From positions 28,780 through 92,779 of IMG/VR virus record IMGVR_UViG_3300028024_000007: a DNA stretch of 64,000 nucleotides. The stretch is one strand, 5' to 3'. Each line of letters starts with the position of its first letter. Positions within the stretch are counted from its first letter, which is position 1. The notes beneath the pieces are model-generated. The model ran no database searches. It was not told the origin of the DNA and worked only from the letters and a program-made list of their open reading frames with translations. Source of the DNA: a virus. The position numbers and the translations under genes were made by a program. Below, piece after piece: positions 1-64,000 of this stretch.

Positions 1-16
1 GCCGCGGGCTGAGCAC

Positions 17-937
17 GTGGCCGTCTCCGCCATCCGCCGGATCATCGACCTGCACCGGCGCCAGCTGTTCGGCCTGGTGGAGATCCGCGGCGTGGAGCGC
101 CTGCGCCCCTCGTACGACCATGCCCGGGTGGAGCTCGAGCGGAAGCTGAAGCACCTGGTGCGCGGCGGGAAGGGCCAGACGTTCCAGGCCCACCACGTCC
201 GCCAGGTGCTGGCCCAGGTGGTGGGCGCCGTGCACGAGGTACAGAAGGGGATCGTGACCCGGCTCGAGGACACGGGGCGGGTGGCGGCCGACCTGGCCCC
301 GCGCCACCTCATCTCGGCCATCGAGCAGCTCCAGGAGCACTTCAAGGGGGCGACCCCGGTGCTCCAGCCGCGCCAGGCGGCGGTGTTCCAGCGCGCCTAC
401 GAGGGCCGCGCGCCGTCGCTCCTCGACCACTACGAGAGCTCGTCCCGGCTCTACGGCCCGCCCGTGATCGCGAAGGTCCGGGACCAGCTGACGCTCTCCG
501 TGCTCCAGGGAGAGGGCGTGGACGAGGCGGTCGACCGGGTGGCCGGGGCGACCGGCCTGGTGGCCGACCAGCGCTGGCGGGCGGAGCGGATCGTCAGGAC
601 GGAAAGTTCGTTCAGTTACGGGGTGGCGACGCAGATTGGAATGGACGAGCTATCGAAGCAGACCCCGCAGATGCTGAAGCGCTTGGTGGCGACACTCGAC
701 GATCGAACCGGCGAGGACTCCAAGGAACTGAACGGCCAGACGGTGCCAGTCGACCAGCCGTTCGTGTGGGTCGTGAAGGACTCGAAGGGAAGTCCGACCG
801 GGAAGGTGGTCAGGTACATGCAGCCTCCCGGGAGACCCAACGACAGAGAGCTTAGTATCCCGTGGTTTTCGAACTGGCCAGCCTCGGTTTCTCTCGATCA
901 CTCTGGGCCGGTTGAGCCGACGACTCGCGGACTATAG
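17..937 (+). CDS. Mu gpF-like minor head (head morphogenesis) protein
   Basis: This 306-residue protein resembles the SPP1 gp7 / Mu gpF minor head family, which sits at the portal and helps capsid assembly and DNA packaging. The C-terminal half has the family layout: a helix with RAERIVRTE (about 188-196), then DDRTGEDSKELNGQ, VPVDQPF and PPGRPNDRE. I chose GTG at 17, but the frame stays open to base 1, so the true start may lie outside the window. A stop at 10-12 in another frame probably ends the upstream gene, expected to be a portal. From about base 600 the third codon positions become clearly less GC-rich and stay so through the adjacent HNH gene, suggesting the 3' third was replaced together with it. 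Confidence 0.8.
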   Translation: MAVSAIRRIIDLHRRQLFGLVEIRGVERLRPSYDHARVELERKLKHLVRGGKGQTFQAHHVRQVLAQVVGAVHEVQKGIVTRLEDTGRVAADLAPRHLISAIEQLQEHFKGATPVLQPRQAAVFQRAYEGRAPSLLDHYESSSRLYGPPVIAKVRDQLTLSVLQGEGVDEAVDRVAGATGLVADQRWRAERIVRTESSFSYGVATQIGMDELSKQTPQMLKRLVATLDDRTGEDSKELNGQTVPVDQPFVWVVKDSKGSPTGKVVRYMQPPGRPNDRELSIPWFSNWPASVSLDHSGPVEPTTRGL

Positions 938-959
938 CAGAACGAGAGCGCGGCCGTGG

Positions 960-965
960 TATCGT
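960..965 (+). promoter_or_regulatory. Candidate -10 element of a leaderless HNH transcript
   Basis: TATCGT lies six bases before the ATG at 972, the spacing seen before many other genes in this window. No convincing -35 is visible 17 or 18 bases upstream. Confidence 0.35.
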
Positions 966-971
966 GGCTGG

Positions 972-1676
972 ATGGACACGAGGAAGGTTCGGCCGGAGAG
1001 GCGGAAGTCGTTCGACTTGGCGGAGGCCCTTCGCCTGTACGGAGAAGGGAAGTCGTTCGCCTCGGTAGGGCACGACCTGGGGGTCGCCGGAGGGGTCGTC
1101 AGGAAGCGCTTACTGGAAGCGGGGGTCCAGCCGCGATCGAGGAACGGCTACTCGAGCTACCCCGGCGAGGTCGTGTTACGGAAGCTGTACCTGGAGAGGA
1201 GAATGAGCACCAGGGAGGTCGGTGCGGAGCTCGGCACGGATGCCACGACCATCAGGTTCTGGCTCAAGATGGCTGGGATCGGGACCAGGACGATCTCGCA
1301 GGCCAAGGCGGGTAAGCCGGCGTCGCGCGCTTCGATCGCGGCCAGCGTGAAGAGTCGGAGGAAGTACGTGCGGGCTGGCATGCCGACCGTCGGTTACAAG
1401 GTTGACGGGTACGGGTATCTCGCGCGCTACGTACCGGATCATCCGATGGCTGACAGGGCCGGGTACGTGAAAGAGCACCGGCTCGTCATGGCAAAGAAGC
1501 TCGGGAGATCGCTCGGGCGTGAAGAGATCGTCCACCACGTGAACGGCGACGTCACGGACAACAACCCGTTGAACCTAGAGCTGACGACGATCTCGGAGCA
1601 CATGAGGCACCACTCCAAGGACAGGGTTCGCGTCAACGGTCAGTTCGCCAGGAAGCGCGCCCGCTCCGTTCCTTGA
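972..1676 (+). CDS. HNH homing endonuclease (free-standing)
   Basis: This 234-residue protein is an HNH endonuclease of the type found in phage homing elements. Two helix-turn-helix-like segments (about 28-52 and 79-103) are likely DNA-binding. The nuclease core is at 150-212, with H169 in KEHRLVM, H188/H189 and N191 in VHHVNGD, and N198 in DNNPLNLEL. ATG 972 is preferred over an upstream TTG because it sits six bases after a TANNNT box. No splice-site structure is evident and the gpF-like protein upstream has a natural-looking C-terminus, so this appears to be an inserted gene rather than an intron. Its lower third-position GC matches the end of the gpF-like gene. Confidence 0.85.
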   Translation: MDTRKVRPERRKSFDLAEALRLYGEGKSFASVGHDLGVAGGVVRKRLLEAGVQPRSRNGYSSYPGEVVLRKLYLERRMSTREVGAELGTDATTIRFWLKMAGIGTRTISQAKAGKPASRASIAASVKSRRKYVRAGMPTVGYKVDGYGYLARYVPDHPMADRAGYVKEHRLVMAKKLGRSLGREEIVHHVNGDVTDNNPLNLELTTISEHMRHHSKDRVRVNGQFARKRARSVP

Positions 1677-1702
1677 CACCCGCCGCGCGCGCAGCGCATC
1701 CT
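1673..1702 (+). promoter_or_regulatory. TTGACA-N18-CATCCT promoter, leaderless
   Basis: TTGACA (1673-1678) and CATCCT (1697-1702) are 18 bases apart. The -10 ends six bases before ATG 1709, so transcription would start at or next to the start codon. The -35 overlaps the stop of the HNH gene. Confidence 0.6.
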
Positions 1703-1708
1703 CGGCGA

Positions 1709-2143
1709 ATGGCCAACGAGTTCGACGCTGCCGACGCCCAGAACTGGGCGAAGGAACGGGGCAAGAAGAAGGGCGCCGGAGCCGTGGGCGGCGCGGCCGC
1801 CGCCGGCGCGGACGACGAGGACGCCGCGGTAGACGACGAGGACGCGGCCGCCGACGGGCCGATGTCTCTCGGCGACCAGCTGCGCGCGGTGGCCGGGGCG
1901 ATCGGGGACGGCCTCGACGTCCTGAAGGACAACGCCCTCCCGGCGGCCGACGCGAAGAAGTTCCGCAAGCGCCTGGACAAGGTCATCGAGGACATGGGCG
2001 AGACGGCCGACGAGCTCACGGAGTTCGCGGACGACTACGACAAGGCCCACGCCGATGACGAGAAGCCCGGCGACAGGGCCGACGACGAGGAGCCGGACGA
2101 CGACGAGGACGACGAGGACGAAGACGCCGGGTCGGAGGACTGA
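1709..2143 (+). CDS. Acidic head-region protein, function unknown
   Basis: This 144-residue, very acidic protein has an Ala/Asp-rich N-terminal tract (about 25-50), a predicted helical middle (52-105) and an almost purely Asp/Glu C-terminal tail (from about 115). No family is recognised. Its place between the minor head protein and the capsid gene suggests a head-assembly or accessory scaffolding role, which is inference. ATG 1709 is chosen because it is placed six bases after a -10 box and begins a high-GC3 frame. Confidence 0.6.
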   Translation: MANEFDAADAQNWAKERGKKKGAGAVGGAAAAGADDEDAAVDDEDAAADGPMSLGDQLRAVAGAIGDGLDVLKDNALPAADAKKFRKRLDKVIEDMGETADELTEFADDYDKAHADDEKPGDRADDEEPDDDEDDEDEDAGSED

Positions 2144-2146
2144 CCC

Positions 2147-2353
2147 GTGCCGCTCCCGTACAGAACGCCGGGTACCGCGCCGGTCCAGGACCGGGTGGTG
2201 GTGACCGAGGTGGTCCGCGACCCCATCGTCGACGACTTCGCCGACGGCCGGGTCCTGCAGAACCAGCGCGAGGCCTCGGGCGGGCTCTCCGACTCCGACC
2301 CCGAGAACCCGGTCCGCGACCCGATCCCCTACAAGAACCTCCGGAGGAAGTGA
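2147..2353 (+). CDS. Small head-region protein with NPVR..KN motif
   Basis: This 68-residue protein starts at GTG three bases after the previous stop. No domain is recognised. Its C-terminus ends in NPVRDPIPYKNLRRK, which closely matches the end of the protein encoded at 2555-2716, so the two probably share a short docking or targeting tail. Tight spacing points to co-transcription with the preceding acidic protein. Confidence 0.6.
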   Translation: MPLPYRTPGTAPVQDRVVVTEVVRDPIVDDFADGRVLQNQREASGGLSDSDPENPVRDPIPYKNLRRK

Positions 2354-2355
2354 CC

Positions 2356-2523
2356 ATGCCGACACCCAGGGAGATCGCCATCAGCTCCGGCGCCGCCGGC
2401 CAGCTCGAGGAGAAGGCCGAGAAGTTCGTGAAGGAGCAGGAGCAACCGCGCGACCGCGACCCGCGCGCCAACCCGCGCAACCCTGCGAAGCAGCCGGCCC
2501 CCGTCCGCGTCACCCGCGGCTGA
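2356..2523 (+). CDS. Small basic/acidic hypothetical protein
   Basis: This 55-residue protein has an ATG two bases after the preceding stop and a strong GGAGGAAG ribosome-binding site overlapping the previous gene. It is charged, with a helical Glu/Lys stretch (about 15-30) and a Pro/Arg/Asn-rich tail. No family is recognised. Third-position GC supports coding. Confidence 0.6.
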   Translation: MPTPREIAISSGAAGQLEEKAEKFVKEQEQPRDRDPRANPRNPAKQPAPVRVTRG

Positions 2524-2554
2524 ACCACAACCCCTCTCGAGAAGGAGCGCCACC

Positions 2555-2716
2555 ATGTCCGACACTAACCCGATCGACGCCTACGACCGCGAGCACGGCA
2601 AGCCCGGCAGCCAGCCGGACGCGAAGCCGATCTCCGAGGCCGAGGCCTGGGGCACGACCCTGAACCCGGTCCGCGAGACGCCGACCCCGTTCAAGAACGT
2701 CCGCGAAGTCGGCTGA
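2555..2716 (+). CDS. Small head-region protein with NPVR..KN motif
   Basis: This 53-residue protein is preceded by GAAGGAG eight bases before the ATG. It is polar and probably disordered. Its C-terminus, NPVRETPTPFKNVREV, mirrors that of the protein at 2147-2353, suggesting duplication of a short tail module. Function unknown. Confidence 0.6.
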   Translation: MSDTNPIDAYDREHGKPGSQPDAKPISEAEAWGTTLNPVRETPTPFKNVREVG

Positions 2717-2720
2717 CCGC

Positions 2721-3107
2721 ATGGGGCAGCCGGTCATAGTCCAGGTCACCGGGGCCGCCACGCTCGCGCCAGCCGTGAGCATGGGGGGCCCGACCCTGTT
2801 CGACACGATGCAGGTCACGGTGAACGCGGCCTACGGCGCATCCAAGGCTGGCCGCCCGAGCATCAACGCGCCGAGTACGCCGTTCGTGATCCCGCTCGAG
2901 GGCGTCGTGAAGGTCCGCTTCTTCGCGTTCCAGACGCAGATGCCGATGAAGCTCCTGGTCACGTCCCCGAACGGCGGGGTGGACCAGGTGATCCCCTGCT
3001 CCGACCGGTTCGTGATCCACGCTCCCGGGGCGGGCGACGAGATGACCGCCCTGAAGGTCGTGGGCGTCGGCGACATCGCGTACATGATCGCGGGCGACGC
3101 CGCCTGA
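2721..3107 (+). CDS. Structural beta-rich protein, paralogue of the one at 35686
   Basis: This 128-residue protein is rich in Val, Thr and Gly and looks all-beta, with no transmembrane segment. Its C-terminal half, with GGVDQVIPCSDRF (about 84-96) and a VGVGDIAYMIAGD ending, aligns with the middle of the 204-residue protein at 35686-36300 (GGVDQAWPFSDVL and a matching ending). It is likely a head decoration or stabilising protein given its place before the capsid gene. That role is inferred. Confidence 0.6.
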   Translation: MGQPVIVQVTGAATLAPAVSMGGPTLFDTMQVTVNAAYGASKAGRPSINAPSTPFVIPLEGVVKVRFFAFQTQMPMKLLVTSPNGGVDQVIPCSDRFVIHAPGAGDEMTALKVVGVGDIAYMIAGDAA

Positions 3108-3123
3108 GGGAGCAGTCGCCGTC

Positions 3124-3477
3124 GTGACGACGGTGGGCCCGTCCGAGGTGGTGACCGATCTGCACCTGTCGGTTGGTGACGCCCCGTGGACGTCTGCAGA
3201 CCGCGGCCTGTTCGCGGTGATGTTTTCAGGGCAGCTCTCCGTCCGTCGCCGTCGCGACGACCCGTACGACCTGGCGCTCCCGCGCGCGGCGACGTACCTC
3301 GCCGCGCGCTACGCGGGCGGGCGCGACATGGTCCTGCACCTGACGACGGACGACGGGGTGGCGCTCCTCCCGGTGTCCGGGACGGTCATCCTCCCCGGCA
3401 CGAGCGTCACGGGGGTAGCGGTGTCAGGGCTGGGCGAGCTCGAGCTCCTGGTGCTCCGCGACGTGTCGGTTCCTTGA
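3124..3477 (+). CDS. Hypothetical structural protein
   Basis: This 117-residue protein starts at GTG and is predicted mostly beta-stranded, with no Cys and no membrane segment. A middle Arg-rich segment (RRRRDD, about 40) is followed by Val/Leu/Gly-rich strands. No family is recognised. It belongs to the short head operon ahead of the capsid genes, and its stop codon overlaps the next TTGACA element. Confidence 0.55.
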   Translation: MTTVGPSEVVTDLHLSVGDAPWTSADRGLFAVMFSGQLSVRRRRDDPYDLALPRAATYLAARYAGGRDMVLHLTTDDGVALLPVSGTVILPGTSVTGVAVSGLGELELLVLRDVSVP

Positions 3478-3503
3478 CAGCCGGTCGCGGCGTGCAGCAG
3501 TCT
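3474..3503 (+). promoter_or_regulatory. TTGACA-N18-CAGTCT promoter
   Basis: TTGACA (3474-3479) and CAGTCT (3498-3503) are 18 bases apart. The leader to ATG 3547 is about 37 bases and contains a CAGGAG ribosome-binding site. Confidence 0.55.
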
Positions 3504-3546
3504 GGTCGGCGAGCGCGCATCTCAAACGTCCACCAGGAGATAGAAC

Positions 3547-3957
3547 ATGGCAGCCGAAACCACCCTCCGAGACAGCCTCAACACGGTCGATCCGAACCGA
3601 CTCGCCGAGGTCCTCCGGCTGATGGGTTTCGGGGAGATGCTTAACCTGCTCCTGTCGGCCCTGACGGCGACCGAGACCGGCGTCACCGTGACGGCGAACG
3701 TCGCGACGCTGGCCAACGTGCCGTCCTCGTTCGTCCTGATCAACGGGACCGCCGGCACCTCGACCGGGATCAAGACCCTCCGCCAGGGCGCGATCTCCGG
3801 CCCGAACGCCGTCCCCCCCGTGGCCGGCGAGGCCGTGTGGGACGGCGCGAAGAAGGTCCTCTTCTCCACCGCCGACGCGATCACGACGGCGGCCTTCACG
3901 TACGCCACCGCGGCGAACGTGTCCCGCAGCATCCTGGCCCAGCCGCTCGACAAGTAA
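3547..3957 (+). CDS. Probable head decoration / structural protein
   Basis: This 136-residue protein has an N-terminal helix (1-40) and a Thr/Val/Ala-rich beta C-terminal region (45-136). The composition resembles small capsid-associated proteins. It has its own TTGACA promoter and an AGGAG site, and a very strong hairpin follows its stop, so it may be transcribed as a separate, abundant message. No named family can be assigned. Confidence 0.55.
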   Translation: MAAETTLRDSLNTVDPNRLAEVLRLMGFGEMLNLLLSALTATETGVTVTANVATLANVPSSFVLINGTAGTSTGIKTLRQGAISGPNAVPPVAGEAVWDGAKKVLFSTADAITTAAFTYATAANVSRSILAQPLDK

Positions 3958-3963
3958 CCCGAC

Positions 3964-4007
3964 GAGGCGGCGCGCCAGTGCCCGGGGCACCCCGGGCGCG
4001 CCGCCTC
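3964..4007 (+). terminator. Very strong hairpin after the 3547 gene
   Basis: A 13-bp arm beginning GAGGCGGCGCGCC pairs perfectly with its complement at the far end, and a 7-bp inner arm (CCCGGGG with CCCCGGG) closes a two-base loop. No T-tract follows, so it may be an RNA-stability or processing hairpin or a factor-dependent terminator. The remainder of the gap to 4117 holds nothing else I can name. Confidence 0.5.
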
Positions 4008-4117
4008 CAGCCGAGCAGCGGGATCCCCGGGTAGGGGTCGCGAGTCCCTCCCCCACGCCCCCGCCGGGCGGTCATTCCGGCGCCTACTGACCCGAGGGAC
4101 CGGAAGAGAAACGTCCG

Positions 4118-4933
4118 ATGGCCGACCAAGTAACGATCCCAGGCACCGCCCCCGTCGTCCCGCCAGTCACGCCCGCCGTGACGCCGCCACCGGCGGGAGA
4201 CCCGCCCCCGCCCGCCGCGGTGGTCCCGCCGGCAGCGGTGGTACCGCCCCCCGCGGTGACGCCGCCCCCCGCGACCCCTCCCGCCGCCGCCCCGGAGGCC
4301 AAGAAGGTGTTCCGGATCCCCCAGGCGAAGCTGGAGGCGCGCGTGGGGCGCGAGGCCGAGAAGCGGATCCAGAAGGAGCTTGGCTGCACGCTCGAGGAGG
4401 CCAAGGAGCTCCTCGCCAAGAGCAAGGCCAAGGGCGGCGGCGCCCCGGAGGGCGAGACGGAGGCCGAGCGGATCGCCCGCCTCGAGAAGAAGGCCGAGCG
4501 CGAGCGCGAGCGCGGCGACAAGTGGAAGTCCCGCCTGCAGCGCACGCGCGCCTCGCACGGCGCCGAGGTGTTCGAGCTGAACCTGCGCCACGCGGCGCTC
4601 GTGTCCGGCGTCCTCGACGACCACGTGGACTTCGCGCTCGACCGGTACCAGAAGCACGTCCAGGCGGACGGCGCCGACAAGGCGCAGGAGCCGCGCGCGT
4701 TCTTCGCCGGGCTGCGGGGGAAGTACCCCTACCTGTTCGGCAGCAGCGCCGCCCCCGTCGCCCCCGAGGTGGTCAAGGTGCCCGCGTCGACGGCGGCGCC
4801 GGAGAGCACGGCGCCCGGCGGCGGGCCGCCCGAGACGGCCGCCAAGCCCGTCGAGAAACCGGTCAACGTCGACGACATGAGTCCGGAAGAGTTCCGGCGC
4901 TACACGAGGCGCAACCACAACTACGGGGGCTGA
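4118..4933 (+). CDS. Probable capsid scaffolding protein
   Basis: This 271-residue protein lies directly upstream of the major capsid gene, the usual scaffold position. It has a Pro/Ala/Val-rich disordered N-terminus (1-62), a charged helical, probably coiled-coil centre (about 65-150, rich in Glu, Lys and Arg), a further helical region and a Pro-rich linker. The C-terminus is short and basic (RRYTRRNHNYGG), as expected for a scaffold tail that docks on coat protein. No protease motif is present. Scaffold identity rests on position and composition. Confidence 0.65.
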   Translation: MADQVTIPGTAPVVPPVTPAVTPPPAGDPPPPAAVVPPAAVVPPPAVTPPPATPPAAAPEAKKVFRIPQAKLEARVGREAEKRIQKELGCTLEEAKELLAKSKAKGGGAPEGETEAERIARLEKKAERERERGDKWKSRLQRTRASHGAEVFELNLRHAALVSGVLDDHVDFALDRYQKHVQADGADKAQEPRAFFAGLRGKYPYLFGSSAAPVAPEVVKVPASTAAPESTAPGGGPPETAAKPVEKPVNVDDMSPEEFRRYTRRNHNYGG

Positions 4934-4936
4934 TTC

Positions 4937-4966
4937 TTGACGGCGGAGACGCCGTACAGGCAAGGT
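4937..4966 (+). promoter_or_regulatory. TTGACG-N18-CAAGGT promoter of the capsid gene
   Basis: TTGACG (4937-4942) and CAAGGT (4961-4966) are 18 bases apart, directly after the scaffold gene. An AAGGAG ribosome-binding site (4974-4979) precedes ATG 4990. The spacer contains a small inverted repeat, ACGGCG-gaga-CGCCGT. Confidence 0.6.
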
Positions 4967-4989
4967 TTCCACCAAGGAGATGAACGAAC

Positions 4990-6363
4990 ATGGCTGACCA
5001 GCTTTCCGTCGCATTCAACCCGAGCGTCGTCGCGACCATCCAGGACCGGACGCTGCAGCGCATGTTCCGGGACGCCCTGTTCCCGCGCCTGCTGTTCCGC
5101 ATGGAGGCCACCGCCGAGCTCTGGGCGATGAACCTCGGCGGATCGCAGACGTTCACCCGGCGCGGCCTGGTGAAGCCGAAGACCCGGCCCCAGACGGCCG
5201 GCTTCGACCCGTCTCCCAAGATCGTCCCCACCGAGCAGTGGGACGCCACCGCGGCCCAGTGGGCGGACACCGTCGACACGCACATGCCGACCAGCTACCT
5301 GACGCTGGCCAGCCAGTACCTGTCGAACATGCAGGCCCTCGGGATGCAGTCCGGCCAGTCGATCAACCGCGTCGTCCGGGACAAGCTCTACAACGCCTAC
5401 GTCTCGGGCAACTCGGTGGTCGACGTCGCGCAGACCTCGACCAACACCACGGTCCACGTGGCGAACCTGGTCGGGTTCACGCGCCAGCTGTTCCAGGGTC
5501 GCCCCCAGCTGGTCAGCTCGACCAACCCGATCGGGATCACGATCCCCGCGCAGGCCGGCGGGTCGTACTCCGGTCAGGTCACCGGGTTCACCGCCGACAC
5601 GGCCGGCGACGAGGTCCACGGCGGGACGCTCACCATCACCCCGGCGCTGGCCGGCAACGTGGCGGCGCGCTCGGCCATCCTCGCGACGAACGGGACCGCC
5701 CTGGTCTACTCGGGCGGCGGGACGTCGGTCGACGACATCTCCTCGGCCGACCAGCTCACGCTGGCGGACGTGCGGACCGCGGTGGCGAAGCTCCGGTTCA
5801 ACAACATCCCGACCCACGAGGACGGCGCCTACCACGTCCACCTCGACCCCACGTCGGAGAACCAGATCTTCGGTGACAACGAGTTCCAGCGGCTGAACCA
5901 GTCGCTGCCCGACGGGATCCACTACCGCGAGTTCGCGGCCGGGTACCTGCTGAACTGCGCGTTCTACCGGAACAACGAGGCACCCTTCGTGACGACCTGC
6001 GACCCGGACGTCGTGAACGGCGCGACGCACGGGTTCGAGGTGACGAACGGTGCCAGCGTGAACATCCACCGCCCGATCTTCACGGGCCAGGGCGCCATCG
6101 AGGAGAAGTACCTCGACGAGTCCCGCTACATCAGCGAGGCCGGCGTGATGGGAAAGATCGGGGAGTTCGCCGTCACCAACGGCGGCGTCCAGGTCATGAC
6201 CGAGCGGATCCGCCTGGTGCTCCGTTCGCCGCAGGACCGCCTGCAGCAGGTCACCAGCTCCAGCTGGTCCATAAGCGGAGACTGGCCCGTGCCTTCGGAT
6301 GCTCTGGCCACTTCCAGCCCGGCGGTGTTCAAGCGCGCGGTCTGCGTGATCCACGGCGAGTAA
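4990..6363 (+). CDS. Major capsid protein
   Basis: This 457-residue protein resembles the N4 gp56-type major capsid family, a HK97-fold coat. Features include an N-terminal helix region (RTLQRMFRDALFPRLLFRM, about 19-37), a Gly/Thr/Val-rich insertion (about 150-245), a histidine-containing strand (YHVHLDP, about 279-285) and a mixed alpha/beta C-terminus. It has its own promoter and strong AAGGAG site and is followed by the best intrinsic terminator in the window, as expected for a highly expressed protein. Length fits the family. Confidence 0.85.
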   Translation: MADQLSVAFNPSVVATIQDRTLQRMFRDALFPRLLFRMEATAELWAMNLGGSQTFTRRGLVKPKTRPQTAGFDPSPKIVPTEQWDATAAQWADTVDTHMPTSYLTLASQYLSNMQALGMQSGQSINRVVRDKLYNAYVSGNSVVDVAQTSTNTTVHVANLVGFTRQLFQGRPQLVSSTNPIGITIPAQAGGSYSGQVTGFTADTAGDEVHGGTLTITPALAGNVAARSAILATNGTALVYSGGGTSVDDISSADQLTLADVRTAVAKLRFNNIPTHEDGAYHVHLDPTSENQIFGDNEFQRLNQSLPDGIHYREFAAGYLLNCAFYRNNEAPFVTTCDPDVVNGATHGFEVTNGASVNIHRPIFTGQGAIEEKYLDESRYISEAGVMGKIGEFAVTNGGVQVMTERIRLVLRSPQDRLQQVTSSSWSISGDWPVPSDALATSSPAVFKRAVCVIHGE

Positions 6364-6381
6364 CGCCAGCGCCTGAGAGAG

Positions 6382-6421
6382 CGGCCGTCCCGGGGAGACC
6401 CAGGGCGGCCGTTTCTATTTT
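6382..6421 (+). terminator. Intrinsic terminator after the capsid gene
   Basis: A 9-bp stem (6382-6390 with 6403-6411, one G-U pair) with a 12-base loop is followed by TTTCTATTTT. This is the clearest rho-independent terminator in the window. Confidence 0.85.
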
Positions 6422-6422
6422 G

Positions 6423-6451
6423 GCGACAGGCGGCGCGCGCGGGCGTACCGT
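6423..6451 (+). promoter_or_regulatory. GCGACA-N17-TACCGT promoter, leaderless
   Basis: TACCGT (6446-6451) ends seven bases before ATG 6459, with a GCGACA -35-like box 17 bases upstream. It begins immediately after the capsid terminator, restarting transcription. Confidence 0.5.
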
Positions 6452-6458
6452 CTCCGTC

Positions 6459-6866
6459 ATGCAGGAAGTAATCGAGATGGTCGAACGCGCTCTCCACCGC
6501 ATCGACCACGTGCTCATGACCGTGGAGGGCATCGCCAGGAAGGTAGAAATCATGTCGCAGCAGATGAACGACCTCGAGACCCAGATCTCCCAGCTCACCG
6601 CCCAGGTCGCGGCCAGCGTGACCGTGGAGCAGTCGGCGCTCACCCTGATCCAGGGGATCAACGCCCAGCTGTCCGCTGCCGGGACCGACGCGACGAAGCT
6701 CGCTGACCTGCGGTCGCAGCTGATGGGGAGCGCCGAGGCGCTCTCCGCCGCCGTCGCCGCCAACACGGTGGCCGTCACGCCGGCTCCCGCCCCGGCCCCC
6801 GATCCCGCGCCGGCTCCCGCCGCGGACCCGGTGCCCCCGGCCCCCGAAGCGCCGCCCTCGACCTGA
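6459..6866 (+). CDS. Coiled-coil hypothetical protein
   Basis: This 135-residue protein has a long amphipathic helical region (1-105) with heptad-like Leu/Ile/Val spacing, then a Pro/Ala-rich tail (from about 110) with repeated PAPAP. ATG 6459 is chosen because it lies seven bases after a TANNNT box and begins the well-formed helix. Located between capsid and connector genes, it may be a head accessory or fibre-like protein. No family is recognised. Confidence 0.6.
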   Translation: MQEVIEMVERALHRIDHVLMTVEGIARKVEIMSQQMNDLETQISQLTAQVAASVTVEQSALTLIQGINAQLSAAGTDATKLADLRSQLMGSAEALSAAVAANTVAVTPAPAPAPDPAPAPAADPVPPAPEAPPST

Positions 6867-6871
6867 CCCGC

Positions 6872-6900
6872 TTGACGGTCCGCGCCCGGGGACCCAGTCT
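6872..6900 (+). promoter_or_regulatory. TTGACG-N17-CAGTCT promoter-like element
   Basis: TTGACG (6872-6877) and CAGTCT (6895-6900) are 17 bases apart. The element overlaps a perfect 11-bp hairpin (6877-6914), so terminator and promoter functions are intertwined here. Confidence 0.4.
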
Positions 6901-6914
6901 CAGGGGCGCGGACC
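6877..6914 (+). terminator. Perfect 11-bp hairpin between two head genes
   Basis: GGTCCGCGCCC (6877-6887) pairs with GGGCGCGGACC (6904-6914) around a 16-base loop. No T-tract follows. It may terminate, pause or protect transcripts. Confidence 0.45.
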
Positions 6915-6950
6915 GCGCAATCTCGCGCCACCCCGCACCAGGAGGACGCG

Positions 6951-7253
6951 ATGGATGAACCGAAGAAGAACCCGCTCGGCGGCGGTCGCCCGAACCAGCA
7001 GCAGGACCTGACGAACGAGGCGCAGCCCCCCGCCCCGGCGAAGGCCGCGAAGCCCGCGGCGAAGGTGGCGGCGAACGAGGGCTGGTTCATCGTGAAGAAG
7101 GGCGGCGTCGTCTCCCGGCAGCACGGGCAGATGAAGCTCCCGGAGGGCGAGGTGATCCACTCCTCGTCCTACGACCCGGCGAAGCTCCGCCAGGCCGGCA
7201 TCCAGCTCGAGGCGTGCGAAGCGCCCGAGTGGCACACGGCGGCGCAGGGCTGA
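6951..7253 (+). CDS. Hypothetical head-region protein
   Basis: This 100-residue protein has a disordered N-terminus rich in Pro, Ala and Lys (1-42) and a compact C-terminal part (43-100) with GWFIVKKGGVVSRQHGQMKLPEGEVI, reminiscent of small beta domains in phage connector proteins. An AGGAGG site seven bases upstream supports ATG 6951. No specific family is recognised. Confidence 0.55.
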   Translation: MDEPKKNPLGGGRPNQQQDLTNEAQPPAPAKAAKPAAKVAANEGWFIVKKGGVVSRQHGQMKLPEGEVIHSSSYDPAKLRQAGIQLEACEAPEWHTAAQG

Positions 7254-7260
7254 CGGGGGC

Positions 7261-7296
7261 GGGCGGGGGCCGACACTCGCCAGCCGACCCCCGCCC
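7261..7296 (+). terminator. GC-rich hairpin upstream of the 7313 gene
   Basis: GGGCGGGGGCCG (7261-7272) pairs with CGACCCCCGCCC (7285-7296) with one mismatch. No T-tract follows. It occupies the region where a -35 box for the next gene would be expected. Confidence 0.45.
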
Positions 7297-7300
7297 CTGC

Positions 7301-7306
7301 TAGGGT
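7301..7306 (+). promoter_or_regulatory. Candidate -10 TAGGGT of a leaderless gene
   Basis: TAGGGT lies exactly six bases before ATG 7313. No clear -35 is present because the upstream region is the hairpin. Confidence 0.35.
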
Positions 7307-7312
7307 GATCCG

Positions 7313-7738
7313 ATGGCCGAGAACACCGCCATCCTGAGCCAGGAGGAGAAGACGTCGGTCCTCCTCCACATGGGCTACCAGGCCCAGCAGATGGCCTCCG
7401 CGTCGATGTCTCTGGGCATCCCGTCCGCGACCCAGCCGATGTTCCTGGTGGCGTCCGCTCTCGAGCGGATCCCCGAGTCGGCGGTGGGTGAGCTCCGGCG
7501 CACCCTGGGCCACCTCGAGCGGATAAAGGTCCGCCTGATGGACATCGTCGAGCAGCTGGACGTGAGCGAGATCGGGAACATCAAGCTCCGCGAGGACGCG
7601 ACCAACGCGCTCGAGCGCGAGTACAACCGGTGGGCCCAGCGGCTCTCAAACTTGCTCGGCGCGCCCCTGAACCCGTACGCTGAGCGCTACGCGACGACGG
7701 CCGGGGTGGGCGCGTCTCGACCAGTCATCCACTTCTGA
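7313..7738 (+). CDS. Probable head-tail connector protein
   Basis: This 141-residue protein is almost entirely alpha-helical (about 8-125), as are many phage head-tail adaptor proteins. It lies right after the capsid module and before the completion proteins. It contains a Leu-rich helix (ESAVGELRRTLGHLERIKVRL) in the middle. The identity is inferred from position and fold type only. Confidence 0.5.
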   Translation: MAENTAILSQEEKTSVLLHMGYQAQQMASASMSLGIPSATQPMFLVASALERIPESAVGELRRTLGHLERIKVRLMDIVEQLDVSEIGNIKLREDATNALEREYNRWAQRLSNLLGAPLNPYAERYATTAGVGASRPVIHF

Positions 7739-7751
7739 GGAGCAACGGCAG

Positions 7752-8252
7752 ATGAACACACGGCGAATCATCGACAAGAACAACGGGACCACTCGGACCG
7801 AGCGTTGCAATGAGCCGGCCCTCGAGACGGCGAACGCGCGGTTCGAGCAGATCGGCCAGTTCCGCGTCGACTCCCTGGCGGCCAGCCAGGCGGGCGTCGC
7901 CGAAAAGTACCAGGGGATCGACGCGAACGCCCAGACCAGCTTCGTGGCGGGGCGCGCCGGCCACATCGTCGGCCTGGCCTGGACCCTGAGCACCGCGGTC
8001 ACTGCCGGCGTGTGTACGGCCCGCGCGACGATCGCCGGCACCGCCGTGGGTGACACCGCGAACCTCGCGGCCCCCGCGACGTCGACCTCCGGCACGCTGC
8101 AGTTCGGGGTCCCGGTCGCCTTCAACGCCGGCGACAAGCTCGGCGTGAAGCACACGACTGACGGCAGCTTCACCCCGACGCCGCACGTTGGCGTCGACCT
8201 GCTCATTCGCTGGACCTCGGTCGAGCCGTCGGTCCCCGAGCAGCTCGCCTGA
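7752..8252 (+). CDS. Beta-rich structural protein
   Basis: This 166-residue protein is rich in Thr, Ala, Gly and Val and predicted as beta-sandwich, with a short polar N-terminus containing one Cys. The pattern of alternating strands (60-155) resembles capsid-fibre or decoration proteins. An AGGAG site overlaps the previous stop. No named family is recognised. Confidence 0.5.
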   Translation: MNTRRIIDKNNGTTRTERCNEPALETANARFEQIGQFRVDSLAASQAGVAEKYQGIDANAQTSFVAGRAGHIVGLAWTLSTAVTAGVCTARATIAGTAVGDTANLAAPATSTSGTLQFGVPVAFNAGDKLGVKHTTDGSFTPTPHVGVDLLIRWTSVEPSVPEQLA

Positions 8253-8269
8253 AGCGAGGGTAGGACCCC

Positions 8270-8884
8270 GTGTCGGCCGACCGGACACAGACGGGCGTCC
8301 CGGGGTCCCAGATCCCCGAGGCGTCCGGGCAGCTCGAGGGGCCGCGCGTCGACCAGGTGGCCGACACGCTGGCCTGGCGGCTGACCGGCGTGGTCGACCG
8401 GGTCCGCCGCCTCAACTCGAAGTTCGGGATCCGCCGCTGGCGCGTCTACCTGGTCCACGTGGAGTGGACGGGCGGGCGCCGGGGCAGCGGCGAGCAGAGG
8501 GAGATCTCCCGCCGGGAGATCGTCCCGCCACCGCGGGTCCGCGACGTCGACAGCATCCGCCGGGTGGTGCAGCCGACCGGGACGATCGAGGACGGCGAGG
8601 TCATCGTCGACGAGATCTCCAACCGGTTCACCGAGGACGACCTGATGGGCCGGACCCCGGACCTGCAGGACCCTGTCCTCCAGCGGACGTCACGGCGGGC
8701 GGTGGACTTCTTCTACGAGATGGTCGAGCTGCGGCCGTCGCAGCCGAAACCGGCCCGCCGGCGGTTCAGCCCACCGGTGGCGGTGCCCGAGCTCCAGCGC
8801 GACGGGCTCGGGTGGGTGGTCACGATCACGAAGCAGGACTACGACCGCGGCCGGAACGGCGGCACCCGCCGGGAGGACTTCTGA
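8270..8884 (+). CDS. Hypothetical connector/completion protein
   Basis: This 204-residue protein starts at GTG. The centre (about 35-115) alternates charged beta strands, including WRVYLVHVEWTGG and REISRREIVPPP. The C-terminus is basic. The gene is packed directly against the HK97 gp10-like gene. By position it should act in head completion or tail attachment; no family is assigned. Confidence 0.5.
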   Translation: MSADRTQTGVPGSQIPEASGQLEGPRVDQVADTLAWRLTGVVDRVRRLNSKFGIRRWRVYLVHVEWTGGRRGSGEQREISRREIVPPPRVRDVDSIRRVVQPTGTIEDGEVIVDEISNRFTEDDLMGRTPDLQDPVLQRTSRRAVDFFYEMVELRPSQPKPARRRFSPPVAVPELQRDGLGWVVTITKQDYDRGRNGGTRREDF

Positions 8885-8885
8885 C

Positions 8886-9395
8886 GTGCCGGGCCAGGTC
8901 TACAGTTTCTCAGAGATGGCGAAGGTCTACCGCGAGCACGACCGCACGGTTGAGGACGCCGTGAAGGTCATCCGCAAGACGGTGAAGGTCAGCGGCCCCC
9001 GGCGAGTCCAGGAGGTGATCTCCGCCCTGGCCAGGAAGCCGGTGGACCGCGGGACCTACCGGCGCAGCTTCCAGTACGAGGACATCGAGGGCGGAGCGAC
9101 GGTCTACAACTCCGCGCCCTACGCCGCGGTCATCGAGTACGGGCGCCGCAAGGGGGCGAAGGGCCCGCCGCTGAAGGTCCTGATGGAGTGGGTCGTGCGG
9201 AAGAAGCTCGTGGCCGGCGGCCGGAAGGCGAACCAGTCAGACGTCAGGGGCGTCGCCTGGCTCATCCAGCGCGCGATCAAGCGTCGGGGGATCCCCGGGC
9301 GCCACGTCCTGGGGATCGCCTCGCGGAACATCCAGGCGGACGTGCGGCAGGCCCTGCGAGCGGAGCTAGGAGGCGGCGGTGCCCATAACCCGTGA
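8886..9395 (+). CDS. HK97 gp10-like tail completion protein
   Basis: This 169-residue protein carries the hallmark of the HK97 gp10 neck/tail-completion family, VYNSAPYAAVIEYGRRKG (about 77-94), followed by a helical basic region and a C-terminal amphipathic helix. Such proteins join the tail tube to the connector. It starts at GTG 8886 one base after the previous stop and overlaps the next gene by 17 bases, implying translational coupling. Confidence 0.7.
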   Translation: MPGQVYSFSEMAKVYREHDRTVEDAVKVIRKTVKVSGPRRVQEVISALARKPVDRGTYRRSFQYEDIEGGATVYNSAPYAAVIEYGRRKGAKGPPLKVLMEWVVRKKLVAGGRKANQSDVRGVAWLIQRAIKRRGIPGRHVLGIASRNIQADVRQALRAELGGGGAHNP

Positions 9396-10020
9396 GCAGT
9401 TCTCCCGGATCCGCCGGTGCGACCTGGAGACGGCCATGGCGCGCGCCCTGGTGGAGCTGGTCCGGGGCCGGTCGTTCACGGCGCCGGGCGGCCCGGTCCG
9501 CCTGCTCGAGGTGTACGAGGAGTGGCCGGACCTGAACGACGGGAACGTGGCGCCGGCGGCGTGCGTCCTGCCGGACGGCGACCTGACGATCTCCGCCCCC
9601 CAGGCCACCCCGGCACTGATGGAGGACACCTGGGAGCGCCAGGGCGAGCCCGGGTTCGGGCTCTACAAGCTCGGCGAGGGGACGAAGGACTTCCTCCTGG
9701 AGGTCCGCGCGTCCTCCCCGGAGGAGCGGTCGGCCGTCGTGGGCGGGCTGGAGGACCTCCTGGCGGTCGACCCGGAGGTGCTCATGACGGACCAGGGCAC
9801 GCGCTACGGGGTCGTCGTCGAGCTCGGGGACTACTACCGCGTCCCGGCCCGGTTCACGCTCCTCAGCTCGCGCAAGCTGGACGACAGCGACAGCGCGGCC
9901 AAGAACATCGAGGAGGCGCAGCTGGTGGTCCGGTGCGACGCCCCGAAGGTCATCGTGGGTCCGGTGCAGCCGTTCAAGCTCAACCTCGTCGTGTCGACCG
10001 GCGAGGGGCCGATTCCTTGA
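9379..10020 (+). CDS. Probable tail terminator / tail completion protein
   Basis: This 213-residue protein starts at GTG with a GGAGGCGG site inside the preceding gene. An N-terminal helix (about 10-35) is followed by mixed alpha/beta sequence. Its place between the gp10-like protein and the sheath is where tail terminator genes lie. Its stop codon is part of the next TTGACG promoter. Assignment is positional. Confidence 0.5.
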   Translation: MPITREQFSRIRRCDLETAMARALVELVRGRSFTAPGGPVRLLEVYEEWPDLNDGNVAPAACVLPDGDLTISAPQATPALMEDTWERQGEPGFGLYKLGEGTKDFLLEVRASSPEERSAVVGGLEDLLAVDPEVLMTDQGTRYGVVVELGDYYRVPARFTLLSSRKLDDSDSAAKNIEEAQLVVRCDAPKVIVGPVQPFKLNLVVSTGEGPIP

Positions 10021-10046
10021 CGCCCGTTTCACGGGTAGTCCAGGAT
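10017..10046 (+). promoter_or_regulatory. TTGACG-N18-CAGGAT promoter of the sheath gene
   Basis: TTGACG (10017-10022) and CAGGAT (10041-10046) are 18 bases apart, with a short CCCGT-ttc-ACGGG inverted repeat in the spacer. A CGGAGG site precedes ATG 10065. Confidence 0.6.
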
Positions 10047-10064
10047 GGTCCGCGGAGGCCGTAG

Positions 10065-11771
10065 ATGGCATTTGTCCTGCGCCGCGACACCACGCCGACC
10101 CTAGCCGAGATCACGGCCGTCCCTCAGATCGTCATCATCGACGACACCGGCCCGGTCATCTCGATCGGGACCGCCCCCGGCATCTGCGTCTGCATCGGGG
10201 AGTTCGTGAAGGGCCCCTTCGTCCCCACCGAGATCGGATCGTCCGGCGAGCAGGCCGCCCTGTTCGGCGGGACCGTCTACAAGTACTTCAGCCAGTCCTC
10301 CGCCGGCATCCAGGACGGCTCGGCCGACGTGACCCTCTCCTCCATCGGCTACGCGCCGTGGAACGGCAACGGCAACCTGTCGCTGCTGAAGAAGCCATTC
10401 CGCCGGCTGGCGCTCCTGCGCGTCGACCACGAGGCCGTGACGGCGGACGCCGGGACGACCAAGGCCGCGCTCTCGCTGACCGTGACGGTGGCGTCGGTGG
10501 ACCAGGACGGGTCCAGCAACACGAACAAAGACATCGTCCTCCCCGCCGGCGCACGGTTCGGCTCCTCGAGCACGTTCGCCGCGTCGACCCGGGTGTTCGC
10601 GCTCTCCGGCGACTACACGATCCCCAAGGGGACCGCGCTGACGACGAACGCCGTGACCATCACGGCGCCGTGCTTCCCGATCCGCGTGGTCGAGCCGGTG
10701 GTGGCGACGGCCATCGCGGCGATCGCCAACGTGCTGGACCCCGCGCTCCCGAACGTGGCGGCCGGGACCACCATCACCGCCGTGAACAACGCGACGGTGC
10801 TCTGGCCCCAGGGCGCCGGGACGACGCTGGCGGCGCGGCTCGAGGCGCAGTACCTGGCGGCCATCAACAAGACGATCCCCGGCGACGGCGACGTGACCCC
10901 GAACATCGTGGTCAACTGGTCGGCCCGCCGGACCTCGGCGATCCGCGTGGCCCTGGTGGCGAACGCGGTGGCCTGCTCGGAGATGGGCCGCGGGAGGATG
11001 GCGGTGGTGGCGGCGGACCCGGCGGCCGACGGGACGGTGGCCTCGGCCTCCGCCGCGAAGACCGCGGCCATCGGCCTGGCCGGGTCGGACGGCTACGCCC
11101 AGCCGGCGGACCGCGCGGTCATCACCTTCCCCCACCGGAAGATCACCGTGCCGGACTTCGGGTCGGTGAACGTGACGACCGACTCCTGCTCGGCCATGGC
11201 AGCGACCCTCTCGAACATGCCGGAGGAGCAGAACCCCGGCCAGGCGAACGTCTACATCCAGGACATCACGGAGCTGGAGGACGCGTTCAAGAACAGCCCC
11301 CTGGAGAAGACCGACCACGCGAACCTGATCCGCGCGGGCGTCTGCGCGCTCTACAAGGACCGCGCGACCGGCTGGCAGTGGATGCAGGGCGTGACGGCGG
11401 CGAACAGCGCGTCCTACCCGACCCGCACCAGCATCAAGCGCCGGCGCATGGCGGACTTCATCCAGGACAGCCTGGCGGAGCAGGCCGCCCCGTACCTCAA
11501 GAGCCCCGCGACCACCGACCGGGTGGACGCCCTGGTGGCCGAGAACATCGCGTTCCTCGAGCTCCTGCTGGCGACGGCGACGCCGTCGGCGCAGCGGATC
11601 GCCGAGTACAAGGTCGACCCCGACGGCGGGAACACGAGCGCCCTCATCGCGCTCGGGATCCGCACCATCCTGGTCTACGTCCGCATCCTGCCGACGAACG
11701 ACTACATCGTCTACCGGACCCAGATCGGGGAGACGGTCGTCATCCCGGTCACCGTCCAGGCCGCCGCCTGA
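10065..11771 (+). CDS. Contractile tail sheath protein
   Basis: This 568-residue protein is the sheath subunit that contracts to drive the tube into the host. The N-terminal region has the sheath-family strand VISIGTAPGICVCIGEFVKGPF (about 32-53), the middle is a Thr/Ala/Val-rich variable beta domain (120-290), and the C-terminal conserved part includes LANTAV-like strands, a helical RRMADFIQDSL segment (about 461-471) and a terminal strand used for sheath interlocking. It has its own promoter and is followed directly by the tube gene. Length is typical. Confidence 0.9.
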   Translation: MAFVLRRDTTPTLAEITAVPQIVIIDDTGPVISIGTAPGICVCIGEFVKGPFVPTEIGSSGEQAALFGGTVYKYFSQSSAGIQDGSADVTLSSIGYAPWNGNGNLSLLKKPFRRLALLRVDHEAVTADAGTTKAALSLTVTVASVDQDGSSNTNKDIVLPAGARFGSSSTFAASTRVFALSGDYTIPKGTALTTNAVTITAPCFPIRVVEPVVATAIAAIANVLDPALPNVAAGTTITAVNNATVLWPQGAGTTLAARLEAQYLAAINKTIPGDGDVTPNIVVNWSARRTSAIRVALVANAVACSEMGRGRMAVVAADPAADGTVASASAAKTAAIGLAGSDGYAQPADRAVITFPHRKITVPDFGSVNVTTDSCSAMAATLSNMPEEQNPGQANVYIQDITELEDAFKNSPLEKTDHANLIRAGVCALYKDRATGWQWMQGVTAANSASYPTRTSIKRRRMADFIQDSLAEQAAPYLKSPATTDRVDALVAENIAFLELLLATATPSAQRIAEYKVDPDGGNTSALIALGIRTILVYVRILPTNDYIVYRTQIGETVVIPVTVQAAA

Positions 11772-11794
11772 TTTCAAAAGAGAGGAGCTGAGCA

Positions 11795-12238
11795 GTGGCT
11801 GACGAACTGAGGGTCAAGGGGCAGGAGATGCAGATCCGCCTCACCAAGGGCGGGGAGCTCCTCCGGACCATCACCGCCATCGAGAGCCTGACGCTCACCC
11901 TGAAGGTGGACATCATCCGCAAGGGGTACCAGGGCGAGACCATCGACCGGCGCGACGACATCTACCGCGGCGTCGGCGTGGAGATCGCGATCGACGCCGA
12001 GTCGCCGGACGTGATCGACCTGCTGACGGCCATCCGCGACCGGGCGGCCCGCCGCACGGCCAACGCGAACGTCCAGATCAACCTGACGTTCAGCATCAAC
12101 TTCCTCCAGAAGCGCGCCCGCATCACGGTCCCGGACCTGATGTTCCAGGACCCGAGCCTCACCAGCTCGGGCCGCGACGCGTACATCTCCCTGCGGCTCT
12201 CCGGCGAGGGGCAAGACTTCATCCCCATCGGGCAGTAG
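11795..12238 (+). CDS. Tail tube protein
   Basis: This 147-residue protein forms the inner tube beneath the sheath. It follows the sheath gene, has the expected size, and shows the tube-type pattern of beta strands with a LTLTLKVDIIRKGYQGETIDRRDDIYRG segment (about 33-60). It starts at GTG 11795 after a GAGGAGC site. Family assignment rests on position, size and strand pattern. Confidence 0.8.
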   Translation: MADELRVKGQEMQIRLTKGGELLRTITAIESLTLTLKVDIIRKGYQGETIDRRDDIYRGVGVEIAIDAESPDVIDLLTAIRDRAARRTANANVQINLTFSINFLQKRARITVPDLMFQDPSLTSSGRDAYISLRLSGEGQDFIPIGQ

Positions 12239-12288
12239 CATCGGAGCCCTGGTCCCCATCCCGGGCGACCTGAAAGGGGCACGAGAAG

Positions 12289-12669
12289 ATGAGCGACCGA
12301 GGGAGTCTGGAACCGAAGCTTCTGGCGAGGCCGGTGCTGTCAGCGACGATCCCGGAGGCGGCGCGCGCCTTCCCGGACACGGACGTGAAGACGTTCAAGA
12401 TGCGCGCGCCGACCCTGCAGAACGAGATCGACGCCGCCCGGGCGGCCGCGCTCCAGGGGGGGACGGACGTCTCCCTGAAGGCGGAGGTCATCCGCCGGTG
12501 CGTGTTCGAGATCAACGGGGTCGAGGTGAAGGACTTCGACTGGCTCGAGGGCCAGAGCCAGCAGGTCCGGATGTTCCTCGACCTCGCCATGGCCAAGCTC
12601 ACCAGCACCGGCCTCGGCAAGGAGGAGACGGACGCTTTTTTAGCCGGGATGTCGATCGGAATCGGGTGA
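12289..12669 (+). CDS. Tail assembly chaperone, short form (gpG-like)
   Basis: This 126-residue product ends at 12669 and is the normal-frame product of the chaperone gene between tube and tape measure. It is mixed alpha/beta and mostly helical at the end (90-118). The slippery sequence T TTT TTA at 12636-12642 lies eight codons before the stop, so most ribosomes would make this form. The chaperone is expected to bind the tape measure protein before tube assembly. Confidence 0.8.
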   Translation: MSDRGSLEPKLLARPVLSATIPEAARAFPDTDVKTFKMRAPTLQNEIDAARAAALQGGTDVSLKAEVIRRCVFEINGVEVKDFDWLEGQSQQVRMFLDLAMAKLTSTGLGKEETDAFLAGMSIGIG

Positions 12670-12842
12670 CCGTGGAGAGGTTCGACGCGACCCGGTTCGA
12701 GCGCGACTGCTTCAACCGGATCGCGTACATCTGCCGCTACGCCCACGTCCCCATGGTCGAGGTCCTGTCCCTGACCCGCCGCGACGCCGACCTCCTGCAG
12801 CGCGCCCTGTCCGGCATCGTCCAGGAGGAGAACGGGAAGTAA
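12289..12842 (+). CDS. Tail assembly chaperone, frameshifted long form (gpGT-like)
   Basis: A -1 slip at 12636-12642 joins codons 12289..12642 to 12642..12842 and adds 66 residues, giving 184 in total. The added part (AGC onwards, including RFERDCFNRIAYICRYAHVP) has strong third-position GC, ends one base before the tape measure ATG, and has no convincing start codon of its own. This is the conserved G/GT strategy of tailed phages. Confidence 0.8.
12636..12642 (+). promoter_or_regulatory. Programmed -1 frameshift slippery heptamer
   Basis: The heptamer T TTT TTA is in the correct phase (GCT TTT TTA in the zero frame). After a one-base slip the reading continues without a stop to 12842. The poly-T run is conspicuous in such GC-rich DNA. 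Confidence 0.85.
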
Positions 12843-12843
12843 C

Positions 12844-14583
12844 ATGGGCGAGCACGAGACGAGGGAAGTCAGGACCGAGTTCACCGCGGAGGACAAGGGC
12901 CTCCGCGGGCAGCTCTCCCAGATCTCCGGAGCGTTCGCCCACGCCGGCCACCAGACCGAGGGACTGCGCGACCGGATCCGCGACTTCCGCAAGGAGCAGG
13001 GACTGACGACGGTCGCCGTCCTGGGCCTGGGCTACGGGATCGGGTCGGTGTTCGAGCGCATCAAGGAGGAGAACGCCGAGTTCGGCCGCGCGACGAAGGG
13101 CATCGCCGGCGTCCTGTCCGGCGCGCTGAAGTTCGACGAGGGGACCACCGAGGTGAACCGCTACACGCGGTCCCTGGCCCTGGCCAAGGATGTCACGGAG
13201 GAGCTCGAGCACACGGCCGGCCGGTTCAACCTCCAGTTCACCGACGTCGCTGAGGTCTACAAGAAGACCGCGCTCGCCGCCGGTAGCATGGGCCTCTCCC
13301 AGAAGCAGGTCATGGAGCTGACGGAGAAGACGTCGGCATCCGCGGCCCGGTTCCAGATCCAGGGCGGCGACGCCGTCAACACCGTGGTCCGGGCCCTCCG
13401 GACGGGCGGCGTCCGCGGCACGGACGAGTTCTCCATCTCCCTGGACCGCCTCCTGAAGCGCATGGGGAACCTGAAGAAGATGAACCAGGAGCAGCGCTTC
13501 GGCGCCATCCAGAAGGCGCTCGGTGGGTCGGTGGAGATCGCCGACGTCATGGCCGGTGGGATCGGCGGCGCCGTCAGCCGGGCCCGGATGGTGATCGGTG
13601 AGACGCTCCGCGACCTGACGTCCCCCGTGTTCAAGGAGGTCGCCACCCGCCTCGAGTCCTGGGTGAAGCACCTGCGCGAGGCACGCGCCGGGGCGAAGCC
13701 ACTGATCGACGAGTTCTCCGGGAAGCTCCTGTCCGCGTTCAAGACGCTCGCCGACATCACGTCCACGCTCAAGGAGCACTGGATGTCGATCGGCGCGGTG
13801 GTCGCCGGGATGAAGGTCGGCGGCCTCCTGACCGGCATCGCCGGGGCGCTCGGGAGCGCCGGCGGCGCGCTCGGCGGCGGCGGCCCCCTGGGCTACCTGG
13901 GGGGCAAGCTCGGCGGGCTGGGGGGGATCGCCGGGTCCCTCGGCGCGCTGGCCCCGGCGCTGGGTGGGATCGTGACGGCGGCCGCCCTGGCGTCCATCGC
14001 CCTGAAGGGCGTCTACGACGAGTGGCAGGGGCGGAAGAAGCAGGCCGCCGACCTCGGCGGGTTCTTCTCCGAGATGGGGAAGGTCGCCGAAACGCAGCAG
14101 TACATGCAGAAGCACCTCGGTCTGTCCTCCGACCAGGCGCAGGCGGGGAAGGACTTCGCCGCGACGCACGCGGCGGCGGCGGCGGAGATCTTGAAGGCCA
14201 AGGGCCTGTTCGAGAACGGCGCCCTGGCGGTGGAGAAGTTCAACGGCGTGGTCGACTCGATGAGCGACGACGTCCGGAAGAAGTTCGCCGAGTCCCTGGG
14301 GCTGAAGGGCCTGGGCGACGTGTCGAGCGGGATGCTCGGTGCGGCCGCGACCGAGCTGTTCCAGAAGACCTACAAGCCGGTCGTGGCTGGCGCCGGCGCG
14401 GACGACGCGAACCGGAAGTTCGCGAAGCAGGTGGTGAACAACAACTTCACGGGCGGCATCCACGTCACCTGGAAGAACGAGGAGACGGACCCCGACCGGG
14501 TGTTCGTCCGGTTCATCGACCACATCGAGAACTACACCAGCCGCCGGACCCAAGCGGTGACGGCGGACCCGCTGTCGGAGTAG
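12844..14583 (+). CDS. Tail tape measure protein
   Basis: This 579-residue protein sets tail length and is ejected with DNA. It has a long helical N-terminal part (1-300), a Gly/Leu/Ala-rich hydrophobic stretch (about 316-390) typical of tape measures, and a further helical C-terminus. At roughly 1.5 angstrom per residue it predicts a fairly short tail of under 90 nm. It starts one base after the frameshifted chaperone stop. Confidence 0.85.
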   Translation: MGEHETREVRTEFTAEDKGLRGQLSQISGAFAHAGHQTEGLRDRIRDFRKEQGLTTVAVLGLGYGIGSVFERIKEENAEFGRATKGIAGVLSGALKFDEGTTEVNRYTRSLALAKDVTEELEHTAGRFNLQFTDVAEVYKKTALAAGSMGLSQKQVMELTEKTSASAARFQIQGGDAVNTVVRALRTGGVRGTDEFSISLDRLLKRMGNLKKMNQEQRFGAIQKALGGSVEIADVMAGGIGGAVSRARMVIGETLRDLTSPVFKEVATRLESWVKHLREARAGAKPLIDEFSGKLLSAFKTLADITSTLKEHWMSIGAVVAGMKVGGLLTGIAGALGSAGGALGGGGPLGYLGGKLGGLGGIAGSLGALAPALGGIVTAAALASIALKGVYDEWQGRKKQAADLGGFFSEMGKVAETQQYMQKHLGLSSDQAQAGKDFAATHAAAAAEILKAKGLFENGALAVEKFNGVVDSMSDDVRKKFAESLGLKGLGDVSSGMLGAAATELFQKTYKPVVAGAGADDANRKFAKQVVNNNFTGGIHVTWKNEETDPDRVFVRFIDHIENYTSRRTQAVTADPLSE

Positions 14584-14586
14584 TCT
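14557..14586 (+). promoter_or_regulatory. GTGACG-N18-TAGTCT promoter, leaderless
   Basis: GTGACG (14557-14562) and TAGTCT (14581-14586) are 18 bases apart. The -10 ends seven bases before ATG 14594. Confidence 0.65.
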
Positions 14587-14593
14587 GGGCAGC

Positions 14594-15775
14594 ATGCCCG
14601 GCGCAGAGCTCGACTCGCAGGCAGGCGCCTTCCAGATCCGCGTCCTGGAGGGCGAGCTGTCAGTGGCCCAGCTCCAGCCCGGGGAGACGGCCGGCGTCAT
14701 CAAGCTCTCCGGGCGGGCCGGCCCGCTCCAGGGGCTGGTCTACGAGGGGAGCCACCGGGTCAAGACGACCTACTACCCCGGCAACCAGAACGGCTCCCAG
14801 CAGGCGCTCGGCGCCACGGACAAGCCCATGGTGGTGGCGGGCGAGTGGAACGACCGGTTCCTGGGCGACGGCGCGGCCATGGGGCTGATGAACCTCCTCG
14901 ACGACGTGCGGGCGCGCGGCGTGTCGGTGGAGGTCTCCTGGGGCGGGGCCATCTCCGGCTCGAGCGCGACGGGGTCGGCGCTGGTGCGGGTGGGCGTCAT
15001 CACGAACGCGAAGTTCAGCCCGGTCCGGGTCCAGGACGTCCCCTGGGAGCTGACGTTCGAGTGGCGCGGCCGCGGGACGCCGACGGCGCCCGCCATCACG
15101 GCGACCCCGAAGCTCAACCCGCGCCAGGACGTGGCCGACGCCACGGACGACCTGGAGATGTCCTCGGCCATGTGGACGGCCTACTCGCAGGGCCCGGTGA
15201 GCCAGGTGGGGTTCTCCCAGCTGGTGGAGCAGGTGATGGCGAACGCCCAGGACTCGATCGAGACGGCGGTGGCGGCGCTGCAGAGCGGCCAGTCGGCCAT
15301 CCAGGCGGCGACCGTGATCCCCACGCAGGCGGCGCTCCGGATGATCGGGGCGGCCGAGGACGCGGTGGCGTCGGTGAGGCTCATGGAGCGGACGCTGCTC
15401 GAGACGCCCCTCCTACTGGTGGAGGTGCGCGACAGCGCGCTCGACCTCCTGCGCGTGACGGACGACGTGTTCACGCAACTGCTGCAGCACGGCCAGTCGA
15501 AGGAGACCTGCCTGCGCGTGCGGGACGGCGTGGTCGACCTGGTCGAGCCGGACGTGGTGGCGGCGGTGGACGCGCCGGCGGGGACGTCCTACCGCGACCT
15601 GGCGCTCCGCTACTACGGCGACCCGGACCTCGGGTGGGCGATCGCGCAGTTCAACGACGCGGACGGGATGTCCGTCCCATCGCAGCCGGACGGGCCCGGG
15701 GACACGCCCCCCCGCCCGACGTACATCCCCCGCGTGCAGCCCGGCGCGACGTCGGACCTGCGGGCCCAGTGCTGA
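14594..15775 (+). CDS. Baseplate / tail hub protein with LysM-like C-terminus
   Basis: This 393-residue protein follows the tape measure. The N-terminal half (1-190) is beta-rich and resembles tail-end hub adaptor proteins; a helical middle (190-300) follows; the C-terminus has a LysM-like segment, GTSYRDLALRYYGDPDLGWAIAQFND (about 334-359), as in T4 gp53- and Mu-type baseplate components. It probably connects tube and hub. It is read from a leaderless-type promoter. Confidence 0.7.
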   Translation: MPGAELDSQAGAFQIRVLEGELSVAQLQPGETAGVIKLSGRAGPLQGLVYEGSHRVKTTYYPGNQNGSQQALGATDKPMVVAGEWNDRFLGDGAAMGLMNLLDDVRARGVSVEVSWGGAISGSSATGSALVRVGVITNAKFSPVRVQDVPWELTFEWRGRGTPTAPAITATPKLNPRQDVADATDDLEMSSAMWTAYSQGPVSQVGFSQLVEQVMANAQDSIETAVAALQSGQSAIQAATVIPTQAALRMIGAAEDAVASVRLMERTLLETPLLLVEVRDSALDLLRVTDDVFTQLLQHGQSKETCLRVRDGVVDLVEPDVVAAVDAPAGTSYRDLALRYYGDPDLGWAIAQFNDADGMSVPSQPDGPGDTPPRPTYIPRVQPGATSDLRAQC

Positions 15776-15782
15776 GGTCGGA

Positions 15783-17951
15783 GTGGGGCTGACCGACGCG
15801 ACCGCCCCGGTGGGCCTGGCGACCGACCAGGCCGCGCGCCAGGGCGTGAAGTACGTCTACCGGCCGGCGCTGGTGGCGCGCCTGACGATCCGGCTGGAGG
15901 ACTTCGGCAACGACGACGGTCCGATCGCGCTGCAGGAGGGGGCGCCCCCGAAGTCCAAGGCGGCGCGCGCGGCGGTCGCGGCCTCGTTCGCGGCCGGGCT
16001 CCAGGCGATCCGCCGCGCCTCGGGCGACGCGGACATCCGCGCGGACGCCGAGGCGATCCGGACGCGGAAGCGGGCGGCGGCCGGCCGGTCGGACCGGATG
16101 GGGGCGGCGGACGCGGCGGCGCCGCTCAACGTCCCCGGCGACGACCTGACGATCCAGGTGGCGGTGGTACCGATCGGCCTGTCGCTCGAGCTGCAGGGGT
16201 TCAAGACGGCGGACCACCTGTCGATCCAGATCCCCCTCGGCGACTTCCCCGTGGTTCCGGACATCGTCCGGGCCGTCCTGGTGGAGGTGTTCTTCGGGAC
16301 GGTGGCGGCCGACGACTACACCGACCCGACCCGGTGGATCCCCCAGCTGTTCCACACGGCGCCGGTGTTCCGCGGCTACGCGGAGGAGGAGGACATCGAG
16401 GCGTCCGACTCCGACCTCCAGCTGACGATCGACGCGCACAGCCTGGAGAAGCGCCTGATGGAGGCGAAGTTCGACCCGTTCGCCAAGGAGCGCCGGGTGG
16501 CGGCCGGCGGAGAGGACCTGGCCGACTACGTCCGGAAGATCCTGGCGGTGGTCCCCGAGTTCAACGGCAGCCTGGGGAGCGCCATCGGCGTCCGGTACTT
16601 CCCGAACGTCGACCCGGCCAAGGCGCCCCGGATCGACGGGAAGCGCCTGAAGCGGTCGCTCCAGAGCGCCCAGTCGCGCGCGGCCGCCGGCGGCGCCGTC
16701 CAGGGGGGGCTGCCCCCGGGCATGGACCCCGGCGCCGACCCGGGCGGCGGGACGCCCGCCGGCGTGGGCTACCCGACCCCGGCCCCGACCACGGAGATCA
16801 CGGTGTGGGACCTGGTCACGCGCGCCTGCCTGCTCTCCGGGATGATCCCGATCTACGACCCGTCGATCGTGGTCACGGAGCCCGACGGGTCGGTCAACCC
16901 GATCGGCGCGAACAGCATCCTGATCGTCCCGCCGCAGAACATCAAGGAGACACCCCAGGGCGGCCTCACGATCCCCGGCGGACCGGCCGACGGGTTCTCC
17001 CGCCAGGTGACGCTCGGCGGGACGAGCGAGGTCACGACCCAGGTGCGGCTGCTCGTGTGGGGGAAGAACCTGCGCAAGTACAAGATGGGCAGGAAGTACG
17101 GGCGCAACAGCCGCGTCCCGCGCGTCCGGGTCATCTGCCACAACCCCGACGGCCGCCCCGGGGAGCGGACGCTCGAGGCCGTGTTCCCCAAGACGCCGCG
17201 CGCCACCGCCGTCAGCGCGGCCGGGACGGGCGCCGCCGGCGCCGCGCAGGGGCACCAGCCGATCGAGGAGGAGGTGGTCCGGGTGGTCCGAGAGATCCGC
17301 TCGAAGGAGGACCTGGAGCGGATCGCGGTCGCGCTCTACCACCTCATCAGCCAGCACGAGGTCACCGCGACCATCGAGACGGACGAGCTGTCGAGCTACA
17401 TCGACCCCACCCGGCCCGAGAGCCACAACGAGAATCCCGACCTGCTCCGGCTCCGCCCGGGGGCGTGCGTCCGCGTCATGGTGGCGCGCTCGGTCGAGGA
17501 CCCGGCCTCGGGCGACGTCGCCACGGACGGGCTCTCCCAGCTCATGGACCGGCGGAGCAACCCGGCGTTCCTCCGCAAGGCGCTTCTCGACAACCCGAAC
17601 AGCCAGGCCTACATCGCCGCCGGCCAGCGCCCGGCCCTCGAGCGGGCCCTGGCCCGGATCGACGCCGCCTACCAGACCGCCAAGCTGACCGACTGGTTCT
17701 ACGTCCGCTCCGTGTGCTACCGGTGGAGCGCGGACGAGGGGTTCCAGCTCACGATCGAGCTCGCCGGGTACCAGGAGGCCAGGAACAACCCCGCGTCGCT
17801 CTCAGCGCAGGACAAGGCGTCTGACGACCACTACAAGGCGAGGGTCAGCGGCAAGAAGCCGGACGCCCGCGCGGCCGCCCTGGAGGCGAACAAGGACCAG
17901 GTCCTCCTCCGCCTGGCCCAGGCCGCCGTCCGGCGGGGTGGCACGCCGTGA
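15783..17951 (+). CDS. Tail hub protein, gpD / gp27-like
   Basis: This 722-residue protein is in the place of the P2 gpD / T4 gp27 tail hub. The N-terminal part contains a strand pattern around LVARLTIRLEDF and an Ala/Arg-rich insertion (55-115). The centre has the hub signature of repeated beta strands and a WDLVTRACLLSGMIPIYDPS segment (about 340-360). The C-terminus (640-690) has WFYVRSVCYRWSADEGFQLTIELAG, typical of late-control D proteins. GTG start; overlaps the next gene by four bases. Confidence 0.75.
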   Translation: MGLTDATAPVGLATDQAARQGVKYVYRPALVARLTIRLEDFGNDDGPIALQEGAPPKSKAARAAVAASFAAGLQAIRRASGDADIRADAEAIRTRKRAAAGRSDRMGAADAAAPLNVPGDDLTIQVAVVPIGLSLELQGFKTADHLSIQIPLGDFPVVPDIVRAVLVEVFFGTVAADDYTDPTRWIPQLFHTAPVFRGYAEEEDIEASDSDLQLTIDAHSLEKRLMEAKFDPFAKERRVAAGGEDLADYVRKILAVVPEFNGSLGSAIGVRYFPNVDPAKAPRIDGKRLKRSLQSAQSRAAAGGAVQGGLPPGMDPGADPGGGTPAGVGYPTPAPTTEITVWDLVTRACLLSGMIPIYDPSIVVTEPDGSVNPIGANSILIVPPQNIKETPQGGLTIPGGPADGFSRQVTLGGTSEVTTQVRLLVWGKNLRKYKMGRKYGRNSRVPRVRVICHNPDGRPGERTLEAVFPKTPRATAVSAAGTGAAGAAQGHQPIEEEVVRVVREIRSKEDLERIAVALYHLISQHEVTATIETDELSSYIDPTRPESHNENPDLLRLRPGACVRVMVARSVEDPASGDVATDGLSQLMDRRSNPAFLRKALLDNPNSQAYIAAGQRPALERALARIDAAYQTAKLTDWFYVRSVCYRWSADEGFQLTIELAGYQEARNNPASLSAQDKASDDHYKARVSGKKPDARAAALEANKDQVLLRLAQAAVRRGGTP

Positions 17952-18733
17952 GGGCCCGGTCCATCCCGGCCCGCCGCGCCCTGGACATGACGCGGTTCGC
18001 GGAGGGGCTCCGGTCCGCCGGGCTCGACCTGCGCCACTGGGTCAGCTACGCGACCGTGGCGGTGGTGGACGACGCCACCGGCAAGCCCGACTTCACGAAC
18101 CGGAACGCCGTCGTCGTCACCCCGAGCGGCGCCGAGGTGGACCTGGTACTCGAGCCCAGCATGCACCCGGTGACGGCGCGCTGGGGCTGGGGCGGCGGCC
18201 GGGCCCACTTCCACTGCCCGCTCGAGCCGGGGGACCAGGTGATCGTCGGGTTCCCGGACGGCGACGTGTCGATGGTCCCCCAGGTCCTGGCCGCCGTGAC
18301 CGGCGCCTCGGCGCCCATGCCGGTGGGGGACGACGGGCTCCCCCTGTTCAAGAACGACCGGGTCCTGCTCCACGCGCGCGGCGTCCCGGTCGAGATCGTG
18401 ACGGACGGCGGGTCGCGCGTCCTGCTCGAGGCCGGCGGCGCCGTCCAGGTTGAGAACAAGAACGGGACGGTCCGGATCGATCCGGACGGGACGGTCCGCC
18501 TGCACGGCGCCGGCGCCCAGGAGGCGTTCCTGAAGGGCTCCACCTACCGCCAGGCGGAGGCCCAGCTGAACGGTGAGGGTACCGGCCTGGCGGGGGCCTT
18601 CGCCGCGCTCCAGGCGGCTGCCGTGGGCCCGCTGGCGGCCCTGCAGCCCGGGTTCGCCACCGCCCACGCCGCGCTCCTCGCGTTCGAGGCGCAGGCCTCC
18701 CAGTTCTTGTCGAGCGCAATCAAAGGCGAGTAG
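17948..18733 (+). CDS. Baseplate spike / assembly protein, gpV / Mu gp45-like
   Basis: This 261-residue protein has an OB-like N-terminal domain (about 35-115) followed by a series of short strands with Gly/Asp/Val repeats (120-195; DGGSRVLLEAGGAVQVENKNGTVRIDPDGTVRLHG) that fit the triple-beta-helix of phage spikes. The C-terminus is Ala/Leu-rich and helical. It is expected to form the membrane-piercing trimer at the tail tip. It starts at GTG overlapping the hub gene stop. Confidence 0.75.
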   Translation: MRARSIPARRALDMTRFAEGLRSAGLDLRHWVSYATVAVVDDATGKPDFTNRNAVVVTPSGAEVDLVLEPSMHPVTARWGWGGGRAHFHCPLEPGDQVIVGFPDGDVSMVPQVLAAVTGASAPMPVGDDGLPLFKNDRVLLHARGVPVEIVTDGGSRVLLEAGGAVQVENKNGTVRIDPDGTVRLHGAGAQEAFLKGSTYRQAEAQLNGEGTGLAGAFAALQAAAVGPLAALQPGFATAHAALLAFEAQASQFLSSAIKGE

Positions 18734-18736
18734 TCT
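18707..18736 (+). promoter_or_regulatory. TTGTCG-N18-TAGTCT promoter, leaderless
   Basis: TTGTCG (18707-18712) and TAGTCT (18731-18736) are 18 bases apart. The -10 ends six bases before GTG 18743 and overlaps the preceding stop codon. Confidence 0.65.
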
Positions 18737-18742
18737 CGGGCC

Positions 18743-19606
18743 GTGGCCCTGAAGTCAGCCGGATACGGTCGCGAGGCGTACGGTGACCCGTTCGGGGGCG
18801 GCGGCCCGATCAGCGTCGTCCGGGCGCTGGCGGTGGCGGGCCAGGTCGTCCGGGTGACGTTCTCCGAGGAGCCGCTCCACCGGACCCCCGCGGGCGCGCG
18901 CGACGCGCTCAACGTCGCGAACTACGTGTTCTCCGTGGTCGACGGCCAGGCCACCGCGCCGGCGGCGGTCGGGGTGAGCCGCGACCTGGTGGTGGGCCCG
19001 GCCTACGGCGTGGGCAACGGGACCGACGCCGGGGACGAGCGGGCCCTCGACGTCCACGTGGACCGGCAACTGGTCGTGGGGATCCGCTACCGGGTGTTCG
19101 TAAAGAACGTCGACAGTCTGGTCGGCGGGGAGATCGGCGCGCCGTACACCGCCGACTTCAGCGGTGTCACGCTCCTCCAGGAGACCCAGCGCCCCCAGCG
19201 GCGCCAGGACCTGACCGACTTCCTGAGCGTCCAGGGCCACTGGGTGATCGACGACGGCGGCGACGTCGTCCCCGAACCGCCCCAGGTCGACGCACCCGAC
19301 GTCGGCATCCGGAAGCGGGTCCTGCGGCGCCTCGGGACCAGCCGCGGGGCGTTCTCGTTCCTCTCCGGGTACGGCCTGCGCATCCCGCTGAAGGGCGTGG
19401 CCACGACCGCCAAGATGTCCGAGCTCCGGGACGAGGCCGGCCCCCAGCTCCGCCGCGAGCCGGAGGCGCAGGACGTCTCCGTCTCGGTCTCCGTGAGCGG
19501 CCTGGGCGTGACCACGGTGGACGCCCGGATCAAGACCAGGAAGACCGGGGTCGTCCCCGTGAAGCTCGCCGTCGACCAGGCGGGACAGGTGGTGTCCGTT
19601 GGGTGA
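18743..19606 (+). CDS. Baseplate wedge protein, gp25 / Mu gp46-like, with extra N-terminal domain
   Basis: This 287-residue protein has a C-terminal gp25-like region (about 150-260) with RRQDLTDFLSVQGHW and LGTSRGAFSFLSGYGL. The first 140 residues form an additional beta domain (LAVAGQVVRVTFSEEPLHRTPAGARDALN...) resembling Ig-like or big-domain folds seen in other baseplate proteins. A usual gp25 has about 130 residues, so this looks like a fusion. Confidence 0.65.
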   Translation: MALKSAGYGREAYGDPFGGGGPISVVRALAVAGQVVRVTFSEEPLHRTPAGARDALNVANYVFSVVDGQATAPAAVGVSRDLVVGPAYGVGNGTDAGDERALDVHVDRQLVVGIRYRVFVKNVDSLVGGEIGAPYTADFSGVTLLQETQRPQRRQDLTDFLSVQGHWVIDDGGDVVPEPPQVDAPDVGIRKRVLRRLGTSRGAFSFLSGYGLRIPLKGVATTAKMSELRDEAGPQLRREPEAQDVSVSVSVSGLGVTTVDARIKTRKTGVVPVKLAVDQAGQVVSVG

Positions 19607-19635
19607 CCTGCACGTAACGAAGGGAGGGTAGGCAA

Positions 19636-20745
19636 ATCGGCGACCTCCCAAATCGCAGTGATTTATTCGCTATCGGCAGGCGCTACATAGTCACGGCGCC
19701 GAACACGCGGATCAACCCGCTGGTCGTCGACGTCGAGGGATCCGACGTCAACCTTGTAGTCGGCCAGTCGTCGCTCATGGGCGAGGCCATCGTCGCCAGC
19801 TGGGCGAAGTGCATGCGTGACCTGTTCGTCGACACCGCCCGCGGCGCGGCGCTCGACCGGATCGCGTTCGACCGCTTCGGCGTCACGCGCAAGCCGGCGT
19901 CCGCCGCCACCGTCGACATCAACCTCCACCGCACGAGCGCGGCCGCGGGCGGCGGGACCGTCGCGGCGGGTACGCGCCTGACGACCGCCTCGGGGTCGGT
20001 GTTCGCGGTCGAGGTCGACGTGGTGTTCGGGCCGACCGACCTGTCCAAGAACGCGCCGTCCGTGGCGCAGGTCGTCGGGCCTTCGATGAACGTCCCGGCG
20101 GGGACGGCCTGGGTGATCTCCGACTCCCTGTTCGACCCGTCGATCGTCGCGACCAACTCGACCAACCCGGCGGCGGGCGGGTCCGACGCGGAGAGCGACG
20201 CGCAGTTCCGGGGTCGGATCCGGAGCTACTTCCTGACGCTCCGGCGCGCCACGGTGGGGGCCATCCAGTACGCCGCCACCACGATCCCCGGCGTCTCCGT
20301 CTCGAGCGCGTACGAGATCGTGAACCCGGGGAACGCGCTGCCCGCCGGGGCGGTCGAGCTCATCATCGGCGACGACGACGGCAACGCCTCGTCCGACATG
20401 CTCCAGTCCGTCCGAGACATCCTCCTGCAGTTCCGGGCCTGCGGGATCCCCGTGTTCCTCTCGGGCGGCGACGTGGCCTTCGAGAGCGTCGTCTACAAGC
20501 TCGGGTTCGCCCCCGGCGTGGACACCATCCGCGCCGCGAACGAGGTCCGCTCGGTGGTGGTCGCCATGGCCCAGTTCCTGAACCCGGGGCAGCGGCTCCT
20601 GCGGTCCGACCTGATCGGGGCGGCCCGGTCGGTCCCCGGCGTGGTCGTCGCGGACGACGCGCTGGTGGCCCCGGTCGGGGACATCATCCCGGACGACAAC
20701 CAGCAGCTCCTCCGCGTGCGCCCAGAGGACGTGTCGTTCACGTGA
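19636..20745 (+). CDS. Baseplate J-like protein (gpJ / gp47), non-canonical start
   Basis: The protein resembles the gpJ family of baseplate wedge proteins. Residues downstream of 19777 match, but family-typical sequence already begins well before that ATG: IGDLPNRSDLFAIGRRYIV and INPLVVDVEGSDVNLVVGQ. Upstream in frame there is a TAA at 19615-19617 and no ATG, GTG or TTG before 19777. ATC at 19636 follows an AGGGAGG site (about 19622-19628) by seven to eight bases and is my choice of start (369 residues). A sequencing error is the alternative. The first ATG would give only 322 residues. Confidence 0.7.
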   Translation: MGDLPNRSDLFAIGRRYIVTAPNTRINPLVVDVEGSDVNLVVGQSSLMGEAIVASWAKCMRDLFVDTARGAALDRIAFDRFGVTRKPASAATVDINLHRTSAAAGGGTVAAGTRLTTASGSVFAVEVDVVFGPTDLSKNAPSVAQVVGPSMNVPAGTAWVISDSLFDPSIVATNSTNPAAGGSDAESDAQFRGRIRSYFLTLRRATVGAIQYAATTIPGVSVSSAYEIVNPGNALPAGAVELIIGDDDGNASSDMLQSVRDILLQFRACGIPVFLSGGDVAFESVVYKLGFAPGVDTIRAANEVRSVVVAMAQFLNPGQRLLRSDLIGAARSVPGVVVADDALVAPVGDIIPDDNQQLLRVRPEDVSFT

Positions 20746-20969
20746 GCGCGGTCGTACTCGCGGCGGTCTTCGAGACGGAGGAGAGCGCCATGGCCTTCGC
20801 GCGCGAGGGCGCCGGCCAGCTCCTGGGCGTGACGGTCGTCAGGAACCGGCCGTCCGCGGCGTGCTGCTACTGCCGGGACGGCACGTGCGTCCAGCTGATC
20901 CAGACGTACGGGCCGTCGGCGGAGAGCCCGGACGGGTTCGACGTCGTCGTCCACGACCAGGTAGGCTGA
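20742..20969 (+). CDS. Small Cys-containing hypothetical protein
   Basis: This 75-residue protein starts at GTG overlapping the gpJ-like stop by four bases. It is mixed alpha/beta with a CCYCRDGTC cluster (about 40-48), perhaps metal-binding. It lies between two baseplate genes. No family recognised. Confidence 0.55.
   Translation: MSAVVLAAVFETEESAMAFAREGAGQLLGVTVVRNRPSAACCYCRDGTCVQLIQTYGPSAESPDGFDVVVHDQVG
20938..20967 (+). promoter_or_regulatory. TCGACG-N18-TAGGCT promoter, leaderless
   Basis: TCGACG (20938-20943) and TAGGCT (20962-20967) are 18 bases apart, with the -10 six bases before ATG 20974. Confidence 0.6.
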
Positions 20970-20973
20970 GCCG

Positions 20974-22392
20974 ATGGCGCTCCCCGAGACCGCCGACAGC
21001 CTGCTCGAGCTACTCCGCGCGAACACGGACGAGTTCGGCTGGCTGCAGCCGCTCCTCGACGACCCCGACTCGGCCGCGCTGGTGGGGGCGACGGTGGCGA
21101 TCTTCGGCCGCCTGGGGCCGGCGGTCCTGCACAACCGGGACGCGGCCCTGATCTCGGCGTGCTCGGCCGGGCAGCACGGGACGTGCCAGGTGACGATGAC
21201 TCGCGCCGGCGGCTCGTCCGGGACGATCCCACACGGCTACCCGTTCGTCGACCAGCGCGGGTGCCGGGCGATCACGCAGACGGACGTCCCGGTGGTGATC
21301 GGCCAGACGACCGTCGTCCTGCAGCTCGAGACCGTCCGGCAGACCGAGCTCGTCAACACGGCGGATGACCCCGGGTTCGAAGTCGCCCCGGACGCCCCCG
21401 GTGTCATCGCCAACTTCTCGATCAGCAACCTGATCGGGCCGGTCGGCGACCCGGCCAACGGCGGCGGGACGTTCGTCGCGGTCGCGTCGTCCACCCCGAT
21501 CCAGGGCGGGGCGGCGGACTACCTGACCGTCCACGGCGACGAGCGCGGGGCGCTCCGCCAGACGGGCGAGACCGAGTCGGACTACCGGGCCCGGATCCGC
21601 AACGTCCCCGACGCGGTGTCGCCGGTCGCGGTGGCCGACGTGGTCGGGGCCACCGGCCAGGTCGACGGCGTCCCCACGTTCCGCGTGCTCGAGCCGTTCC
21701 GGGACCTGGCGACCCCCGCGCTGAAGGAGCTGCATCACCTGGGCAGCTTCGACACGGTCGCATTCGACGCCACCCCGGCGCCTGGGAACGCCGACTTCCT
21801 GGACGACGACGAGCTCGAGCTCGGGGACCGGCGCACGATCCGCGCCTACTTCCGGGTCCAGGGCCAGGACTACGCGCGCGACGTCGGGATGCTGGCGATG
21901 TTCTACGAGGACGGGTACTACGACGACCCGATCCACGGGTACGCGGACGCGTGGATCGGGTTCCCGCCGGAGGTCCTGGCCGGCATCCTGTCGATGCTCC
22001 GCGCGGTCCAGGGCGCGAAGGCGGGGGGCGTCAACTTCGACGTCTACATGCGCGACCCGGACGTGGTCTACGGCGTGGGCGCGACGACCAGCGCGACCCT
22101 GACCCAGGTGTTCGACCTCATCGCCCCGGCGTTCGACTCGTGGATGATCATGGAAGTGACGGCCGGGGTCGACTCGCCGAACCCGGTCCCGGCGTCGGCC
22201 TGGAACCTGTTCTTCACGCTCATCGACAACTCCACGATCTCGATCGACGGCAGCGGGTACGGGACGGTGCGCGTGCCGGTGGCGGTCGGCAAGGCCGTCC
22301 ACCGCGTCCAGGGGTCGGTGAAGTCCGACGGGTCCACGGCCGTGAACCTGGTGATGACCATGCGCGTCCACCTGATGTACGGCCTGTACTGA
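20974..22392 (+). CDS. Second baseplate J-related protein
   Basis: This 472-residue protein contains a gpJ-like central segment, ETESDYRARIRNVPDAVSPVAVADVV (about 198-223), which is the usual baseplate J turn. The first 80 residues are helical with three Cys (HTC/GC/SAC), and the C-terminal 200 residues are beta-rich and family-unassigned. It probably forms the outer wedge that carries the fibres, following the gpJ-like protein. Confidence 0.6.
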   Translation: MALPETADSLLELLRANTDEFGWLQPLLDDPDSAALVGATVAIFGRLGPAVLHNRDAALISACSAGQHGTCQVTMTRAGGSSGTIPHGYPFVDQRGCRAITQTDVPVVIGQTTVVLQLETVRQTELVNTADDPGFEVAPDAPGVIANFSISNLIGPVGDPANGGGTFVAVASSTPIQGGAADYLTVHGDERGALRQTGETESDYRARIRNVPDAVSPVAVADVVGATGQVDGVPTFRVLEPFRDLATPALKELHHLGSFDTVAFDATPAPGNADFLDDDELELGDRRTIRAYFRVQGQDYARDVGMLAMFYEDGYYDDPIHGYADAWIGFPPEVLAGILSMLRAVQGAKAGGVNFDVYMRDPDVVYGVGATTSATLTQVFDLIAPAFDSWMIMEVTAGVDSPNPVPASAWNLFFTLIDNSTISIDGSGYGTVRVPVAVGKAVHRVQGSVKSDGSTAVNLVMTMRVHLMYGLY

Positions 22393-22404
22393 CCGGCCCG
22401 GAGA

Positions 22405-22434
22405 TAGACAGGCCGTCGGGCGATCGCTTAGCCT
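22405..22434 (+). promoter_or_regulatory. TAGACA-N18-TAGCCT promoter, leaderless
   Basis: TAGACA (22405-22410) and TAGCCT (22429-22434) are 18 bases apart. The -10 is seven bases before ATG 22442. Confidence 0.6.
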
Positions 22435-22441
22435 CGGTCGC

Positions 22442-23908
22442 ATGGGCGGATCTCACTTCTCCCGGGTCAACGAGAACGCGCGAGAGCAGGTCCTCTCGGG
22501 CGACCTCAACCGCGGCCTGGACCTGCACTCCCGGGAGATCCAGGACTCCCTGGCCTACCTGAGCTCGGACTTCGACAGCAACGCGCCGTTCTCCGGCGCC
22601 ATCCAGCTCCCGCCCGTCACCGGCGACGCCGGCGGGTTCACGGCGACGGTGGGCGCCGGGCGCGGGTTCTCGTGGGACCCGACGTTCCCCGGCCTGACCG
22701 CCGACGACAGCGCCTACCTGGTCCTCCGGTGGGCGTCCACGCTGCTGACGTTCGCCTCCCCCGACAGCACGAACGGGCGCATCGACGTGATCTGCGGGAC
22801 CGTCACCGGGCAGGACACCGACCTGCAGAGCCGGAACATCCTGGTCGACCCGACCACGCGGTCCATCACGCCGAACAACGTGTTCAAGACCAGCAACCCG
22901 CTGACCGTGCTCTCCGTCGTGACGGGGACTGCGGCCGGGTCGCCGCAGGGCCCGACGATCCCCGCCCACCTGGTCCCGATCTACGAGGTGTACGTGCCGC
23001 CCGGCGTGGCGAACGCCTCGTTCTTCAGGTTCTTCCCGCGCCTCTGGCGCAAGGCGCTCTACCCGATGAGCGCGATCAACACCGTCGTGTCCGACTGCAA
23101 GCTGCTCTGGGACATGACCGTCGACCCGGCCTCCGTCGCCGCCGAGATGTCGATGAACAACAACGCCAAGCACGCGGCGATCATCGACGGGGAGATGATC
23201 ACGTGGACCGGGTCTCCCAAGGTCGTCCAGGACTCGACGGCCAACCCGTTCGGCAGCGCCGCCCCAGCGACGGCCGCGCGCCCCTACTACGTCTACCTGT
23301 GCGCCGGCCGCAACCAGCCGCAGCTCGCGCTCGGCGGGACGGGCCTGCTGGCGGGCGCCCTGCCGCTCCCGGTGGTGCTCGTCGAGAGCACCGTACCCCC
23401 AGACCCGAACGGTCGCCCGTCCGGGACCATCACCACGCCGCGCGGCACGACGCAGCGGGGGGCGCTCTACGTGGGGCTCGGGTTCGTCTACCGCGGGACC
23501 ACGAACCGCCAGAACTGCATCCAGGCGGGTGGCATCACGTGGGCGGCGCGCGGCGTCCTGGAGGCTCTCGCCAGCGCGACGTCCCCCACGGTGTTCCTGT
23601 CCATCCCCGCTCCCACCAGCCACTCCGACCTGACTGCGAAGGTGCGCTGCGTCCTCAGTTCAACCGGCGCGCAGATCAACGCCGGCATCTCGATCAACCC
23701 GTCGGCTGCCGGCGTCCCCGCCGGCACGGGGCTGGGCACGATCGACGAGGAGGCGATCGGGGCCTCCGGGGTCATCGGATTCGTGCGCACGCTCGACATC
23801 CCGCTGGGAGTGGGGTCCAACGGGATCGCCTGGCTCACGTACAACGCCAGCAACGTCGGCTTCACGATCCTCGGGTACTCCCACGGCGTCCACCGGCTGG
23901 CGGGCTAA
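22442..23908 (+). CDS. Tail/baseplate structural protein, fibre-proximal
   Basis: This 488-residue protein has a short helical N-terminus (MGGSHFSRVNENAREQVLSGDLNRG) and a long Thr/Ser/Pro/Gly-rich beta region. It lies between baseplate and fibres and is likely a fibre-connector or wedge component. No named family recognised. High third-position GC and its own leaderless-type promoter support expression as a separate unit. Confidence 0.55.
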   Translation: MGGSHFSRVNENAREQVLSGDLNRGLDLHSREIQDSLAYLSSDFDSNAPFSGAIQLPPVTGDAGGFTATVGAGRGFSWDPTFPGLTADDSAYLVLRWASTLLTFASPDSTNGRIDVICGTVTGQDTDLQSRNILVDPTTRSITPNNVFKTSNPLTVLSVVTGTAAGSPQGPTIPAHLVPIYEVYVPPGVANASFFRFFPRLWRKALYPMSAINTVVSDCKLLWDMTVDPASVAAEMSMNNNAKHAAIIDGEMITWTGSPKVVQDSTANPFGSAAPATAARPYYVYLCAGRNQPQLALGGTGLLAGALPLPVVLVESTVPPDPNGRPSGTITTPRGTTQRGALYVGLGFVYRGTTNRQNCIQAGGITWAARGVLEALASATSPTVFLSIPAPTSHSDLTAKVRCVLSSTGAQINAGISINPSAAGVPAGTGLGTIDEEAIGASGVIGFVRTLDIPLGVGSNGIAWLTYNASNVGFTILGYSHGVHRLAG

Positions 23909-23914
23909 CCGGAC

Positions 23915-26251
23915 ATGGCGTTCGAGAACTGCAGAATCCAGAGCACCAGGAACGGTTCCGGCCTGACGGTCGGCTACCGCGAGGACCTGGAGCAGGCCGA
24001 CGTCCTGGCGCTGTCCCTGACGAGCACGGTCGGCGTGAGCTCGGTCCGGTGGGAGATCGCCGGGAGGCCGGAGTTCTCGGTCGCCGGCGGCACCGGGTCC
24101 AACCCGTGGCCCCTGGCGTCCGCGCTCACCGCCTCGTTCACCGTCGACCTGGACAACGGCGGCGTCCACCGGGACGGGACGTACACCGTCTGGGCGACCA
24201 TCAACCCCGGGTCCCCCGGTGAGACTCGGAAGACGTGCATCTTCCGCCGCTTGACCGGCCTGACGATCCCCGCTCCCGGTGGCCAGACGGTCCCCCTGGC
24301 GAAGCTCGGACCCTTCGAGTCGCTCGAGGACACGTCGGTGCACAACCTCCTGGCCGGCTGGGCGACGATGCTCAACCGCTGGCTCGAGCTGCTGCGCGGA
24401 GGAGGAGGCGGAGGAGGAGGCGGCGTCGCATCAGTCAGCGCCGGCACGGGCATCTCGATCACGGGGACCGCGACGAACCCGATCGTCAACAACACCGGCG
24501 TCCTCCTGGTCACGGCAGGCACTGGCATCTCCGTCACCGGGACCGTAGCCGTCCCGATCGTGAACAACACGGGCGTCCTGTCGGTCGCTGCCGGGACGAA
24601 CGTCACCGTCACGGGCACGGCCCAGAACCCGATCATCAATGCCTCCGCCGGCGGCGTCCTCACCGTCACGGCCGGTCCCGGCATCAGCATCACGGGGTCG
24701 GGCGCCAACCCCATCGTCAACAACACCGGGGTCCTGTCGATCACGGCCGGGGTCAACATCTCCCTGGGTGGTACGGCGCAGAACCCGATCATCAACGCCG
24801 CCGGGGGCGGGGGCGGGGGCGCCAACCCGACGCTGTTCCGGCGCTCGAACATCGCCGGCATGATCGGGATCGACGCCTCCGTGTTCCTGACCTCCGACGC
24901 GCACATCTGCGAGGTCCTCACCGTCGGCGACTACTACAAGTACGTCCCCGGGACCACGCTGACCCCTGATGGGATCACGGTGATCAACAACACCGGCGGC
25001 GGCGGCGGCCAGTGGCAGCGGCTCCTGATCCCCAACCTGGCCTGGCGCGCGCAGGCCACCTGGTCCATCGACGAGGGGAACATCAGCACCCTGGCGAGCG
25101 ACGAGAACACCGGCGTCGACGACACGCACCCCCTGCGCACCGGCGCGGAGTTCGCGCGGCGCATGGGACGCTGCGTGCTACCGCAGGTCACGACGATCCG
25201 CTGGATGAGCGACACCACGCACTACTCGCTGGACCTGTCCGGCATCAACGCTGGCGCGCAGTCCGCGGCGGGCACGCTCACGGCGGCCTTCCCGCTGGTC
25301 ATCGTCGGCGTGACGACGCTCGTCCGCGCGGGCACCTTCAGCGCGGTGTCTCAGGTCGGACCGTGGGAGCTGGTCGACTCCTCACTGGGGACGTCGTGGG
25401 CCGCGTCCGCGTGCCTCTCCACGTCGGCGTCGTCCAGGTTCATCCGCACGCCGGACGGGGCGAAGCACGCCTTCATGGGGTACGAGCCACTCGCCAAGAC
25501 GGTGGACACGTCCCCCACGACCGGGTACTCGAACACCTACGCCTTCGGGTCTGACGGCACGCCCGTGGCCACGTTCGTCATCGAGGACTCGTACGAGGTG
25601 ATCAACGTGCCGAAGTTCCCGCGCGTCAAGCCGCCGCAGTCCATCCCCGACTCCCACGGGACGGACATCGCGGGCTGCTACTTCATCTACCTCGACATGC
25701 AGGACGTCTTTGGCGGCTCGAACGAGTACCGGATGTGCGGCTGGCGCGCGGCCTCCGCGCTGAGCTGCGAGGTGCGCGGCGGCAAGCACGTCCTGCGCGG
25801 CTGCGGGTTCACGTTCGGCGGCACCGTGCAGGGGTCACAGGCGTGCTCCCTGAACAGGTCGATCGTCCTGGGAGACTTCCAGTTCGTGGACTGGGCTGGC
25901 GACTCGAGCGGCCAGGCCAACGTCGTCGCGAACAACGGCACCGTGTCGGTGACCCATGGCAGCAGGGGGCGCCTGGGCGTCGTGCACGCGTACGACTGCG
26001 CGTTCGTCCCCCTCACGGTCAGCAGCAGGTCGAACCCTGTCCTAGACGAGGTGCGCGGGTCTGGAAACTTTGACCTGATCATCAACGTCCAGGACACGGA
26101 CTGCTCCGTGTCCTGCCCGCAGTCGGCCGCGTTCTTCCACGCGACGACGGCCGCCGCGCACCCGATCAAGATCGTCGGCAAGACGTTCGACTACGCCGAC
26201 CTCCCGGTCGTCCGCCTCTCGAAGAACGCCTCCATCACGGTGACCACCTGA
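23915..26251 (+). CDS. Tail fibre / receptor-binding protein A
   Basis: This 778-residue protein has a baseplate-binding N-terminal part (1-165), a glycine linker of GGGGGGGG, then a set of short repeats of the type VLSVTAGTGISVTG..NPIVNNTG (about 170-290). A conserved linker (RRSNIAGMIGIDASVFLTSDAH) leads to a large distal domain (380-778). The distal domain is homologous to most of the protein at 36297-37787 (WSIDE, WMSDTTHYSLDLSG, GFTFGGTVQGSQ). Phage fibres of this kind bind the host receptor. Confidence 0.75.
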   Translation: MAFENCRIQSTRNGSGLTVGYREDLEQADVLALSLTSTVGVSSVRWEIAGRPEFSVAGGTGSNPWPLASALTASFTVDLDNGGVHRDGTYTVWATINPGSPGETRKTCIFRRLTGLTIPAPGGQTVPLAKLGPFESLEDTSVHNLLAGWATMLNRWLELLRGGGGGGGGGVASVSAGTGISITGTATNPIVNNTGVLLVTAGTGISVTGTVAVPIVNNTGVLSVAAGTNVTVTGTAQNPIINASAGGVLTVTAGPGISITGSGANPIVNNTGVLSITAGVNISLGGTAQNPIINAAGGGGGGANPTLFRRSNIAGMIGIDASVFLTSDAHICEVLTVGDYYKYVPGTTLTPDGITVINNTGGGGGQWQRLLIPNLAWRAQATWSIDEGNISTLASDENTGVDDTHPLRTGAEFARRMGRCVLPQVTTIRWMSDTTHYSLDLSGINAGAQSAAGTLTAAFPLVIVGVTTLVRAGTFSAVSQVGPWELVDSSLGTSWAASACLSTSASSRFIRTPDGAKHAFMGYEPLAKTVDTSPTTGYSNTYAFGSDGTPVATFVIEDSYEVINVPKFPRVKPPQSIPDSHGTDIAGCYFIYLDMQDVFGGSNEYRMCGWRAASALSCEVRGGKHVLRGCGFTFGGTVQGSQACSLNRSIVLGDFQFVDWAGDSSGQANVVANNGTVSVTHGSRGRLGVVHAYDCAFVPLTVSSRSNPVLDEVRGSGNFDLIINVQDTDCSVSCPQSAAFFHATTAAAHPIKIVGKTFDYADLPVVRLSKNASITVTT
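24427..24800 (+). repeat. Coding tandem repeats in fibre A
   Basis: Five imperfect repeats of about 24-25 residues share GTGISITG, NPI[IV]NN and TGVL. The same unit recurs in the fibres at about 26690-26910 and 28800-29070, where DNA-level similarity is high enough to support recombination. Confidence 0.7.
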
Positions 26252-26252
26252 C

Positions 26253-28382
26253 ATGGGCTACGTAACCTCAGACGGCGAGAAGCTCCGCGGTGAGGCTGTC
26301 ACGGCCGCCGCGACGGACAAGTTCCACTTCCCCCTCTACGACCAGTCGCTCCGGGGCGCGGACATCACCTCGGCCGCCGGCGGCGTGATCGGTGGCGCCG
26401 GCGCCGAGGAGTACTTCCACGTCAACGTAGCCACGACGACGATCACCTACTACGACACGACGTTCCTGCTCGACGGGAAGGAGATCGTCCTCTACTTCGT
26501 TGGCAACCAGACCCTGGTGCACAACGGGTCATCTCCGCCCGGTGGCACCGTCTTGTTTGATCTGTCCGCCGGGGTCAGCGCCAGCGTGCTCAACGGGCAG
26601 ACGCTCATCCTCCGGTACGACGCCACCCTGGCGCGGATGGTCCAGATCGGAGGAACCGTCGGGTCGTCTGGCGGCGCCCCCGGGGTCCTGTCTATCAGCG
26701 CCGGGCCAGGCATATCGATCACGGGGACGGGGACCGTCCCCGTCGTGAACAACACCGGAGTCCTGTCGATCACGGCTGGCGCCGGCATCAGCGTCACGGG
26801 GACGGGCGCCAACCCCGTGGTGACGAACACGGGCGTCCTGTCGATCACGGCTGGCACGAACGTCTCCCTGGGCGGGACGGCCCAGAACCCGATCATCAAC
26901 GCGGCGACGGGCGGCGGCCCGGTCACCCCCGTGCTGTACCGCCGCCCCAACATCGCCGGGATGGTGGGCATCGACGCCAGCGCCTTCTTGACCTCCGACG
27001 CGCACATCTGCGAGGTGCTCTCCGTCGGTGACTTCTACCGCTACACGCCCTCCACGACGATCCCCCAGACGGACGGGATCAACGCCGTGCTCAACACCGG
27101 CGGCGGCGGCGGCCAGTGGGTCCGGATGAACATCCCGAACCTGATCTTCCAGCAAGCCACGTACTGGGCGATCGACCCCAGCAACTCGACGGGCGTGGCC
27201 AGCGACGAGAACGACGGCTGGGGCACGTCGCAGGCCGCAGCCGACGCAGTCCCGCTGCTGACGCGCGCGGAGCTGAACCGGCGCCTGGTGGGCGTGGACG
27301 CGCCGACCACGCGCATCTTCCACCTCCTGTCGAGCGAGACGACCCTGTCCGGATCCGACGTCCTGACGAACCTCAAGAGTGGTCACGGGCAGGGATTCCC
27401 GATCTTCATCGGGAAGAAGACCCAGGTCGGGAGCGACTACACGGTGACCGCGTACGCCGCCGCGGTCCCGGCCAGCAACACCGGCTTTCTCCTGTCGGCC
27501 ACCGGTCTCGGCGCCGGCGGCAACGTCGGGAAGCTAGTCACCAACGCCGCGGAGACGAAGTGGGCGTTCATCAAGTCGAGCTTGGGCGCGAACCAGGTGC
27601 GCATCCAGCAGCCAGACGCCTGGGACACGATCTCCCAGTCGGGATCTTTCTCGGCCCCATTCTCGGTCGGCGAGACTGTGCGCGTGTGGAACCTGCCCGT
27701 CCTGCGTAATTTTCCCTTCTCGCATCAGGTCATGTCCGCGGCGATCGAGACGTGCGAGATCCAAGGTCGCAACTCCAACGTAGGAGACCTGGGGATCGCC
27801 GAGTTCGGCAACGACCTGTTCGTCGCGCACTCGATCATAAATGGCGTTACGATCGCGAAGAATGGTGGGTTCGGCGGCGCGATCATCGGGAGCCTCTTCT
27901 CGAAGAACTTCAGCTCCTTCAGCGGTGACGGGCAGACGACTCTCGTCGGCGTAGGCGTCCTCGGACTCAGCGTCGTGTTCACTGGCGGGACGATCCTCGC
28001 GACTCAGGCGCCACTAGACCTGGAGAACTCCAGCCTGCAGTTCCAGCACGACGCCTACATATCCGTAGACGGATCGGGAGCGGTCTCAGCCTTTAACGTC
28101 CCGAACACGGTGTCGGGTGGGCACATGATCTCTTGCTCGCGGTGTGCTCGATTCATCGCCACCGTAGGAGCGACTCCGTTCTACGGATCCGGAAACTCCG
28201 CGAAGATACTCCAGGGGTCGCTCGGAACGGTGTCTCAGTTACCACCTGCCACGACGACCGTCGCGACCAGTGACGCCTCTCCGATCACACTGGCGGGCGC
28301 CACGTACACGGTCTCCCAGATCCCGATCATGGACCTGTCGACGCTGTCCGGGATCGGCCTCGGGGCAGGAATAGGAGGCTGA
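26253..28382 (+). CDS. Tail fibre / receptor-binding protein B
   Basis: This 709-residue protein has an N-terminal domain (1-140; LYDQSLRGADI, EYFHVNVATTTITYYD) shared with the next gene, three GTGISxTG repeats (145-225), the NIAGMVGIDAS linker (about 230) shared with fibre A, and a distinct distal domain (290-709). Third-position GC falls from about base 27640 to 28260, implying exchange of the receptor-binding tip. It starts one base after fibre A ends. Confidence 0.75.
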   Translation: MGYVTSDGEKLRGEAVTAAATDKFHFPLYDQSLRGADITSAAGGVIGGAGAEEYFHVNVATTTITYYDTTFLLDGKEIVLYFVGNQTLVHNGSSPPGGTVLFDLSAGVSASVLNGQTLILRYDATLARMVQIGGTVGSSGGAPGVLSISAGPGISITGTGTVPVVNNTGVLSITAGAGISVTGTGANPVVTNTGVLSITAGTNVSLGGTAQNPIINAATGGGPVTPVLYRRPNIAGMVGIDASAFLTSDAHICEVLSVGDFYRYTPSTTIPQTDGINAVLNTGGGGGQWVRMNIPNLIFQQATYWAIDPSNSTGVASDENDGWGTSQAAADAVPLLTRAELNRRLVGVDAPTTRIFHLLSSETTLSGSDVLTNLKSGHGQGFPIFIGKKTQVGSDYTVTAYAAAVPASNTGFLLSATGLGAGGNVGKLVTNAAETKWAFIKSSLGANQVRIQQPDAWDTISQSGSFSAPFSVGETVRVWNLPVLRNFPFSHQVMSAAIETCEIQGRNSNVGDLGIAEFGNDLFVAHSIINGVTIAKNGGFGGAIIGSLFSKNFSSFSGDGQTTLVGVGVLGLSVVFTGGTILATQAPLDLENSSLQFQHDAYISVDGSGAVSAFNVPNTVSGGHMISCSRCARFIATVGATPFYGSGNSAKILQGSLGTVSQLPPATTTVATSDASPITLAGATYTVSQIPIMDLSTLSGIGLGAGIGG

Positions 28383-28383
28383 G

Positions 28384-29463
28384 ATGGCCGTCACCATCAT
28401 CACCCGCGGGGAGAACATCCAGGGAGGCAACGTCTCGGCGGCCAGCCTTCGCAAGGACGACTTCCAGATCAACGAGCAGCACCTGCACGGCCTCGACATC
28501 GCGTCCGGGACCACGCTCGCTCCGGCAGGCCCGCAGGAGTACTTCCACGTCACCGGGACCAGCACGACCAGCTTCTACAACAACGCATTCCTGCTGGACG
28601 GCCAGCAGGTCGTCCTCTACTTCGTCTCCGCGCTGACGCTGAACCACAACGCCGGCGGCGGCGGTGTCAGCCAGGCTGCATTCGTCCTGTCGTCCGGGGC
28701 GAACGCATCGGTAGCCGCTGGGCAGTCAGCCACCTTCCGGTTCGAGAACGCCACCAACAAGATGGTCCAGGTCGGTGGCGTCCTGGGCAGTTCCAGCGGC
28801 GTCGTGTCCGTCGGCGCGGGCACGGGCATCTCCGTCACGGCAGGGTCCAACCCGATCGTCAGCAACACCGGCGTCCTGGCCGTGACCCACGGGACCGGCA
28901 TCAGCGTCACGGGGACGGGCGCCAACCCCGTGGTCAACAACACCGGGGTCCTGTCGGTCATCAGCGGGACCGGCATCAGCAGTTCCGGCGGGCAGAACCC
29001 CGTCATCACGAACACCGGCATCATCGGCCTAGTCCCTACCGCCGGGGTGGACTCCACGGGTGGGCAGAACCCGATCATCTCGGCCCACATAAAGGGGCTG
29101 CTGCAGCTCGGCGGGCTGATCCCGAGCATGGGGTCAACGACGATCTGGTTCTACGGGGGGAACTTCGCGTCCCCCACGCGCTTCGAGTTCCCGATCGAGT
29201 CGTTCATGGCGAACGGCGCCACCACGTGCTTCCTCCGCGGGTACGTTGCCGACTTCGTGGGCCCCGACGCGGTGGTCATCCTCACCGTCAACGGGGCCGT
29301 CGTGTCCGGCTCCGCCCACGGCATCGGCGTCAGCAGCATCGGAGGGGCGATCGCCCTCGGGCCGCTGACCATCCCGGCCGGGGTCAATCGCGGCATGGGC
29401 CTCGCCATAATCCCGATCAGCTCCAGCGGCTGCGCCTACGCCGCCACGGTCGAATTCAACTAA
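28384..29463 (+). CDS. Tail fibre protein C
   Basis: This 359-residue protein shares its N-terminal domain (EYFHVTGTSTTSFYNNAFLLDGQQVVLYFV) with fibre B and carries four GTGISxTG / NPVxxNTG repeats (137-235). The distal domain is only about 120 residues and unrelated to A or B, ending in a Ser/Gly-rich beta segment. It is one base from fibre B. It may be a short fibre or adhesin. Confidence 0.7.
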   Translation: MAVTIITRGENIQGGNVSAASLRKDDFQINEQHLHGLDIASGTTLAPAGPQEYFHVTGTSTTSFYNNAFLLDGQQVVLYFVSALTLNHNAGGGGVSQAAFVLSSGANASVAAGQSATFRFENATNKMVQVGGVLGSSSGVVSVGAGTGISVTAGSNPIVSNTGVLAVTHGTGISVTGTGANPVVNNTGVLSVISGTGISSSGGQNPVITNTGIIGLVPTAGVDSTGGQNPIISAHIKGLLQLGGLIPSMGSTTIWFYGGNFASPTRFEFPIESFMANGATTCFLRGYVADFVGPDAVVILTVNGAVVSGSAHGIGVSSIGGAIALGPLTIPAGVNRGMGLAIIPISSSGCAYAATVEFN

Positions 29464-29466
29464 GCT
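29461..29466 (+). promoter_or_regulatory. Candidate -10 TAAGCT of a leaderless gene
   Basis: TAAGCT overlaps the fibre C stop and is six bases before GTG 29473. The -35 is unclear. Confidence 0.35.
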
Positions 29467-29472
29467 ACCCCC

Positions 29473-30174
29473 GTGATCGTGGTTCTCACGGACCCCCGGC
29501 GCGGCGAGCACCTGGCTGCCACGCTGGCCTCGGTCGACTCGTCGGCGACCTCGGAGCTCCGCGTGGTCCTGGTCGACGGCGCATCCAACTCCGTGACCGT
29601 CAGGCCGGGGTGGGTCGTGGTCGGCGCGCCGAAGCCGCCGGGGAGGCCGCGCACGGAGAACCGGTGGTCGACGTGGGCCGCCTTCGAAGCGGCGGTCGCG
29701 GCCGGCGAGGACCTGCTGTTCTTCGAGGACGACGTGGTCGGGTGCCCGAACGCGGTCCGCTACGCGGAGGAGCTGCCCGTCCCGAGGGACTGCGCGTGGC
29801 TCTCCCTGTACGCGCCCTGGGGGGACATCTCGTTCCCGCACGGGATCTGGCGGCGCCCCGCCGCGCAGTTCGTGTTCTGCCAGGCCCTCAAGGTCCCCCT
29901 GGCCACCTGCCGGGAGTTGGCCGGCGCCCGCGCCGAGATGGAGGCCCACGCGCTGGGAGGTTCCGACGAGTGCATGGCGGCGGTCGGCGGGCGCCGCGAC
30001 TGGCTGGTCGGGTACCACTACCCGGGTCTGTTCCAGCACGTCGGGCACGCGTCCCTGGTGAGCGCGGACCGGACGCTGATGGGGCCGCGCAGCTCCCGGG
30101 CGTGGCTCTGCGACGTGGACGCGATGCGCCTCCGGCGGCAGCCCGGGTCCGCGCTCCCGGACCACTTCCGGTGA
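29473..30174 (+). CDS. Glycosyltransferase-like protein (GT-A type)
   Basis: This 233-residue protein begins with a short Rossmann-like segment (VIVVLTDPRRGEHLAATLASV), then VLVDG (about 32-36), and a DxD-type metal motif in FFEDDV (84-89), as in inverting GT-A glycosyltransferases. Later YHYPGLFQHVGHAS (about 179-192) provides a likely catalytic His region. No signal peptide or membrane anchor. It follows the fibre genes and overlaps the radical SAM gene by four bases. It probably glycosylates a fibre, capsid or host surface component; the substrate is unknown. Confidence 0.6.
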   Translation: MIVVLTDPRRGEHLAATLASVDSSATSELRVVLVDGASNSVTVRPGWVVVGAPKPPGRPRTENRWSTWAAFEAAVAAGEDLLFFEDDVVGCPNAVRYAEELPVPRDCAWLSLYAPWGDISFPHGIWRRPAAQFVFCQALKVPLATCRELAGARAEMEAHALGGSDECMAAVGGRRDWLVGYHYPGLFQHVGHASLVSADRTLMGPRSSRAWLCDVDAMRLRRQPGSALPDHFR

Positions 30175-31172
30175 GGCGCTTCTGCGCCAACCCGTTCGAG
30201 CACCTGGAGGTCATGCCGGACGGGACGGCCTACGCCTGCTGCCCCGGGTGGCAACCGCGCCCGATCGGCAACGTGGTGGACGAGGGACCGCGCGCCGTGT
30301 GGGAGGGCCTCTACGCGCGGGACGTGCGCATCTCGGTCCTGGACGGATCGTTCCGGCGCTGCAAGGCGTGCCCGTTCCTGGCGACCTCGACCGGGCCCGT
30401 GCAGCAGGTGGCCGAGGACGCGGACCTGTCCGCCTACCCCCTGGTCCCCCCCGGACCGCGCTACCTGAACCTGGCGGTGGACCTGGCCTGCAACCTGGCC
30501 TGCCCCAGCTGCCGGGTGGCGCCCCACCGGTCCAGTCCTGCCGACCGGGACCGCGTGCGGCGGGTCCAGGCAGCCGCCCTGTCGGAGGGGATCCTGGAGG
30601 GGCTGGACTGGCTGTCCGTCAGCGGCAGCGGCGACCCGTTCGCCAGCGCCCCCCACCTGGAGCTGCTCCGTACGCTCTCCCCCGCGCGCTTGCCGGGCCT
30701 GAAGCTCCGCCTGCACACCAACGGCCTGCTGCTGGACGAGACCGCCTGGGCGGGCCTGGGAGAGGCCAGGGAGATGGTCCGGGCCATCGAGGTGTCGGTG
30801 GACGCCGCAACCCCGGAGACCTACGCGGTGAACCGCGGCGGGGACTGGGGCGTGCTCCAGCGCAACCTGGCGTTCGTCGCCGGCCTGCGCCGCGGTGGGC
30901 CGCTGGAGACGCTGCAGCTGTCGTTCGTGACGCAGGCGAACAACTGGCGCGAGGCGCCCGCGTTCGTGGAGATGGGCCGCGGGCTCGGCGCCGACGCGGT
31001 CCTGTTCACCGCGCTGCGGAACTGGGGGACGTTCCGGGAGGAGGACTTCGCGGCCCGGGCGGTGCACCTCCCCGAGCACCCGGAGCGGGACGCGATGCGC
31101 GCCCTGTTCGCGCGGGAGCCGCTCTCCGCGCCGCCGGCGCTGGTGGGCGGGCTGCTCGACCCGGCCCCGTGA
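30171..31172 (+). CDS. Radical SAM protein with N-terminal SPASM-like domain
   Basis: This 333-residue protein starts at GTG inside the previous stop. The radical SAM motif is CNLACPSCR (C107, C111, C114), followed by a TIM-barrel-like region with SGSGDP (glycine-rich SAM-binding region) and LRLHTNG. The first 70 residues carry FCANPFEHLEVMPDGTAYACC (C5, C23, C24), IGN, and RCKAC (C64, C67), which is the cysteine layout of SPASM auxiliary-cluster domains but placed before, not after, the core. The family modifies peptides and proteins or carbohydrates. Pairing with a glycosyltransferase beside fibres suggests a surface or fibre modification pathway. Confidence 0.7.
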   Translation: MRRFCANPFEHLEVMPDGTAYACCPGWQPRPIGNVVDEGPRAVWEGLYARDVRISVLDGSFRRCKACPFLATSTGPVQQVAEDADLSAYPLVPPGPRYLNLAVDLACNLACPSCRVAPHRSSPADRDRVRRVQAAALSEGILEGLDWLSVSGSGDPFASAPHLELLRTLSPARLPGLKLRLHTNGLLLDETAWAGLGEAREMVRAIEVSVDAATPETYAVNRGGDWGVLQRNLAFVAGLRRGGPLETLQLSFVTQANNWREAPAFVEMGRGLGADAVLFTALRNWGTFREEDFAARAVHLPEHPERDAMRALFAREPLSAPPALVGGLLDPAP

Positions 31173-31178
31173 TATCCT
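31173..31178 (+). promoter_or_regulatory. Candidate -10 TATCCT of a leaderless gene
   Basis: TATCCT is seven bases before ATG 31186. A -35 match is weak. Confidence 0.4.
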
Positions 31179-31185
31179 GCCCGGC

Positions 31186-31521
31186 ATGAGGGTGCTCGGG
31201 TACCAGCTGAACTGGGGACAAGCCAAGGACGCCGTCGCCACCGGGCACTTCGTCCGCCACGCGCACTGGTGCGCGAACAAGCCGATCCCCCAGCCCGACT
31301 ACGTCGGGCCCACGGCGGCCGGCGCCGCCGAGGACGGGAAGATGGCGGTCTACACGGACGACGGGACCAAGATCCACGCCTGGGAGCCCGGCGCCGACGA
31401 GCTCGCCTCCTCCGATTGGCAGGTCGTGGACCTCGAGCGCAAGCCCGGGGAGCCCCGGCTCGTCGTGCCGGCGACCGAGATGCCCGCGCCGCCGCGCGCC
31501 AAGCGCCGCCGCAAGGCTTGA
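31186..31521 (+). CDS. DUF2829 / Tad2-like candidate anti-Thoeris protein
   Basis: This 111-residue protein has the DUF2829 layout. An N-terminal NWGQAKDAVATGHFVRHAHW (about 9-28) corresponds to the family's FGxALExLKxGxxVxRxGW. The C-terminal YTDDGTKIHAWEPGADELASSDWQVVD (about 63-89) corresponds to DGxxxxWxPxxxDxLAxDWxxx. Known Tad2 proteins of this family sequester the cyclic nucleotide messenger of Thoeris defence. The sequence ends in a basic PPRAKRRRKA tail. It is flanked by separate promoter elements. Family membership is by motif recall; function in this phage is inference. Confidence 0.65.
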   Translation: MRVLGYQLNWGQAKDAVATGHFVRHAHWCANKPIPQPDYVGPTAAGAAEDGKMAVYTDDGTKIHAWEPGADELASSDWQVVDLERKPGEPRLVVPATEMPAPPRAKRRRKA

Positions 31522-31547
31522 CGGCCGCGCGCGGGCGGGAGCACGAT
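31518..31547 (+). promoter_or_regulatory. TTGACG-N18-CACGAT promoter, leaderless
   Basis: TTGACG (31518-31523), overlapping the preceding stop, and CACGAT (31542-31547) are 18 bases apart. The -10 ends six bases before ATG 31554. Confidence 0.6.
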
Positions 31548-31553
31548 GGGCGA

Positions 31554-32000
31554 ATGAACAGGATCATCGCCGCCGCCTTCGCCCTCGCGCTCATGTCCGC
31601 CACCATGGCCGCACCAGGGTGCGCACTGTTCAAGCCGGTCGTCAGCAACCTCCCGCACGCCGTGGCCTACGCGCAGGACGCCGAGCTGATCTTGACCGGC
31701 CTCGAGACCTTCGAGAGGGGGTACTTCGTCGTCAGCCCGAACCCGGCGCTGCAGGCCAAGGTCGAGAAGGGGATCTCCGACGCCCGGGTGGCGCTCGACG
31801 CCGGGATCCGGATCTGCGACGGGACGACCGAGCTGACGAACGCTCAGGTCGACCTGGCGTTCGCCGACTTCAAGTCCGCCTACACCAGCCTGGTGGCCCT
31901 CCTCGGCCCCCTCGGCGTGAGGCGCGCGACCCCGGGATCGCCCATGGGCGCCGTCCGCGGCGGCTACGTGGCCCCGGACCCGCTGATCCTCGGGCGGTGA
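31554..32000 (+). CDS. Lipoprotein, function unknown
   Basis: This 148-residue protein has a signal peptide (1-22) ending in the lipobox APGC, so it should be anchored to a membrane after cleavage before Cys 23. The mature part is mostly helical (LETFERG, KVEKGISDARVALDAGI). It opens the probable lysis/envelope cluster and could act in lysis, superinfection exclusion or as a spanin-like component. No homologue recognised. It overlaps the next ATG by one base. Confidence 0.65.
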   Translation: MNRIIAAAFALALMSATMAAPGCALFKPVVSNLPHAVAYAQDAELILTGLETFERGYFVVSPNPALQAKVEKGISDARVALDAGIRICDGTTELTNAQVDLAFADFKSAYTSLVALLGPLGVRRATPGSPMGAVRGGYVAPDPLILGR

Positions 32001-32350
32001 TGGCAGACGTCGCGCGCGTCCAGGAGGAACAACGGGTCGCTGACGACGTCATGTCGCTGGCGGCCGCGCTCGGGTTCGCGTGCCCCCCCCTCGCCATCGG
32101 CGCCGCCGCGGTCAAGGCGCTGGTGGACGTCGGGTTCGGGATCTTCCTCGGCCGGGCTCGGGAGGCCGCGGAGGACATGCGGCGCGAGCAGGCGGCCGGC
32201 CAGGCGGCGGCGGTGAGCTCGGCGGTGACGGAGGCGTTGGCCCACCAGAAACTGACGTGCGGCGCGGCCCTGCCGGGGCGTGACGCCAGGGTGTTCCACG
32301 GCGCTGACTGCGCCACCTCGGTCGGATGCGGAAGGGAGATCGCAGGATGA
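32000..32350 (+). CDS. Small hydrophobic-centre protein, lysis cluster
   Basis: This 116-residue protein has a charged N-terminus (1-18), a hydrophobic region (19-52; LAAALGFACPPLAIGAAAVKALVDVGFGIFLG) that could cross or lie on a membrane, and a charged helical C-terminus with two Cys. ATG 32000 overlaps the preceding stop. Placement suggests a role in lysis or envelope interaction. Confidence 0.55.
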   Translation: MADVARVQEEQRVADDVMSLAAALGFACPPLAIGAAAVKALVDVGFGIFLGRAREAAEDMRREQAAGQAAAVSSAVTEALAHQKLTCGAALPGRDARVFHGADCATSVGCGREIAG

Positions 32351-32520
32351 GCAAAGTCGTCGGCCTGGTCGGGATGGTGGCGCTCGCGCTGGCGTGCGCG
32401 CTCGTCGGAAGCTGCTACAAGGGCGACCCGCCCTGCAACCCCAGCACGGTCGACTGGCCGCGCTGCGACCCGACCCAGCCGTCCTGGGGGGCCAAGGCCG
32501 ACGGCGGGGTGCGCGAATGA
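32347..32520 (+). CDS. Small lipoprotein (outer spanin-like candidate)
   Basis: This 57-residue protein has an N-terminal signal of about 20 residues with a lipobox-like VGSC, then a short Pro/Cys-rich mature part. ATG 32347 overlaps the preceding stop (ATGA) and its own stop overlaps the next start. Short Pro-rich lipoproteins are typical of outer spanins, so this is a candidate; sequence similarity was not assessed. Confidence 0.55.
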   Translation: MSKVVGLVGMVALALACALVGSCYKGDPPCNPSTVDWPRCDPTQPSWGAKADGGVRE

Positions 32521-33314
32521 GGGCCCTCGGGTACCGCCGCGCCCCCGGCGGGGGTCCGCGCGACCGCGACGCCCGCCACCACCTGGGCACGGCGCCCGCG
32601 CCGACGACGTCTGACCTGCGCCCGATCTTCGGGCCCGCGGTCGACCAGCTCGCCCTCTCGTCGTGCGTCGCGAACGCGATCGCCGACTCGGTGCGCGCGG
32701 TGCAAGTCCGGCTCGGCGCTGACCCGGGGAGGGCGCAGCTGCTCTCGCGCCTCGCGCTCTACTGGCTAGCGCGCGCGGAGACCGGCGAGCAGGACGTGGA
32801 CCAGGGGTCGTTCATCCACCTGGCGTTCCAGGCGCTCAACACGTTCGGGTTCGCGCCCGAGTCCGCGTGGCCGTACACGGACGCCGGGGAGAAGTGGAAG
32901 CAGAAGCCGCCGCTGTTCGCGCTCGAGTCAGCCTTCGACCAGCGCGACGACAAGCGCCCCGAGGTCGACTACCGCCGCATCCTGAGCTCGGGCGGCGGCC
33001 TGGTGGACGACGTCAAGCGCGCCCTCGGCGGCGGCATGCCGGTGGTGTTCGGCGTCGAAGTCACCGAGGCGTTCGTCAACGCCGACCTCGGGCCGACCGG
33101 AATCGCCCAGGCACCAGGCCCCGGAGACGCGATCGCCGGCGGCCACTGCATGCTGCTCGGCGGCCACACGCCAGACTACGCCTGGGCCCGGACGAGCTGG
33201 GGCGACGGGGTGTTCGATCACGGCTGGTTCAAGATCGCCTGGGACTACCTCGAGGTGTCGGAGGACACGTGGATGATTGCTTCCTGTCCGCTTTATTCCG
33301 AGGGGTCCCTGTGA
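32517..33314 (+). CDS. Papain-like (C1A) cysteine peptidase, candidate lysis or processing enzyme
   Basis: This 265-residue protein has the papain order: Q44 six residues before catalytic C50 (DQLALSSCVANA), H210 in GGHCMLLGG, and then RTSWGDG where papain enzymes have NSWG. The normal catalytic Asn is therefore Thr 226 here. The distinctive hydrophobic regions around HGWFKIAWDYLEV fit the C-terminal sheet. There is no signal peptide. Position among lipoprotein and holin-like genes makes an endolysin-like or host-protein-cleaving role possible. Papain-family proteins are unusual as endolysins. Confidence 0.65.
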   Translation: MRALGYRRAPGGGPRDRDARHHLGTAPAPTTSDLRPIFGPAVDQLALSSCVANAIADSVRAVQVRLGADPGRAQLLSRLALYWLARAETGEQDVDQGSFIHLAFQALNTFGFAPESAWPYTDAGEKWKQKPPLFALESAFDQRDDKRPEVDYRRILSSGGGLVDDVKRALGGGMPVVFGVEVTEAFVNADLGPTGIAQAPGPGDAIAGGHCMLLGGHTPDYAWARTSWGDGVFDHGWFKIAWDYLEVSEDTWMIASCPLYSEGSL

Positions 33315-33559
33315 GGCTCGCGGCTATCCTGGTGGTTCTCGGGTGCGTCGCGACCGTACCGCCGCCCGCTCCCCCGCTCGTCACCGGGTCCCCGACCTGC
33401 GCGACTGCGTGCGCCAACATCACCCGCCTCGGGTGCGCCAACAAGTCCGCCCAGTGCGTCCCGGCCTGCGAGAACGCCCAGGCCTCCGGGATCATCTCGT
33501 ACGACGTCATGTGCATCACGTCTGCCGAGACGTGCGCCGCGGTTGACATCTGCCAGTAG
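33311..33559 (+). CDS. Cys-rich small lipoprotein
   Basis: This 82-residue protein starts at GTG with a short signal and a lipobox-like VVLGC (about 8-12). The mature part is Pro-rich then Cys-rich (CATACANITRLGCANKSAQCVPACENA) with spacing suggestive of disulfides or a small periplasmic domain. It overlaps the protease stop by four bases. Function unknown. Confidence 0.55.
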   Translation: MRLAAILVVLGCVATVPPPAPPLVTGSPTCATACANITRLGCANKSAQCVPACENAQASGIISYDVMCITSAETCAAVDICQ

Positions 33560-33588
33560 GAGCCGCACCGCAGCGTCGGACCGCATGG

Positions 33589-33618
33589 TAGACGGCGCGC
33601 CCGGAGCTGGTGCATCAT
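33589..33618 (+). promoter_or_regulatory. TAGACG-N18-CATCAT promoter, leaderless
   Basis: TAGACG (33589-33594) and CATCAT (33613-33618) are 18 bases apart, with the -10 seven bases before ATG 33626. Confidence 0.55.
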
Positions 33619-33625
33619 CGGCCAG

Positions 33626-34072
33626 ATGAACAAGTTCCTGGTCGAGACCGTCCTCCCCGCGCTCGGTTCGATCCTGGCGGCCCTGGTGCCGCTCGCGGTC
33701 TGGGAGCTGAAGAAGTTCATCGCCGCGAAGACCAAGAACGAGCAGCTGCGGGGCGTGCTCGACCGGCTCGCGGACGCGGCCTCCGACGTGGTCCGCGACG
33801 TCTCGGCGACCACCTACAAGGAGCTGTCCGCGCGCGCCAAGGACGGCCAGCTCACGCCGGAGGACCGCGAGTACCTCCGCGGCGTCGCCGTGAAGCGCCT
33901 CCGCGAGGTCGCCACGAAGGAGATCGTCGACCTCGCGAAGCTGAACGGCCTGGACGTCGTCCAGATGACGACGACCCTGCAGGGGAAGATCGAGGCCGCC
34001 GTCGACGAGATGAAGCTCGCTCACGTGGCGGCGGCGAACGCGGTCCCGGTCGCCCCCGTGGCGGGGGCCTGA
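33626..34072 (+). CDS. Holin-like protein (LL-H family-like)
   Basis: This 148-residue protein has one N-terminal membrane segment (about 8-29; LPALGSILAALVPLAVWELK) followed by a long charged helical cytoplasmic region and an Ala/Val/Pro tail. Its layout (N-terminal segment, helical C-terminus with ARAKDGQLTPEDREYLRGVAVKRL) resembles phage holins of the LL-H type. Position beside lipoproteins and a peptidase supports lysis. Holin identity is inferred. Confidence 0.5.
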   Translation: MNKFLVETVLPALGSILAALVPLAVWELKKFIAAKTKNEQLRGVLDRLADAASDVVRDVSATTYKELSARAKDGQLTPEDREYLRGVAVKRLREVATKEIVDLAKLNGLDVVQMTTTLQGKIEAAVDEMKLAHVAAANAVPVAPVAGA

Positions 34073-34076
34073 CGGG

Positions 34077-34772
34077 GTGGGCGAGGAGGAGGTCACCCCG
34101 GCGGAGTCGCGGCGGCCGCGCCGGACATCGTCGCGCCTGCAGAGTCTCCGCGACAGCGAGGGCTACCACCGGTTCCTCGACAAGGCGCTCTGGCCACTGC
34201 TGACGACGCTCGGCATGCTGGCGATCGCTCGCATCCAGCACGGCGTCACGACCAGCGCGGTCGACGAGAAGACCGACAAGGTCAAGACCGAGGTCAAGGC
34301 CGAGGTCAAAGCTGAAGCCAAGGCGACGGCCAAGACCGAGGCGAAGACGGAGACCGCCAGCGTGGTGGGCGGCGTGTGGTCGGGCCTCGCCGACCCGCTG
34401 AACAAACTGCAGACGAGGGTCGAGGCCTGCGAGGCTCGCCTCATCGCGGTCGAGAAGACGCAGAAGGCGCAGAGCGCGATCGAGGTCGCCCTGGCGCACG
34501 ACTTCGTGGTCGAAGGCCACCCGGCGGCGCTCCGCCGAATCGACGCTGGACTGGTCAAGGACGTGAAGGCCAACGCCGCGAAGAACAGCAAGGAGCTCGA
34601 GGCTCGGCGCAAGAAGCCGGTCCCCGCGCTCAAGCCGCTACCGCTCCTCCTGCCCGTCGCCCCGGCGTCCATCAGGCTAACGCCGGCACCGGACAAAAAC
34701 GACCATCCGACAGTGGCGCCGGTGGTGCCGACCGCACCGCAGAATCTCGACGCCGGATTGGGCAAGGGGTGA
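34077..34772 (+). CDS. Membrane-anchored coiled-coil protein (possible inner spanin)
   Basis: This 231-residue protein starts at GTG, has a basic N-terminus, one weak membrane segment (about 40-55; ALWPLLTTLGMLAIARI) and a repetitive charged stretch (KVKTEVKAEVKAEAKATAKTEAKTE, about 69-93) with a coiled-coil pattern, then a helical region and Pro-rich tail. An N-terminal membrane anchor with a long coiled-coil is the architecture of an inner spanin. This is an inference from layout. Confidence 0.5.
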   Translation: MGEEEVTPAESRRPRRTSSRLQSLRDSEGYHRFLDKALWPLLTTLGMLAIARIQHGVTTSAVDEKTDKVKTEVKAEVKAEAKATAKTEAKTETASVVGGVWSGLADPLNKLQTRVEACEARLIAVEKTQKAQSAIEVALAHDFVVEGHPAALRRIDAGLVKDVKANAAKNSKELEARRKKPVPALKPLPLLLPVAPASIRLTPAPDKNDHPTVAPVVPTAPQNLDAGLGKG

Positions 34773-34833
34773 CGGACGTGGTTACCCTGTTCAGCAGGCC
34801 AGATGCGCATCTCCAAACCGCCGGCAGGGAGTC

Positions 34834-35223
34834 ATGAATGATGGGCAGCCTCGCAACGGTAGTGCGGGATCTGGTGACAGGGCGGCGCGCCTCGCGGAAG
34901 CAAATCGGAGGCTCGAGGACAACCAAGAGAGCCGACGGCACTGGCGCCGTGTCCGGGCCCTCCTCGACACTCTCAGCGAGATTCAAGGCTCAGCTGTCGG
35001 AGCTCAGGGAGTCGACCGAGCTACGACTCTCCGCCTTTTCGCGGACGCCTTAGACGAGCTCATGCCGACGCTCGCGGCGCAGGGACCCCTGGCGCGCGCG
35101 GAGGCCATCGACCTCGACCGCGGGCGCGACGCTACTCCGCCTCCGACCGAGGAGACCAGCGAGACGCGCCGGGCCAGGCGCGAGCGCGGCGAGGACTCCC
35201 GCCCCGGCCGCAAGCGGGCCTGA
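34834..35223 (+). CDS. Helical hypothetical protein
   Basis: This 129-residue protein is helix-rich (20-80) with a charged, Arg/Glu-rich disordered tail. An LRLFADALDELMPTLA segment (about 66-81) resembles helices in small phage regulators. A second overlapping frame starting at 34838 (71 residues) has higher third-position GC over its length, so the exact coding frame in 34834-35050 is uncertain. The gap before it, 34773-34833, holds a possible TACCCT -10 at 34783. Confidence 0.45.
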   Translation: MNDGQPRNGSAGSGDRAARLAEANRRLEDNQESRRHWRRVRALLDTLSEIQGSAVGAQGVDRATTLRLFADALDELMPTLAAQGPLARAEAIDLDRGRDATPPPTEETSETRRARRERGEDSRPGRKRA

Positions 35224-35226
35224 TCC

Positions 35227-35256
35227 TTGACGGTCGGCGGCCTCCCGACCGATGCT
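35227..35256 (+). promoter_or_regulatory. TTGACG-N18-GATGCT promoter-like element
   Basis: TTGACG (35227-35232) is followed by a hairpin-forming spacer (GGTCGG with CCGACC) and GATGCT (35251-35256). The start codon is 20 bases further on. Confidence 0.4.
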
Positions 35257-35276
35257 GGCGCGGTGCCCGAGGCGCG

Positions 35277-35681
35277 ATGACACCGGCCAGGATCCCACTC
35301 CCGTCGCGGGATGACATCCCGCGTCCCGTGGCCTCCCCGGAGGTCCCGCCGGCCGCGGACATCGAGGTCACGGAGTTCGAGGACATGCCGACGAACCTCG
35401 AGCGCCGGTGCCCCGGGTGCAGCAAGAAGTTCCTCGAGCTAGAGGGCGACTTCGGGATCCCCGTGACGCACGCTGCGGCCTGGGGGCCGCCCTACGACGG
35501 CGCGTGCCGCGGCAGCCGGGATCCCGGCGGGTGGTACTGGTGCAAGAGCCCGGTCGAGCCGGCCGCGCGTCCCGGGGACGGGCGCCTGGTGCTCCCGCAG
35601 AAGATGGAGGTCTTCTTCCTGCCGGACCGCCGGAAGACCGAGACCCCGGTGGTCGTCGACCAGCGCGCGAAGAAGGGATGA
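35277..35681 (+). CDS. Cys-containing hypothetical protein
   Basis: This 134-residue protein has a Pro-rich N-terminus and a central CPGC (about 44-47) and later C78 and C90 (GACRGSR, YWCK), suggesting a small metal-binding domain. It is predicted alpha/beta. It ends four bases before the next ATG. No family recognised. Confidence 0.55.
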   Translation: MTPARIPLPSRDDIPRPVASPEVPPAADIEVTEFEDMPTNLERRCPGCSKKFLELEGDFGIPVTHAAAWGPPYDGACRGSRDPGGWYWCKSPVEPAARPGDGRLVLPQKMEVFFLPDRRKTETPVVVDQRAKKG

Positions 35682-35685
35682 CCAG

Positions 35686-36300
35686 ATGTCCAGCAAGCTG
35701 ACCGTGAGCGGCCTCGCCTCCGTGACCCCGTCGACCCCGTGCGGGTCGACCCACTCGTCGTCCACGATCGAGCTCGACGTCGCTTGCAGGAACTACGCGG
35801 CCCAGGACTCCGGCCTGTTCGCCGTCAGCGGCACGTCCGAGGCTCCTCACCTGCTCGCCCCCGGCGGCGTCGGCGCGATCCGCTTCCTGATGATCCGGTC
35901 CGTCGACCGCGCGGCGATGGTCGCCCTCCTGACCAGCGCGACCGGCGGCGTCGACCAGGCGTGGCCGTTCTCGGACGTGCTCTACCTGCACGTCCCGTCC
36001 CCCGGAGATCCGATCTTGGCGGCGAAGATCGTGGGGACCGGGACCATCGAGTACGTCGCCGCCGGCGACACGGCCGCTGGTGGGGGCGGCTCTCCGGTCC
36101 TGCGCGGCGGGTTCGTCGGGTCGTTCGACTCGACGGCGCTCCTCACCGCCACCGACGCCAGCGTCTATATCCCCGGGGCGACCCTGGCTCGCGTCCGGAA
36201 CATCGGCTACTACACGCTCGACCCGCGCGGGACCAACCCCGACGACGGCTCGTCCTTCTTGGCGTCGTCCATCTCCGGCCTCCAGTGGGTGCTCACATGA
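35686..36300 (+). CDS. Structural protein, paralogue of the one at 2721 with C-terminal extension
   Basis: This 204-residue protein has a beta-rich N-terminal region and a central part (about 75-125; TSATGGVDQAWPFSDVLYLHVP and AAKIVGTGTIEYVAAGD) matching the C-terminal half of the 128-residue head protein at 2721-3107. A glycine linker (GGGG) leads to an additional 70-residue domain. Its stop overlaps the fibre D start. It may link fibre D to the virion. Confidence 0.65.
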   Translation: MSSKLTVSGLASVTPSTPCGSTHSSSTIELDVACRNYAAQDSGLFAVSGTSEAPHLLAPGGVGAIRFLMIRSVDRAAMVALLTSATGGVDQAWPFSDVLYLHVPSPGDPILAAKIVGTGTIEYVAAGDTAAGGGGSPVLRGGFVGSFDSTALLTATDASVYIPGATLARVRNIGYYTLDPRGTNPDDGSSFLASSISGLQWVLT

Positions 36301-37787
36301 AGAAGTGGCAAGAGCTCGCGGTCCTCGGCGTCGTGCTCGCCCTCGGGGTAGCGGCGACGGCGATCCCCGTGGCCGCCCCCGACTCCACGCTCATCTGCGA
36401 CGGGATCGCCACAGGAGTGTCCCAGCTGGCGACCGCCTCCGTCGCGGGCCGGCCGTCGTTCTCGACGCGCGCCTGGGTCGCCAGCGTGAAGGACTGGTTC
36501 ATCCTCGAGCCGGCTGGAGCGACGACTCCCGTCCCCATGGTGCACGTCAGGGCTCCGGACGGCAGGGACTGGTCACGCCAGGGCGTCCAGAGCCTGGAGT
36601 GGCTGACGCAAGGCACGTGGAGCGTCGACGAGAGCAACGCCACCGGTCTCGCGAATGACGAAAATACCTGCGCCGATGATCTGCACCCGTGTCTGACCGT
36701 TGACGAACTCTTACGCCGAATAGGGAAGCTATCGAGTTACACGTCGGACATCGTCGTGCGCTGGTTGAGTGACACCACGCGCCTGAGCATCAACCTCTCC
36801 GGGATCGTCCCGGGGAACCTCTCGATCGGTTCCATGGCGCCGACACTCGTATTCGTGGGCGTGCCTACGGTTGTACGATCCGGGGTGCTCACGGGAGCCA
36901 CAGATGCTCCGTGGACCGTGTCGGACGCGACCCTGCCAGCGTCATGGTCAGCGTCGGGGTGCCTGTCGACATCGAACGGGTCTCGCGTGATCAGGAAGAC
37001 TGACCGCACCAAGCACGCGATGATGGCCTATGAGAATAGTGCGCGAACGGCGCAGACGTCGCCGACCACCGGGTACTCGGCGGACTATTCCGTATCGGGA
37101 CCTGCATCTGCATCCTTCGCGATCGGAGATGCTTATGAAGTCCTGGCGTTGCCGAAGTTCCCCAAGGTGTCGCTCCCCGAGTACTCCGGCAGCTTCAACG
37201 GGACTGACTTCATCTACCTCGACATGAGTCTTATTATCGGAGGTTTCTCCCAGGTACGACTCTCGGGGTTCAGTGGGCCCGCGTCGATCGGCAACGTGGT
37301 CCGCACTGGCGGGATCATCTGCCAAGGTGTCATCTTCACGGCTGGCGGTTCGATCCAGGGAGTCCAGATACAAAATTCGTTCGACCGAAGCCTGATCATG
37401 GGCGGATCGTTCCAGGGCGTCACGTGGTCAGGCGACCTGCACGGATACGTAAACGTGATCGCGAAGACTGGTCAGCTCTGGGTGTCCCACTCGTCGTACC
37501 CGAGGTTAGGGACGCTCTACGTCTACGATGACACGACGACCGCGATCCTCGTGGACAACAACAGCTTCGCCAGCATCGACGCTATCCACGGGTCTGGTAA
37601 CACAGGCCTCATCGTCAACGTCGCCTATTCGGGGTGCTCGGTGAACTCCGTTGCCACCACGCCCCTGACCGCTTTCGACGCCACGACCAGCGCCGCCCAC
37701 CCGATCAGCGTGGTCGGGGCGCAGTACGATTACTCCGGCATCCCGATCACGGTGCCGGCCCACAACGCATCGTTCACCACGAACTGA
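36297..37787 (+). CDS. Receptor-binding protein D, paralogue of fibre A tip
   Basis: This 496-residue protein begins with a hydrophobic segment that looks like a signal or membrane anchor (about 7-28; LAVLGVVLALGVAATAIPV), unusual for a virion fibre. From about residue 95 onward it aligns with the distal domain of fibre A (GTWSVDESN, WLSDTTRLSINLSG, SPTTGYSADY, FIYLDMSLI, GVIFTAGGSIQGVQ). Repeats found in fibres A-C are absent. Third-position GC is markedly low over 36640-37780. It may be a secreted or virion decoy or a spare receptor-binding module. Confidence 0.65.
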   Translation: MKKWQELAVLGVVLALGVAATAIPVAAPDSTLICDGIATGVSQLATASVAGRPSFSTRAWVASVKDWFILEPAGATTPVPMVHVRAPDGRDWSRQGVQSLEWLTQGTWSVDESNATGLANDENTCADDLHPCLTVDELLRRIGKLSSYTSDIVVRWLSDTTRLSINLSGIVPGNLSIGSMAPTLVFVGVPTVVRSGVLTGATDAPWTVSDATLPASWSASGCLSTSNGSRVIRKTDRTKHAMMAYENSARTAQTSPTTGYSADYSVSGPASASFAIGDAYEVLALPKFPKVSLPEYSGSFNGTDFIYLDMSLIIGGFSQVRLSGFSGPASIGNVVRTGGIICQGVIFTAGGSIQGVQIQNSFDRSLIMGGSFQGVTWSGDLHGYVNVIAKTGQLWVSHSSYPRLGTLYVYDDTTTAILVDNNSFASIDAIHGSGNTGLIVNVAYSGCSVNSVATTPLTAFDATTSAAHPISVVGAQYDYSGIPITVPAHNASFTTN

Positions 37788-37814
37788 AAATTTGAAAGCC
37801 AGGAGCAACAGCCC

Positions 37815-38408
37815 ATGATCACGAACGCGAACAGTTCCTTCCCCCCTCGGGTTGCGAGAGGGCAGTACCACGCTGGGGCATCGTCCGGCGAGATAGCGGC
37901 CGGGACGACCCTGGAGCTGTTCCAGTTCCGGTGGACGGACCCCACGCACCTCGCTGTCATCAGGAGATTGATCCTGTCGATCGCCAAGGGCGTGACGGCG
38001 TTCACGGCGTCCCCGAGTGTGTGGCAGCTCTCCAAGGCGACCGCCTGGACCGCGCAGGGGACGGGCGGCACCGTCGTGGACGTCGCGACGACCTCGTGCG
38101 GGCTCCAGCGCAACACCATGCCGACGTCGCTGCTCGCCTCCGGTGACTGCAGGATCGCGACGACTGCGGCCCTCGGCGGCGGCACGAAGACTTTCGCCAT
38201 CCGCGGACCGCGCGCGTTAGTCCTGGACCCCACCGCCTCTCCGATCTTGCTCCCCACTGACATACTGCGCTGGGAGCCGTCGAACGGTGACTACCCTCTG
38301 ACGCTCGCCGCGAACGAGGGGATCGTGCTGCGCAACGTCGTCAACCCCGGGACCGGCACCATGCAGATCGGGGTCTCGATCGACTGGATGGAGGTAGATC
38401 CCTCCTGA
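37815..38408 (+). CDS. Beta-rich structural-like protein
   Basis: This 197-residue protein is Thr/Gly/Ser-rich and predicted all-beta, with a hydrophobic strand region. It starts at ATG after an AGGAGC site and probably belongs with the fibre/decoration block. A similar general layout occurs in the protein at 7752-8252 but no clear alignment. Function unknown. Confidence 0.5.
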   Translation: MITNANSSFPPRVARGQYHAGASSGEIAAGTTLELFQFRWTDPTHLAVIRRLILSIAKGVTAFTASPSVWQLSKATAWTAQGTGGTVVDVATTSCGLQRNTMPTSLLASGDCRIATTAALGGGTKTFAIRGPRALVLDPTASPILLPTDILRWEPSNGDYPLTLAANEGIVLRNVVNPGTGTMQIGVSIDWMEVDPS

Positions 38409-38429
38409 CCTGCCTGCGCTGGGGCCTCT

Positions 38430-38442
38430 CGGCCAACATAGA
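38430..38442 (+). repeat. CGGCCAAYAYAGA motif, copy 1
   Basis: The sequence CGGCCAACATAGA lies five bases before ATG 38448. The same motif precedes the genes at 57047 and 57645. Confidence 0.45.
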
Positions 38443-38447
38443 GACCC

Positions 38448-38999
38448 ATGGAGACAAACCAACCTGAGGGTAAGTCGTTCGGTGGCATCGACCCGGGGAA
38501 GGACGGCGGCCTCGCCGTCATCCGCCCGGACGGGTCGGTCGAGTTCTACGGGGTCCCGCTGGCCACGGTGGAGCTGTCCACAAAGACCAAGCTCGGGAAC
38601 AAGAAGACCCGGCGCGTCTACCTCCCCGCGGAGATGCTGCGCCTGGTGCGCGACGCGAGGCTTGACCACGTGACGATCGAGAAGGTCCAGCCGATGCCCC
38701 CGATCCGCGGCTCGTTCCGCCAGACCGGAACCGTCTCCGCGTTCTCGACCGGCGAGGGCTGGGGGATGTGGCAGATGCTGCTCGCCGCACTCGAGGTCTC
38801 GCACCAGGTCGTCCACGCGTCACATTGGAAAGCGGAGCTCATGCGTGGCCTCCCGAAGACGAAGGAGGCGGTCATCCCGTTCGCGCAGCAGCTCTACCCG
38901 CGCGCGGCCGGCGACCTGCGCGGACCGAAGGGCGCGCTGCTCATCGACCGCGCGGACGCGCTCCTGCTCGCGCACTTCGGGAAGCTCGGCCTGCGATGA
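38448..38999 (+). CDS. RuvC-like Holliday junction resolvase
   Basis: This 183-residue protein has RuvC-type nuclease motifs. GGIDPGKDGGLAVI (about 12-25) provides the first acidic residue, VTIEKVQPMP (about 79-88) the second with Glu, and IDRADALLLAHFG (about 166-178) the C-terminal acid pair. Such enzymes resolve branched recombination intermediates before packaging. The gene opens the right half of the window, in keeping with T4-type recombination genes further on. Confidence 0.75.
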   Translation: METNQPEGKSFGGIDPGKDGGLAVIRPDGSVEFYGVPLATVELSTKTKLGNKKTRRVYLPAEMLRLVRDARLDHVTIEKVQPMPPIRGSFRQTGTVSAFSTGEGWGMWQMLLAALEVSHQVVHASHWKAELMRGLPKTKEAVIPFAQQLYPRAAGDLRGPKGALLIDRADALLLAHFGKLGLR

Positions 39000-39547
39000 G
39001 GGCGGTCGGTGCCGTCGTCGCGTTCGTCGCCGACACCGACCGTCACGTGCAGCGAGCGTTCGACTGGTGCGTGCACGCGATCATGCGCGCGACCGGAGCG
39101 GAGAAGGTGAACGTCCGCTTCGCGGTGAACTTCGCGTCGTTCATGTCGATCCTGATGAAGGTCGTCGCGGAGGCGAGGTGGTACGCCGACAACGCGGTCG
39201 TCGCGGTCCTAATGTTCACCTGGGCCGCCTGCCTGTTCCTCCTCATGGGCATCGAGGAGCGACACGACCTCGACGCGGCCGCGCGCGGGATGATCTCCCG
39301 GGCCGACTCGGGGAGCGCGTTCGGTGACAAGGCGTGGGGGATCGTGGCGTCGATCTCCTGCGTGACGGGGAGCCCGTCGGCCAGCGTCGTCGCCGCGTGC
39401 GGACTCCCCGCGGCGAGGTTCAGCCAGCACCTGTCGCTCGCCTTCTGGCTCCTGCTCGTCGCCCACGGGTACCTCAAGCGGACCCCTCCGAAGCCCCCCG
39501 CCCGCCGGCGCCGCGTCCCTGCCCGGATCGCCCCGCAGGGCGCCTGA
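38996..39547 (+). CDS. Predicted membrane protein
   Basis: This 183-residue protein has probable membrane segments at about 65-86 (NAVVAVLMFTWAACLFLLMG) and 147-164 (LSLAFWLLLVAHGYL), and a Pro/Arg-rich C-terminus. Its start overlaps the RuvC-like stop by four bases. Possibly a superinfection exclusion or membrane-takeover protein, but no family is recognised. Confidence 0.55.
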   Translation: MRAVGAVVAFVADTDRHVQRAFDWCVHAIMRATGAEKVNVRFAVNFASFMSILMKVVAEARWYADNAVVAVLMFTWAACLFLLMGIEERHDLDAAARGMISRADSGSAFGDKAWGIVASISCVTGSPSASVVAACGLPAARFSQHLSLAFWLLLVAHGYLKRTPPKPPARRRRVPARIAPQGA

Positions 39548-39591
39548 CCACGGACTCAGATCGGCTGCCACCGGCGGGCGGACGATTTCGG

Positions 39592-39621
39592 TTTGCGTTC
39601 TGGTTTTAATTACGGTACTGT
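39592..39621 (+). promoter_or_regulatory. Replication-side promoter A with palindrome
   Basis: TTTGCG (39592-39597) and TACTGT (39616-39621) are 18 bases apart in an AT-rich patch. The core TTAATTACGGTACT forms an imperfect palindrome. The 65-base leader contains TTGTCGGTTGGA and AACCCAGGAGG before ATG 39687. Confidence 0.55.
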
Positions 39622-39686
39622 TCTTCTTGTCGGTTGGATCGGTCCCCGCCCGGGACGGCCAGCCGGAAACCCAGGAGGAACTACCG

Positions 39687-39929
39687 ATGAACCTTGAACA
39701 GAACGCCGCCGCCCGCCAGCACCGCCTCTCGGACGAGATCTCCATCCAGGTCATCCTGGAGCGCCAGGGGCTCTCCACCCTGCTGGACCTAGTCTCCGCC
39801 GCCTGCGAGGCGAAGGCCGTTCGCGCCGCCAAGCACGCGACGGCGGAGATCGAGGACCGTTGGGTGGCCGCCCAGCGCGCGGTCGACGCCTGCTCCGCCA
39901 CCCTCGCCGTCGCCCTGGTGTCACCGTGA
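39687..39929 (+). CDS. Small helical hypothetical protein
   Basis: This 80-residue protein is all-helical (1-75) with many Ala, Glu and Arg. ATG 39687 is chosen over an upstream in-frame ATG because it follows the CCCAGGAGG site by nine bases. It is the first of a coupled run of small genes. Unknown function. Confidence 0.6.
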   Translation: MNLEQNAAARQHRLSDEISIQVILERQGLSTLLDLVSAACEAKAVRAAKHATAEIEDRWVAAQRAVDACSATLAVALVSP

Positions 39930-40174
39930 TCACCGCGGCCACGGTGACCAACGGGCAGGCAAGGGCCCTAGCTGACGAAGCGGTTGAAGCCGGGGATTAC
40001 ATGATGGCGTTCGTCTGCGACCGTGCCCGCGCATACCAACTCGATACGCGCGCCACCAAGTTCCTTTCACTCGAGGAGATCGAGCGCCTCCGGTCCATGA
40101 CCCCGAAGCAAGCTCGGCAGATGGTCGCGGCTGCCATCAACTACGCCAGGGCGAGGGCCGAGGTGTCACGGTGA
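39926..40174 (+). CDS. Small helical hypothetical protein
   Basis: This 82-residue protein starts at GTG overlapping the previous stop (GTGA). It is helix-rich, with LEEIERLRSMTPKQARQMVAAAINYARA at the C-terminus. No family recognised; it belongs to a run of stop-start overlaps from 39687 to 41140. Confidence 0.55.
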   Translation: MITAATVTNGQARALADEAVEAGDYMMAFVCDRARAYQLDTRATKFLSLEEIERLRSMTPKQARQMVAAAINYARARAEVSR

Positions 40175-40410
40175 TGTCCCCCCTGGCGCGCGCCGTCGCC
40201 GGCCAGCTCAGGGGTCACTCCCGCGAGGTCCGGCTGGCGGTGCTCCGGTCTCTCCCGGTCGACACCTACGACGCCCTGGCGGTTGAGGCCGTGGCCCACC
40301 TGCAGCGCGCCCGCGTGGTGGTCCCGCCCTCCAACCCGACGGCCCGCGCGCTCCTGGCGGGCGTGGGGCTGGACGAGATGCTCTACGGCGCGGTCGGGGG
40401 GGCGACGTGA
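40171..40410 (+). CDS. Small hypothetical protein
   Basis: This 79-residue protein starts with a GTG overlapping the previous stop (the nearby ATG is three bases further on). It is predicted helical with a Leu/Arg-rich N-terminal half. Unknown function; translationally coupled to its neighbours. Confidence 0.55.
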   Translation: MMSPLARAVAGQLRGHSREVRLAVLRSLPVDTYDALAVEAVAHLQRARVVVPPSNPTARALLAGVGLDEMLYGAVGGAT

Positions 40411-40613
40411 TCACCGTGGAGGCGCTCCTGACGCAGAAGGAGCAGGCGGAGGCGTACCTGGCCAGGTTCTGGCCCGTCCTCCGCCCCACCGAGACTGACG
40501 TCATCGCTCTCGAGGCGCTCCTCCGGATGACCCTGGAACACGGGATCGCGATGGGGGAGTGGGGCTCGGAGGAACCGACCATCCGCGTCCATGCGGCGAA
40601 GGAGGGGGCGTGA
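40407..40613 (+). CDS. Small acidic hypothetical protein
   Basis: This 68-residue helical protein starts at GTG with a four-base overlap. Acidic residues dominate (TQKEQAEAYLARFW, IALEALLRMTLEHG). No family recognised. Confidence 0.55.
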   Translation: MITVEALLTQKEQAEAYLARFWPVLRPTETDVIALEALLRMTLEHGIAMGEWGSEEPTIRVHAAKEGA

Positions 40614-41140
40614 TGTCCGGCCACCAGATGACCTGCACGGATCGGGGCCCGTGCGCGTTCCACGCCGACGGTGCTCCTCCCGAGGAGAAGTGCCCCGGGT
40701 ACTGCTGCGTAACGGACTGCCAGGAGCTCGTCGCCTGCGAGGACGCCGAGGACGGCATGTGCCACGCCCACGCCGCCGTCTGGCACGCCCAAGAGGCTGG
40801 GATCGGGGAATCCGTCCCGTCCTACGTCGACCCCGCCTCCCCCGGGCAGGCCGTCGAGAAGGTCTCCTCCCTGGACCGCGCGGCCATCGAGGAGGCGGCC
40901 GCGCGCCGGCTCGAAGCGTTCGTCCGCGAGGTCTATGCCATGTTCGGGTGGCAGGGCGGGACGGTCCACCAGCTCGCCGCGGAGGTGAAGCGCCTCCGGC
41001 GGGCCGATGCCGCCGCCTCTGAGGTCGCGCAACTCATGTGGCACGCCGAGGGGCGCCCGTGGGGAAGCGTGCAGGCACGGAGTGCCATCGTCCGCGCCGC
41101 GGAGGTCCTCCGCGAGTTCCGCCCGCGCGACAACGGCTGA
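40613..41140 (+). CDS. Cys-rich N-terminus hypothetical protein
   Basis: This 175-residue protein has many Cys and His in its first 60 residues (TCTDRGPCAFH, CPGYCCVTDC, ACEDAEDGMCHAH), probably a zinc-binding region, and a helical second half (AAIEEAAARRLEAFVREVYAMFG...). It ends the cluster and starts one base within the previous stop. Confidence 0.55.
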   Translation: MSGHQMTCTDRGPCAFHADGAPPEEKCPGYCCVTDCQELVACEDAEDGMCHAHAAVWHAQEAGIGESVPSYVDPASPGQAVEKVSSLDRAAIEEAAARRLEAFVREVYAMFGWQGGTVHQLAAEVKRLRRADAAASEVAQLMWHAEGRPWGSVQARSAIVRAAEVLREFRPRDNG

Positions 41141-41164
41141 GTTTTCAACCGGCTGAAGATTCTT

Positions 41165-41194
41165 TTTTCCTTCTAGTTTTAATTACTGTAGTGT
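41165..41194 (+). promoter_or_regulatory. Replication-side promoter B with palindrome
   Basis: TTTTCC (41165-41170) and TAGTGT (41189-41194) are 18 bases apart. TTTTAATTACTGTAGT shows the same palindromic core as copy A, and the leader again contains TTGTCGGTTGGA and AACCCAGGAG. Confidence 0.55.
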
Positions 41195-41255
41195 GAGGTT
41201 GTCGGTTGGAACCAAGCCCGGGACCAGCGACAAAACCCGAACCCAGGAGATACCC

Positions 41256-42354
41256 ATGAACCTTCGAGCCACGACCCAGGTCACCCGCGAGATCGCCATC
41301 AACCGCCTCGACCGCTACATCCAGGAGGGGCAGCAGCGCGCCCTGGCCGTCCAGGAGAAGGTCGTCCGCGACGTCCCCACCGACTACATCGCCCCGGCCG
41401 GCACGATCCGGTTCGCCAACACGAACCGGGATTCCGGCCTGGAGATGGTCCTCGACCGGAAGGACGGCCGGACGGTCGCCAACCCGCTCCACCGCCACGG
41501 GCTGGGCCAGGCCGCCGAGCTGGCGAAGATGCCGATGGCCTACGTGGACCACCTGCTGGGCCAGGGCGGATGGGGCCAGGAGCTCCTGGCGCGCAACCTG
41601 ACGGATGGCGTCCAGTACGGCCACCAGGGGTCGCGCTACCTGGTCCGCTCCTGCGGTGGCCAGGTCCGCGCCGTCCTCTCCTCCAAGTTCCGCCGGCTGG
41701 ACTCGCGCCCCATCCTGGACATGCTCATCGGCGAGTCGCAGCGGGTCGGCGCGATCCCGGTGGACGCGATCGCCTCCGACATCCGGACAGAGGTGAAGTT
41801 CATCATCCCGAAGGTCCTCGAGCCCGCCCCCGGCGAGTTCATGGTGTTCGGGTTCGCCTGGGGGACCTCGGACTACGGTGCCGGCGCGAACTGGGTCCGC
41901 TCGTTCGCCTTCCGCCTGGCGTGCTTCAACGGCGCCACTATGGAGCAGGCGCTCCGCCAGGTGCACGTCGGGCGCGCCCTGACGGACGACGTCGAGTGGT
42001 CGCAGCGCACGCTGGAGCTGGACACGAAGACCGCCATCTCCGGGACGCGCGACGTCGCCCGGGCCCTCCTGTCCGAGGCGAAGATCTCCCAGACCGCCTC
42101 GCTCATCACGAAGGCGAACGCCGAGGGGATCGACGCGAAGGTGACGCTCGCCGGAATGCGGAAGAAGATCGGGGCCGGCACGGAGAAGGCGATCGCCGAG
42201 GCCTTCAACTCGGCCGACGTCGTCGAGCTGCCCCCCCGGTAACACCCTGTGGCGCTTCTCGAACGCCATCTCCCTGGTGGCGCGCGACACGAAGGATCCC
42301 GACCAGAAGCTCGAGCTCGAGCGCCTGGCCGGCGACGTCCTCCGGGCGGCGTAG
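41256..42354 (+). pseudogene. DUF932-like protein with a frame break at a C7 run
   Basis: The first frame (41256-42242, 328 residues) resembles the DUF932 family: NPLHRHGLGQAAELAKMPMAYVDHLL, YLVRSCGGQVRAVLSSKFRRLD and SFAFRLACFNGAT. The frame stops right after ELPPR. Downstream in the +1 frame 38 codons (from GGT 42238 to TAG 42352-42354) read GNTLWRFSNAISLVARDTKD..., which looks like the missing family C-terminus. The join is the run CCCCCCC (42231-42237): losing one C or slipping +1 gives one continuous 366-residue protein. A programmed frameshift, a true mutation or a homopolymer read error are all possible. Confidence 0.7.
42231..42237 (+). promoter_or_regulatory. C7 run at the frame break
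   Basis: Seven consecutive C bases in the codons CTG CCC CCC CGG TAA. A +1 shift here bypasses the stop three bases on and continues the DUF932-like reading frame. Confidence 0.5.
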
Positions 42355-42438
42355 CTCCTAGCGCTGCCTGCGGCCCCGGGTGCGACCGGGGCGGCGGGGA
42401 GCGGTGGATGCCCCGCCGTCCGAACCCAGGAGATACCC

Positions 42439-42996
42439 ATGGCCAAGCCCAACCCGTCCGCGAAGCACGCCCCCGAGTCCAAGACCGCCTCCCCCGCCGC
42501 CGCCAAGGAGGCGGCCTCCCCCGCCGCCGCCAAGGCGGGGAAGAAGCCGCGCTCCGGCAAGCCGTCCACGTGGCGCAAGCTCGACAGCCAGCTGGCGCGC
42601 CTCGAGAAGCTCCGCGTACGCATCAAGGCCGTGGCCGTGGCTGTCGAATCTAGCCCGACGCCGGCAGCCCCCGTGGGCGGGAAGCTGGCGACCGCCATGG
42701 CGAGCCTGGTCTCCGGCATCCTGGAAGCGCACAACGCGCTCCAGTGGCTGGACGCCGAGGAGGTCCCCGCCATCAAGCCTCCGGCTGCCCCGAAGTTCTC
42801 GGTCGGCGACGCCGTCCGCGTGACCAAGAAGGCGCTCTCGAGGTACACCCGCTCCGGCCTGTACTCCGCCGAGTTCCTGGCGGACATGGTCGTCGACAAG
42901 GTCTCCGCCAGCGGCAAGGAGTTCCTCTGCCGCGACCCGGAGGGAGCCGAGAGCGTCCACGTCCGCTACGGCAAGCACCTCGAGCGGGTCGGCTGA
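42439..42996 (+). CDS. Hypothetical protein with SH3-like C-terminal segment
   Basis: This 185-residue protein has a disordered Ala/Lys/Pro-rich N-terminus (1-48), a helical middle and a C-terminal segment (about 118-185) with KFSVGDAVRVTKKALSRYTRSGLY and later strands, reminiscent of SH3-like or KOW nucleic-acid-binding domains. It is preceded by ACCCAGGAG and followed by a perfect hairpin. Unknown function. Confidence 0.55.
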   Translation: MAKPNPSAKHAPESKTASPAAAKEAASPAAAKAGKKPRSGKPSTWRKLDSQLARLEKLRVRIKAVAVAVESSPTPAAPVGGKLATAMASLVSGILEAHNALQWLDAEEVPAIKPPAAPKFSVGDAVRVTKKALSRYTRSGLYSAEFLADMVVDKVSASGKEFLCRDPEGAESVHVRYGKHLERVG

Positions 42997-43002
42997 GAGA
43001 CC

Positions 43003-43034
43003 CTCCCCGGGCCAGTTTGACCCGGCCCGGGGAG
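43003..43034 (+). terminator. Perfect 11-bp hairpin after the 42439 gene
   Basis: CTCCCCGGGCC (43003-43013) pairs perfectly with GGCCCGGGGAG (43024-43034) around a 10-base loop. No T-tract follows, so factor-independent termination is not certain. Confidence 0.55.
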
Positions 43035-43074
43035 ACCCTCGCCCGTACCAACAGAGTCCCAGGAGGGATCCCCG

Positions 43075-43188
43075 ATGTCCAAACGAATGACAGGTTGGGT
43101 CGAGGTCGTCAAGGTCTCGTGCGTCGTCGCGCTGGGGGCCGCCTCCCTCGCCGCGATGGTCGCCCTGGCGGTCGCCGGCACCAGGTAA
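43075..43188 (+). CDS. 37-residue single-pass membrane peptide
   Basis: A small frame with a CCAGGAGGG site upstream encodes 37 residues: a basic N-terminus (MSKRMTGWVEV) and a hydrophobic stretch (14-34; VSCVVALGAASLAAMVALAVAG). It has its own ribosome-binding site and the repeated CCCAGGAG leader, so it is likely expressed. Function unknown. Confidence 0.6.
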   Translation: MSKRMTGWVEVVKVSCVVALGAASLAAMVALAVAGTR

Positions 43189-43195
43189 CGTTTGT

Positions 43196-43225
43196 TTCGC
43201 GTGCTAGATTTAGTTACGGTAACTC
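43196..43225 (+). promoter_or_regulatory. Replication-side promoter C with palindrome
   Basis: TTCGCG (43196-43201) and TAACTC (43220-43225) are 18 bases apart. It holds the best palindrome of the set: GTTAC-G-GTAAC (43213-43223). A leader of about 45 bases ends in AACCCAGGAGG. Confidence 0.55.
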
Positions 43226-43274
43226 TCACTCGGCGGGCCAAGCCCGGCCAGCCGGTGAACCCAGGAGGATCGTC

Positions 43275-43919
43275 ATGCAGACCGCAACCCGTCCCGTGAA
43301 TCACGCCCCCATCGGCCGCGCCGCGCTCGCCATCGAGCGGCACCTCGGCCGGCACTTCCCGTCCCTCGCCGCCGACATCGCCCAGGAGGCCTGGGTGGTC
43401 GGCCTGGAGATGGCCCCCCGGTACGACCCCGCGTTCGGCCCGCCCGAGCCGTACTTCTACCGGGGCATGCTCCTGCACACGGCGGCCATCGTCCACAAGT
43501 GGATCTCCGCCACGTCCATCTCCCGCGCCATCGCCAAGGCGGGCGGGGCCGGGTCGCTCCAGCGGCGCGTCGAGGTGAGCGACGCGAACCTGGTCTCCAA
43601 CTTCCCGGACGCCGTGGCGCTCCTGGAGGCGGCGGAGGACGCGGCGGAGCTGGCGCGCCGCCTGTCCTCCCTCCGCGTCACCTGGCGGCGCGAGGTCGAG
43701 CGCGCCACCCGCGGCCTGCCGCGCCACGTGCGCGCCGCCGGCGACCTGGCCATCGGGGTCGACGGTCCGCCTCTCCGTCCCAAGAAGGTCGCCCTGCAGC
43801 TCGGGGTGTGGCGCGAGGACGCCGAGCGCGCCGTGTCCAAGTACAACAAGCGGATCTCCGGGACGCCCGCCGCGCGGATGTCGCGCGAGGTCCGCGCGCT
43901 CGAGGCGGCCCTGTCATGA
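43275..43919 (+). CDS. Sigma-70-like factor (putative phage-encoded)
   Basis: This 214-residue protein has an N-terminal segment resembling sigma-70 region 2 (about 31-72; ADIAQEAWVVGLEMAPRYDPAFGPPEPYFYRGMLLHTAAI) and a C-terminal helix-turn-helix-like segment (about 170-193; PPLRPKKVALQLGVWREDAERAVSKY) where region 4 would be. The linker is short. The divergence from cellular sigma factors is large, so this is a weak family call. It follows promoter C directly. Confidence 0.45.
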   Translation: MQTATRPVNHAPIGRAALAIERHLGRHFPSLAADIAQEAWVVGLEMAPRYDPAFGPPEPYFYRGMLLHTAAIVHKWISATSISRAIAKAGGAGSLQRRVEVSDANLVSNFPDAVALLEAAEDAAELARRLSSLRVTWRREVERATRGLPRHVRAAGDLAIGVDGPPLRPKKVALQLGVWREDAERAVSKYNKRISGTPAARMSREVRALEAALS

Positions 43920-44200
43920 GCTGGCAGTGCCAGAGGTGCGGGGCGACGTGGGCCGACCGCCCGGTCGGTGACTGCTTCCAGTGCGACCTACGCGCGCCAT
44001 ACTCGGCCGCCGTACCCGCCACCAGCGTCGCCAAGGTGCCGGCACTCGCCGGGTGCGGGACGCTCCTCGAGCTCGGGGACAACCTGGTCACGAGGTGTGG
44101 CGCGCGGCCGTCGTCCCGCGGCGGGAGCACCGTGACGCTCTGCCCGTCGTGCTTCTCGAAGCTTCCGCAGGGTGTGGTCGCCGCGAAGGTGACGTCATGA
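43916..44200 (+). CDS. Zinc-ribbon-like small protein
   Basis: This 94-residue protein has CQRCGATW (about 4-11) and CFQC (21-24), a zinc-ribbon-like pair, and a second pair (C62 and CPSC near 75-78). It overlaps the sigma-like gene by four bases. It might assist transcription but no function is known. Confidence 0.6.
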   Translation: MSWQCQRCGATWADRPVGDCFQCDLRAPYSAAVPATSVAKVPALAGCGTLLELGDNLVTRCGARPSSRGGSTVTLCPSCFSKLPQGVVAAKVTS

Positions 44201-44406
44201 GCGTCGAGGAGATCGTCATCCTAGAACCGGCCCCGTGGGATGACGAGCCGACTCGCCCCGGCGGGCTCACCTGGATCGACCTGGTCATGACCGCCAGCGA
44301 GGCGACCAAGATGGAGGCCGTCCGCGTGATGACCGCGGAGGGGTTCAAGACGCTCGCCGAGGCGGTCGCCGCCGTCGTCCAGCGGCGCTCTGGGAGCGGG
44401 TCGTGA
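44197..44406 (+). CDS. Small hypothetical protein
   Basis: This 69-residue protein starts at ATG overlapping the previous stop. It is mixed helical with TWIDLVMTASEATKMEAVRVMTAEGFKTLAEAVAAVV. No family recognised. Confidence 0.55.
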   Translation: MSVEEIVILEPAPWDDEPTRPGGLTWIDLVMTASEATKMEAVRVMTAEGFKTLAEAVAAVVQRRSGSGS

Positions 44407-44603
44407 GCGCCAACGACAAGCTCGTGTACCAGGTGACGGAGCGCCTTGCGATCCTGGACCGGGTCCGCCCGATCCTGGCGGAGGCGATCCGCGCGGCCCA
44501 GGGCGAGGAGGCCGTCAAGATCATGACCGTGCTCGGCGTGCGCCTGACGTCGGCGATCTTGCTGGACCCGCGGCCGCCCGAGAAGCGGGAAGGGAACACG
44601 TGA
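44403..44603 (+). CDS. Small helical hypothetical protein
   Basis: This 66-residue protein starts at GTG (four-base overlap). It is helical with a repetitive Ala/Leu/Ile pattern (RLAILDRVRPILAEAIRAAQGEEAVKIM). Unknown function; coupled to its neighbours. Confidence 0.5.
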   Translation: MSANDKLVYQVTERLAILDRVRPILAEAIRAAQGEEAVKIMTVLGVRLTSAILLDPRPPEKREGNT

Positions 44604-44845
44604 GGACCCCGTGGGACGCGTGCTTCGTCAGGTTCGAGATCGACATCGAACGCCCTGGAGGGCGGGGGCCAACCGAGCTCGAACTGGAGGCGCTCATGCT
44701 TCCCCTGCCGGAGGGTTGGACGATCGAAGATGCGGACGACAACAGCATCGTGTTCGAGGTCACCGGGCCGGTGACCCTGAAGGACGGACTGGCGGTCGAG
44801 AAGGACCTGATCCAGCTCGGCCTGAGACCGAAACCCCGTACGTGA
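44600..44845 (+). CDS. Small alpha/beta hypothetical protein
   Basis: This 81-residue protein starts at GTG (four-base overlap). It is predicted alpha/beta (CFVRFEIDIE, WTIEDADDNSIVFEVTGPV), with acidic and basic residues interspersed. No family recognised. Confidence 0.5.
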   Translation: MRTPWDACFVRFEIDIERPGGRGPTELELEALMLPLPEGWTIEDADDNSIVFEVTGPVTLKDGLAVEKDLIQLGLRPKPRT

Positions 44846-44859
44846 AAGGACCCCCACCC

Positions 44860-45204
44860 GTGAACTACAAAGACCCTCAGATCGCGGCCATGCACGCCGC
44901 CCGCGCCGGAGAGATGGCCGCCATCCCGGAGGAGGAAGGCGGACCCTACGTGTCCATCGACGAGGCGGCGGCGGCGGCCAAGGTGATCCGCTCGAACATC
45001 TACCACTGGGTGCGCGCCGGTGAGATCCGCCGGAAGAACTGGGGGCGCGGCCGCGGGTCGGTCTACGTGTCCCTCCTCGACCTCCAGAAGAAGGTCCCGG
45101 TCGCGTTCGGGCTGGCGGCCGCCCCCGCGGCGCCGGCCGAGGTGAAGCCGGCGCGCGGGAAGCGCCGGCTGGTCCGCGCGCCCAAGAAGCGACGGGCTGC
45201 CTGA
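44860..45204 (+). CDS. MerR/excisionase-type DNA-binding protein
   Basis: This 114-residue protein has a winged-helix region (about 28-70) with YVSIDEAAAAAKVIRSNIYHWVRAGEIRRKNWGRGRGSVYVSLLDLQKK. That is the MerR/excisionase layout, and the C-terminus is Lys/Arg-rich. I chose GTG 44860 because an AAAGGA site lies at suitable distance; a GTG at 44842 is possible. Could be a transcription regulator of the phage. Confidence 0.6.
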   Translation: MNYKDPQIAAMHAARAGEMAAIPEEEGGPYVSIDEAAAAAKVIRSNIYHWVRAGEIRRKNWGRGRGSVYVSLLDLQKKVPVAFGLAAAPAAPAEVKPARGKRRLVRAPKKRRAA

Positions 45205-45428
45205 TGGCCGGCATGGCGAACCCGCGCGAGTACACCGAGCGGGAGGTCCAGCTCATCGAGCGCGCCGTCACGCTCCTCCGCCGTGTGCGGGACGACCTGG
45301 TGGACGCCGGGGCCCTGCGCGCGGCGGAGGCGGCCAGGGAGTCGCTCCGGTCGGCGGAGGGGGCCCTCCGGCACATCCGCGGAGTGGTGGACCGGACGAG
45401 GGGGGGGCGCAGTGCGCCTGGCAGCTGA
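45204..45428 (+). CDS. Small helical protein overlapping the helicase start
   Basis: This 74-residue helical protein (REVQLIERAVTLLRRVRDDLVDAGALRAAEAARESLR) starts at ATG one base inside the previous stop and overlaps the helicase start by 17 bases. Unknown function. Confidence 0.5.
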   Translation: MAGMANPREYTEREVQLIERAVTLLRRVRDDLVDAGALRAAEAARESLRSAEGALRHIRGVVDRTRGGRSAPGS

Positions 45429-47640
45429 CAACCTGTGGGCGGTCATCGAGGCCGCCACGGCGGAGGAGCTCGACTGGCTGGACGGCTACCTGACCGTCCC
45501 GGTGAAGGGCGCCGAGTACAGCGAAGCGTACGAGCGCGGCGTGTGGGACGGGTCGGTGAAGCTCCTGGACCGGAAGCGGTCCCGGATCGCCTCCGGGCTC
45601 CTGCGCCTGGTGGCCGGCCGCGCGAAGGAGGCCGGGTTCGCCTTCGAGGTGAAGGACGTCAGGACCAAGCCGTTCTGGGTCGTCGACAACCGGTGGGAGC
45701 CAGACGCGATCCCCTGGCTCCGCGACTACCAGCGCGAGGCGCTGGGGGTCGTGCTCGGTCGCGGGCGGGGCATCGTCTCCATGCCGACCGGATGTTTGTC
45801 GGGCGACACGGAGATCGGGGCGTACCGGGCTGGTCGCAGCTTTCGGATCAAGATCCGGGATCTGGAGCGCGGACAGAACGGGCGCGGCCTGCGCCCGTGG
45901 ACGCAGGATATCCAGACCAAGGTCCGGTGCCGAGAGGAGGACGGGTTCATCAGAGTTCGTTCGATGAAGGGGGTCTACCGTAGCGGCATCAAGACCACCT
46001 TCACCGTGGAGACGAAGGGCGGAAAAAAAATCCGCGCGACTGCAGACCATCGGTTCCTCACGGTCTCGGGATGGGAGCGCCTGGGAGACCTGTCGCCCGG
46101 GATGCACGTGTTCGTGGAGAAGTCACGCGGAGGCGGAGGTAAGCCGAAGGGGAAGAAGAATTGGTACCAGCTCGTCGCCGGGCTTCGCGCGCACCCGTAC
46201 GTTGGGCGGAAGGGCGTGAAACCCGGCAAGGGCGGGTGGAGTGTACCGAAGCACAGGCTCGTCGCGGAGGCGCGACTCAACGGACTCTCGTTCGAGAAGT
46301 TCGTCGGACTGGTCAGGCGTGGTCGCATCGCTGACCTGAAGTTCCTGGACCCGAAGGTCGTCTCCGTCCACCACCGGGACGAGAACCCGCGCAACAACGA
46401 AGGCTGGAACCTGGATGTCATGCCGAAGGACGAGCATCACAGGGTTCACGGGAAACAGGGCGGATGGCAGCACGTCACGGCCTCAACGTTCCTGGACGAG
46501 ATCGTCTCGATCGAACGGTTCGGAGAGGAGGAGACGTTCGACATCGAGATGGAGGCCGATCCGCGCAACTTCATCGCGAACGGGATCGTCGTTCACAATT
46601 CTGGAAAAACACAGGTGTTCTCCGCCCTCGGCGCGTGCGTGGGGATCCGCTGGCTCGTCCTGGTCGACACGAAGGACCTGATGCACCAGGCGGCCGACCG
46701 CTTCTACCAGCTGACCGGCGAGCGCGCCGGCCTGGCGGGGGACGGCGAGTGGGAGCCGAGGCGGTACACCGTCGCGACCCTGCAGACCCTGCACAAGCAC
46801 ATGGGGGACAAGGGGCGCGTCGACCAGCTCCTGGCGTCGGCGCAGGGGATGATCGCGGACGAGGTCCAGGTCCTCTCGGCGACCGAGTTCCGCAAGGTGG
46901 CGGTGGCCACGGTGAACGCCTGGTGGCGGGTGGGGTTCTCCGCCACGCCGTTCGAGCGGTCCGACGAGGCGGACTACCGGGCGATCGAGGTGCTCGGGCC
47001 GCTCATCCACGACGTGATGCCGGGACCGCTCATCGCCGCCGGCTGGCTGGCCGAGCCGAGGATCTGGATGGTCCGGCACCAGCACCAGAAGATGACCGGG
47101 TCGTTCGCCGAGGTGTACGAGGCCGGGGTCACCCTGTGCGAGGGGCGCAACGCGCTGGTCAGGCGCATCGTCGCCGACCGCGACCTCTGCCCACGGCCGT
47201 CGATGCTGTTCTTCTCGAAGCTCGCCCACGGGCGGGCGCTCGACCGGTCGCTGAACCCGCTCGGGGTCCGCACCGTGTTCGTTGAGGGGGCCTCGAGCTC
47301 GCGGGCGCGGGACTCCGCCCGCCACCAGCTCCGCGTCCGCCTGCGCGACGTCCTGGTGACGTCCAAGGTGTTCAACAAGGGGATCGACATCCCCGAGGTC
47401 GAGGGGGGCGTGAACGCCGCCGCCGGCGACAGCCGGATCGACGCGCTCCAGAAGGTCGGCCGGCTCATGCGCGTGGTGGAGGGCAAGAACCGCGTCGTCC
47501 GGTACTTCGACTTCGACGACGTCGGGAACCGCTGGCTCGAGCAGCACTCCCGCCACCGCGCCGACGCGTTCCGATCTCGCGGGTACACCGTCCACCACGT
47601 GCGCCCGGAGGACCTGGGCGCGATCGCGAGGGCCGCGTGA
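45412..47640 (+). CDS. SF2 DNA helicase (UvsW-like) with an intein in Walker A
   Basis: This 742-residue precursor is a superfamily 2 helicase. Motif I is split as PTG (125-127) and SGKT (397-400) by an intein of 269 residues at 128-396. Removing it leaves a 473-residue enzyme. Further motifs are IADEVQVLS (about 481-489, in place of DExH), SATPFERSDE (about 510-520) and VGRLMRVVEGKNRVVRYFDFDD near the C-terminus, which fit phage branch-migration and repair helicases such as UvsW. The start is GTG 45412. The 45412-45792 and 46600-47640 parts have typical high third-position GC. Confidence 0.85.
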   Translation: MRLAADNLWAVIEAATAEELDWLDGYLTVPVKGAEYSEAYERGVWDGSVKLLDRKRSRIASGLLRLVAGRAKEAGFAFEVKDVRTKPFWVVDNRWEPDAIPWLRDYQREALGVVLGRGRGIVSMPTGCLSGDTEIGAYRAGRSFRIKIRDLERGQNGRGLRPWTQDIQTKVRCREEDGFIRVRSMKGVYRSGIKTTFTVETKGGKKIRATADHRFLTVSGWERLGDLSPGMHVFVEKSRGGGGKPKGKKNWYQLVAGLRAHPYVGRKGVKPGKGGWSVPKHRLVAEARLNGLSFEKFVGLVRRGRIADLKFLDPKVVSVHHRDENPRNNEGWNLDVMPKDEHHRVHGKQGGWQHVTASTFLDEIVSIERFGEEETFDIEMEADPRNFIANGIVVHNSGKTQVFSALGACVGIRWLVLVDTKDLMHQAADRFYQLTGERAGLAGDGEWEPRRYTVATLQTLHKHMGDKGRVDQLLASAQGMIADEVQVLSATEFRKVAVATVNAWWRVGFSATPFERSDEADYRAIEVLGPLIHDVMPGPLIAAGWLAEPRIWMVRHQHQKMTGSFAEVYEAGVTLCEGRNALVRRIVADRDLCPRPSMLFFSKLAHGRALDRSLNPLGVRTVFVEGASSSRARDSARHQLRVRLRDVLVTSKVFNKGIDIPEVEGGVNAAAGDSRIDALQKVGRLMRVVEGKNRVVRYFDFDDVGNRWLEQHSRHRADAFRSRGYTVHHVRPEDLGAIARAA
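45793..46599 (+). mobile_element. Intein with HNH endonuclease
   Basis: The intein runs from Cys 128 (block A CLSGDTEI) to Asn 396 (VVHN) before Ser 397. Block B (TADHRFLTVSGWERLGDLSPGMHV), and the C-terminal block (ETFDIEMEADPRNFIANGIVVHN) are clear. The middle contains an HNH nuclease (VSVHHRDENPRNNEGWNLDVMPKDEHH). It is inserted precisely between G and S of GSGKT, a favoured and essential site. Lower third-position GC is typical of recent acquisition. Confidence 0.9.
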
Positions 47641-47987
47641 GGTTCAACGTGGTGTTCAGCGTCTCGCCAGAGACGGCGGAGTACGAGCGCGAGTGGAAGT
47701 TCATCGCTTGCAACATCCCGAACAAGCTCCGAGAACCGAAGGCGCACGGAGCCCGCGGGTACGAAGCGTGGGAAGCCGGTGGTGGATATGCCTGGGAGGC
47801 GTTCGGTGGTGACCTACCGGGTGACCTATGGGAAGAGGGCGACGTGCCGGCCGACGTCGCCGCGGGCGGCAAGTTCGTCGCTCTCGTTGACGGCAGGACC
47901 TACCGGTCCGGGAATCCGCTCGACGGGTACGAGGTGGACGCGTACGTCGAGGTCAAGAGCTACCGGAAGATCGGAGATGCAGCATGA
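47637..47987 (+). CDS. Hypothetical alpha/beta protein
   Basis: This 116-residue protein starts at GTG overlapping the helicase stop by four bases. It contains VVFSVSPETAEYEREWKFIACN at the N-terminus and a YVEVKSYRKIG tail, with Gly/Tyr/Trp-rich middle. No family recognised. Confidence 0.55.
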   Translation: MRFNVVFSVSPETAEYEREWKFIACNIPNKLREPKAHGARGYEAWEAGGGYAWEAFGGDLPGDLWEEGDVPADVAAGGKFVALVDGRTYRSGNPLDGYEVDAYVEVKSYRKIGDAA

Positions 47988-48157
47988 CGAAGTGGATGGT
48001 GGTCGCCGGGGTCGCCCTGCTGGCACTGGCCGGGTGCGACGACGCCTGGCTGGCGTGCGCGACGCCGGTTCCGCCGCCGGACGGTGGCTACAGCGACGCA
48101 CCGACCGAGGGCGGTACCGGAGGCGGTAAGTGCACGAACGCCGCGGACTGCCGCTGA
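47984..48157 (+). CDS. Small lipoprotein
   Basis: This 57-residue protein has a signal peptide ending in the lipobox LAGC (about 15-18) and a Gly/Pro/Asp-rich mature part with two Cys (KCTNAADCR). It starts at ATG overlapping the previous stop. It lies among replication genes, which is unusual for a membrane lipoprotein. Confidence 0.6.
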   Translation: MTKWMVVAGVALLALAGCDDAWLACATPVPPPDGGYSDAPTEGGTGGGKCTNAADCR

Positions 48158-48251
48158 GGGCGGGTGCCGATTTAACGTGACGGGAAAGCGCGCCGGGGTA
48201 TGTCGCCCCGGGGCGGAGTGGGAAGCAAACAACGAGACGGGGAGGTCGCAG

Positions 48252-49130
48252 ATGAAGATGTTCAAGGTGTTCTCGGTGGGCGTGATGCTGGTGGCGGTGG
48301 GGTGCGGCGGGGCGCCGCCCGAACCCGCGGGAGGGCCGGCGAAGGCGCCGCAGTCAGAGGCCGTGCCGATCCCGTTCCCGCCCGGCATCGGGAACTGGAC
48401 GGCGTACACCACGGTCCCGGGGCACCCGAAGGCGGAGGTGTCCGACCTCTACTCGTGCGGAGGGTGGTCGTACCGGATGTTCTTCTCCTGGAACCAGTAC
48501 CGGGATGCGAGTTCCCCCACCGGGTCGTACGCGGACATCGGGCTGTCGACCCCCGACACCGTGGGGTCGAACCACCAGGACGTCTCGGCCGACGTCTACC
48601 TGACGTGCTACGGGGGGATCCTGATCCAGGACTACGGGCAGCAGCCCGGCGGCAACCCGATCTACGGGATGTTCTACGGATCTAACTGGGACCAGGGGAA
48701 CTGGATCTCCTGCCAGCTGCACACGGTCTGGCCCGCGTCGTGGCACGCGCAGGATCCGATCACGACGGTGTACCTGCGGGCGTACTACTACACGCCGGCG
48801 CCGGTGGGCGCGTACGCCGACCCGACCGACCCCTACGGCAAGATCAACTTCTACCTGTCCTCCGGGAAGGCCGGCGGCACCCCGGGCAGCGGCTGGTGCG
48901 GCGACGGGTGGGTGCGCACCACCGTGCTCCCGCTGGACAAGGTATTCGAGACGTCCGCCACGCCCGCCAGCTGCCAGGACGCGGTCAACGTCGGCCTGAT
49001 CAACTCGATGTCCTGCGGGTGCCCCAACGGGAACCTGAACGCTCCCAAGTGCGACTACTACCCGCCGCCGTGCGACAGCGTGCCGATCGACGGGTGCATG
49101 AACTTCCCGCCCAAGTCCGGGGGCGTCTGA
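48252..49130 (+). CDS. Secreted lipoprotein moron
   Basis: This 292-residue protein has a signal peptide with lipobox VGCGG (about 17-20), a Pro-rich linker (22-45) and a beta-rich extracellular domain containing GNWTAYTTVPG (about 45), several aromatic-rich strands and paired Cys near the C-terminus (CQDAVNV, MSCGCPNGN, CDSVPIDGC). The style matches lipoproteins of Gram-negative predators or myxobacteria, which supports such a host. It is likely a phage-borne cell-surface or exclusion protein, inferred. It lies between the helicase and UDG-like genes. The 94-base gap before it contains a small CCGGGG hairpin. Confidence 0.6.
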   Translation: MKMFKVFSVGVMLVAVGCGGAPPEPAGGPAKAPQSEAVPIPFPPGIGNWTAYTTVPGHPKAEVSDLYSCGGWSYRMFFSWNQYRDASSPTGSYADIGLSTPDTVGSNHQDVSADVYLTCYGGILIQDYGQQPGGNPIYGMFYGSNWDQGNWISCQLHTVWPASWHAQDPITTVYLRAYYYTPAPVGAYADPTDPYGKINFYLSSGKAGGTPGSGWCGDGWVRTTVLPLDKVFETSATPASCQDAVNVGLINSMSCGCPNGNLNAPKCDYYPPPCDSVPIDGCMNFPPKSGGV

Positions 49131-49369
49131 TGGCGCGGGCGTGGTCGGACGTGAGCGAGGCGCAGCGAGCTGGGATCGAGGAGTGCCTCCGGGGCCTGCG
49201 CCGGCGGGCCCTGCCGAATCTCCTGGAGATGGTCACGGCCGACTGCGCCCACCTGGTGGCCGCGAACCGCATCAGCCGGGAGGCCGTCGAGGCCGAGGCC
49301 CTGAAGGTGTCCAAGGTGGTCGAGGACGCCGTGGACGCCGCGCTCGAGCGGCTGGGGTTCCGGCCGTGA
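49130..49369 (+). CDS. Small helical hypothetical protein
   Basis: This 79-residue helical protein (GIEECLRGLRRRALPNLLEMVTADCAHLVAANRIS) starts one base inside the previous stop. No family recognised. Confidence 0.5.
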   Translation: MARAWSDVSEAQRAGIEECLRGLRRRALPNLLEMVTADCAHLVAANRISREAVEAEALKVSKVVEDAVDAALERLGFRP

Positions 49370-49572
49370 GGGGGTCGGCGGTCGTCTGGCACGCGAGCAT
49401 GGACCTGTACCTCGACCACGTCCGGAGGTTCGGCCTCCCCGGTGGATTCGCCAGCGCGAGGGTGGACGCCACCTGCACGTGCGACCCGACCCTCCCCGAC
49501 CGGGCCTGCGACGTCGGGGAGGCGCTGTTCCGGGTCCGCGCCCGGGACATGGTCCGGAAGGGCGTCGCGTGA
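49366..49572 (+). CDS. Small Cys-containing hypothetical protein
   Basis: This 68-residue protein starts at GTG overlapping the previous stop. A TCTCDPTLPDRACDVG segment (about 39-54) has spaced Cys typical of metal sites. No family recognised. Confidence 0.5.
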   Translation: MRGSAVVWHASMDLYLDHVRRFGLPGGFASARVDATCTCDPTLPDRACDVGEALFRVRARDMVRKGVA

Positions 49573-50147
49573 CCAAGCGCAGCGCGCGGGAGGAGCGCGA
49601 GCTGCACGAGTACATCGCCTCCGCGGTGGTCATGTCGCCGCAGCGCTGGAAAGACCCGCTCTGGCGCCCGAGCTACCGCGCGGTCCTGGTGGGCGAGGCG
49701 AACCCGCTGGGCGGTGACCCGCGCGCCGCCCTGTTCCCGAAGCCGATCGGGTCGGCCGGCTGGCGCCTCTGCCACAAGGTCCTCGGCCTCTCCCCGTTCG
49801 AGTACTGCGACCAGTTCCACCGGGTGAACCTCTGCCCGGTCGGCTGGTGCCTGGCGGACGCCCGGGTCCGGGCGGTTGAGGTCGCGGTGGAGGCGTACGC
49901 CCACGACTGGGATCCCTCCGCCTCCCCCGTCCCCCTGGTCCTCCTGGGCGCCAAGGTGGCCCAGGCGTTCCGGGTTCCCTACGAGCCGTTCACCGTGGGC
50001 TCATGGCTTGCGCCAGGCGGGGCGTTCTCTGTCCGGTACGCGTCCCTGCCCCACCCGAGCGGCCTCTGCCGCGCCTGGAACGTCTCCGGCGCCTACGAGC
50101 GCGCCCGGGGGCTCGTTCTGGGGCTGACGAAGCCGTCAAAGACCTGA
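49569..50147 (+). CDS. Uracil-DNA glycosylase-superfamily protein
   Basis: This 192-residue protein has the UDG-fold pattern: VLVGEANPLGGDP (about 39-51), a CDQFHRVNLCPVG region and HPSGLCRAWN (about 161-170), where HPS corresponds to the family's terminal motif. It starts at GTG. It may be a UDG-like enzyme acting on modified or uracil-containing DNA; catalytic activity is not shown because the active-site Asp/Asn equivalents are uncertain. Confidence 0.6.
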   Translation: MTKRSAREERELHEYIASAVVMSPQRWKDPLWRPSYRAVLVGEANPLGGDPRAALFPKPIGSAGWRLCHKVLGLSPFEYCDQFHRVNLCPVGWCLADARVRAVEVAVEAYAHDWDPSASPVPLVLLGAKVAQAFRVPYEPFTVGSWLAPGGAFSVRYASLPHPSGLCRAWNVSGAYERARGLVLGLTKPSKT

Positions 50148-50153
50148 TCGCTG

Positions 50154-50183
50154 TTTCCTTTTGGAAACGGTCGCGTTAATTTT
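50154..50183 (+). promoter_or_regulatory. Replication-side promoter D with adjoining palindrome
   Basis: TTTCCT (50154-50159) and TAATTT (50178-50183) are 18 bases apart. The overlapping GTTTCC-TTTT-GGAAAC (50153-50168) is a perfect 6-bp palindrome. Unlike A-C, the core GTTACGGTAAC is absent. Confidence 0.45.
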
Positions 50184-50241
50184 CTCCCCGCTGGGGCTGA
50201 CCTGGTCGGAAACCGGGTCGCCTAAACCGAAAGGAATCCCC

Positions 50242-50358
50242 ATGATTGAACCAAGGTCGCCTAGATCAATCCGTCCCGCTCGTCTTTGGCCTTCAGCAAG
50301 CCGGGGGTTCCGCGGGACGGGGCGGGTTGTTCTAGCCGACTTTGGGGGCGGCCGGTGA
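50242..50358 (+). CDS. 38-residue basic peptide
   Basis: A small frame begins at ATG 50242 after an AAAGGAAT site at good distance and ends inside the next start codon. It is Arg-rich (RSPRSIRPARLW, SASRGFRGTGR). Lower third-position GC leaves it uncertain; it could be a leader peptide. Confidence 0.4.
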   Translation: MIEPRSPRSIRPARLWPSASRGFRGTGRVVLADFGGGR

Positions 50359-50549
50359 GTGCGGTCGCCTCCGGGTGGGCCAAGAAGCGCGCTCGGATCC
50401 TGTCCCTCCATGGGAATTCCTGCACATGGTGCGGAGCGGTCGACACGAAGCTCCCGATCCCTCCCCAGGGATGCTGGCTGCAGGTCGACCCTCGCGGACC
50501 GTCGGAGCGCGGCGTGGTCTGCGTTCGGTATTGCGGAGGTGGGATTTGA
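50355..50549 (+). CDS. Small CxxC protein
   Basis: This 64-residue protein starts at GTG overlapping the previous stop. It contains CTWCGAVD (about 23-30) and Cys residues 42, 57 and 61, suggesting a zinc knuckle. It overlaps the methyltransferase start by four bases. Confidence 0.5.
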   Translation: MSAVASGWAKKRARILSLHGNSCTWCGAVDTKLPIPPQGCWLQVDPRGPSERGVVCVRYCGGGI

Positions 50550-51613
50550 GGTTCGGCTCCCTGTTCTCCGGGATCGGAGGTCTCGACCTGGCGCTCGAAC
50601 ACTTCGGCCACGCCCCCTTGTGGCAGGCCGAGCGAGACCCGTACGCGCGTAGCGTGCTGGCCCGTCACTGGCCCGAGGTCAGTTGCTTTCACGACGTGAA
50701 GGAGATCGATGGCCACGCCCCCCCCCCTGACATCATCTGCGGCGGTTTCCCCTGCCAGGACATCTCGAATGCCGGCAAGCGCGTCGGCATCGACGGCGAG
50801 CGATCCGGCCTCTGGTCGGAGTTCGCTCGGATCGTTCGCGAGCTTCGACCGCGCATCGTCCTCGTGGAGAACGTCGCAGCTCTCACTGTTCGGGGGCTCG
50901 ATCGGGTTCTCGGAGATCTGGCCGCGCTCGGGTTCGATGCGGAATGGGACGTGCTTCGAGCGTCCGACGTCGGCGCGCCCCATCTCCGAGCGCGAATCTT
51001 CATTCTTGCCTACGCCGAGCGCGACGCCTTACGGTTCGAATCAGGGTGGCTCGGCGGGCAGGGTCGGGCCGACTCGTCTGAGTCTCGACTCGATGGCGGC
51101 GCAGGGGCTGTGGCTGACGCCCACGGCAGCGGACAGTCGCCGATCGAGCGGAACGTACGCGCGGGGGAGTCTGACGCTATCCGGTGCCGTACGGACTTGG
51201 CCGACTCCGACTCCGACGGCGGGGGACTCCAGAGCCAGCGGCGGGAGGAACACGACCGCAGCGAAGCCAGGCTCACGGACGCACGCGGGGACGTCGCTTA
51301 CGGACGCCGTTGTTCGACAGAGCTGGCCGACACCGACGGCGCGGAACGGCGATCCGAAGCGGGGGATGCCGTCGGCGGAGCTCGCGCAACGGAGACTGGA
51401 CGACGGGAAGCGCAACCTGGAGGACGCCATCGCGGTCTCCGGCGCTGGGGCAACTGGAGCGTTGAACCCGAGGTGGGTCGAGTGGCTCATGGGGTTCCCG
51501 GACGAGTGGACCGCCTGCGCTGCCTCGGAAACGCCGTCGTCTGGCAGCAAGCGGCGCTCGCGATCGAAGTCCTGACGGCGCGGGCACTGTCTGACGTCGG
51601 CGGTGCCGCATGA
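50546..51613 (+). CDS. Cytosine-5 DNA methyltransferase (Dcm type)
   Basis: This 355-residue protein starts at TTG and has motif I FSGIGGLDLALEHFG (7-21), catalytic PCQ in GGFPCQDIS (69-71), ENV (108-110), motif VIII LRARIFILAYA (147-157) and motif X LGNAVVWQQAALAIEVL (about 326-342). Residues 165-310 are a variable, Asp/Arg/Ser-rich target-recognition region. It would methylate cytosine, protecting phage DNA from restriction. Third-position GC is lower than in the neighbours and most of it overlaps a second long frame (next entry). Confidence 0.85.
   Translation: MRFGSLFSGIGGLDLALEHFGHAPLWQAERDPYARSVLARHWPEVSCFHDVKEIDGHAPPPDIICGGFPCQDISNAGKRVGIDGERSGLWSEFARIVRELRPRIVLVENVAALTVRGLDRVLGDLAALGFDAEWDVLRASDVGAPHLRARIFILAYAERDALRFESGWLGGQGRADSSESRLDGGAGAVADAHGSGQSPIERNVRAGESDAIRCRTDLADSDSDGGGLQSQRREEHDRSEARLTDARGDVAYGRRCSTELADTDGAERRSEAGDAVGGARATETGRREAQPGGRHRGLRRWGNWSVEPEVGRVAHGVPGRVDRLRCLGNAVVWQQAALAIEVLTARALSDVGGAA
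50709..51575 (+). CDS. Overprinted phage protein in the +1 frame of the methyltransferase
   Basis: The frame from ATG 50709 (288 residues) is nested inside the methyltransferase but has recognisable conserved motifs of a widespread phage family: SSSWRTSQLSLFGG, EIWPRSGSMRNGTCF, LPTPSATPYGSN and LNPRWVEWLMGFPDEWT. Such motifs I recall from proteins encoded beside or within Dcm genes in prophages. The two proteins therefore seem to share DNA, with compromised codon usage in both. Expression and function of the overprinted one are unproven. Confidence 0.55.
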   Translation: MATPPPLTSSAAVSPARTSRMPASASASTASDPASGRSSLGSFASFDRASSSWRTSQLSLFGGSIGFSEIWPRSGSMRNGTCFERPTSARPISERESSFLPTPSATPYGSNQGGSAGRVGPTRLSLDSMAAQGLWLTPTAADSRRSSGTYARGSLTLSGAVRTWPTPTPTAGDSRASGGRNTTAAKPGSRTHAGTSLTDAVVRQSWPTPTARNGDPKRGMPSAELAQRRLDDGKRNLEDAIAVSGAGATGALNPRWVEWLMGFPDEWTACAASETPSSGSKRRSRSKS

Positions 51614-51729
51614 GCGCGCGCGTGTCATCGGGCGCCGGGTCCGAGCAGGTTGTGAGTACGCCGCGGGACTTCCCCGCTGGAGTCCCGGCGGCTGAAGTCT
51701 GGAAGCTGTCTCAGAGAGAGGCGTCATGA
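51610..51729 (+). CDS. 39-residue hypothetical peptide
   Basis: A 39-residue frame with ATGA overlap at both ends links the methyltransferase to the next gene, consistent with a translational chain. Sequence MSARVSSGAGSEQVV and AAEVWKLSQREAS. No family recognised. Confidence 0.45.
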   Translation: MSARVSSGAGSEQVVSTPRDFPAGVPAAEVWKLSQREAS

Positions 51730-52652
51730 AGTTCGCCGCCGTCTACCCGGCGACCCTGAATGCTCCGCCGTTCTCCGACGCCTCTCCGGCCGCGCTCGGC
51801 GCCTGGGTCCGTCTCGCGGCCGCCGCCGCGGTCGCCGAGTCTGACGAGCTCCTGCTGACTCCGACATCGTCCGAGCGGACGTTCCTCCTGGGCGCCGGGG
51901 TGACCCTGGCAGAGGTCCAGGTGGCGGTCCAGGCGGGCCTCTGCCGGTGGGTCGATGGCGGCCTTTTCGTAGAGGGCTACGACTACCGCGGGCAGAAGCG
52001 TGTCGAGTCGATGCGCTCGAATGGAGCCAAGAGCGGAGGTCGGCCGAAAAAGCCAACAGAATCGAAGGGTAAAAACCTGCCGGTTAACCAGCCGGGTAAC
52101 CGGACTGAAACCCAGGCAAAAGCCCCTACCCTTCCTCTCCCTTCCCTTCCTTTCCAAACCAAACCAAACCCAGAGATCAGAATCAGAGAAGAACACGCGA
52201 CCGAAACCGGTCGCGCTTCTCCGGTCCAGCAAACCCTGCTGTCTGTGCAATCCGGAGATCCCCGGACCCCGAAGGTTCCGCGCCCGCGCCGCGCCGCGCT
52301 GACCCCGGCCGGGGAGCCTGGTGTCCGCGAGGTGATCGGCTGGTTCTGCGATGCCTGGAAGGAGGCGAACGGTGGGGCCCGCTACTGCCTGCTCCCGCGG
52401 GACGCCGGGCAGGCGAAGGCGATGGTATCCGGTCTACCTGCGGCGCTGATGGCTGAGCTCCCGGTGATGTTCCAGCGGTATATGCGCGACCGGGACCCGT
52501 TCGTGGAGAAGCAGGGGCGGAGCCTGGCGTTCTTTTGCACGAGCGGCGGGGTGAACAAATATCGGTCGGAGCGTCCCGCCGGCCAACACGCGAACGGGCA
52601 CGTCAAGGCGACGTCCGACAAGGTCTTCGTGACCGGGAGGGTAGCGGTATGA
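51726..52652 (+). CDS. Phage replication initiator-like protein
   Basis: This 308-residue protein has an N-terminal helical region (1-85; winged-helix-like AALGAWVRLAAAAAVAESDELLLTP), a Lys/Pro/Gln-rich linker (SNGAKSGGRPKKPTES and after) and a C-terminal helical domain (about 200-285) with WFCDAWKEANGG. This is the layout of phage O-type or DnaD-like replication initiators. It lies directly before a DnaC-like loader, supporting an origin-binding role. An origin is likely in or near this gene; I see no obvious iterons. Confidence 0.6.
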   Translation: MKFAAVYPATLNAPPFSDASPAALGAWVRLAAAAAVAESDELLLTPTSSERTFLLGAGVTLAEVQVAVQAGLCRWVDGGLFVEGYDYRGQKRVESMRSNGAKSGGRPKKPTESKGKNLPVNQPGNRTETQAKAPTLPLPSLPFQTKPNPEIRIREEHATETGRASPVQQTLLSVQSGDPRTPKVPRPRRAALTPAGEPGVREVIGWFCDAWKEANGGARYCLLPRDAGQAKAMVSGLPAALMAELPVMFQRYMRDRDPFVEKQGRSLAFFCTSGGVNKYRSERPAGQHANGHVKATSDKVFVTGRVAV

Positions 52653-53302
52653 GCAAACCAGAGATCGGGAAGGACGAGAAGATCGGGGACTACGTGAAGC
52701 GCCTGGAGGCGTGGGGGCTCACGCCAGAGGGCGCGGCGCACGCGTCGCTCGCCCTGCGCCTGCAGGAGGAGGCCAGGCGTGACGAGGACGCGCGGTGGCT
52801 CCGTGACCAGGCCTGCGTCCCGAGGTCGGTCCTGGAGATCTTGGTGAAGGAGGTCCGGGCTACGGAGCCGATGGAGGTCGCGCGCCAGAACCAGGCGTGC
52901 AAGCTCCTGGTCCTGGCGGGGAAGGCTGGGGCCGGGAAGACCGTCGCGGCCTGCTGGCTGGTGGCCCAGCCGAAGACGAAGACGGCCCTGTTCGTGAAGG
53001 CGGCGCAGCTCGCGCGGTGGCAGCGGTACGACGAGGACGAGGTCGACCGACTCATCGACCCCGGGCTCCTGGTCATCGACGACCTGGGGGCCGAGTTCAA
53101 CGACGAGCGCGGGTCGTTCCTGACCCTGCTCGACGAGGTCCTGGTCCGGCGGCTCGAGGAGAAGCGGCGGACGGTCGTGACGACGAACCTGGACGCCGGG
53201 GAGTGGGAGGCGCGCTACGGGATCCGGATCCTCGACCGCATCCGCGAGTCGGGCGTGTTCTACCAGTTCGGCGGGCCGTCGCTCCGCGGGCGTGCGCTCT
53301 GA
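52649..53302 (+). CDS. DnaC-like helicase loader (AAA+ ATPase)
   Basis: This 217-residue protein is an AAA+ ATPase like DnaC. Walker A is GKAGAGKT (91-98), Walker B LLVIDDLGAE (about 140-149), and VVTTNL (about 176-181) is sensor 1. RIRE near the C-terminus provides the arginine finger. It would load the DnaB helicase encoded at 55585. It overlaps the initiator gene by four bases. Confidence 0.8.
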   Translation: MSKPEIGKDEKIGDYVKRLEAWGLTPEGAAHASLALRLQEEARRDEDARWLRDQACVPRSVLEILVKEVRATEPMEVARQNQACKLLVLAGKAGAGKTVAACWLVAQPKTKTALFVKAAQLARWQRYDEDEVDRLIDPGLLVIDDLGAEFNDERGSFLTLLDEVLVRRLEEKRRTVVTTNLDAGEWEARYGIRILDRIRESGVFYQFGGPSLRGRAL

Positions 53303-53661
53303 TGGCGAACCAAGTGGAGATGGTGGAGCCGTGGGTGGTCTGTCCGAGCACGGGCCCCGAGGACCCGCTGGCGGCGGAGTTCGTGGCTACCCAGGATGGC
53401 GAATCGGTCATCGAAACGGACGGGAACGATGAGATCATCTTCGCCTCGCTCGAGGTCCGCGAGCTCGTCAGGCTGGCTCCGAAGATGCTGGCGCTGCTCC
53501 GCGACCTCGAGTGGGAAGGTAGCGCGTTCGTGCTGGAGGGAAGTGGCGGCTGTCCGCAGTGCGGCGCGGAGGGCTCAGCGGAGTATCCCGGTAAGCATGA
53601 GGACGGGTGCGTGCTCGCCGAGATCTTGAACGCCGTGGACGCCGTCCGAAAAGGGACCTGA
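53302..53661 (+). CDS. Hypothetical protein with Cys pair
   Basis: This 119-residue protein has a helical middle and a CPQCGAEGSAEYPGKHEDGC segment (about 84-103) that suggests a zinc finger. It starts at ATG overlapping the loader stop. Function unknown. Confidence 0.55.
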   Translation: MANQVEMVEPWVVCPSTGPEDPLAAEFVATQDGESVIETDGNDEIIFASLEVRELVRLAPKMLALLRDLEWEGSAFVLEGSGGCPQCGAEGSAEYPGKHEDGCVLAEILNAVDAVRKGT

Positions 53662-54554
53662 TGGCGAAGCGCATCGCTCTCCCTGTCGAGCTCGTCGGCA
53701 TGGCCGTGATCGCGAGTGTGAGCGGCGGCAAGGACTCGACCGCGCTCCTTCTGGCGCTGCGTGAGGAGGGCATCCCGCATCGGGCCGTGTTCGCTGATAC
53801 GGGGTGGGAGGCGCCGGAGACATACGCCTATCTCGACCTGCTGCGCACCCGGATGGGGCTCGCCATTGACGTGGTCGGAACGCCAGGCGGGATGGAGGCG
53901 AAGATCCGAGCGCGGGCTGGGTTCCCGGGCCGGATGCAGCGATGGTGCACGCGTGAACTGAAACTGGAACCGTTGCGCGCCTACCACGATCGCGTCGAGG
54001 AGGAGACCGGCCTCGAGAGCGTCTGCGCGGTCGGCGTGCGCGCGGCCGAGAGCGACGCCCGGGCAAAGATGCCGGAGCTCGAAGACGAGCCGGACGGGCC
54101 GCGGTCGTGGGGCGGATGGGTGTGGCGGCCGCTCATCCGCTGGACGGTCGAGGACGTGATCGGCATGCACAACCGGCACGGCATCCCGGTCAACCCGCTC
54201 TACCAGCGCGGTCACAACCGGGTCGGCTGCTTCCCGTGCATCTACGCGGGCAAGGAGGAGATCGCGCTGGTGGCCGAGCACGCGCCAGAGAAGATCGACC
54301 AGATCGCGGCGCTCGAGGTCGAGATGACGGCCCTGCGCGCTGAGCGAAACGCCGCCGAGCCGGAGCGCTACAAACACCCGGAGGCGACGTTTTTCATGGC
54401 TCGGCATGGCGTCGAGCCGATGGACATTCGCGCCGTCGTCGATTGGTCGCGCACGTCGCGCGGAGGACGGCAGCTGAAGCTCTTGGCCGATCCGCCGCAG
54501 GGAGGGTGCATGCGCTGGGGGATCTGCGACACGCCCTCCGAAGAAGCGCCCTGA
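53661..54554 (+). CDS. PAPS-reductase-family (ATP-pyrophosphatase) protein
   Basis: This 297-residue protein has the PP-loop SGGKDST (21-27), C96 in RWCTRELKLEP, C190 and C193 in GCFPCIYAGKEE, and terminal Cys near 282 and 288 (GGCMRWGICD), a layout of the phosphoadenosine phosphosulfate reductase family found in phages and in DNA sulfur-modification systems (DndC-like). It may take part in sulfur addition to nucleic acid, or act in cysteine metabolism; the sequence alone does not decide. Confidence 0.65.
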   Translation: MAKRIALPVELVGMAVIASVSGGKDSTALLLALREEGIPHRAVFADTGWEAPETYAYLDLLRTRMGLAIDVVGTPGGMEAKIRARAGFPGRMQRWCTRELKLEPLRAYHDRVEEETGLESVCAVGVRAAESDARAKMPELEDEPDGPRSWGGWVWRPLIRWTVEDVIGMHNRHGIPVNPLYQRGHNRVGCFPCIYAGKEEIALVAEHAPEKIDQIAALEVEMTALRAERNAAEPERYKHPEATFFMARHGVEPMDIRAVVDWSRTSRGGRQLKLLADPPQGGCMRWGICDTPSEEAP

Positions 54555-54952
54555 TGGCGAAGCCCGCGCCCGCGAAGACGTTCGCGACCTACTCTCCGAG
54601 CTCGTCCATCTGGACTCCGATCTACGAACTGACGAAGGAGTTCGTGACCTGGGAGGTGCTCTGCCCCGGGTGCCTGAAGGACTTCGTCTCCCGGCGCTGG
54701 ACGCCGAAGGCGGTCGGGCTCGCGCCCCAGAAGTGTCTCCGCTGCGCTGCCCGCGCGGCCAACAAGCAAACCCAGGAGGTCCCCCGTGCCCAGACGACCG
54801 AGCCCGAAGAAGCCCGACCGAACCACGATTCGGAACGCCGTCCCGCTGACCCTGCACCCGCGCCGGCCGGAGGACCTGCTCTCCGCCTGCAACCTGTGCG
54901 GCGTGCCGGGCCCGCTCGACAAAAACCCGCAGCGCGAGCACGACGAGCATGA
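54554..54952 (+). CDS. Cys-containing protein with run-on tail
   Basis: This 132-residue frame starts at ATG 54554. Residues 1-75 look coding, with FVTWEVLCPGCLKDFVSRRW and KCLRCAARAANKQTQ, a probable zinc-binding pair. From about 54770 the frame has low third-position GC and is low-complexity Pro/Ala/Arg, overlapping the well-supported next gene by 167 bases. It probably lost its original stop near 54770. Confidence 0.5.
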   Translation: MAKPAPAKTFATYSPSSSIWTPIYELTKEFVTWEVLCPGCLKDFVSRRWTPKAVGLAPQKCLRCAARAANKQTQEVPRAQTTEPEEARPNHDSERRPADPAPAPAGGPALRLQPVRRAGPARQKPAARARRA

Positions 54953-55274
54953 CGTCCCGGTCGAGGGCGACGGGGCCCTCGTGTTCCTGGGTGAGCGCCC
55001 GGCGCACGTGCTCTGCCACCAGCTACTGGAGGACCACCCGCGGCTCTACGCGCGGGTCCGCGGGAACCCCGGGCACCTGCCGGTGCTCTGCGGCCCGTGC
55101 GTCTGGCGGAGCGGGCTCGGGTGCCGGCACCCGGACCTGAAGTCGAACGGCGGTCGCGGCCTGAACGTCGGGTTGACCAACGGCCTGCCGCCGAACGCCA
55201 TCATCTGCCCGCCGCCTAAGATCGTGCCGTGGGCGGTGTCCTGCTCTGGGTTCGCTGACGCGGGTGAGTCGTGA
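54786..55274 (+). CDS. Zinc-finger-like hypothetical protein
   Basis: This 162-residue protein starts at GTG after ACCCAGGAGG. It contains CNLCGVPGPLDKNPQREHDEHD (about 35-56), LCHQLLEDH and LCGPCVWRSGLGC (about 101-113), suggesting two zinc sites. High third-position GC favours this frame over the overlapping tail of the previous one. Unknown function. Confidence 0.6.
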   Translation: MPRRPSPKKPDRTTIRNAVPLTLHPRRPEDLLSACNLCGVPGPLDKNPQREHDEHDVPVEGDGALVFLGERPAHVLCHQLLEDHPRLYARVRGNPGHLPVLCGPCVWRSGLGCRHPDLKSNGGRGLNVGLTNGLPPNAIICPPPKIVPWAVSCSGFADAGES

Positions 55275-55588
55275 GGCTCCGCGGGACGCCGCTGCAGCGC
55301 GCTCGTGATCTCGTCGAGGCGGCGATGCACGATATCATCCATGAGTGGGACGAGTGGCACGACAGGGGCAGCGTGTTGCCGCGCGGCGAGCTGGAGCTGC
55401 AACTAGACTGCGAGTCGACCAGCTATGTGCTGGTGGTCAAAGTCTACCCGGAAGAAGAGTCGTACTTCGCTGGCGACATCGTCACGGCGCTGGAACCCGT
55501 CCTCAAGCTCCACGGCGTGAACCGTGTCGAAGTGAGGTCGAGCTTTGCGAAGAGCGAGACGCTGTCCTACGAGGACGACGCGGAGTGA
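55271..55588 (+). CDS. Hypothetical alpha/beta protein
   Basis: This 105-residue protein starts at GTG. An N-terminal helix (RLRGTPLQRARDLVEAAMHDIIHEWDEW) is followed by strands (ELELQLDCESTSYVLVVKVYPEE). It overlaps the DnaB start by four bases. No family recognised. Confidence 0.55.
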   Translation: MRLRGTPLQRARDLVEAAMHDIIHEWDEWHDRGSVLPRGELELQLDCESTSYVLVVKVYPEEESYFAGDIVTALEPVLKLHGVNRVEVRSSFAKSETLSYEDDAE

Positions 55589-56979
55589 GCGACCACGCGG
55601 AGGGTGGCGCGCGGCGCCCGGTCAGGAAGGTCGCGCCGAGCAACGGGCAGGCGGAGATGGCGGTGCTCGGCGCGATCATCCTGTCCCCGGACCGTTTCCA
55701 CGAGGTGGCGGGTCTCGTGCGCACGGACGACTTCCTGATCCCCGCGCACCGGGAGATCTGGGACGCGTTCGTCCACGTCGACGCGGAGAAGAAGGCGCTC
55801 GACGTCATCGGCATCGCCGACGCCCTCCGCGATCGGCAGGTGACCGCGCGTCTCCCGGAAGGGGAGATGTACTTGCTGAAGCTCACGAACGCGGTGTCGA
55901 CCGCGGAGAACGTGATGCACTACGCGCGCATAGTCCGCGCAAAGTCCGAGCTGCGCCAGCTCATCGCGGTGTGCACGGAGACGGCGAGCCGCGCGTACGC
56001 CGCTGACGATCCGGAGGAGCTCGCCGCAGACTGCCTGGCGAAGCTCGAGAAGATCGGCGCATACGCCAGGACGGGTGGACCGTCGCGGATCGGGAAGATG
56101 GTGAACGACGTGGTCGACGAAGTCGAGAAGCGCGGCGACAAGCCGTCCGGCGCGTACGTGAAGATCGGACTCTCCGCGTACGACGCGATGTACTGCGGCC
56201 TCCCCGCCGGCAGCCTCGTCATCGTCGCGCAGAGACCAGGCGGAGGTAAGACAGGGTTCGTCGTCTCGACGCTCATCCGCATGGGCATCAACGGCGTGCC
56301 GACGCTACTGTTCTCGCAGGAGATGAATAAGCAGCGCATCGTGGAGCGAGCGCTGTCGTTCACCTCGCGCATCGATGCGCGCAAGTTCAGGCGCGGCACG
56401 ATCGAGCGCGGCGACTGGAAGGACGTGCACCGCGGGAGCAAGGTCCTCTTCGACCTCCCGCTCGACATCGACGACCGGACAGACCTGACGGCGGAGCTCA
56501 TCCGCGCGGAGATCCGTCGCTGGTGCTACCGCGTCGATCGCGAGGCCGCGCAGCAAGGGAAGGAGCGCCCGCTGAAGGTCGTCGCCATCGACTCGATGTC
56601 GCTGACGGTCCCGGAGAAACCAGGGAAGAACCGCATGGACGACGTGACGAAGATGAGCCGCGAGTTCAAGAACCTGGCGCAGGGGCTGAACGTCACCATC
56701 ATCCTCATCGTCCACCTGTCGCGCGAGATCGAAAAGGGCAAGAAGCCGCGCAAGCCGAAGCTCTCCGACCTGCGCGAGAGTGGCGCGCTCGAGCAGGACG
56801 CGGACGTGGTGATCTTCCCCTGGCGCGAGCCGGGGACGCGCTCGGCGGGCGGGGGTCCTGTGGAGGCGCTCCTGCTCGTCCCGAAGGCCAGGGACGACGT
56901 TGAGGGCGGGGAGATCCCCGTCCAGTGGGACGGTCGGTTCACCGCTTTCTACGACGCGCCGGAAGACCCGGGGGTCTGA
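55585..56979 (+). CDS. Replicative DNA helicase DnaB
   Basis: This 464-residue protein has an N-terminal helical domain (about 15-120; QAEMAVLGAIILSPDRF, FLIPAHREIWDAF) and a RecA-like helicase core. Walker A is QRPGGGKT (216-223) and the Walker B region is VVAIDSMSLT. The PVQWDGRFTAFYDAPE C-terminus also fits DnaB. It is the helicase partner of the DnaC-like loader. GTG start. Confidence 0.85.
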   Translation: MSDHAEGGARRPVRKVAPSNGQAEMAVLGAIILSPDRFHEVAGLVRTDDFLIPAHREIWDAFVHVDAEKKALDVIGIADALRDRQVTARLPEGEMYLLKLTNAVSTAENVMHYARIVRAKSELRQLIAVCTETASRAYAADDPEELAADCLAKLEKIGAYARTGGPSRIGKMVNDVVDEVEKRGDKPSGAYVKIGLSAYDAMYCGLPAGSLVIVAQRPGGGKTGFVVSTLIRMGINGVPTLLFSQEMNKQRIVERALSFTSRIDARKFRRGTIERGDWKDVHRGSKVLFDLPLDIDDRTDLTAELIRAEIRRWCYRVDREAAQQGKERPLKVVAIDSMSLTVPEKPGKNRMDDVTKMSREFKNLAQGLNVTIILIVHLSREIEKGKKPRKPKLSDLRESGALEQDADVVIFPWREPGTRSAGGGPVEALLLVPKARDDVEGGEIPVQWDGRFTAFYDAPEDPGV

Positions 56980-56992
56980 CGGCCAATATAGA
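56980..56992 (+). repeat. CGGCCAAYAYAGA motif, copy 2
   Basis: CGGCCAATATAGA begins directly after the DnaB stop, 54 bases before ATG 57047. It overlaps a possible -10 TAGACT (56989-56994). Confidence 0.45.
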
Positions 56993-57046
56993 CTGCGAAC
57001 CCCGGCCGCCGCCCGCGGACAGGGACCCAACCCAGGAGGAGTGACG

Positions 57047-57610
57047 ATGTCGTACCCACCAGAACCACCAGAGCCGAATCCCGAAGAGGAAGAGCAGTAC
57101 CACGAGGAGCGCGTCGCGAAGGAGTCCTCAGGCGTGACCATCACGGGCCTCTCGGAGGAGGCCGTCCAGTCCGCGATCCGCGGCGTCCTCGAGTCGCAGT
57201 ACAACCTGTGCGACCGCTACGAGCGGATGCTCGTGGAGCGCCTGGACAAGAAGGTCGGTGAGATCTCCGCGGCCTCTGCCAGAGAGGCGGTCGGCGCTGC
57301 GGTGGAGCGGGTCCTCGATCAGGGGATCCCGGAGTTCGACAGCTACACCGGTAAGGAGAAGTCGCGCACGACGATCTCCCAAATGATCGAGAAGGAACTG
57401 ATGGCGAAGTTCCGGGACTCGTACGAGACCCGCGGGTCCGCCGGCCTGACGATCTTGGAGGTCATGATCAAGAAGAAGATCGACGCCCTGTTCGACAAGG
57501 AGTTCAACGTCATCGTCGCGGAGGCCAAGAAGAAGTTCTCCGCGCAGGTCGACTCGGTCGTCATGGCGAAGCTCGCGGAGACCCTGAAGGGCGCGCTCGG
57601 CCTGCGCTGA
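57047..57610 (+). CDS. Helical acidic hypothetical protein
   Basis: This 187-residue protein has a Pro/Glu-rich N-terminus, then long helices (AVQSAIRGVLESQYNLCDRYERMLVERLDKKVGE and IEKELMAKFRDS). It has an AACCCAGGAGGAG site and its own leader. No family recognised; it lies between DnaB and recombination genes. Confidence 0.55.
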   Translation: MSYPPEPPEPNPEEEEQYHEERVAKESSGVTITGLSEEAVQSAIRGVLESQYNLCDRYERMLVERLDKKVGEISAASAREAVGAAVERVLDQGIPEFDSYTGKEKSRTTISQMIEKELMAKFRDSYETRGSAGLTILEVMIKKKIDALFDKEFNVIVAEAKKKFSAQVDSVVMAKLAETLKGALGLR

Positions 57611-57618
57611 ACCGGCGT

Positions 57619-57631
57619 CGGCCAACACAGA
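57619..57631 (+). repeat. CGGCCAAYAYAGA motif, copy 3
   Basis: CGGCCAACACAGA is 13 bases before ATG 57645. With the copies at 38430 and 56980, it may be a shared promoter or operator. Confidence 0.45.
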
Positions 57632-57644
57632 AGACGGAGACGAG

Positions 57645-58145
57645 ATGCTCAAGTTTACGATCACGATTGAGGCCGGCGACCCCGGCGAGGTGGGCCGCTG
57701 GGTCGGCGCCGCGCTGGCGGCGGTCGAGAGGGGAGTCTGCGATGGCAAGGCGTCGGAGGGCGCGGCGGCGCCGGCAGCTGCACGTGGTCTACCGCGGGAG
57801 GATGAACCGGCTGGCGCGCCGGCGCACGCTCCAGTGGCTCAGCAGCGCGCAGGGTATCCGGTGGAAGGCGGCGCAGGCAGAGATGCTCCTGGGGCTCCTG
57901 TTCCGGGACGCCCTGTTCTCGCGCCTGCTGTCCCGCGAGCCGATCCCTCCCGGTACGCCACCGCCACCACGATGCTGAAGCTCCTGAAGCTCCTGCAGTC
58001 GGACGGGTACATCACGCACGACGCCATCCTGGCGCGCGCCGAGGAACTCCACCGCGGGAGGACGGTGCCGGTGCTGGCCATGATCCCCGCCGAGGACCTG
58101 ACCGACCGGGTGGCGGTCGCCTGCGACTCGCTGGGGATCGACTGA
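57645..58145 (+). CDS. Run-on frame joining two small genes
   Basis: The frame is open for 166 residues. Residues 1-35 (MLKFTITIEAGDPGEVGRWVGAALAAVERG) and 110-166 (from ATG 57972; LKLLKLLQSDGYITHDAILARAEELHRG) look coding, but 36-109 has low third-position GC, is Ala/Pro/Gly-rich and overlaps a frame with strong coding signal. It likely represents two small proteins with the stop between them lost. Confidence 0.4.
   Translation: MLKFTITIEAGDPGEVGRWVGAALAAVERGVCDGKASEGAAAPAAARGLPREDEPAGAPAHAPVAQQRAGYPVEGGAGRDAPGAPVPGRPVLAPAVPRADPSRYATATTMLKLLKLLQSDGYITHDAILARAEELHRGRTVPVLAMIPAEDLTDRVAVACDSLGID
57742..57978 (+). CDS. Nested small basic protein
   Basis: This 78-residue protein starts at ATG after an AGGGGAG site and lies in the +1 frame of the surrounding gene. 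Third-position GC strongly favours it. It is Arg-rich at the N-terminus (MARRRRARRRRQLHVVYRG) and has a helical centre (RTLQWLSSAQGIRWKAAQAEMLLGLLFRDALF). Its stop overlaps ATG 57972. Function unknown. Confidence 0.6.
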   Translation: MARRRRARRRRQLHVVYRGRMNRLARRRTLQWLSSAQGIRWKAAQAEMLLGLLFRDALFSRLLSREPIPPGTPPPPRC

Positions 58146-58618
58146 TGGCCGCCCCGGTGAGGCCCCCGGCCACGACCGAAGCCGACGTGAAGAACGCGGT
58201 GTCCATCCGCGCCGACGTCCAGCTGGAGTACATCCAGCTCCCGTCGATCTTGGCCCGGTGGGGGAGCGAGCGCGTGGCCCTCGCGAAGGCCCAGCGCCTG
58301 GCGGAACTGGATCTCGAGGTGGTGAAGGCGTCCGCGAAGAAGACGGCCAAGGAGGCGCGCCTGGCGGAGGTCGAGGCCGCCGGGAAGGACTCGAAGCTGA
58401 AGCCGCTCTCCGAGGACGCGGCGGACGATGCCGTGACGCTCTCGGCGGAGTACCGCCAGGCGCGCCTCCGGGTCATCGACGCGACGGAGCGCAAGGAGCA
58501 GGCGCAGGTGATGGTGGACGCGGTCGCCGCGAAGAAGGACATGCTCGTCTCCCTCGGCGCGGACCTCCGCGCCGAGAAGGAAGCGGACCCCTCGATCCGA
58601 GACCGACGCCCGCGGTAG
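58145..58618 (+). CDS. UvsY-like recombination mediator (tentative)
   Basis: This 157-residue protein is mainly coiled helix (RVALAKAQRLAELDLEVVKASAKKTAKEARLAEVEAAGK and VIDATERKEQAQVMVDAVAAKKDMLVSLGADLRAEKE). It lies just before a gp32-like single-strand binding protein and a UvsX recombinase, the place of a UvsY mediator. The KKDMLVSLGADLR region recalls UvsY-like proteins. It starts one base inside the preceding stop. Confidence 0.45.
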   Translation: MAAPVRPPATTEADVKNAVSIRADVQLEYIQLPSILARWGSERVALAKAQRLAELDLEVVKASAKKTAKEARLAEVEAAGKDSKLKPLSEDAADDAVTLSAEYRQARLRVIDATERKEQAQVMVDAVAAKKDMLVSLGADLRAEKEADPSIRDRRPR

Positions 58619-58650
58619 TTAGCTTTCTCCCCTCGCCGGTAAGGGTGCGG

Positions 58651-58675
58651 CCGACCCAGGATGGTCCTGGGTCGG
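58651..58675 (+). terminator. Perfect 11-bp hairpin before the gp32-like gene
   Basis: CCGACCCAGGA (58651-58661) and TCCTGGGTCGG (58665-58675) close a three-base loop. No T-tract. It lies in the 190-base gap between UvsY-like and gp32-like genes. Confidence 0.55.
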
Positions 58676-58760
58676 GGCAAGACCGCCTCCTGGGTTCCGG
58701 GGATCCTCGCGCGCCGGTCCGCGAGCACGAGGGGGGAGTCCGAGGCCGGCCTTATTTTCA

Positions 58761-58795
58761 ACACGCAACACGAACCACCAAAACACGCAGCACGA
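58761..58795 (+). promoter_or_regulatory. Direct repeat in the gp32-like mRNA leader
   Basis: ACACGCAACACGA (58761-58773) and ACACGCAGCACGA (58783-58795) are 22 bases apart in a low-G, A/C-rich leader running to the AGGAG before ATG 58809. The region should be single-stranded, as expected of a self-regulating binding site. Confidence 0.5.
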
Positions 58796-58808
58796 GGAGA
58801 CGAACCAC

Positions 58809-59924
58809 ATGGCACGCAAGGGAGCAGCATCGAAGGCGGAGAACCAGGCCGGTGACCCGGAGGAGAAGGCGCTCGCGCCGGCCGCGCCTGCGGCGGTAGC
58901 CGAGGCGACGGCGGAGACGGACTGGGAGCCGGCCGACCCGGACTGGGTCCGCGAGGACTACGCCGACTACGAGGAGAGCGCGGCCGAGCGGCGCCGCGCC
59001 GGCGCCGTGACGAAGCCGGAGAAGGGCAAGACGACCTGGCGGCCCCTCCCGCCGATCAAGGGGACCAAGCGCCTCTTCGGGCGCATCTGGACCCACAGCG
59101 TGAACAACGAGGTGCTGAACCGGATCACGCAGATCCTGGCGGCGCTCCCGGACGTCCCGCGCAAGGAGATCGCCGACGCATTGAAGGTGTTCGACCTGGT
59201 GGAGTCGCACCTGGGGCAGGGGTTCAAGGCGACCGTCTGCCCGAGCAAGATGAGCGACGAGCCGTGCCTCTACTGCGACCTGGTCGCGCAGCTCTACAAG
59301 CTGGCCCGCGCGACGAAGGCGCTGGGCGCGGCGGCCGAGCTCGCCAAGGAGATCGGGTCCAAGGAGGAGATCTTCGTGAACGCCGTCCGCCTGGACAAGA
59401 AGGAGGAGATGGACCGCGGCCCCCGCGCGCTGCAGCTGACCATCGGCCTCTACGAGAAGATGAACCGGATCTGGAAGGAGCCCGAGACGGCCGAGCTGCT
59501 CGGCGGGGACTTCTCCCACCCGGAGACCGGGTTCAACCTGATCATCGACCGCATCGAGACCGGGAAGGACATCAAGATCGGGAACAAGTCCGTGAAGGAG
59601 ACGAAGTACGAGATCTCCCCGTCGCGCCAGCGGACGAAGCTCCCGAACTACGACTGGCTGAAGCACATGCACGACCTCACGAAGATCCGCGACCTGCCGG
59701 ACGACGTGACCACGCGCGGGATCCTGGAGGGCGACGGGTCCGCCCCTGCCAAGGCCGACCCGAACGACCCGGACGAGCGCGCGTTCGGCGGCGGCCCGGC
59801 CCCGGCCCAGCGCCAGGTGGCCTCCCGCCCCGCCGGCAACGACGAGGACTGGATGGAAGACCCGGCGAACCCCGGCGTCTTCGACTACCGCCGCAACCTC
59901 CGCGCGTCGGGGCGCTCGGTCTAG
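58809..59924 (+). CDS. gp32-like single-stranded DNA-binding protein
   Basis: This 371-residue protein resembles T4 gp32. It has a Ala/Glu-rich N-terminus, WRPLPPIKGTKRLFGRIWTHS (about 77-97), and a CPSKMSDEPCLYCD zinc site (about 143-156). A basic/aromatic region and an acidic, flexible C-terminal tail follow. It coats single-stranded DNA during replication and recombination. It lies between UvsY-like and UvsX genes. Confidence 0.75.
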   Translation: MARKGAASKAENQAGDPEEKALAPAAPAAVAEATAETDWEPADPDWVREDYADYEESAAERRRAGAVTKPEKGKTTWRPLPPIKGTKRLFGRIWTHSVNNEVLNRITQILAALPDVPRKEIADALKVFDLVESHLGQGFKATVCPSKMSDEPCLYCDLVAQLYKLARATKALGAAAELAKEIGSKEEIFVNAVRLDKKEEMDRGPRALQLTIGLYEKMNRIWKEPETAELLGGDFSHPETGFNLIIDRIETGKDIKIGNKSVKETKYEISPSRQRTKLPNYDWLKHMHDLTKIRDLPDDVTTRGILEGDGSAPAKADPNDPDERAFGGGPAPAQRQVASRPAGNDEDWMEDPANPGVFDYRRNLRASGRSV

Positions 59925-59942
59925 CCAGAAGCTCTCTGCACG

Positions 59943-60001
59943 GCCCGCGGCGCGCGCCTCCAACACCTCCTCCAACCGTGGCGGGGGCGCGCGCCGCGGG
60001 C
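59943..60001 (+). terminator. Perfect 16-bp hairpin before the UvsX gene
   Basis: The arms 59943-59958 (GCCCGCGGCGCGCGCC) and 59986-60001 are perfectly complementary, with a 27-base A/C-rich loop. There is no T-tract. It probably stabilises or separates the gp32-like and UvsX messages. Confidence 0.55.
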
Positions 60002-60029
60002 GGGCGGGGAATCTTCCGGGAATAATCCG

Positions 60030-61082
60030 ATGCCGAAAACTAAGAGCGCGAAGAGGAAGGTCCGGGCTCCGAAGGCGGAGAAGCCCGAGAAGAAGAAGGA
60101 CCCGCGGACGCTGACGGAGCGCATGCGCGACGAGGTGCGGAAGCATTTCAACGACGAGTCGGCGGCCGACACGTTCGGCGACGGCGGCTACTCGATGGTC
60201 CGCGAGGTCCTCCCCACAGGCATCGAGGTGGTCGACCGGCACGTGGTGGGGATCGGCGGCCTGCCCTACGGGCGCATCGTCGAGGTCTCCGGGCTCGAGG
60301 ACACCGGAAAGAGCTCGTTCATCAACGGACTGATCGCGGCCGCCCAGCGTGACGGCGCGACGGCGTCCCTGGGGGACAGCGAGCGCAAGGTGCAGCCGAA
60401 CTGGGTGGACACGTTTCGGGTCAGCCGGCCCGACGTCCTGCTCCTGCCGGCCACGACGGTGGAGGAGTGGATCGCCTCCGTGATGCTCACGGTCCGGAAG
60501 TTCGGGGCCCGGAACAAGCTCGTGTTCATCCTCGACTCGGTCCCGAGCACGACCCCGAAGAAGGCATTCGAGGAGGACCTGCGCGAGTCTGAGATCCCCG
60601 GGGCGATGGCGGCGTCCTGGTCGCGCGGCCTGCGACAGCTGAACAAGCTCATATCCGAGCGTCTGGTCATGGTCATCCTCGTGAACCAATTGAGAAGTCG
60701 CATCGGAGTGCTCTACGGCCCGACGGAGGAGACCGCCGGGGGGCGCGCGATAAAGCAGTACGCCAGCCTCCGGCTCTCCCTGACGCACGGACCATCCCAC
60801 AAGGAGGGGCCGGCTACCACGGGGAAGTGGGTGAAGTTCCGCGCCCAGAAGAACCACCTGGCGAGCGGGTACCGGGACGCCATGGCCCTGCTGCACTTCG
60901 AGCAGGGATGGGACGACCACAAGACCACGATGCTGTTCGCCCGGAAGGCCGGCGCCGTCGCGTCGTCCTGCCGCAGCCTGAGGGAGGCCCGCGTCGCCCT
61001 CGGGTGGGAGACGAACCCGGAAGCCGCCGACGTCCAGGTGGACCTCGGCGAGGACCCGTCGAAGAAGCCGGCCAACACGTAA
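60030..61082 (+). CDS. UvsX / RecA-like recombinase
   Basis: This 350-residue protein is a RecA-family strand-exchange ATPase. A Lys-rich N-terminus (1-30) is followed by VVDRHVVGIGGLPYGRIVEVSGLEDTGKSS with Walker A G88-S96, Walker B-like LVFILDSVPS (about 169-178) and a loop-2 region (about 210-240; LVNQLRSRIGVLYGPTEETAGG). It should pair with the UvsY-like and gp32-like proteins. A weak AT-rich stretch precedes ATG 60030. Confidence 0.8.
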   Translation: MPKTKSAKRKVRAPKAEKPEKKKDPRTLTERMRDEVRKHFNDESAADTFGDGGYSMVREVLPTGIEVVDRHVVGIGGLPYGRIVEVSGLEDTGKSSFINGLIAAAQRDGATASLGDSERKVQPNWVDTFRVSRPDVLLLPATTVEEWIASVMLTVRKFGARNKLVFILDSVPSTTPKKAFEEDLRESEIPGAMAASWSRGLRQLNKLISERLVMVILVNQLRSRIGVLYGPTEETAGGRAIKQYASLRLSLTHGPSHKEGPATTGKWVKFRAQKNHLASGYRDAMALLHFEQGWDDHKTTMLFARKAGAVASSCRSLREARVALGWETNPEAADVQVDLGEDPSKKPANT

Positions 61083-61099
61083 AGTCAGGAGGAGACCAA

Positions 61100-61309
61100 A
61101 TGGACGATTACGAACGTGTCATCACCGCACTCGGCCGGCTCATCAGGAAGGCGCGCCTGGCGCTGGACAACGAGTGCACGACCCCGCGGGAAGGTCCCGA
61201 CCAGTCGGACGGGTTCATCACGAACGAGCGCCAGCGCGTGAAGGCGCTCTGTGAGCTCCGCGATCGGTTCGAGGACGTCGGGACGTCGTCCTCGACGCCG
61301 AGGCCGTAG
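61100..61309 (+). CDS. Small hypothetical protein
   Basis: This 69-residue protein starts at ATG after CAGGAGGAG. It is helical with LGRLIRKARLALDNECTT and KALCELRDRFED segments. No family recognised; it separates UvsX from gp47. Confidence 0.55.
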   Translation: MDDYERVITALGRLIRKARLALDNECTTPREGPDQSDGFITNERQRVKALCELRDRFEDVGTSSSTPRP

Positions 61310-61311
61310 CC

Positions 61312-62415
61312 ATGGCGAAGAAGAAGGCCGAGGCGCTCGGGGGGCTCGCGGTGATCGCGGACTGCCACATAGCGAACCACGCGCGATTCGGGGGGCCGGT
61401 GGTGAACGGGATCAACGCCCGGGGCGCCATCGCCCTGAAGGCGTTCGAGCACGCGCTGATCATGGCCGCGGAGCGCGGGTGCAGAGACCTGGTGGTGGCG
61501 GGCGATCTGTTCCACAGCCGGCGCCCGGAGCCCGCGATCATCGCCGGCGTCCAGCAGGCGATCCACCGCGCGTCACCGGGGATCCGGGTGACGGTGATCC
61601 CGGGGAACCACGACATGCTGGACGCGGACGCGGCCGGGGGTAACACGGCCTGCGCGCCGCTCTGGCAGAACGCGAGCCTGGTGAGCGAGCCGGGCTGGCG
61701 CGAGCCGGGCGACTGCGAGGCCCTGCTCGTCCCGTTCCAGTCCCGGGTCCCGATGGCGATGCACCTGTCCGAGGTGCTCGCCGTCAAGCCCACGGGCCTG
61801 CTCGGCCGCCCGCGGGTCCTGGTGACGCACGTCGGGGTCTACGACGACGCGGACGCGCCTCCCTGGCAGAGGCGCGCCAAGGACGCGATCGGCGCCCGGT
61901 TCCTCCTGGACCTGCTCGAGGCGGCCGGCATCGACACCGCGTTCGTCGGGAACTACCACGAGCACCGCATCTGGCGCGGGGAGAGGTCCCGGGTCGTCCA
62001 GCTCGGCACGCTCTGCCCCGCGTCGTTCAGCGACGCCGGCCTGACCGATCGCGGCCTGATGGCAACCTACCGCGACGGCGGGTTCTCGTTCGTCGAGGTC
62101 CCGGGACCGCGGTTCGTCAGTATCGGTTGCAAGGAGGATGAGAATGACTTCATCCGCGACGGTGAGTCGAAGAGGATCTTCGTCCGCGGGTTGGGTGCGT
62201 ACGAGGTCGCGCATCCCGAGGAGTTCGGCGGGGTCGAGCCCGCGACCGGCGGGGATACTTCCTCTTTTTCGCCCCTCGCCGAGGGAGGCAAAACAGGAAG
62301 TATCGAGCCGCTGGCGGCGCTGGCGGAGTTCGTGGAGGGACAGCAGCTGCCGGACGGCATCGACCGCGGCGCCGTCCTGGACCTGGTCAGGGAATGCTGG
62401 ACGAAGGGAGCCTGA
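61312..62415 (+). CDS. gp47 / SbcD-like exonuclease subunit
   Basis: This 367-residue protein is a calcineurin-like phosphoesterase of the gp47/SbcD (Mre11) type. Motifs are ADCHI (16-20), GDLFH (63-67), GNHD (97-100), LVTHVG (about 167-172) and GNYHEHRI (about 204-211). It would pair with the gp46-like subunit. In codons 315-331 a 51-base perfect-arm palindrome is inserted in frame (see separate feature), making this end longer than usual. Confidence 0.8.
   Translation: MAKKKAEALGGLAVIADCHIANHARFGGPVVNGINARGAIALKAFEHALIMAAERGCRDLVVAGDLFHSRRPEPAIIAGVQQAIHRASPGIRVTVIPGNHDMLDADAAGGNTACAPLWQNASLVSEPGWREPGDCEALLVPFQSRVPMAMHLSEVLAVKPTGLLGRPRVLVTHVGVYDDADAPPWQRRAKDAIGARFLLDLLEAAGIDTAFVGNYHEHRIWRGERSRVVQLGTLCPASFSDAGLTDRGLMATYRDGGFSFVEVPGPRFVSIGCKEDENDFIRDGESKRIFVRGLGAYEVAHPEEFGGVEPATGGDTSSFSPLAEGGKTGSIEPLAALAEFVEGQQLPDGIDRGAVLDLVRECWTKGA
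62254..62304 (+). repeat. In-frame 51-base palindromic element inside the gp47-like gene
   Basis: The arms GATACTTCCT (62254-62263) and AGGAAGTATC (62295-62304) are perfect 10-bp inverted repeats. The inside contains a CCCTC-gcc-GAGGG hairpin. The element is AT-richer than its surroundings and encodes TSSFSPLAEGGKTG in frame without stops. It looks like a small inserted palindrome of the kind found in genes of some bacteria. Confidence 0.6.
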
Positions 62416-62420
62416 GGGAC

Positions 62421-62630
62421 ATGGCGAAGTCACCGAACATCGAAGTCTGCAGCTGCCTGGAGACGCTCCACCTGCGCGAGGCGCTCCGGAAGATTCAGAT
62501 CATCGCCTCGGAGCGAACGGCCGGAGACCTGGTCGACGACCTGGCGCAGATCAACAACCTGGCCGACCAGGCGCTAAGACTCGAGCCGCTGGTCGGTGAC
62601 CCCTCGCTCGGCACGAAGGTCCCCCGGTGA
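62421..62630 (+). CDS. Small hypothetical protein between gp47 and gp46
   Basis: This 69-residue protein starts at ATG 62421 (five bases after the gp47-like stop). It is helical (HLREALRKIQIIASERTAGDLVDDLAQINNLADQALRLE). It overlaps the gp46-like start by four bases. No family recognised. Confidence 0.55.
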   Translation: MAKSPNIEVCSCLETLHLREALRKIQIIASERTAGDLVDDLAQINNLADQALRLEPLVGDPSLGTKVPR

Positions 62631-64000
62631 GGGTGCAGCGGATCCTACTCCGGGACTTCTTCGGCTATCGCAAGGAGGAGGTCGAGTTCCCGGAGGCCGG
62701 CCTGGTGTGTGTTGTCGGGCCGAACGGGTCGGGCAAGAGCGCGCTCGGGGTGGAGGCGCTGGCCTGGGCGCTCTGGGGGAAGACCGTCCGCGACGCCGAC
62801 CCGACCCCGGACGGGGACGTGGAGGTGGAGTTCCGTGGCGACGCCTCGGGGGTCGGCGAGGACACCCTGGTCCGGCGCGTTCGGTCCGGGCGCCGCCTGG
62901 TCGACCTGCGCATGCGTGAGACCGCGGAAGGCGGACCCGAAGACGGCGGCCTGGAAGGGTGCCGCGACATCTCCGGCCAGACACCTGCGGAGACGCAGGC
63001 CAAGGTCGACCGCGAGTTCGGCGACTGGCGCCGGTTCGCGGCGACCCGGGTGTTCTCCCGGTCGCTCCTGTCCCGCTTCTCGAACGCCACGAACAAGGAG
63101 CGCCAGACCCTGCTGGAGTCGGTCCTGGGGCTCGAGCAGTTCACCCGGGCCGAGAAAGAGTGCCGCAGCGTCCTAGTGATGCGCCGGGCCAAGTCCGTGG
63201 TGGCGGACGGCGCCGTCCGGGAGGCGGCGAGCTCCCTGGAGCGCTCCCGCGCGGCCCTGGCGGGCGAGAGGGGCGGGCGGGACGTGGGGGTCATCTCCCA
63301 GGAGGTCGCCGTCCTGGCGCAGCGCCACGCGGCCCAGGTGACGGCGTCGCAGGCGCTCCGGGCCCGGGCGGAGCGGGTGGCGGCGGTCCTGCGGAAGATG
63401 GAGGCGGAGGACTCCGAGAAGCTGTCCAAGATCCGGATGCTCTCGGAGCAGGTGAAGGCGCTGCAGGGGAAGGTGAAGTCCGGGTCCGACCTGAAGGACT
63501 GCCCCGTATGCCTCCGCCCTGTCGGGGCGGACGAGCGGCACGAGATCGTCGTGCACTACTCGACGGAGCTCGCCCCGGTGAAGTTCACGAAGGAGCAACT
63601 GGAGGCCGAGCGCGCGGCGGCGGCCGGGGACCTCGCTGACATGAGGCAGGCCGAGGCGGACGTCCGCGCGAAGCTCCGCGAGCCGCTGGAGGACGTCGGG
63701 ACGCCGCTGGTCAAGCTCCAGTCGGAGCTGGCGGCCGCGAAGGGCCAGGAGGAGACCAGGGCCCGGCTCCAGAAGATGGTCACGATCGACACCAAGCGCG
63801 TCCAGGACGCCGAGCTCGAGGCGGCCAAGTTCAAGCGCGACATGCAGGTGGCGGAGGCCGCCTGCGAGGCGCTGGGGCCGCGCGGGGCGCGCGTCCGGGT
63901 GTTCCGGGACGCCCTGGGCCAGTTGAACGCGGCGGCCGCGCGCGTGCTCTCCAAGCTCGGCATGGACATCACCGTCCGGGTCACGGACAAGAAGGTCCAG
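62627..64000 (+). CDS. gp46 / SbcC-like ATPase subunit (truncated by window end)
   Basis: The frame starts at GTG 62627 and stays open to the end of the window (458 codons). It has Walker A GPNGSGKS (31-38) near the N-terminus, long helical coiled-coil arms, and a zinc-hook CPVC (292-295) at the right distance, as in SbcC/Rad50/gp46. It forms a complex with the gp47-like nuclease that processes DNA ends. The C-terminal Walker B half lies beyond base 64000. Confidence 0.8.
   Translation, partial: MRVQRILLRDFFGYRKEEVEFPEAGLVCVVGPNGSGKSALGVEALAWALWGKTVRDADPTPDGDVEVEFRGDASGVGEDTLVRRVRSGRRLVDLRMRETAEGGPEDGGLEGCRDISGQTPAETQAKVDREFGDWRRFAATRVFSRSLLSRFSNATNKERQTLLESVLGLEQFTRAEKECRSVLVMRRAKSVVADGAVREAASSLERSRAALAGERGGRDVGVISQEVAVLAQRHAAQVTASQALRARAERVAAVLRKMEAEDSEKLSKIRMLSEQVKALQGKVKSGSDLKDCPVCLRPVGADERHEIVVHYSTELAPVKFTKEQLEAERAAAAGDLADMRQAEADVRAKLREPLEDVGTPLVKLQSELAAAKGQEETRARLQKMVTIDTKRVQDAELEAAKFKRDMQVAEAACEALGPRGARVRVFRDALGQLNAAAARVLSKLGMDITVRVTDKKVQ

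Follow-up and report, generated by a model that had tools for sequence, protein, structure and literature searches.

Tail fibres, glycosyltransferases and radical SAM enzymes have been described together before in contractile-tailed phages. In the pelagimyophages, marine phages as presented in excerpts of their description, fibre and glycosyltransferase genes are combined in a host recognition cluster, and two close relatives differ there by radical SAM cassettes; the authors suggest that the glycosyltransferases alter the host O-chain against co-infection (PMC7029224). A second point of reference is BtrN, a radical SAM dehydrogenase with a twitch domain that acts on a sugar-like cyclitol; its auxiliary cluster has been proposed as an electron acceptor (PMC9012708). 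Finally, mycobacteriophage virion proteins carry glycans that have been linked to phage glycosyltransferases (Freeman et al. 2023, as cited in PMC12619734). According to the excerpted text of the citing paper, the glycosylated structures are the capsid and tail tube, not the fibres, and these excerpts make no mention of a radical SAM partner (PMC12619734).

The locus described here lies in a window of 64,000 nucleotides, the whole stretch of DNA that was analysed (28780-92779 in a virus record of 92,779 bases; positions below are those of the window unless another record is named). It consists of two overlapping plus-strand genes, P0002 and P0001, which encode a probable glycosyltransferase and a radical SAM enzyme, respectively. 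Like the pelagimyophages, as far as the excerpts of PMC7029224 portray them, the window phage has a contractile tail, and its fibres, a probable glycosyltransferase and a radical SAM enzyme are encoded together within a single variable part of the structural module; among its kin, as among theirs, the radical SAM gene is present or absent between close relatives. The window phage nevertheless belongs to a different lineage (GC 70%, 93-kb record): P0001 and its counterpart on a related contig, L134, form a clade of their own (100/100) surrounded by bacterial sequences, and P0002 has no assigned glycosyltransferase family. P0001 resembles BtrN (PDB 4M7S/4M7T) in that it would have, besides the radical SAM cluster, a single auxiliary cluster bound by four cysteines, but the twitch domain of BtrN is C-terminal to the core whereas that of P0001 is N-terminal. 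We propose that P0002 and P0001 form a co-translated, optional glycan-tailoring cassette within the fibre module, the target of which is most likely a host-surface glycan, and we hold this reading at a probability of roughly 0.5.

Tail-fibre context of the gene pair

PHROG matches to a major head protein, tail sheath, tape measure and baseplate wedge proteins identify the window phage as contractile-tailed. The earlier note on this DNA had placed the gene pair behind three tail-fibre genes, and the three genes between 23915 and 29463 are indeed fibre-like, judging from their post-baseplate position, their repeats and, for the first and third, homology to the corresponding genes of a related phage. 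The first (778 aa, 23915-26251, plus strand) follows the sheath, tape measure and baseplate genes and contains repeats of the type GISITGT..NPIVNNTGVL; its N-terminal half is kept in the related phage L196 with 56% identity over 422 aa (L196:2489-4810). The second (709 aa, 26253-28382, plus strand) is an open reading frame with the same type of repeats and zero family matches in Pfam and PHROG, while the third (359 aa, 28384-29463, plus strand), again with these repeats, is 40% identical over 317 aa to L196:4814-6004. No Pfam or PHROG model puts a name on any of the three. An additional fibre-like gene is found at 36297-37787, and its TWSVDESNATGLANDEN region is similar to the first fibre-like gene.

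The downstream flank of the pair is occupied by a small protein (111 aa, 31186-31521, plus strand) with a sub-threshold match to a Tad2-like domain (PF11195, 22.9 bits, cut-off 25). Tad2-like domains are of the Thoeris anti-defence type. This protein is 42% identical to the product of L196:6711-7121, which in L196 directly follows the glycosyltransferase. Further downstream, 32280-33314 encodes a probable peptidase (PHROG 16701, E 5.9e-8).

Domain architecture of P0001

P0001 (333 aa, 30171-31172, plus strand) begins with a GTG start located within the stop of P0002, such that the two genes overlap by four bases (GTGA, 30171-30174). Its SPASM/twitch domain (PF13186, residues 5-68, 30183-30374, plus strand; E 1.2e-7, 32.3 bits, above the cut-off of 21.5) harbours the candidate auxiliary-cluster cysteines C5, C23 (or C24), C64 and C67, and is followed by the radical SAM core match (PF04055, residues 106-229, 30486-30857, plus strand; E 1.1e-7, 32.7 bits, above the cut-off of 29.5), with the CxxxCxxC motif at 107-114 (C107, C111, C114). 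These residues, with both C23 and C24 included, are all eight cysteines of the protein. The earlier note had given the place of the pair, the overlap and the cysteines exactly, and its assignment of the N-terminal region to SPASM, ahead of the core, is borne out by the PF13186 match and by the conservation of the cysteines in relatives.

This conservation is evident when P0001 is aligned with 68 relatives (24-52% identity) from phages, archaea and the bacterial phyla Pseudomonadota, Planctomycetota, Thermodesulfobacteriota, Bdellovibrionota, Cyanobacteriota and Bacteroidota. C5, C23, C64, C67, C107, C111 and C114 are kept in all 69 aligned rows, and C24 in 68, with a gap in the remaining one; because the cysteines are conserved across the alignment, a chance origin of the reversed domain order is excluded. 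As judged from sequence, the conserved cysteines would suffice to ligate one putative auxiliary cluster. A full SPASM domain with two auxiliary clusters needs at least seven cysteines outside the radical SAM motif; P0001 has only five and is therefore twitch-like. Structure prediction, which the earlier note had recommended for the N-terminal domain, yielded an AlphaFold2 model that is confident across both domains (pLDDT 94.9, pTM 0.92). Radical SAM proteins, among them viperin, BlsE and DesII, make up the 50 best matches in a fold search with this model (top TM 0.52), and since none of them covers the query well, the whole arrangement seems to be absent from solved structures. A long open reading frame on the minus strand (30018-31280) was dismissed as a shadow, because the conserved cysteines sit in the plus frame.

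A named family with the reversed order

Twitch and SPASM domains are normally located C-terminal to the radical SAM core (PMC9012708). The NCBIfam model NF033640, 'N_Twi_rSAM' (twitch domain-containing radical SAM protein), has the same order as P0001, SPASM/twitch first and radical SAM core second, and we read 'N_Twi' in its name, together with the profile coordinates, as N-terminal twitch. The reversed order has thus already been named, since NF033640 matches all 69 aligned proteins, even though the wider group to which P0001 belongs, with the same order, stays below the curated cut-off. P0001 itself reaches 53 bits, where 170 are required (residues 3-271 aligned to profile positions 3-297), and, unlike the full NF033640 members, falls in this wider group, as do relatives from, for example, G003-G011. 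Full members (376 and 368 bits) are found on two phage contigs, those of L030 and L012, where they lie in tandem with relatives of P0001. The earlier note had not recognised a phage pathway of this kind as described, but its novelty is for the most part not supported: NF033640 covers the reversed order, and the excerpts of PMC7029224 (2020) contain radical SAM cassettes alongside glycosyltransferases and fibres. P0001 is a fresh example of an enzyme type that is widespread in bacteria and phages, and its setting is likewise known.

The collections searched hold hundreds of P0001 relatives with an N-terminal twitch across bacteria, archaea and phages, and several viral loci, among them L009, L017, L119 and L163, contain between two and five profile matches to N-terminal-twitch radical SAM proteins each. 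Viral relatives of P0001 were recovered by a degenerate DNA pattern for CCPxWxxxPxGN combined with alignments; single-protein patterns for P0001 and P0002 gave no matches in viral contigs, and when 50,697 annotated phage records were searched by tblastn, neither P0001 (E up to 0.01) nor L027 (E up to 1e-5) had a relative among them. A PDB search with a single sequence produced chance matches only. The P0001 family profile matched BtrN in the PDB with an E value of 1.2e-6, across the radical SAM core only, and the radical SAM structure 5wgg slightly better (8.4e-7). Our literature search found no reaction for any N-terminal-twitch member, and the phrase 'N-terminal SPASM domain' gave zero results in papers. 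The pair deserves modest interest, since no family member with an established substrate was found.

P0002, a probable glycosyltransferase

P0002 (233 aa, 29473-30174, plus strand) starts with GTG nine bases past the last fibre-like gene and contains the motifs EDD at 85-87 and YPGLxQHVG at 183-191. The identification of P0002 as a glycosyltransferase in the earlier note agrees with the predicted fold and lacks a counterpart at the level of sequence families, with no match in Pfam, NCBIfam or PHROG. The best 50 matches of a fold search against the PDB are all glycosyltransferases, including alpha-1,3-galactosyltransferases, LgtC and B3GalT6 (E 2.6e-4 to 3.1e-3, TM 0.3-0.46), obtained with a weak model built from three sequences (pLDDT 60). 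From this fold, P0002 is a probable GT-A glycosyltransferase. The searches turned up homologues in L134 and L196 alone: a P0002 profile matched none of the neighbour genes at other loci, and tblastn against the same 50,697 phage records found no relative with E values up to 1.

The pair in related phages

The pair recurs in L134, a 102,927-base contig in which a glycosyltransferase (about 60-61% identity) is followed by a Methyltransf_24 gene and then the radical SAM gene (53%), with overlapping joins, the entire run being flanked by collagen-repeat fibre-like genes. L196, a contig of 87,462 bases, has counterparts of the fibre genes (56% and 40% identity) and of the glycosyltransferase (54-56%), yet no radical SAM gene of the P0001 kind was found across its record, although the records of all three phages are possibly incomplete. 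The glycosyltransferase adjoins fibre genes in each of the three. Since L134 has both genes and L196 the glycosyltransferase only, the glycosyltransferase can be seen as the constant neighbour of the fibres and the radical SAM gene as an optional part, and the retention of the former in L196, where the latter is missing, indicates that the glycosyltransferase works without the radical SAM enzyme. The suggestion in the earlier note that the pair might be conserved next to fibres in other phages is thus supported by L134 (61% and 53% identity), while L196 shows that the pair is not obligate.

This arrangement invites two other explanations. P0002 could glycosylate the upstream fibres and P0001 modify the sugar or the fibre side chains, which would alter host recognition or shield the virion. 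We consider this possible though doubtful: the pair sits directly behind three fibre-like genes, only nine bases from the last, the place of the glycosyltransferase is kept in all three phages, a location in the late structural module fits, and the virions of mycobacteriophages provide a precedent for glycosylation, at least in the excerpts of the paper that cites it (PMC12619734, with reference to Freeman et al. 2023). Alternatively, the two enzymes may act separately, with a fibre-linked glycosyltransferase behind which an unrelated radical SAM cargo for peptide or small-molecule oxidation was inserted by chance. Such a history would fit the absence of the radical SAM gene from G002, which keeps the glycosyltransferase, the methyltransferase that intervenes in L134, and the scattering of virus-encoded members over several positions of the family tree, with at least three forced label changes. 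It is nonetheless unlikely given the four-base overlap, the recurrence of the pair in L134 and the repeated association of the family with sugar genes.

Gene neighbourhoods and proposed function

The sugar association is seen in cellular relatives, where the 51 adjacent genes on the same strand include at least 10 that match glycosyltransferase families in Pfam (six Glyco_trans_1_4 and four Glycos_transf_2), a share judged high by general knowledge rather than by comparison with a matched control set; Methyltransf_24 accounts for another 4 of the 51. The 126 genes adjacent to viral relatives include 25 radical SAM genes, 16 2OG-Fe(II) oxygenases, five sulfotransferases and several glycosyltransferases. 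These neighbourhoods fit a host-surface glycan as target somewhat better than fibre modification, against which the glycan genes adjoining cellular members of the wider family speak. In addition, we know of no phage fibre that is modified by a radical SAM enzyme. We therefore place the host-surface glycan ahead of the fibre, if narrowly. Glycan tailoring is favoured overall because of the conserved cysteines, the sugar-gene neighbourhoods, the L134 pair, the fold of P0002, the BtrN match and the pelagimyophage precedent.

If the cassette tailors a host-surface glycan, P0002 would attach a sugar taken from the host nucleotide-sugar pool. It speaks against glycan tailoring that no nucleotide-sugar gene occurs among the best 25 of the 45 Pfam families matched in the record. 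The CxxxCxxC cluster of P0001 would then generate a 5'-deoxyadenosyl radical that abstracts a hydrogen from the sugar or glycan, and the single candidate auxiliary [4Fe-4S] cluster (C5, C23 or C24, C64, C67) would accept the second electron, resulting in a two-electron oxidation akin to that proposed for BtrN. The host-surface glycan, altered late in infection, might no longer allow the cell or its debris to bind the phage or its competitors. We infer the order of steps, the reaction, the target and the benefit of the cassette; the reaction is probably a two-electron oxidation. A more specific sequence of events, in which the glycosyltransferase sugars the fibre (or a host glycan) and P0001 subsequently oxidises or rearranges that very sugar, appears improbable. 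Were it true, a virion glycan made by radical chemistry would be known for the first time, and the N-terminal-twitch enzyme type would have its first known substrate. The phage pair is compact, is situated next to what it probably modifies and has a natural relative devoid of the radical enzyme (L196), which makes it a handy system for finding the substrate.

One last alternative places the pair in DNA hypermodification, the glycosyltransferase and the radical SAM enzyme decorating a modified base. It was considered because the phage seems able to make preQ0 as well (FolE, QueC, QueD, QueE), and genes for QueC, PTPS (QueD), GTP cyclohydrolase I and a QueE-like protein are present within the record. 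However, about 43 kb of the record separate QueD and QueE from the pair, and the related phages tie the pair to fibres, which renders this option very improbable. QueD and QueE are adjacent to one another, at about 693-1798 of L002 (G000 14501-28900), with QueC and GTP cyclohydrolase I elsewhere in the record; the four probably make up a preQ0 pathway that would serve the modification of DNA with 7-deazaguanine. Single Pfam matches in the record comprise DUF5131, a C5-cytosine methylase, MT-A70, an intein splicing domain, a PAPS reductase and the C-terminal domain of an Fe/Mn superoxide dismutase.

Follow-up and report, generated by a model that had tools for sequence, protein, structure and literature searches.

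A C5 cytosine methyltransferase gene (F1) in the window, as we call the whole 64,000-nucleotide stretch analysed here (positions 28,780–92,779 of the 92.8 kb virus record IMGVR_UViG_3300028024_000007), contains a second gene (F2) nested in its +1 frame. On the sequence evidence, F2 is almost certainly a genuine protein-coding gene, and F1 and F2 are likely to form one C5 cytosine methyltransferase with the target-recognition parts carried on F2. The first-pass annotation had proposed that one stretch of ~860 bases encodes two conserved proteins; both reading frames were found where it placed them (F1 to 51613; F2 at 50709–51575, +1 frame), all the motifs it quoted are present, and stop depletion, synonymous-site conservation and F2-frame codon periodicity bear out the double coding. 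The proposal can be refined in two respects: F2 is probably a second subunit of the same enzyme and not an unrelated protein, and the overprinting runs in both directions, F1 and F2 each being the primary frame somewhere.

Organisation of the locus

F1 starts at a proposed TTG at 50546 and ends at 51613. The features of the two genes are as follows.

50546–51613, plus strand: F1, C5 cytosine methyltransferase open reading frame with motifs I–VIII, a variable linker and motif X (PF00145, 4e-41, residues 1–158; M.HhaI match over motifs I–VIII; LGNAVV motif X conserved)
50699–50704, plus strand: AAGGAG, Shine-Dalgarno-like site by sequence, 4 nt upstream of the F2 ATG
50709–51575, plus strand: F2, nested +1-frame gene, 288 aa, ATG start (stop depletion, synonymous-site conservation, codon periodicity)
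50709–51005, plus strand: F2 N-terminal domain (SPARTS, SSWRTSQ, WPRSGSMRNGTCF), over F1 motifs IV–VIII (conserved in two alignments; homologue of the nested ORF in MM1/SpSL1)
51006–51110, plus strand: F2 module 1, LPTPSATPYGSNQGG... type (module families)
51111–51197, plus strand: F2 module 2, WLTPTAADSRRSSGTYARG... (module delineation and sequence)
51198–51323, plus strand: F2 module 3, WPTPTPTAGDSRASGGRN...SLTDAVV (module families)
51324–51461, plus strand: F2 module 4, WPTPTARNGDPKRGMPS...KRNLEDAI (module delineation and sequence)
51462–51512, plus strand: motif IX in the F2 frame, LNPRWVEWLMGFPDEWT (hhalign against motif IX of complete C5 methyltransferases, E 0.001)
51479–51541, plus strand: F1 C-terminal conserved block RVAHGVPGRVDRLRCLGNAVV with motif X (F1 consensus)
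51114–51347, plus strand: 21-nt repeat, three copies at module starts (51114, 51207 and 51327; repeat search)

The genes 3' of the methyltransferase are DnaC-like, PAPS-reductase-like and DnaB-like. The PAPS-reductase-family protein (53607–54554, plus strand; PF01507, 2.5e-29) lies near the methyltransferase, and a PAPS-reductase-family gene likewise adjoins the methyltransferase in the record of Salmonella phage SLP-22. No restriction enzyme was recognised among the scanned neighbours of F1/F2, so that the enzyme looks like an orphan methyltransferase. Elsewhere in the window, a superfamily-2 helicase ORF (ResIII, Helicase_C; 45283–47640, plus strand) has its P-loop split by an intein that matches PF14890, TIGR01445 and TIGR01443 and carries an HNH-like sequence.

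Selection on the second frame

The first-pass annotation had allowed that the second frame might be free of selection; very strong selection on F2 was found instead. F2 lies at offset +1 of F1 in all 166 loci collected, including all 80 that were fetched by F1 alone, in contigs with a GC content as low as 41%. The same arrangement is present in 79 of 80 bacterial loci fetched by F2 (GC as low as 36%), the exception, L189, appearing frame-disrupted.

When F1 codons were permuted synonymously in 134 homologues, 588 stops were expected in the F2 frame and 103 were observed, most of which sit in the C-terminal block and represent the usual terminator of F2. The third frame, used as a control, contained 1192 stops against 1268 expected. 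As a negative control, 15 complete C5 methyltransferases gave 140 +1-frame stops against 140.1 expected; E. coli Dcm relatives proved too alike to serve as the set of ordinary methyltransferases and were swapped for complete enzymes from 12 genomes. Synonymous sites give the same picture. Upstream of the overlap, third-base identity at 4-fold sites is 0.31 (0.26 expected) and thus near saturation, rises to 0.8–0.97 at many of the sites in the F2 motifs WRTSQ, TWPRSGMMRNG, WPTP and LNPTWVEWLMGFP, and returns to 0.25–0.3 past the F2 stop, so that conservation begins and ends with F2.

A further possibility is that the second frame is no gene and merely echoes the strong conservation of F1 in GC-rich DNA. 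Some F2 motifs are indeed partly dictated by F1 (SPARTS by FPCQDIS), and a BLOSUM permutation similarity score was not relied on, since it also rose in the third-frame control (z 46), so that by itself this test is not clean. The comparison of Shine-Dalgarno signals with the third frame is also not fully fair, since that frame has fewer start codons. An echo is nevertheless very improbable, as stop depletion is confined to the F2 frame and extends to low-GC genomes, synonymous conservation has the boundaries of F2, codon periodicity follows the F2 frame, and complete methyltransferases give a neutral result. A chance or GC-driven ORF is ruled out by the stop counts, synonymous sites and periodicity.

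The two frames are constrained over different parts of the overlap. In pairs of loci picked by nucleotide similarity alone, mismatches upstream of the overlap fall at F1 codon positions 1/2/3 with frequencies of 0.15/0.12/0.47, whereas in the VIII–IX region the frequencies are 0.42/0.15/0.10, the pattern of a gene in the F2 frame. F1 nonetheless remains open across the VIII–IX region, with 0 stops against 392 expected if F2 alone mattered, although F1-frame codon periodicity is absent over the modules; F1 is presumably kept open there so as to reach motif X. The mismatch pattern and the openness of F1 together indicate that F1 is primary over motifs I–VIII and F2 over the recognition region, and around motifs IX and X both frames are constrained. 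Compared with its nearest relatives (L006–L008), the window F2 is 0.71–0.74 identical and F1 over the same bases 0.62–0.65.

Partition of the methyltransferase motifs

Searches with each frame separately, as the first-pass annotation had suggested, returned PF00145 for F1 (4e-41) and PHROG 1008 for F2 (1e-37). The PF00145 match covers residues 1–158 only and ends past motif VIII, and comparison with solved enzymes (M.HhaI and others) likewise covers motifs I–VIII only. The catalytic motifs I, IV, VI and VIII expected of PF00145 are all found in F1, PCQ and ENV being invariant in 63 homologues; by homologue consensus and motif pattern, motif X is conserved in F1 and motif IX is absent from it.

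F2 has no match in Pfam, NCBIfam or the PDB. Weak PDB profile matches to apolipoprotein E were taken as compositional and this candidate relative was rejected; a Pfam scan of 114 F2 members yielded isolated single-member matches and no shared family, and AlphaFold2 models of the F2 single chain were of low confidence (pTM 0.32 and 0.25 in two runs). PHROG 1008 is named 'DNA methyltransferase', which probably reflects second-frame products deposited under that name, for example those of Firecracker and Samy.

F2 consists of a conserved N-terminal part, modules starting W/L-PTP-TA and then the sequence LNPxWVEWLMGFPxGWT. This last sequence matches the motif IX found in complete C5 methyltransferases, over a short stretch of 17 columns (hhalign E 0.001, 41% identity). 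Among 208 loci, motif IX is found in F2 in 183, in F1 in three (L002, L003 and L232), in neither by pattern in 22 and in both in none.

The 208 F2 proteins contain 612 modules, between one and six each, with a median length of 35.5 residues. Recurrent module types are found in different phages at different positions: of 244 module pairs that are ≥75% identical, 112 differ in ordinal position and 68 join F1 proteins that are ≤65% identical. The window F2 has four modules, and the three copies of the 21-base element, each at a module start, are separated by intervals of 93 and 120 bases and could aid recombination.

A probable two-chain enzyme

The relation between F2 and truncated methyltransferases was examined in 12 whole genomes picked for carrying F2, an internal comparison and not an estimate of prevalence. 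All 13 of the PF00145 matches ending past motif VIII (profile position 161–216) coincide with F2, with one further partial match without F2 (G004:C252:88865) counted as an exception, compared with 0 of at least 24 complete methyltransferases whose match runs through motifs IX–X (Fisher 3e-9). Stand-alone F2 was not found in the 80 bacterial loci or the 12 genomes, except for one weak 40-residue match. The C-terminal parts also shift between frames: in Firecracker and Samy, F1 ends past motif VIII and F2 holds IX and X; in ReT1v-2, IX and X are in F1 and the modules in F2; and in WillSterrel the modules, IX and X are all in the methyltransferase frame. Such shifts fit a single enzyme built from two chains, and complementation by C5 enzyme fragments has been described for M.BspRI, M.BsuRI, M.HhaI and M.SssI (PMC3404938).

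In the proposed two-chain enzyme, F1 would fold the SAM-binding and catalytic domain (motifs I–VIII) and add motif X after an open, poorly constrained linker. Translation of F2 would start internally from its own ribosome-binding site, and F2 would supply the small domain, composed of an N-terminal docking segment, variable target-recognition modules of ~36 residues and motif IX. Each module may specify one DNA target, in which case module exchange would alter which host restriction sites the phage masks.

Alternatively, F2 could be an independent protein, such as a methyltransferase regulator or an anti-defence protein, nested by happenstance. This reading, which we regard as unlikely though worth weighing, gains from the fact that the streptococcal phages MM1 and SpSL1 and their relatives, whose methyltransferases are complete, retain the N-terminal domain in the +1 frame, with 0 stops against 344 expected (see below). 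It leaves unexplained why motif IX is in F2 and missing from F1, and why full-length F2 is restricted to methyltransferases lacking IX–X, and it is at odds with the failure to find stand-alone F2 in the bacterial loci and genomes above.

If ribosomes shifted from the F1 frame to that of F2 past motif VIII, the product would instead be one fused methyltransferase. All motifs are present in F1 and F2 combined, and frameshifting is among the options raised for mycobacteriophage Corndog gp6/gp7, for which two products or a frameshift were left open (PMC4351075). Such a fusion is quite improbable here: F2 is conserved 5' of any such site, across motifs IV–VIII, and has its own start signal, and F1 stays open to motif X, which a +1 shift would lose. 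Frameshift fusion is thus disfavoured by the upstream conservation of F2 and the openness of F1.

A nested ORF in complete streptococcal methyltransferases

Totally overlapping C5 methylase ORFs have been described in S. thermophilus 5093-group phages, pneumophage MM1 and Tn5252 (PMC5601072), and the specificity of the SpSL1 methyltransferase has been measured (PMC6755750). As in the window, MM1 has a second conserved ORF nested +1 in its methyltransferase, and the +1-frame proteins of MM1 and SpSL1 are homologous to the N-terminal domain of F2 (E 2e-16 and 5e-14). In contrast to the window, the methyltransferases of MM1 and SpSL1 are complete with their own motif IX, and neither modules nor motif IX are present in their nested ORFs, which weakens a simple rule that F2 occurs only with truncated methyltransferases.

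In 62 distinct loci of this class, fetched by the nested ORF itself, that ORF contains 0 stops against 344 expected, whereas no stop depletion is seen downstream of it (732 against 583), and synonymous conservation is raised only around the overlap. In streptococcal and related phages (L309, L310 and L311–L390), the nested +1 ORF, CSLSDILEE...YFLS, is under strong selection. The N-terminal domain of F2 therefore stands by itself as a conserved nested protein. Its presence within complete streptococcal methyltransferases indicates a role beyond carrying recognition modules, a role that the two-chain model leaves unexplained and that counts against the model. Docking to the catalytic domain, or its regulation, would fit both classes.

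Comparison with known split and multispecific enzymes

M.AquI and M.EcoHK31I are two-polypeptide C5 enzymes, the small chain of M.EcoHK31I carrying motif IX alone (PMC3404938). By description, M.EcoHK31I (YGGCCR) resembles F1/F2 in that the large chain has motifs I–VIII and X and the smaller chain has IX: F1 likewise has I–VIII and X and lacks IX, and motif IX is found on F2, a second polypeptide under selection (E 0.001). The small chain of M.EcoHK31I was reportedly found by Lee et al. in 1995 to be encoded within the large gene in a different frame. The two systems differ in that the recognition domain of M.EcoHK31I is predicted in the large chain, whereas in F1/F2 the constraint between VIII and IX is on the nested frame, which encodes a modular array there.

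M.AquI and Corndog gp6/gp7 are split C5 methyltransferases, as F1/F2 is proposed to be, but carry motif X on the second chain, whereas it is on F1 in the window phage; in the Corndog relative Firecracker, the chain encoded downstream is related to F2 and has its overlap in the +1 frame. Bacillus phages SPR, phi3T and rho11 have multispecific C5 methyltransferases with several recognition units of ~40 residues in tandem between motifs VIII and IX, as reportedly described by Trautner et al. in 1996, a study cited in PMC12707154. F2 has tandem modules of about this length in this position, though in the second frame; the likeness is one of layout, as the Bacillus phage enzymes are encoded as one chain in one frame and F1/F2 in two frames.

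Distribution and implications

The arrangement was already known in single instances (M.EcoHK31I, Corndog gp6/gp7, streptococcal phages and Tn5252). New here, and not found in the open-licence literature searched, are the evidence of selection, the wide distribution and the finding that the nested frame encodes an array of exchangeable modules. The overlap is old and, by record titles, recurs in more than a dozen phyla; the bacterial loci are from Pseudomonadota, Actinomycetota, Bacillota, Bacteroidota, Synergistota, Verrucomicrobiota, Gemmatimonadota, Spirochaetota, Chloroflexota and others. A single Roseovarius chromosome record has five F2-query matches of equal score and length (L210–L214), which suggests a multi-copy prophage or mobile element.

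In the phage records looked at, a single frame has often been annotated and its partner omitted or cut short, as in SEN5, SLP-22, Rctr197k and ReT1v-2. In ReT1v-2 and Rctr197k (L003 and L004), it is the second-frame ORF that is annotated and the methyltransferase frame that is truncated or missing. Since such records keep one frame of two, it is probable that many of the 'DNA cytosine methyltransferases' in databases are half-annotated, and inactive clones could have this explanation.

It is rare for a long same-strand overlap to be under strong selection in both frames, and that of F1 and F2 is testable in E. coli. If the modules set specificity, they would constitute a natural parts list for methylation targets. 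More broadly, and here we hold the case for and against to be evenly balanced, a very widespread class of C5 methyltransferases may keep its whole target-recognition machinery, exchangeable modules and motif IX, in a nested +1 gene, and the phages and prophages of over a dozen bacterial phyla may reprogram methylation specificity by shuffling those modules.
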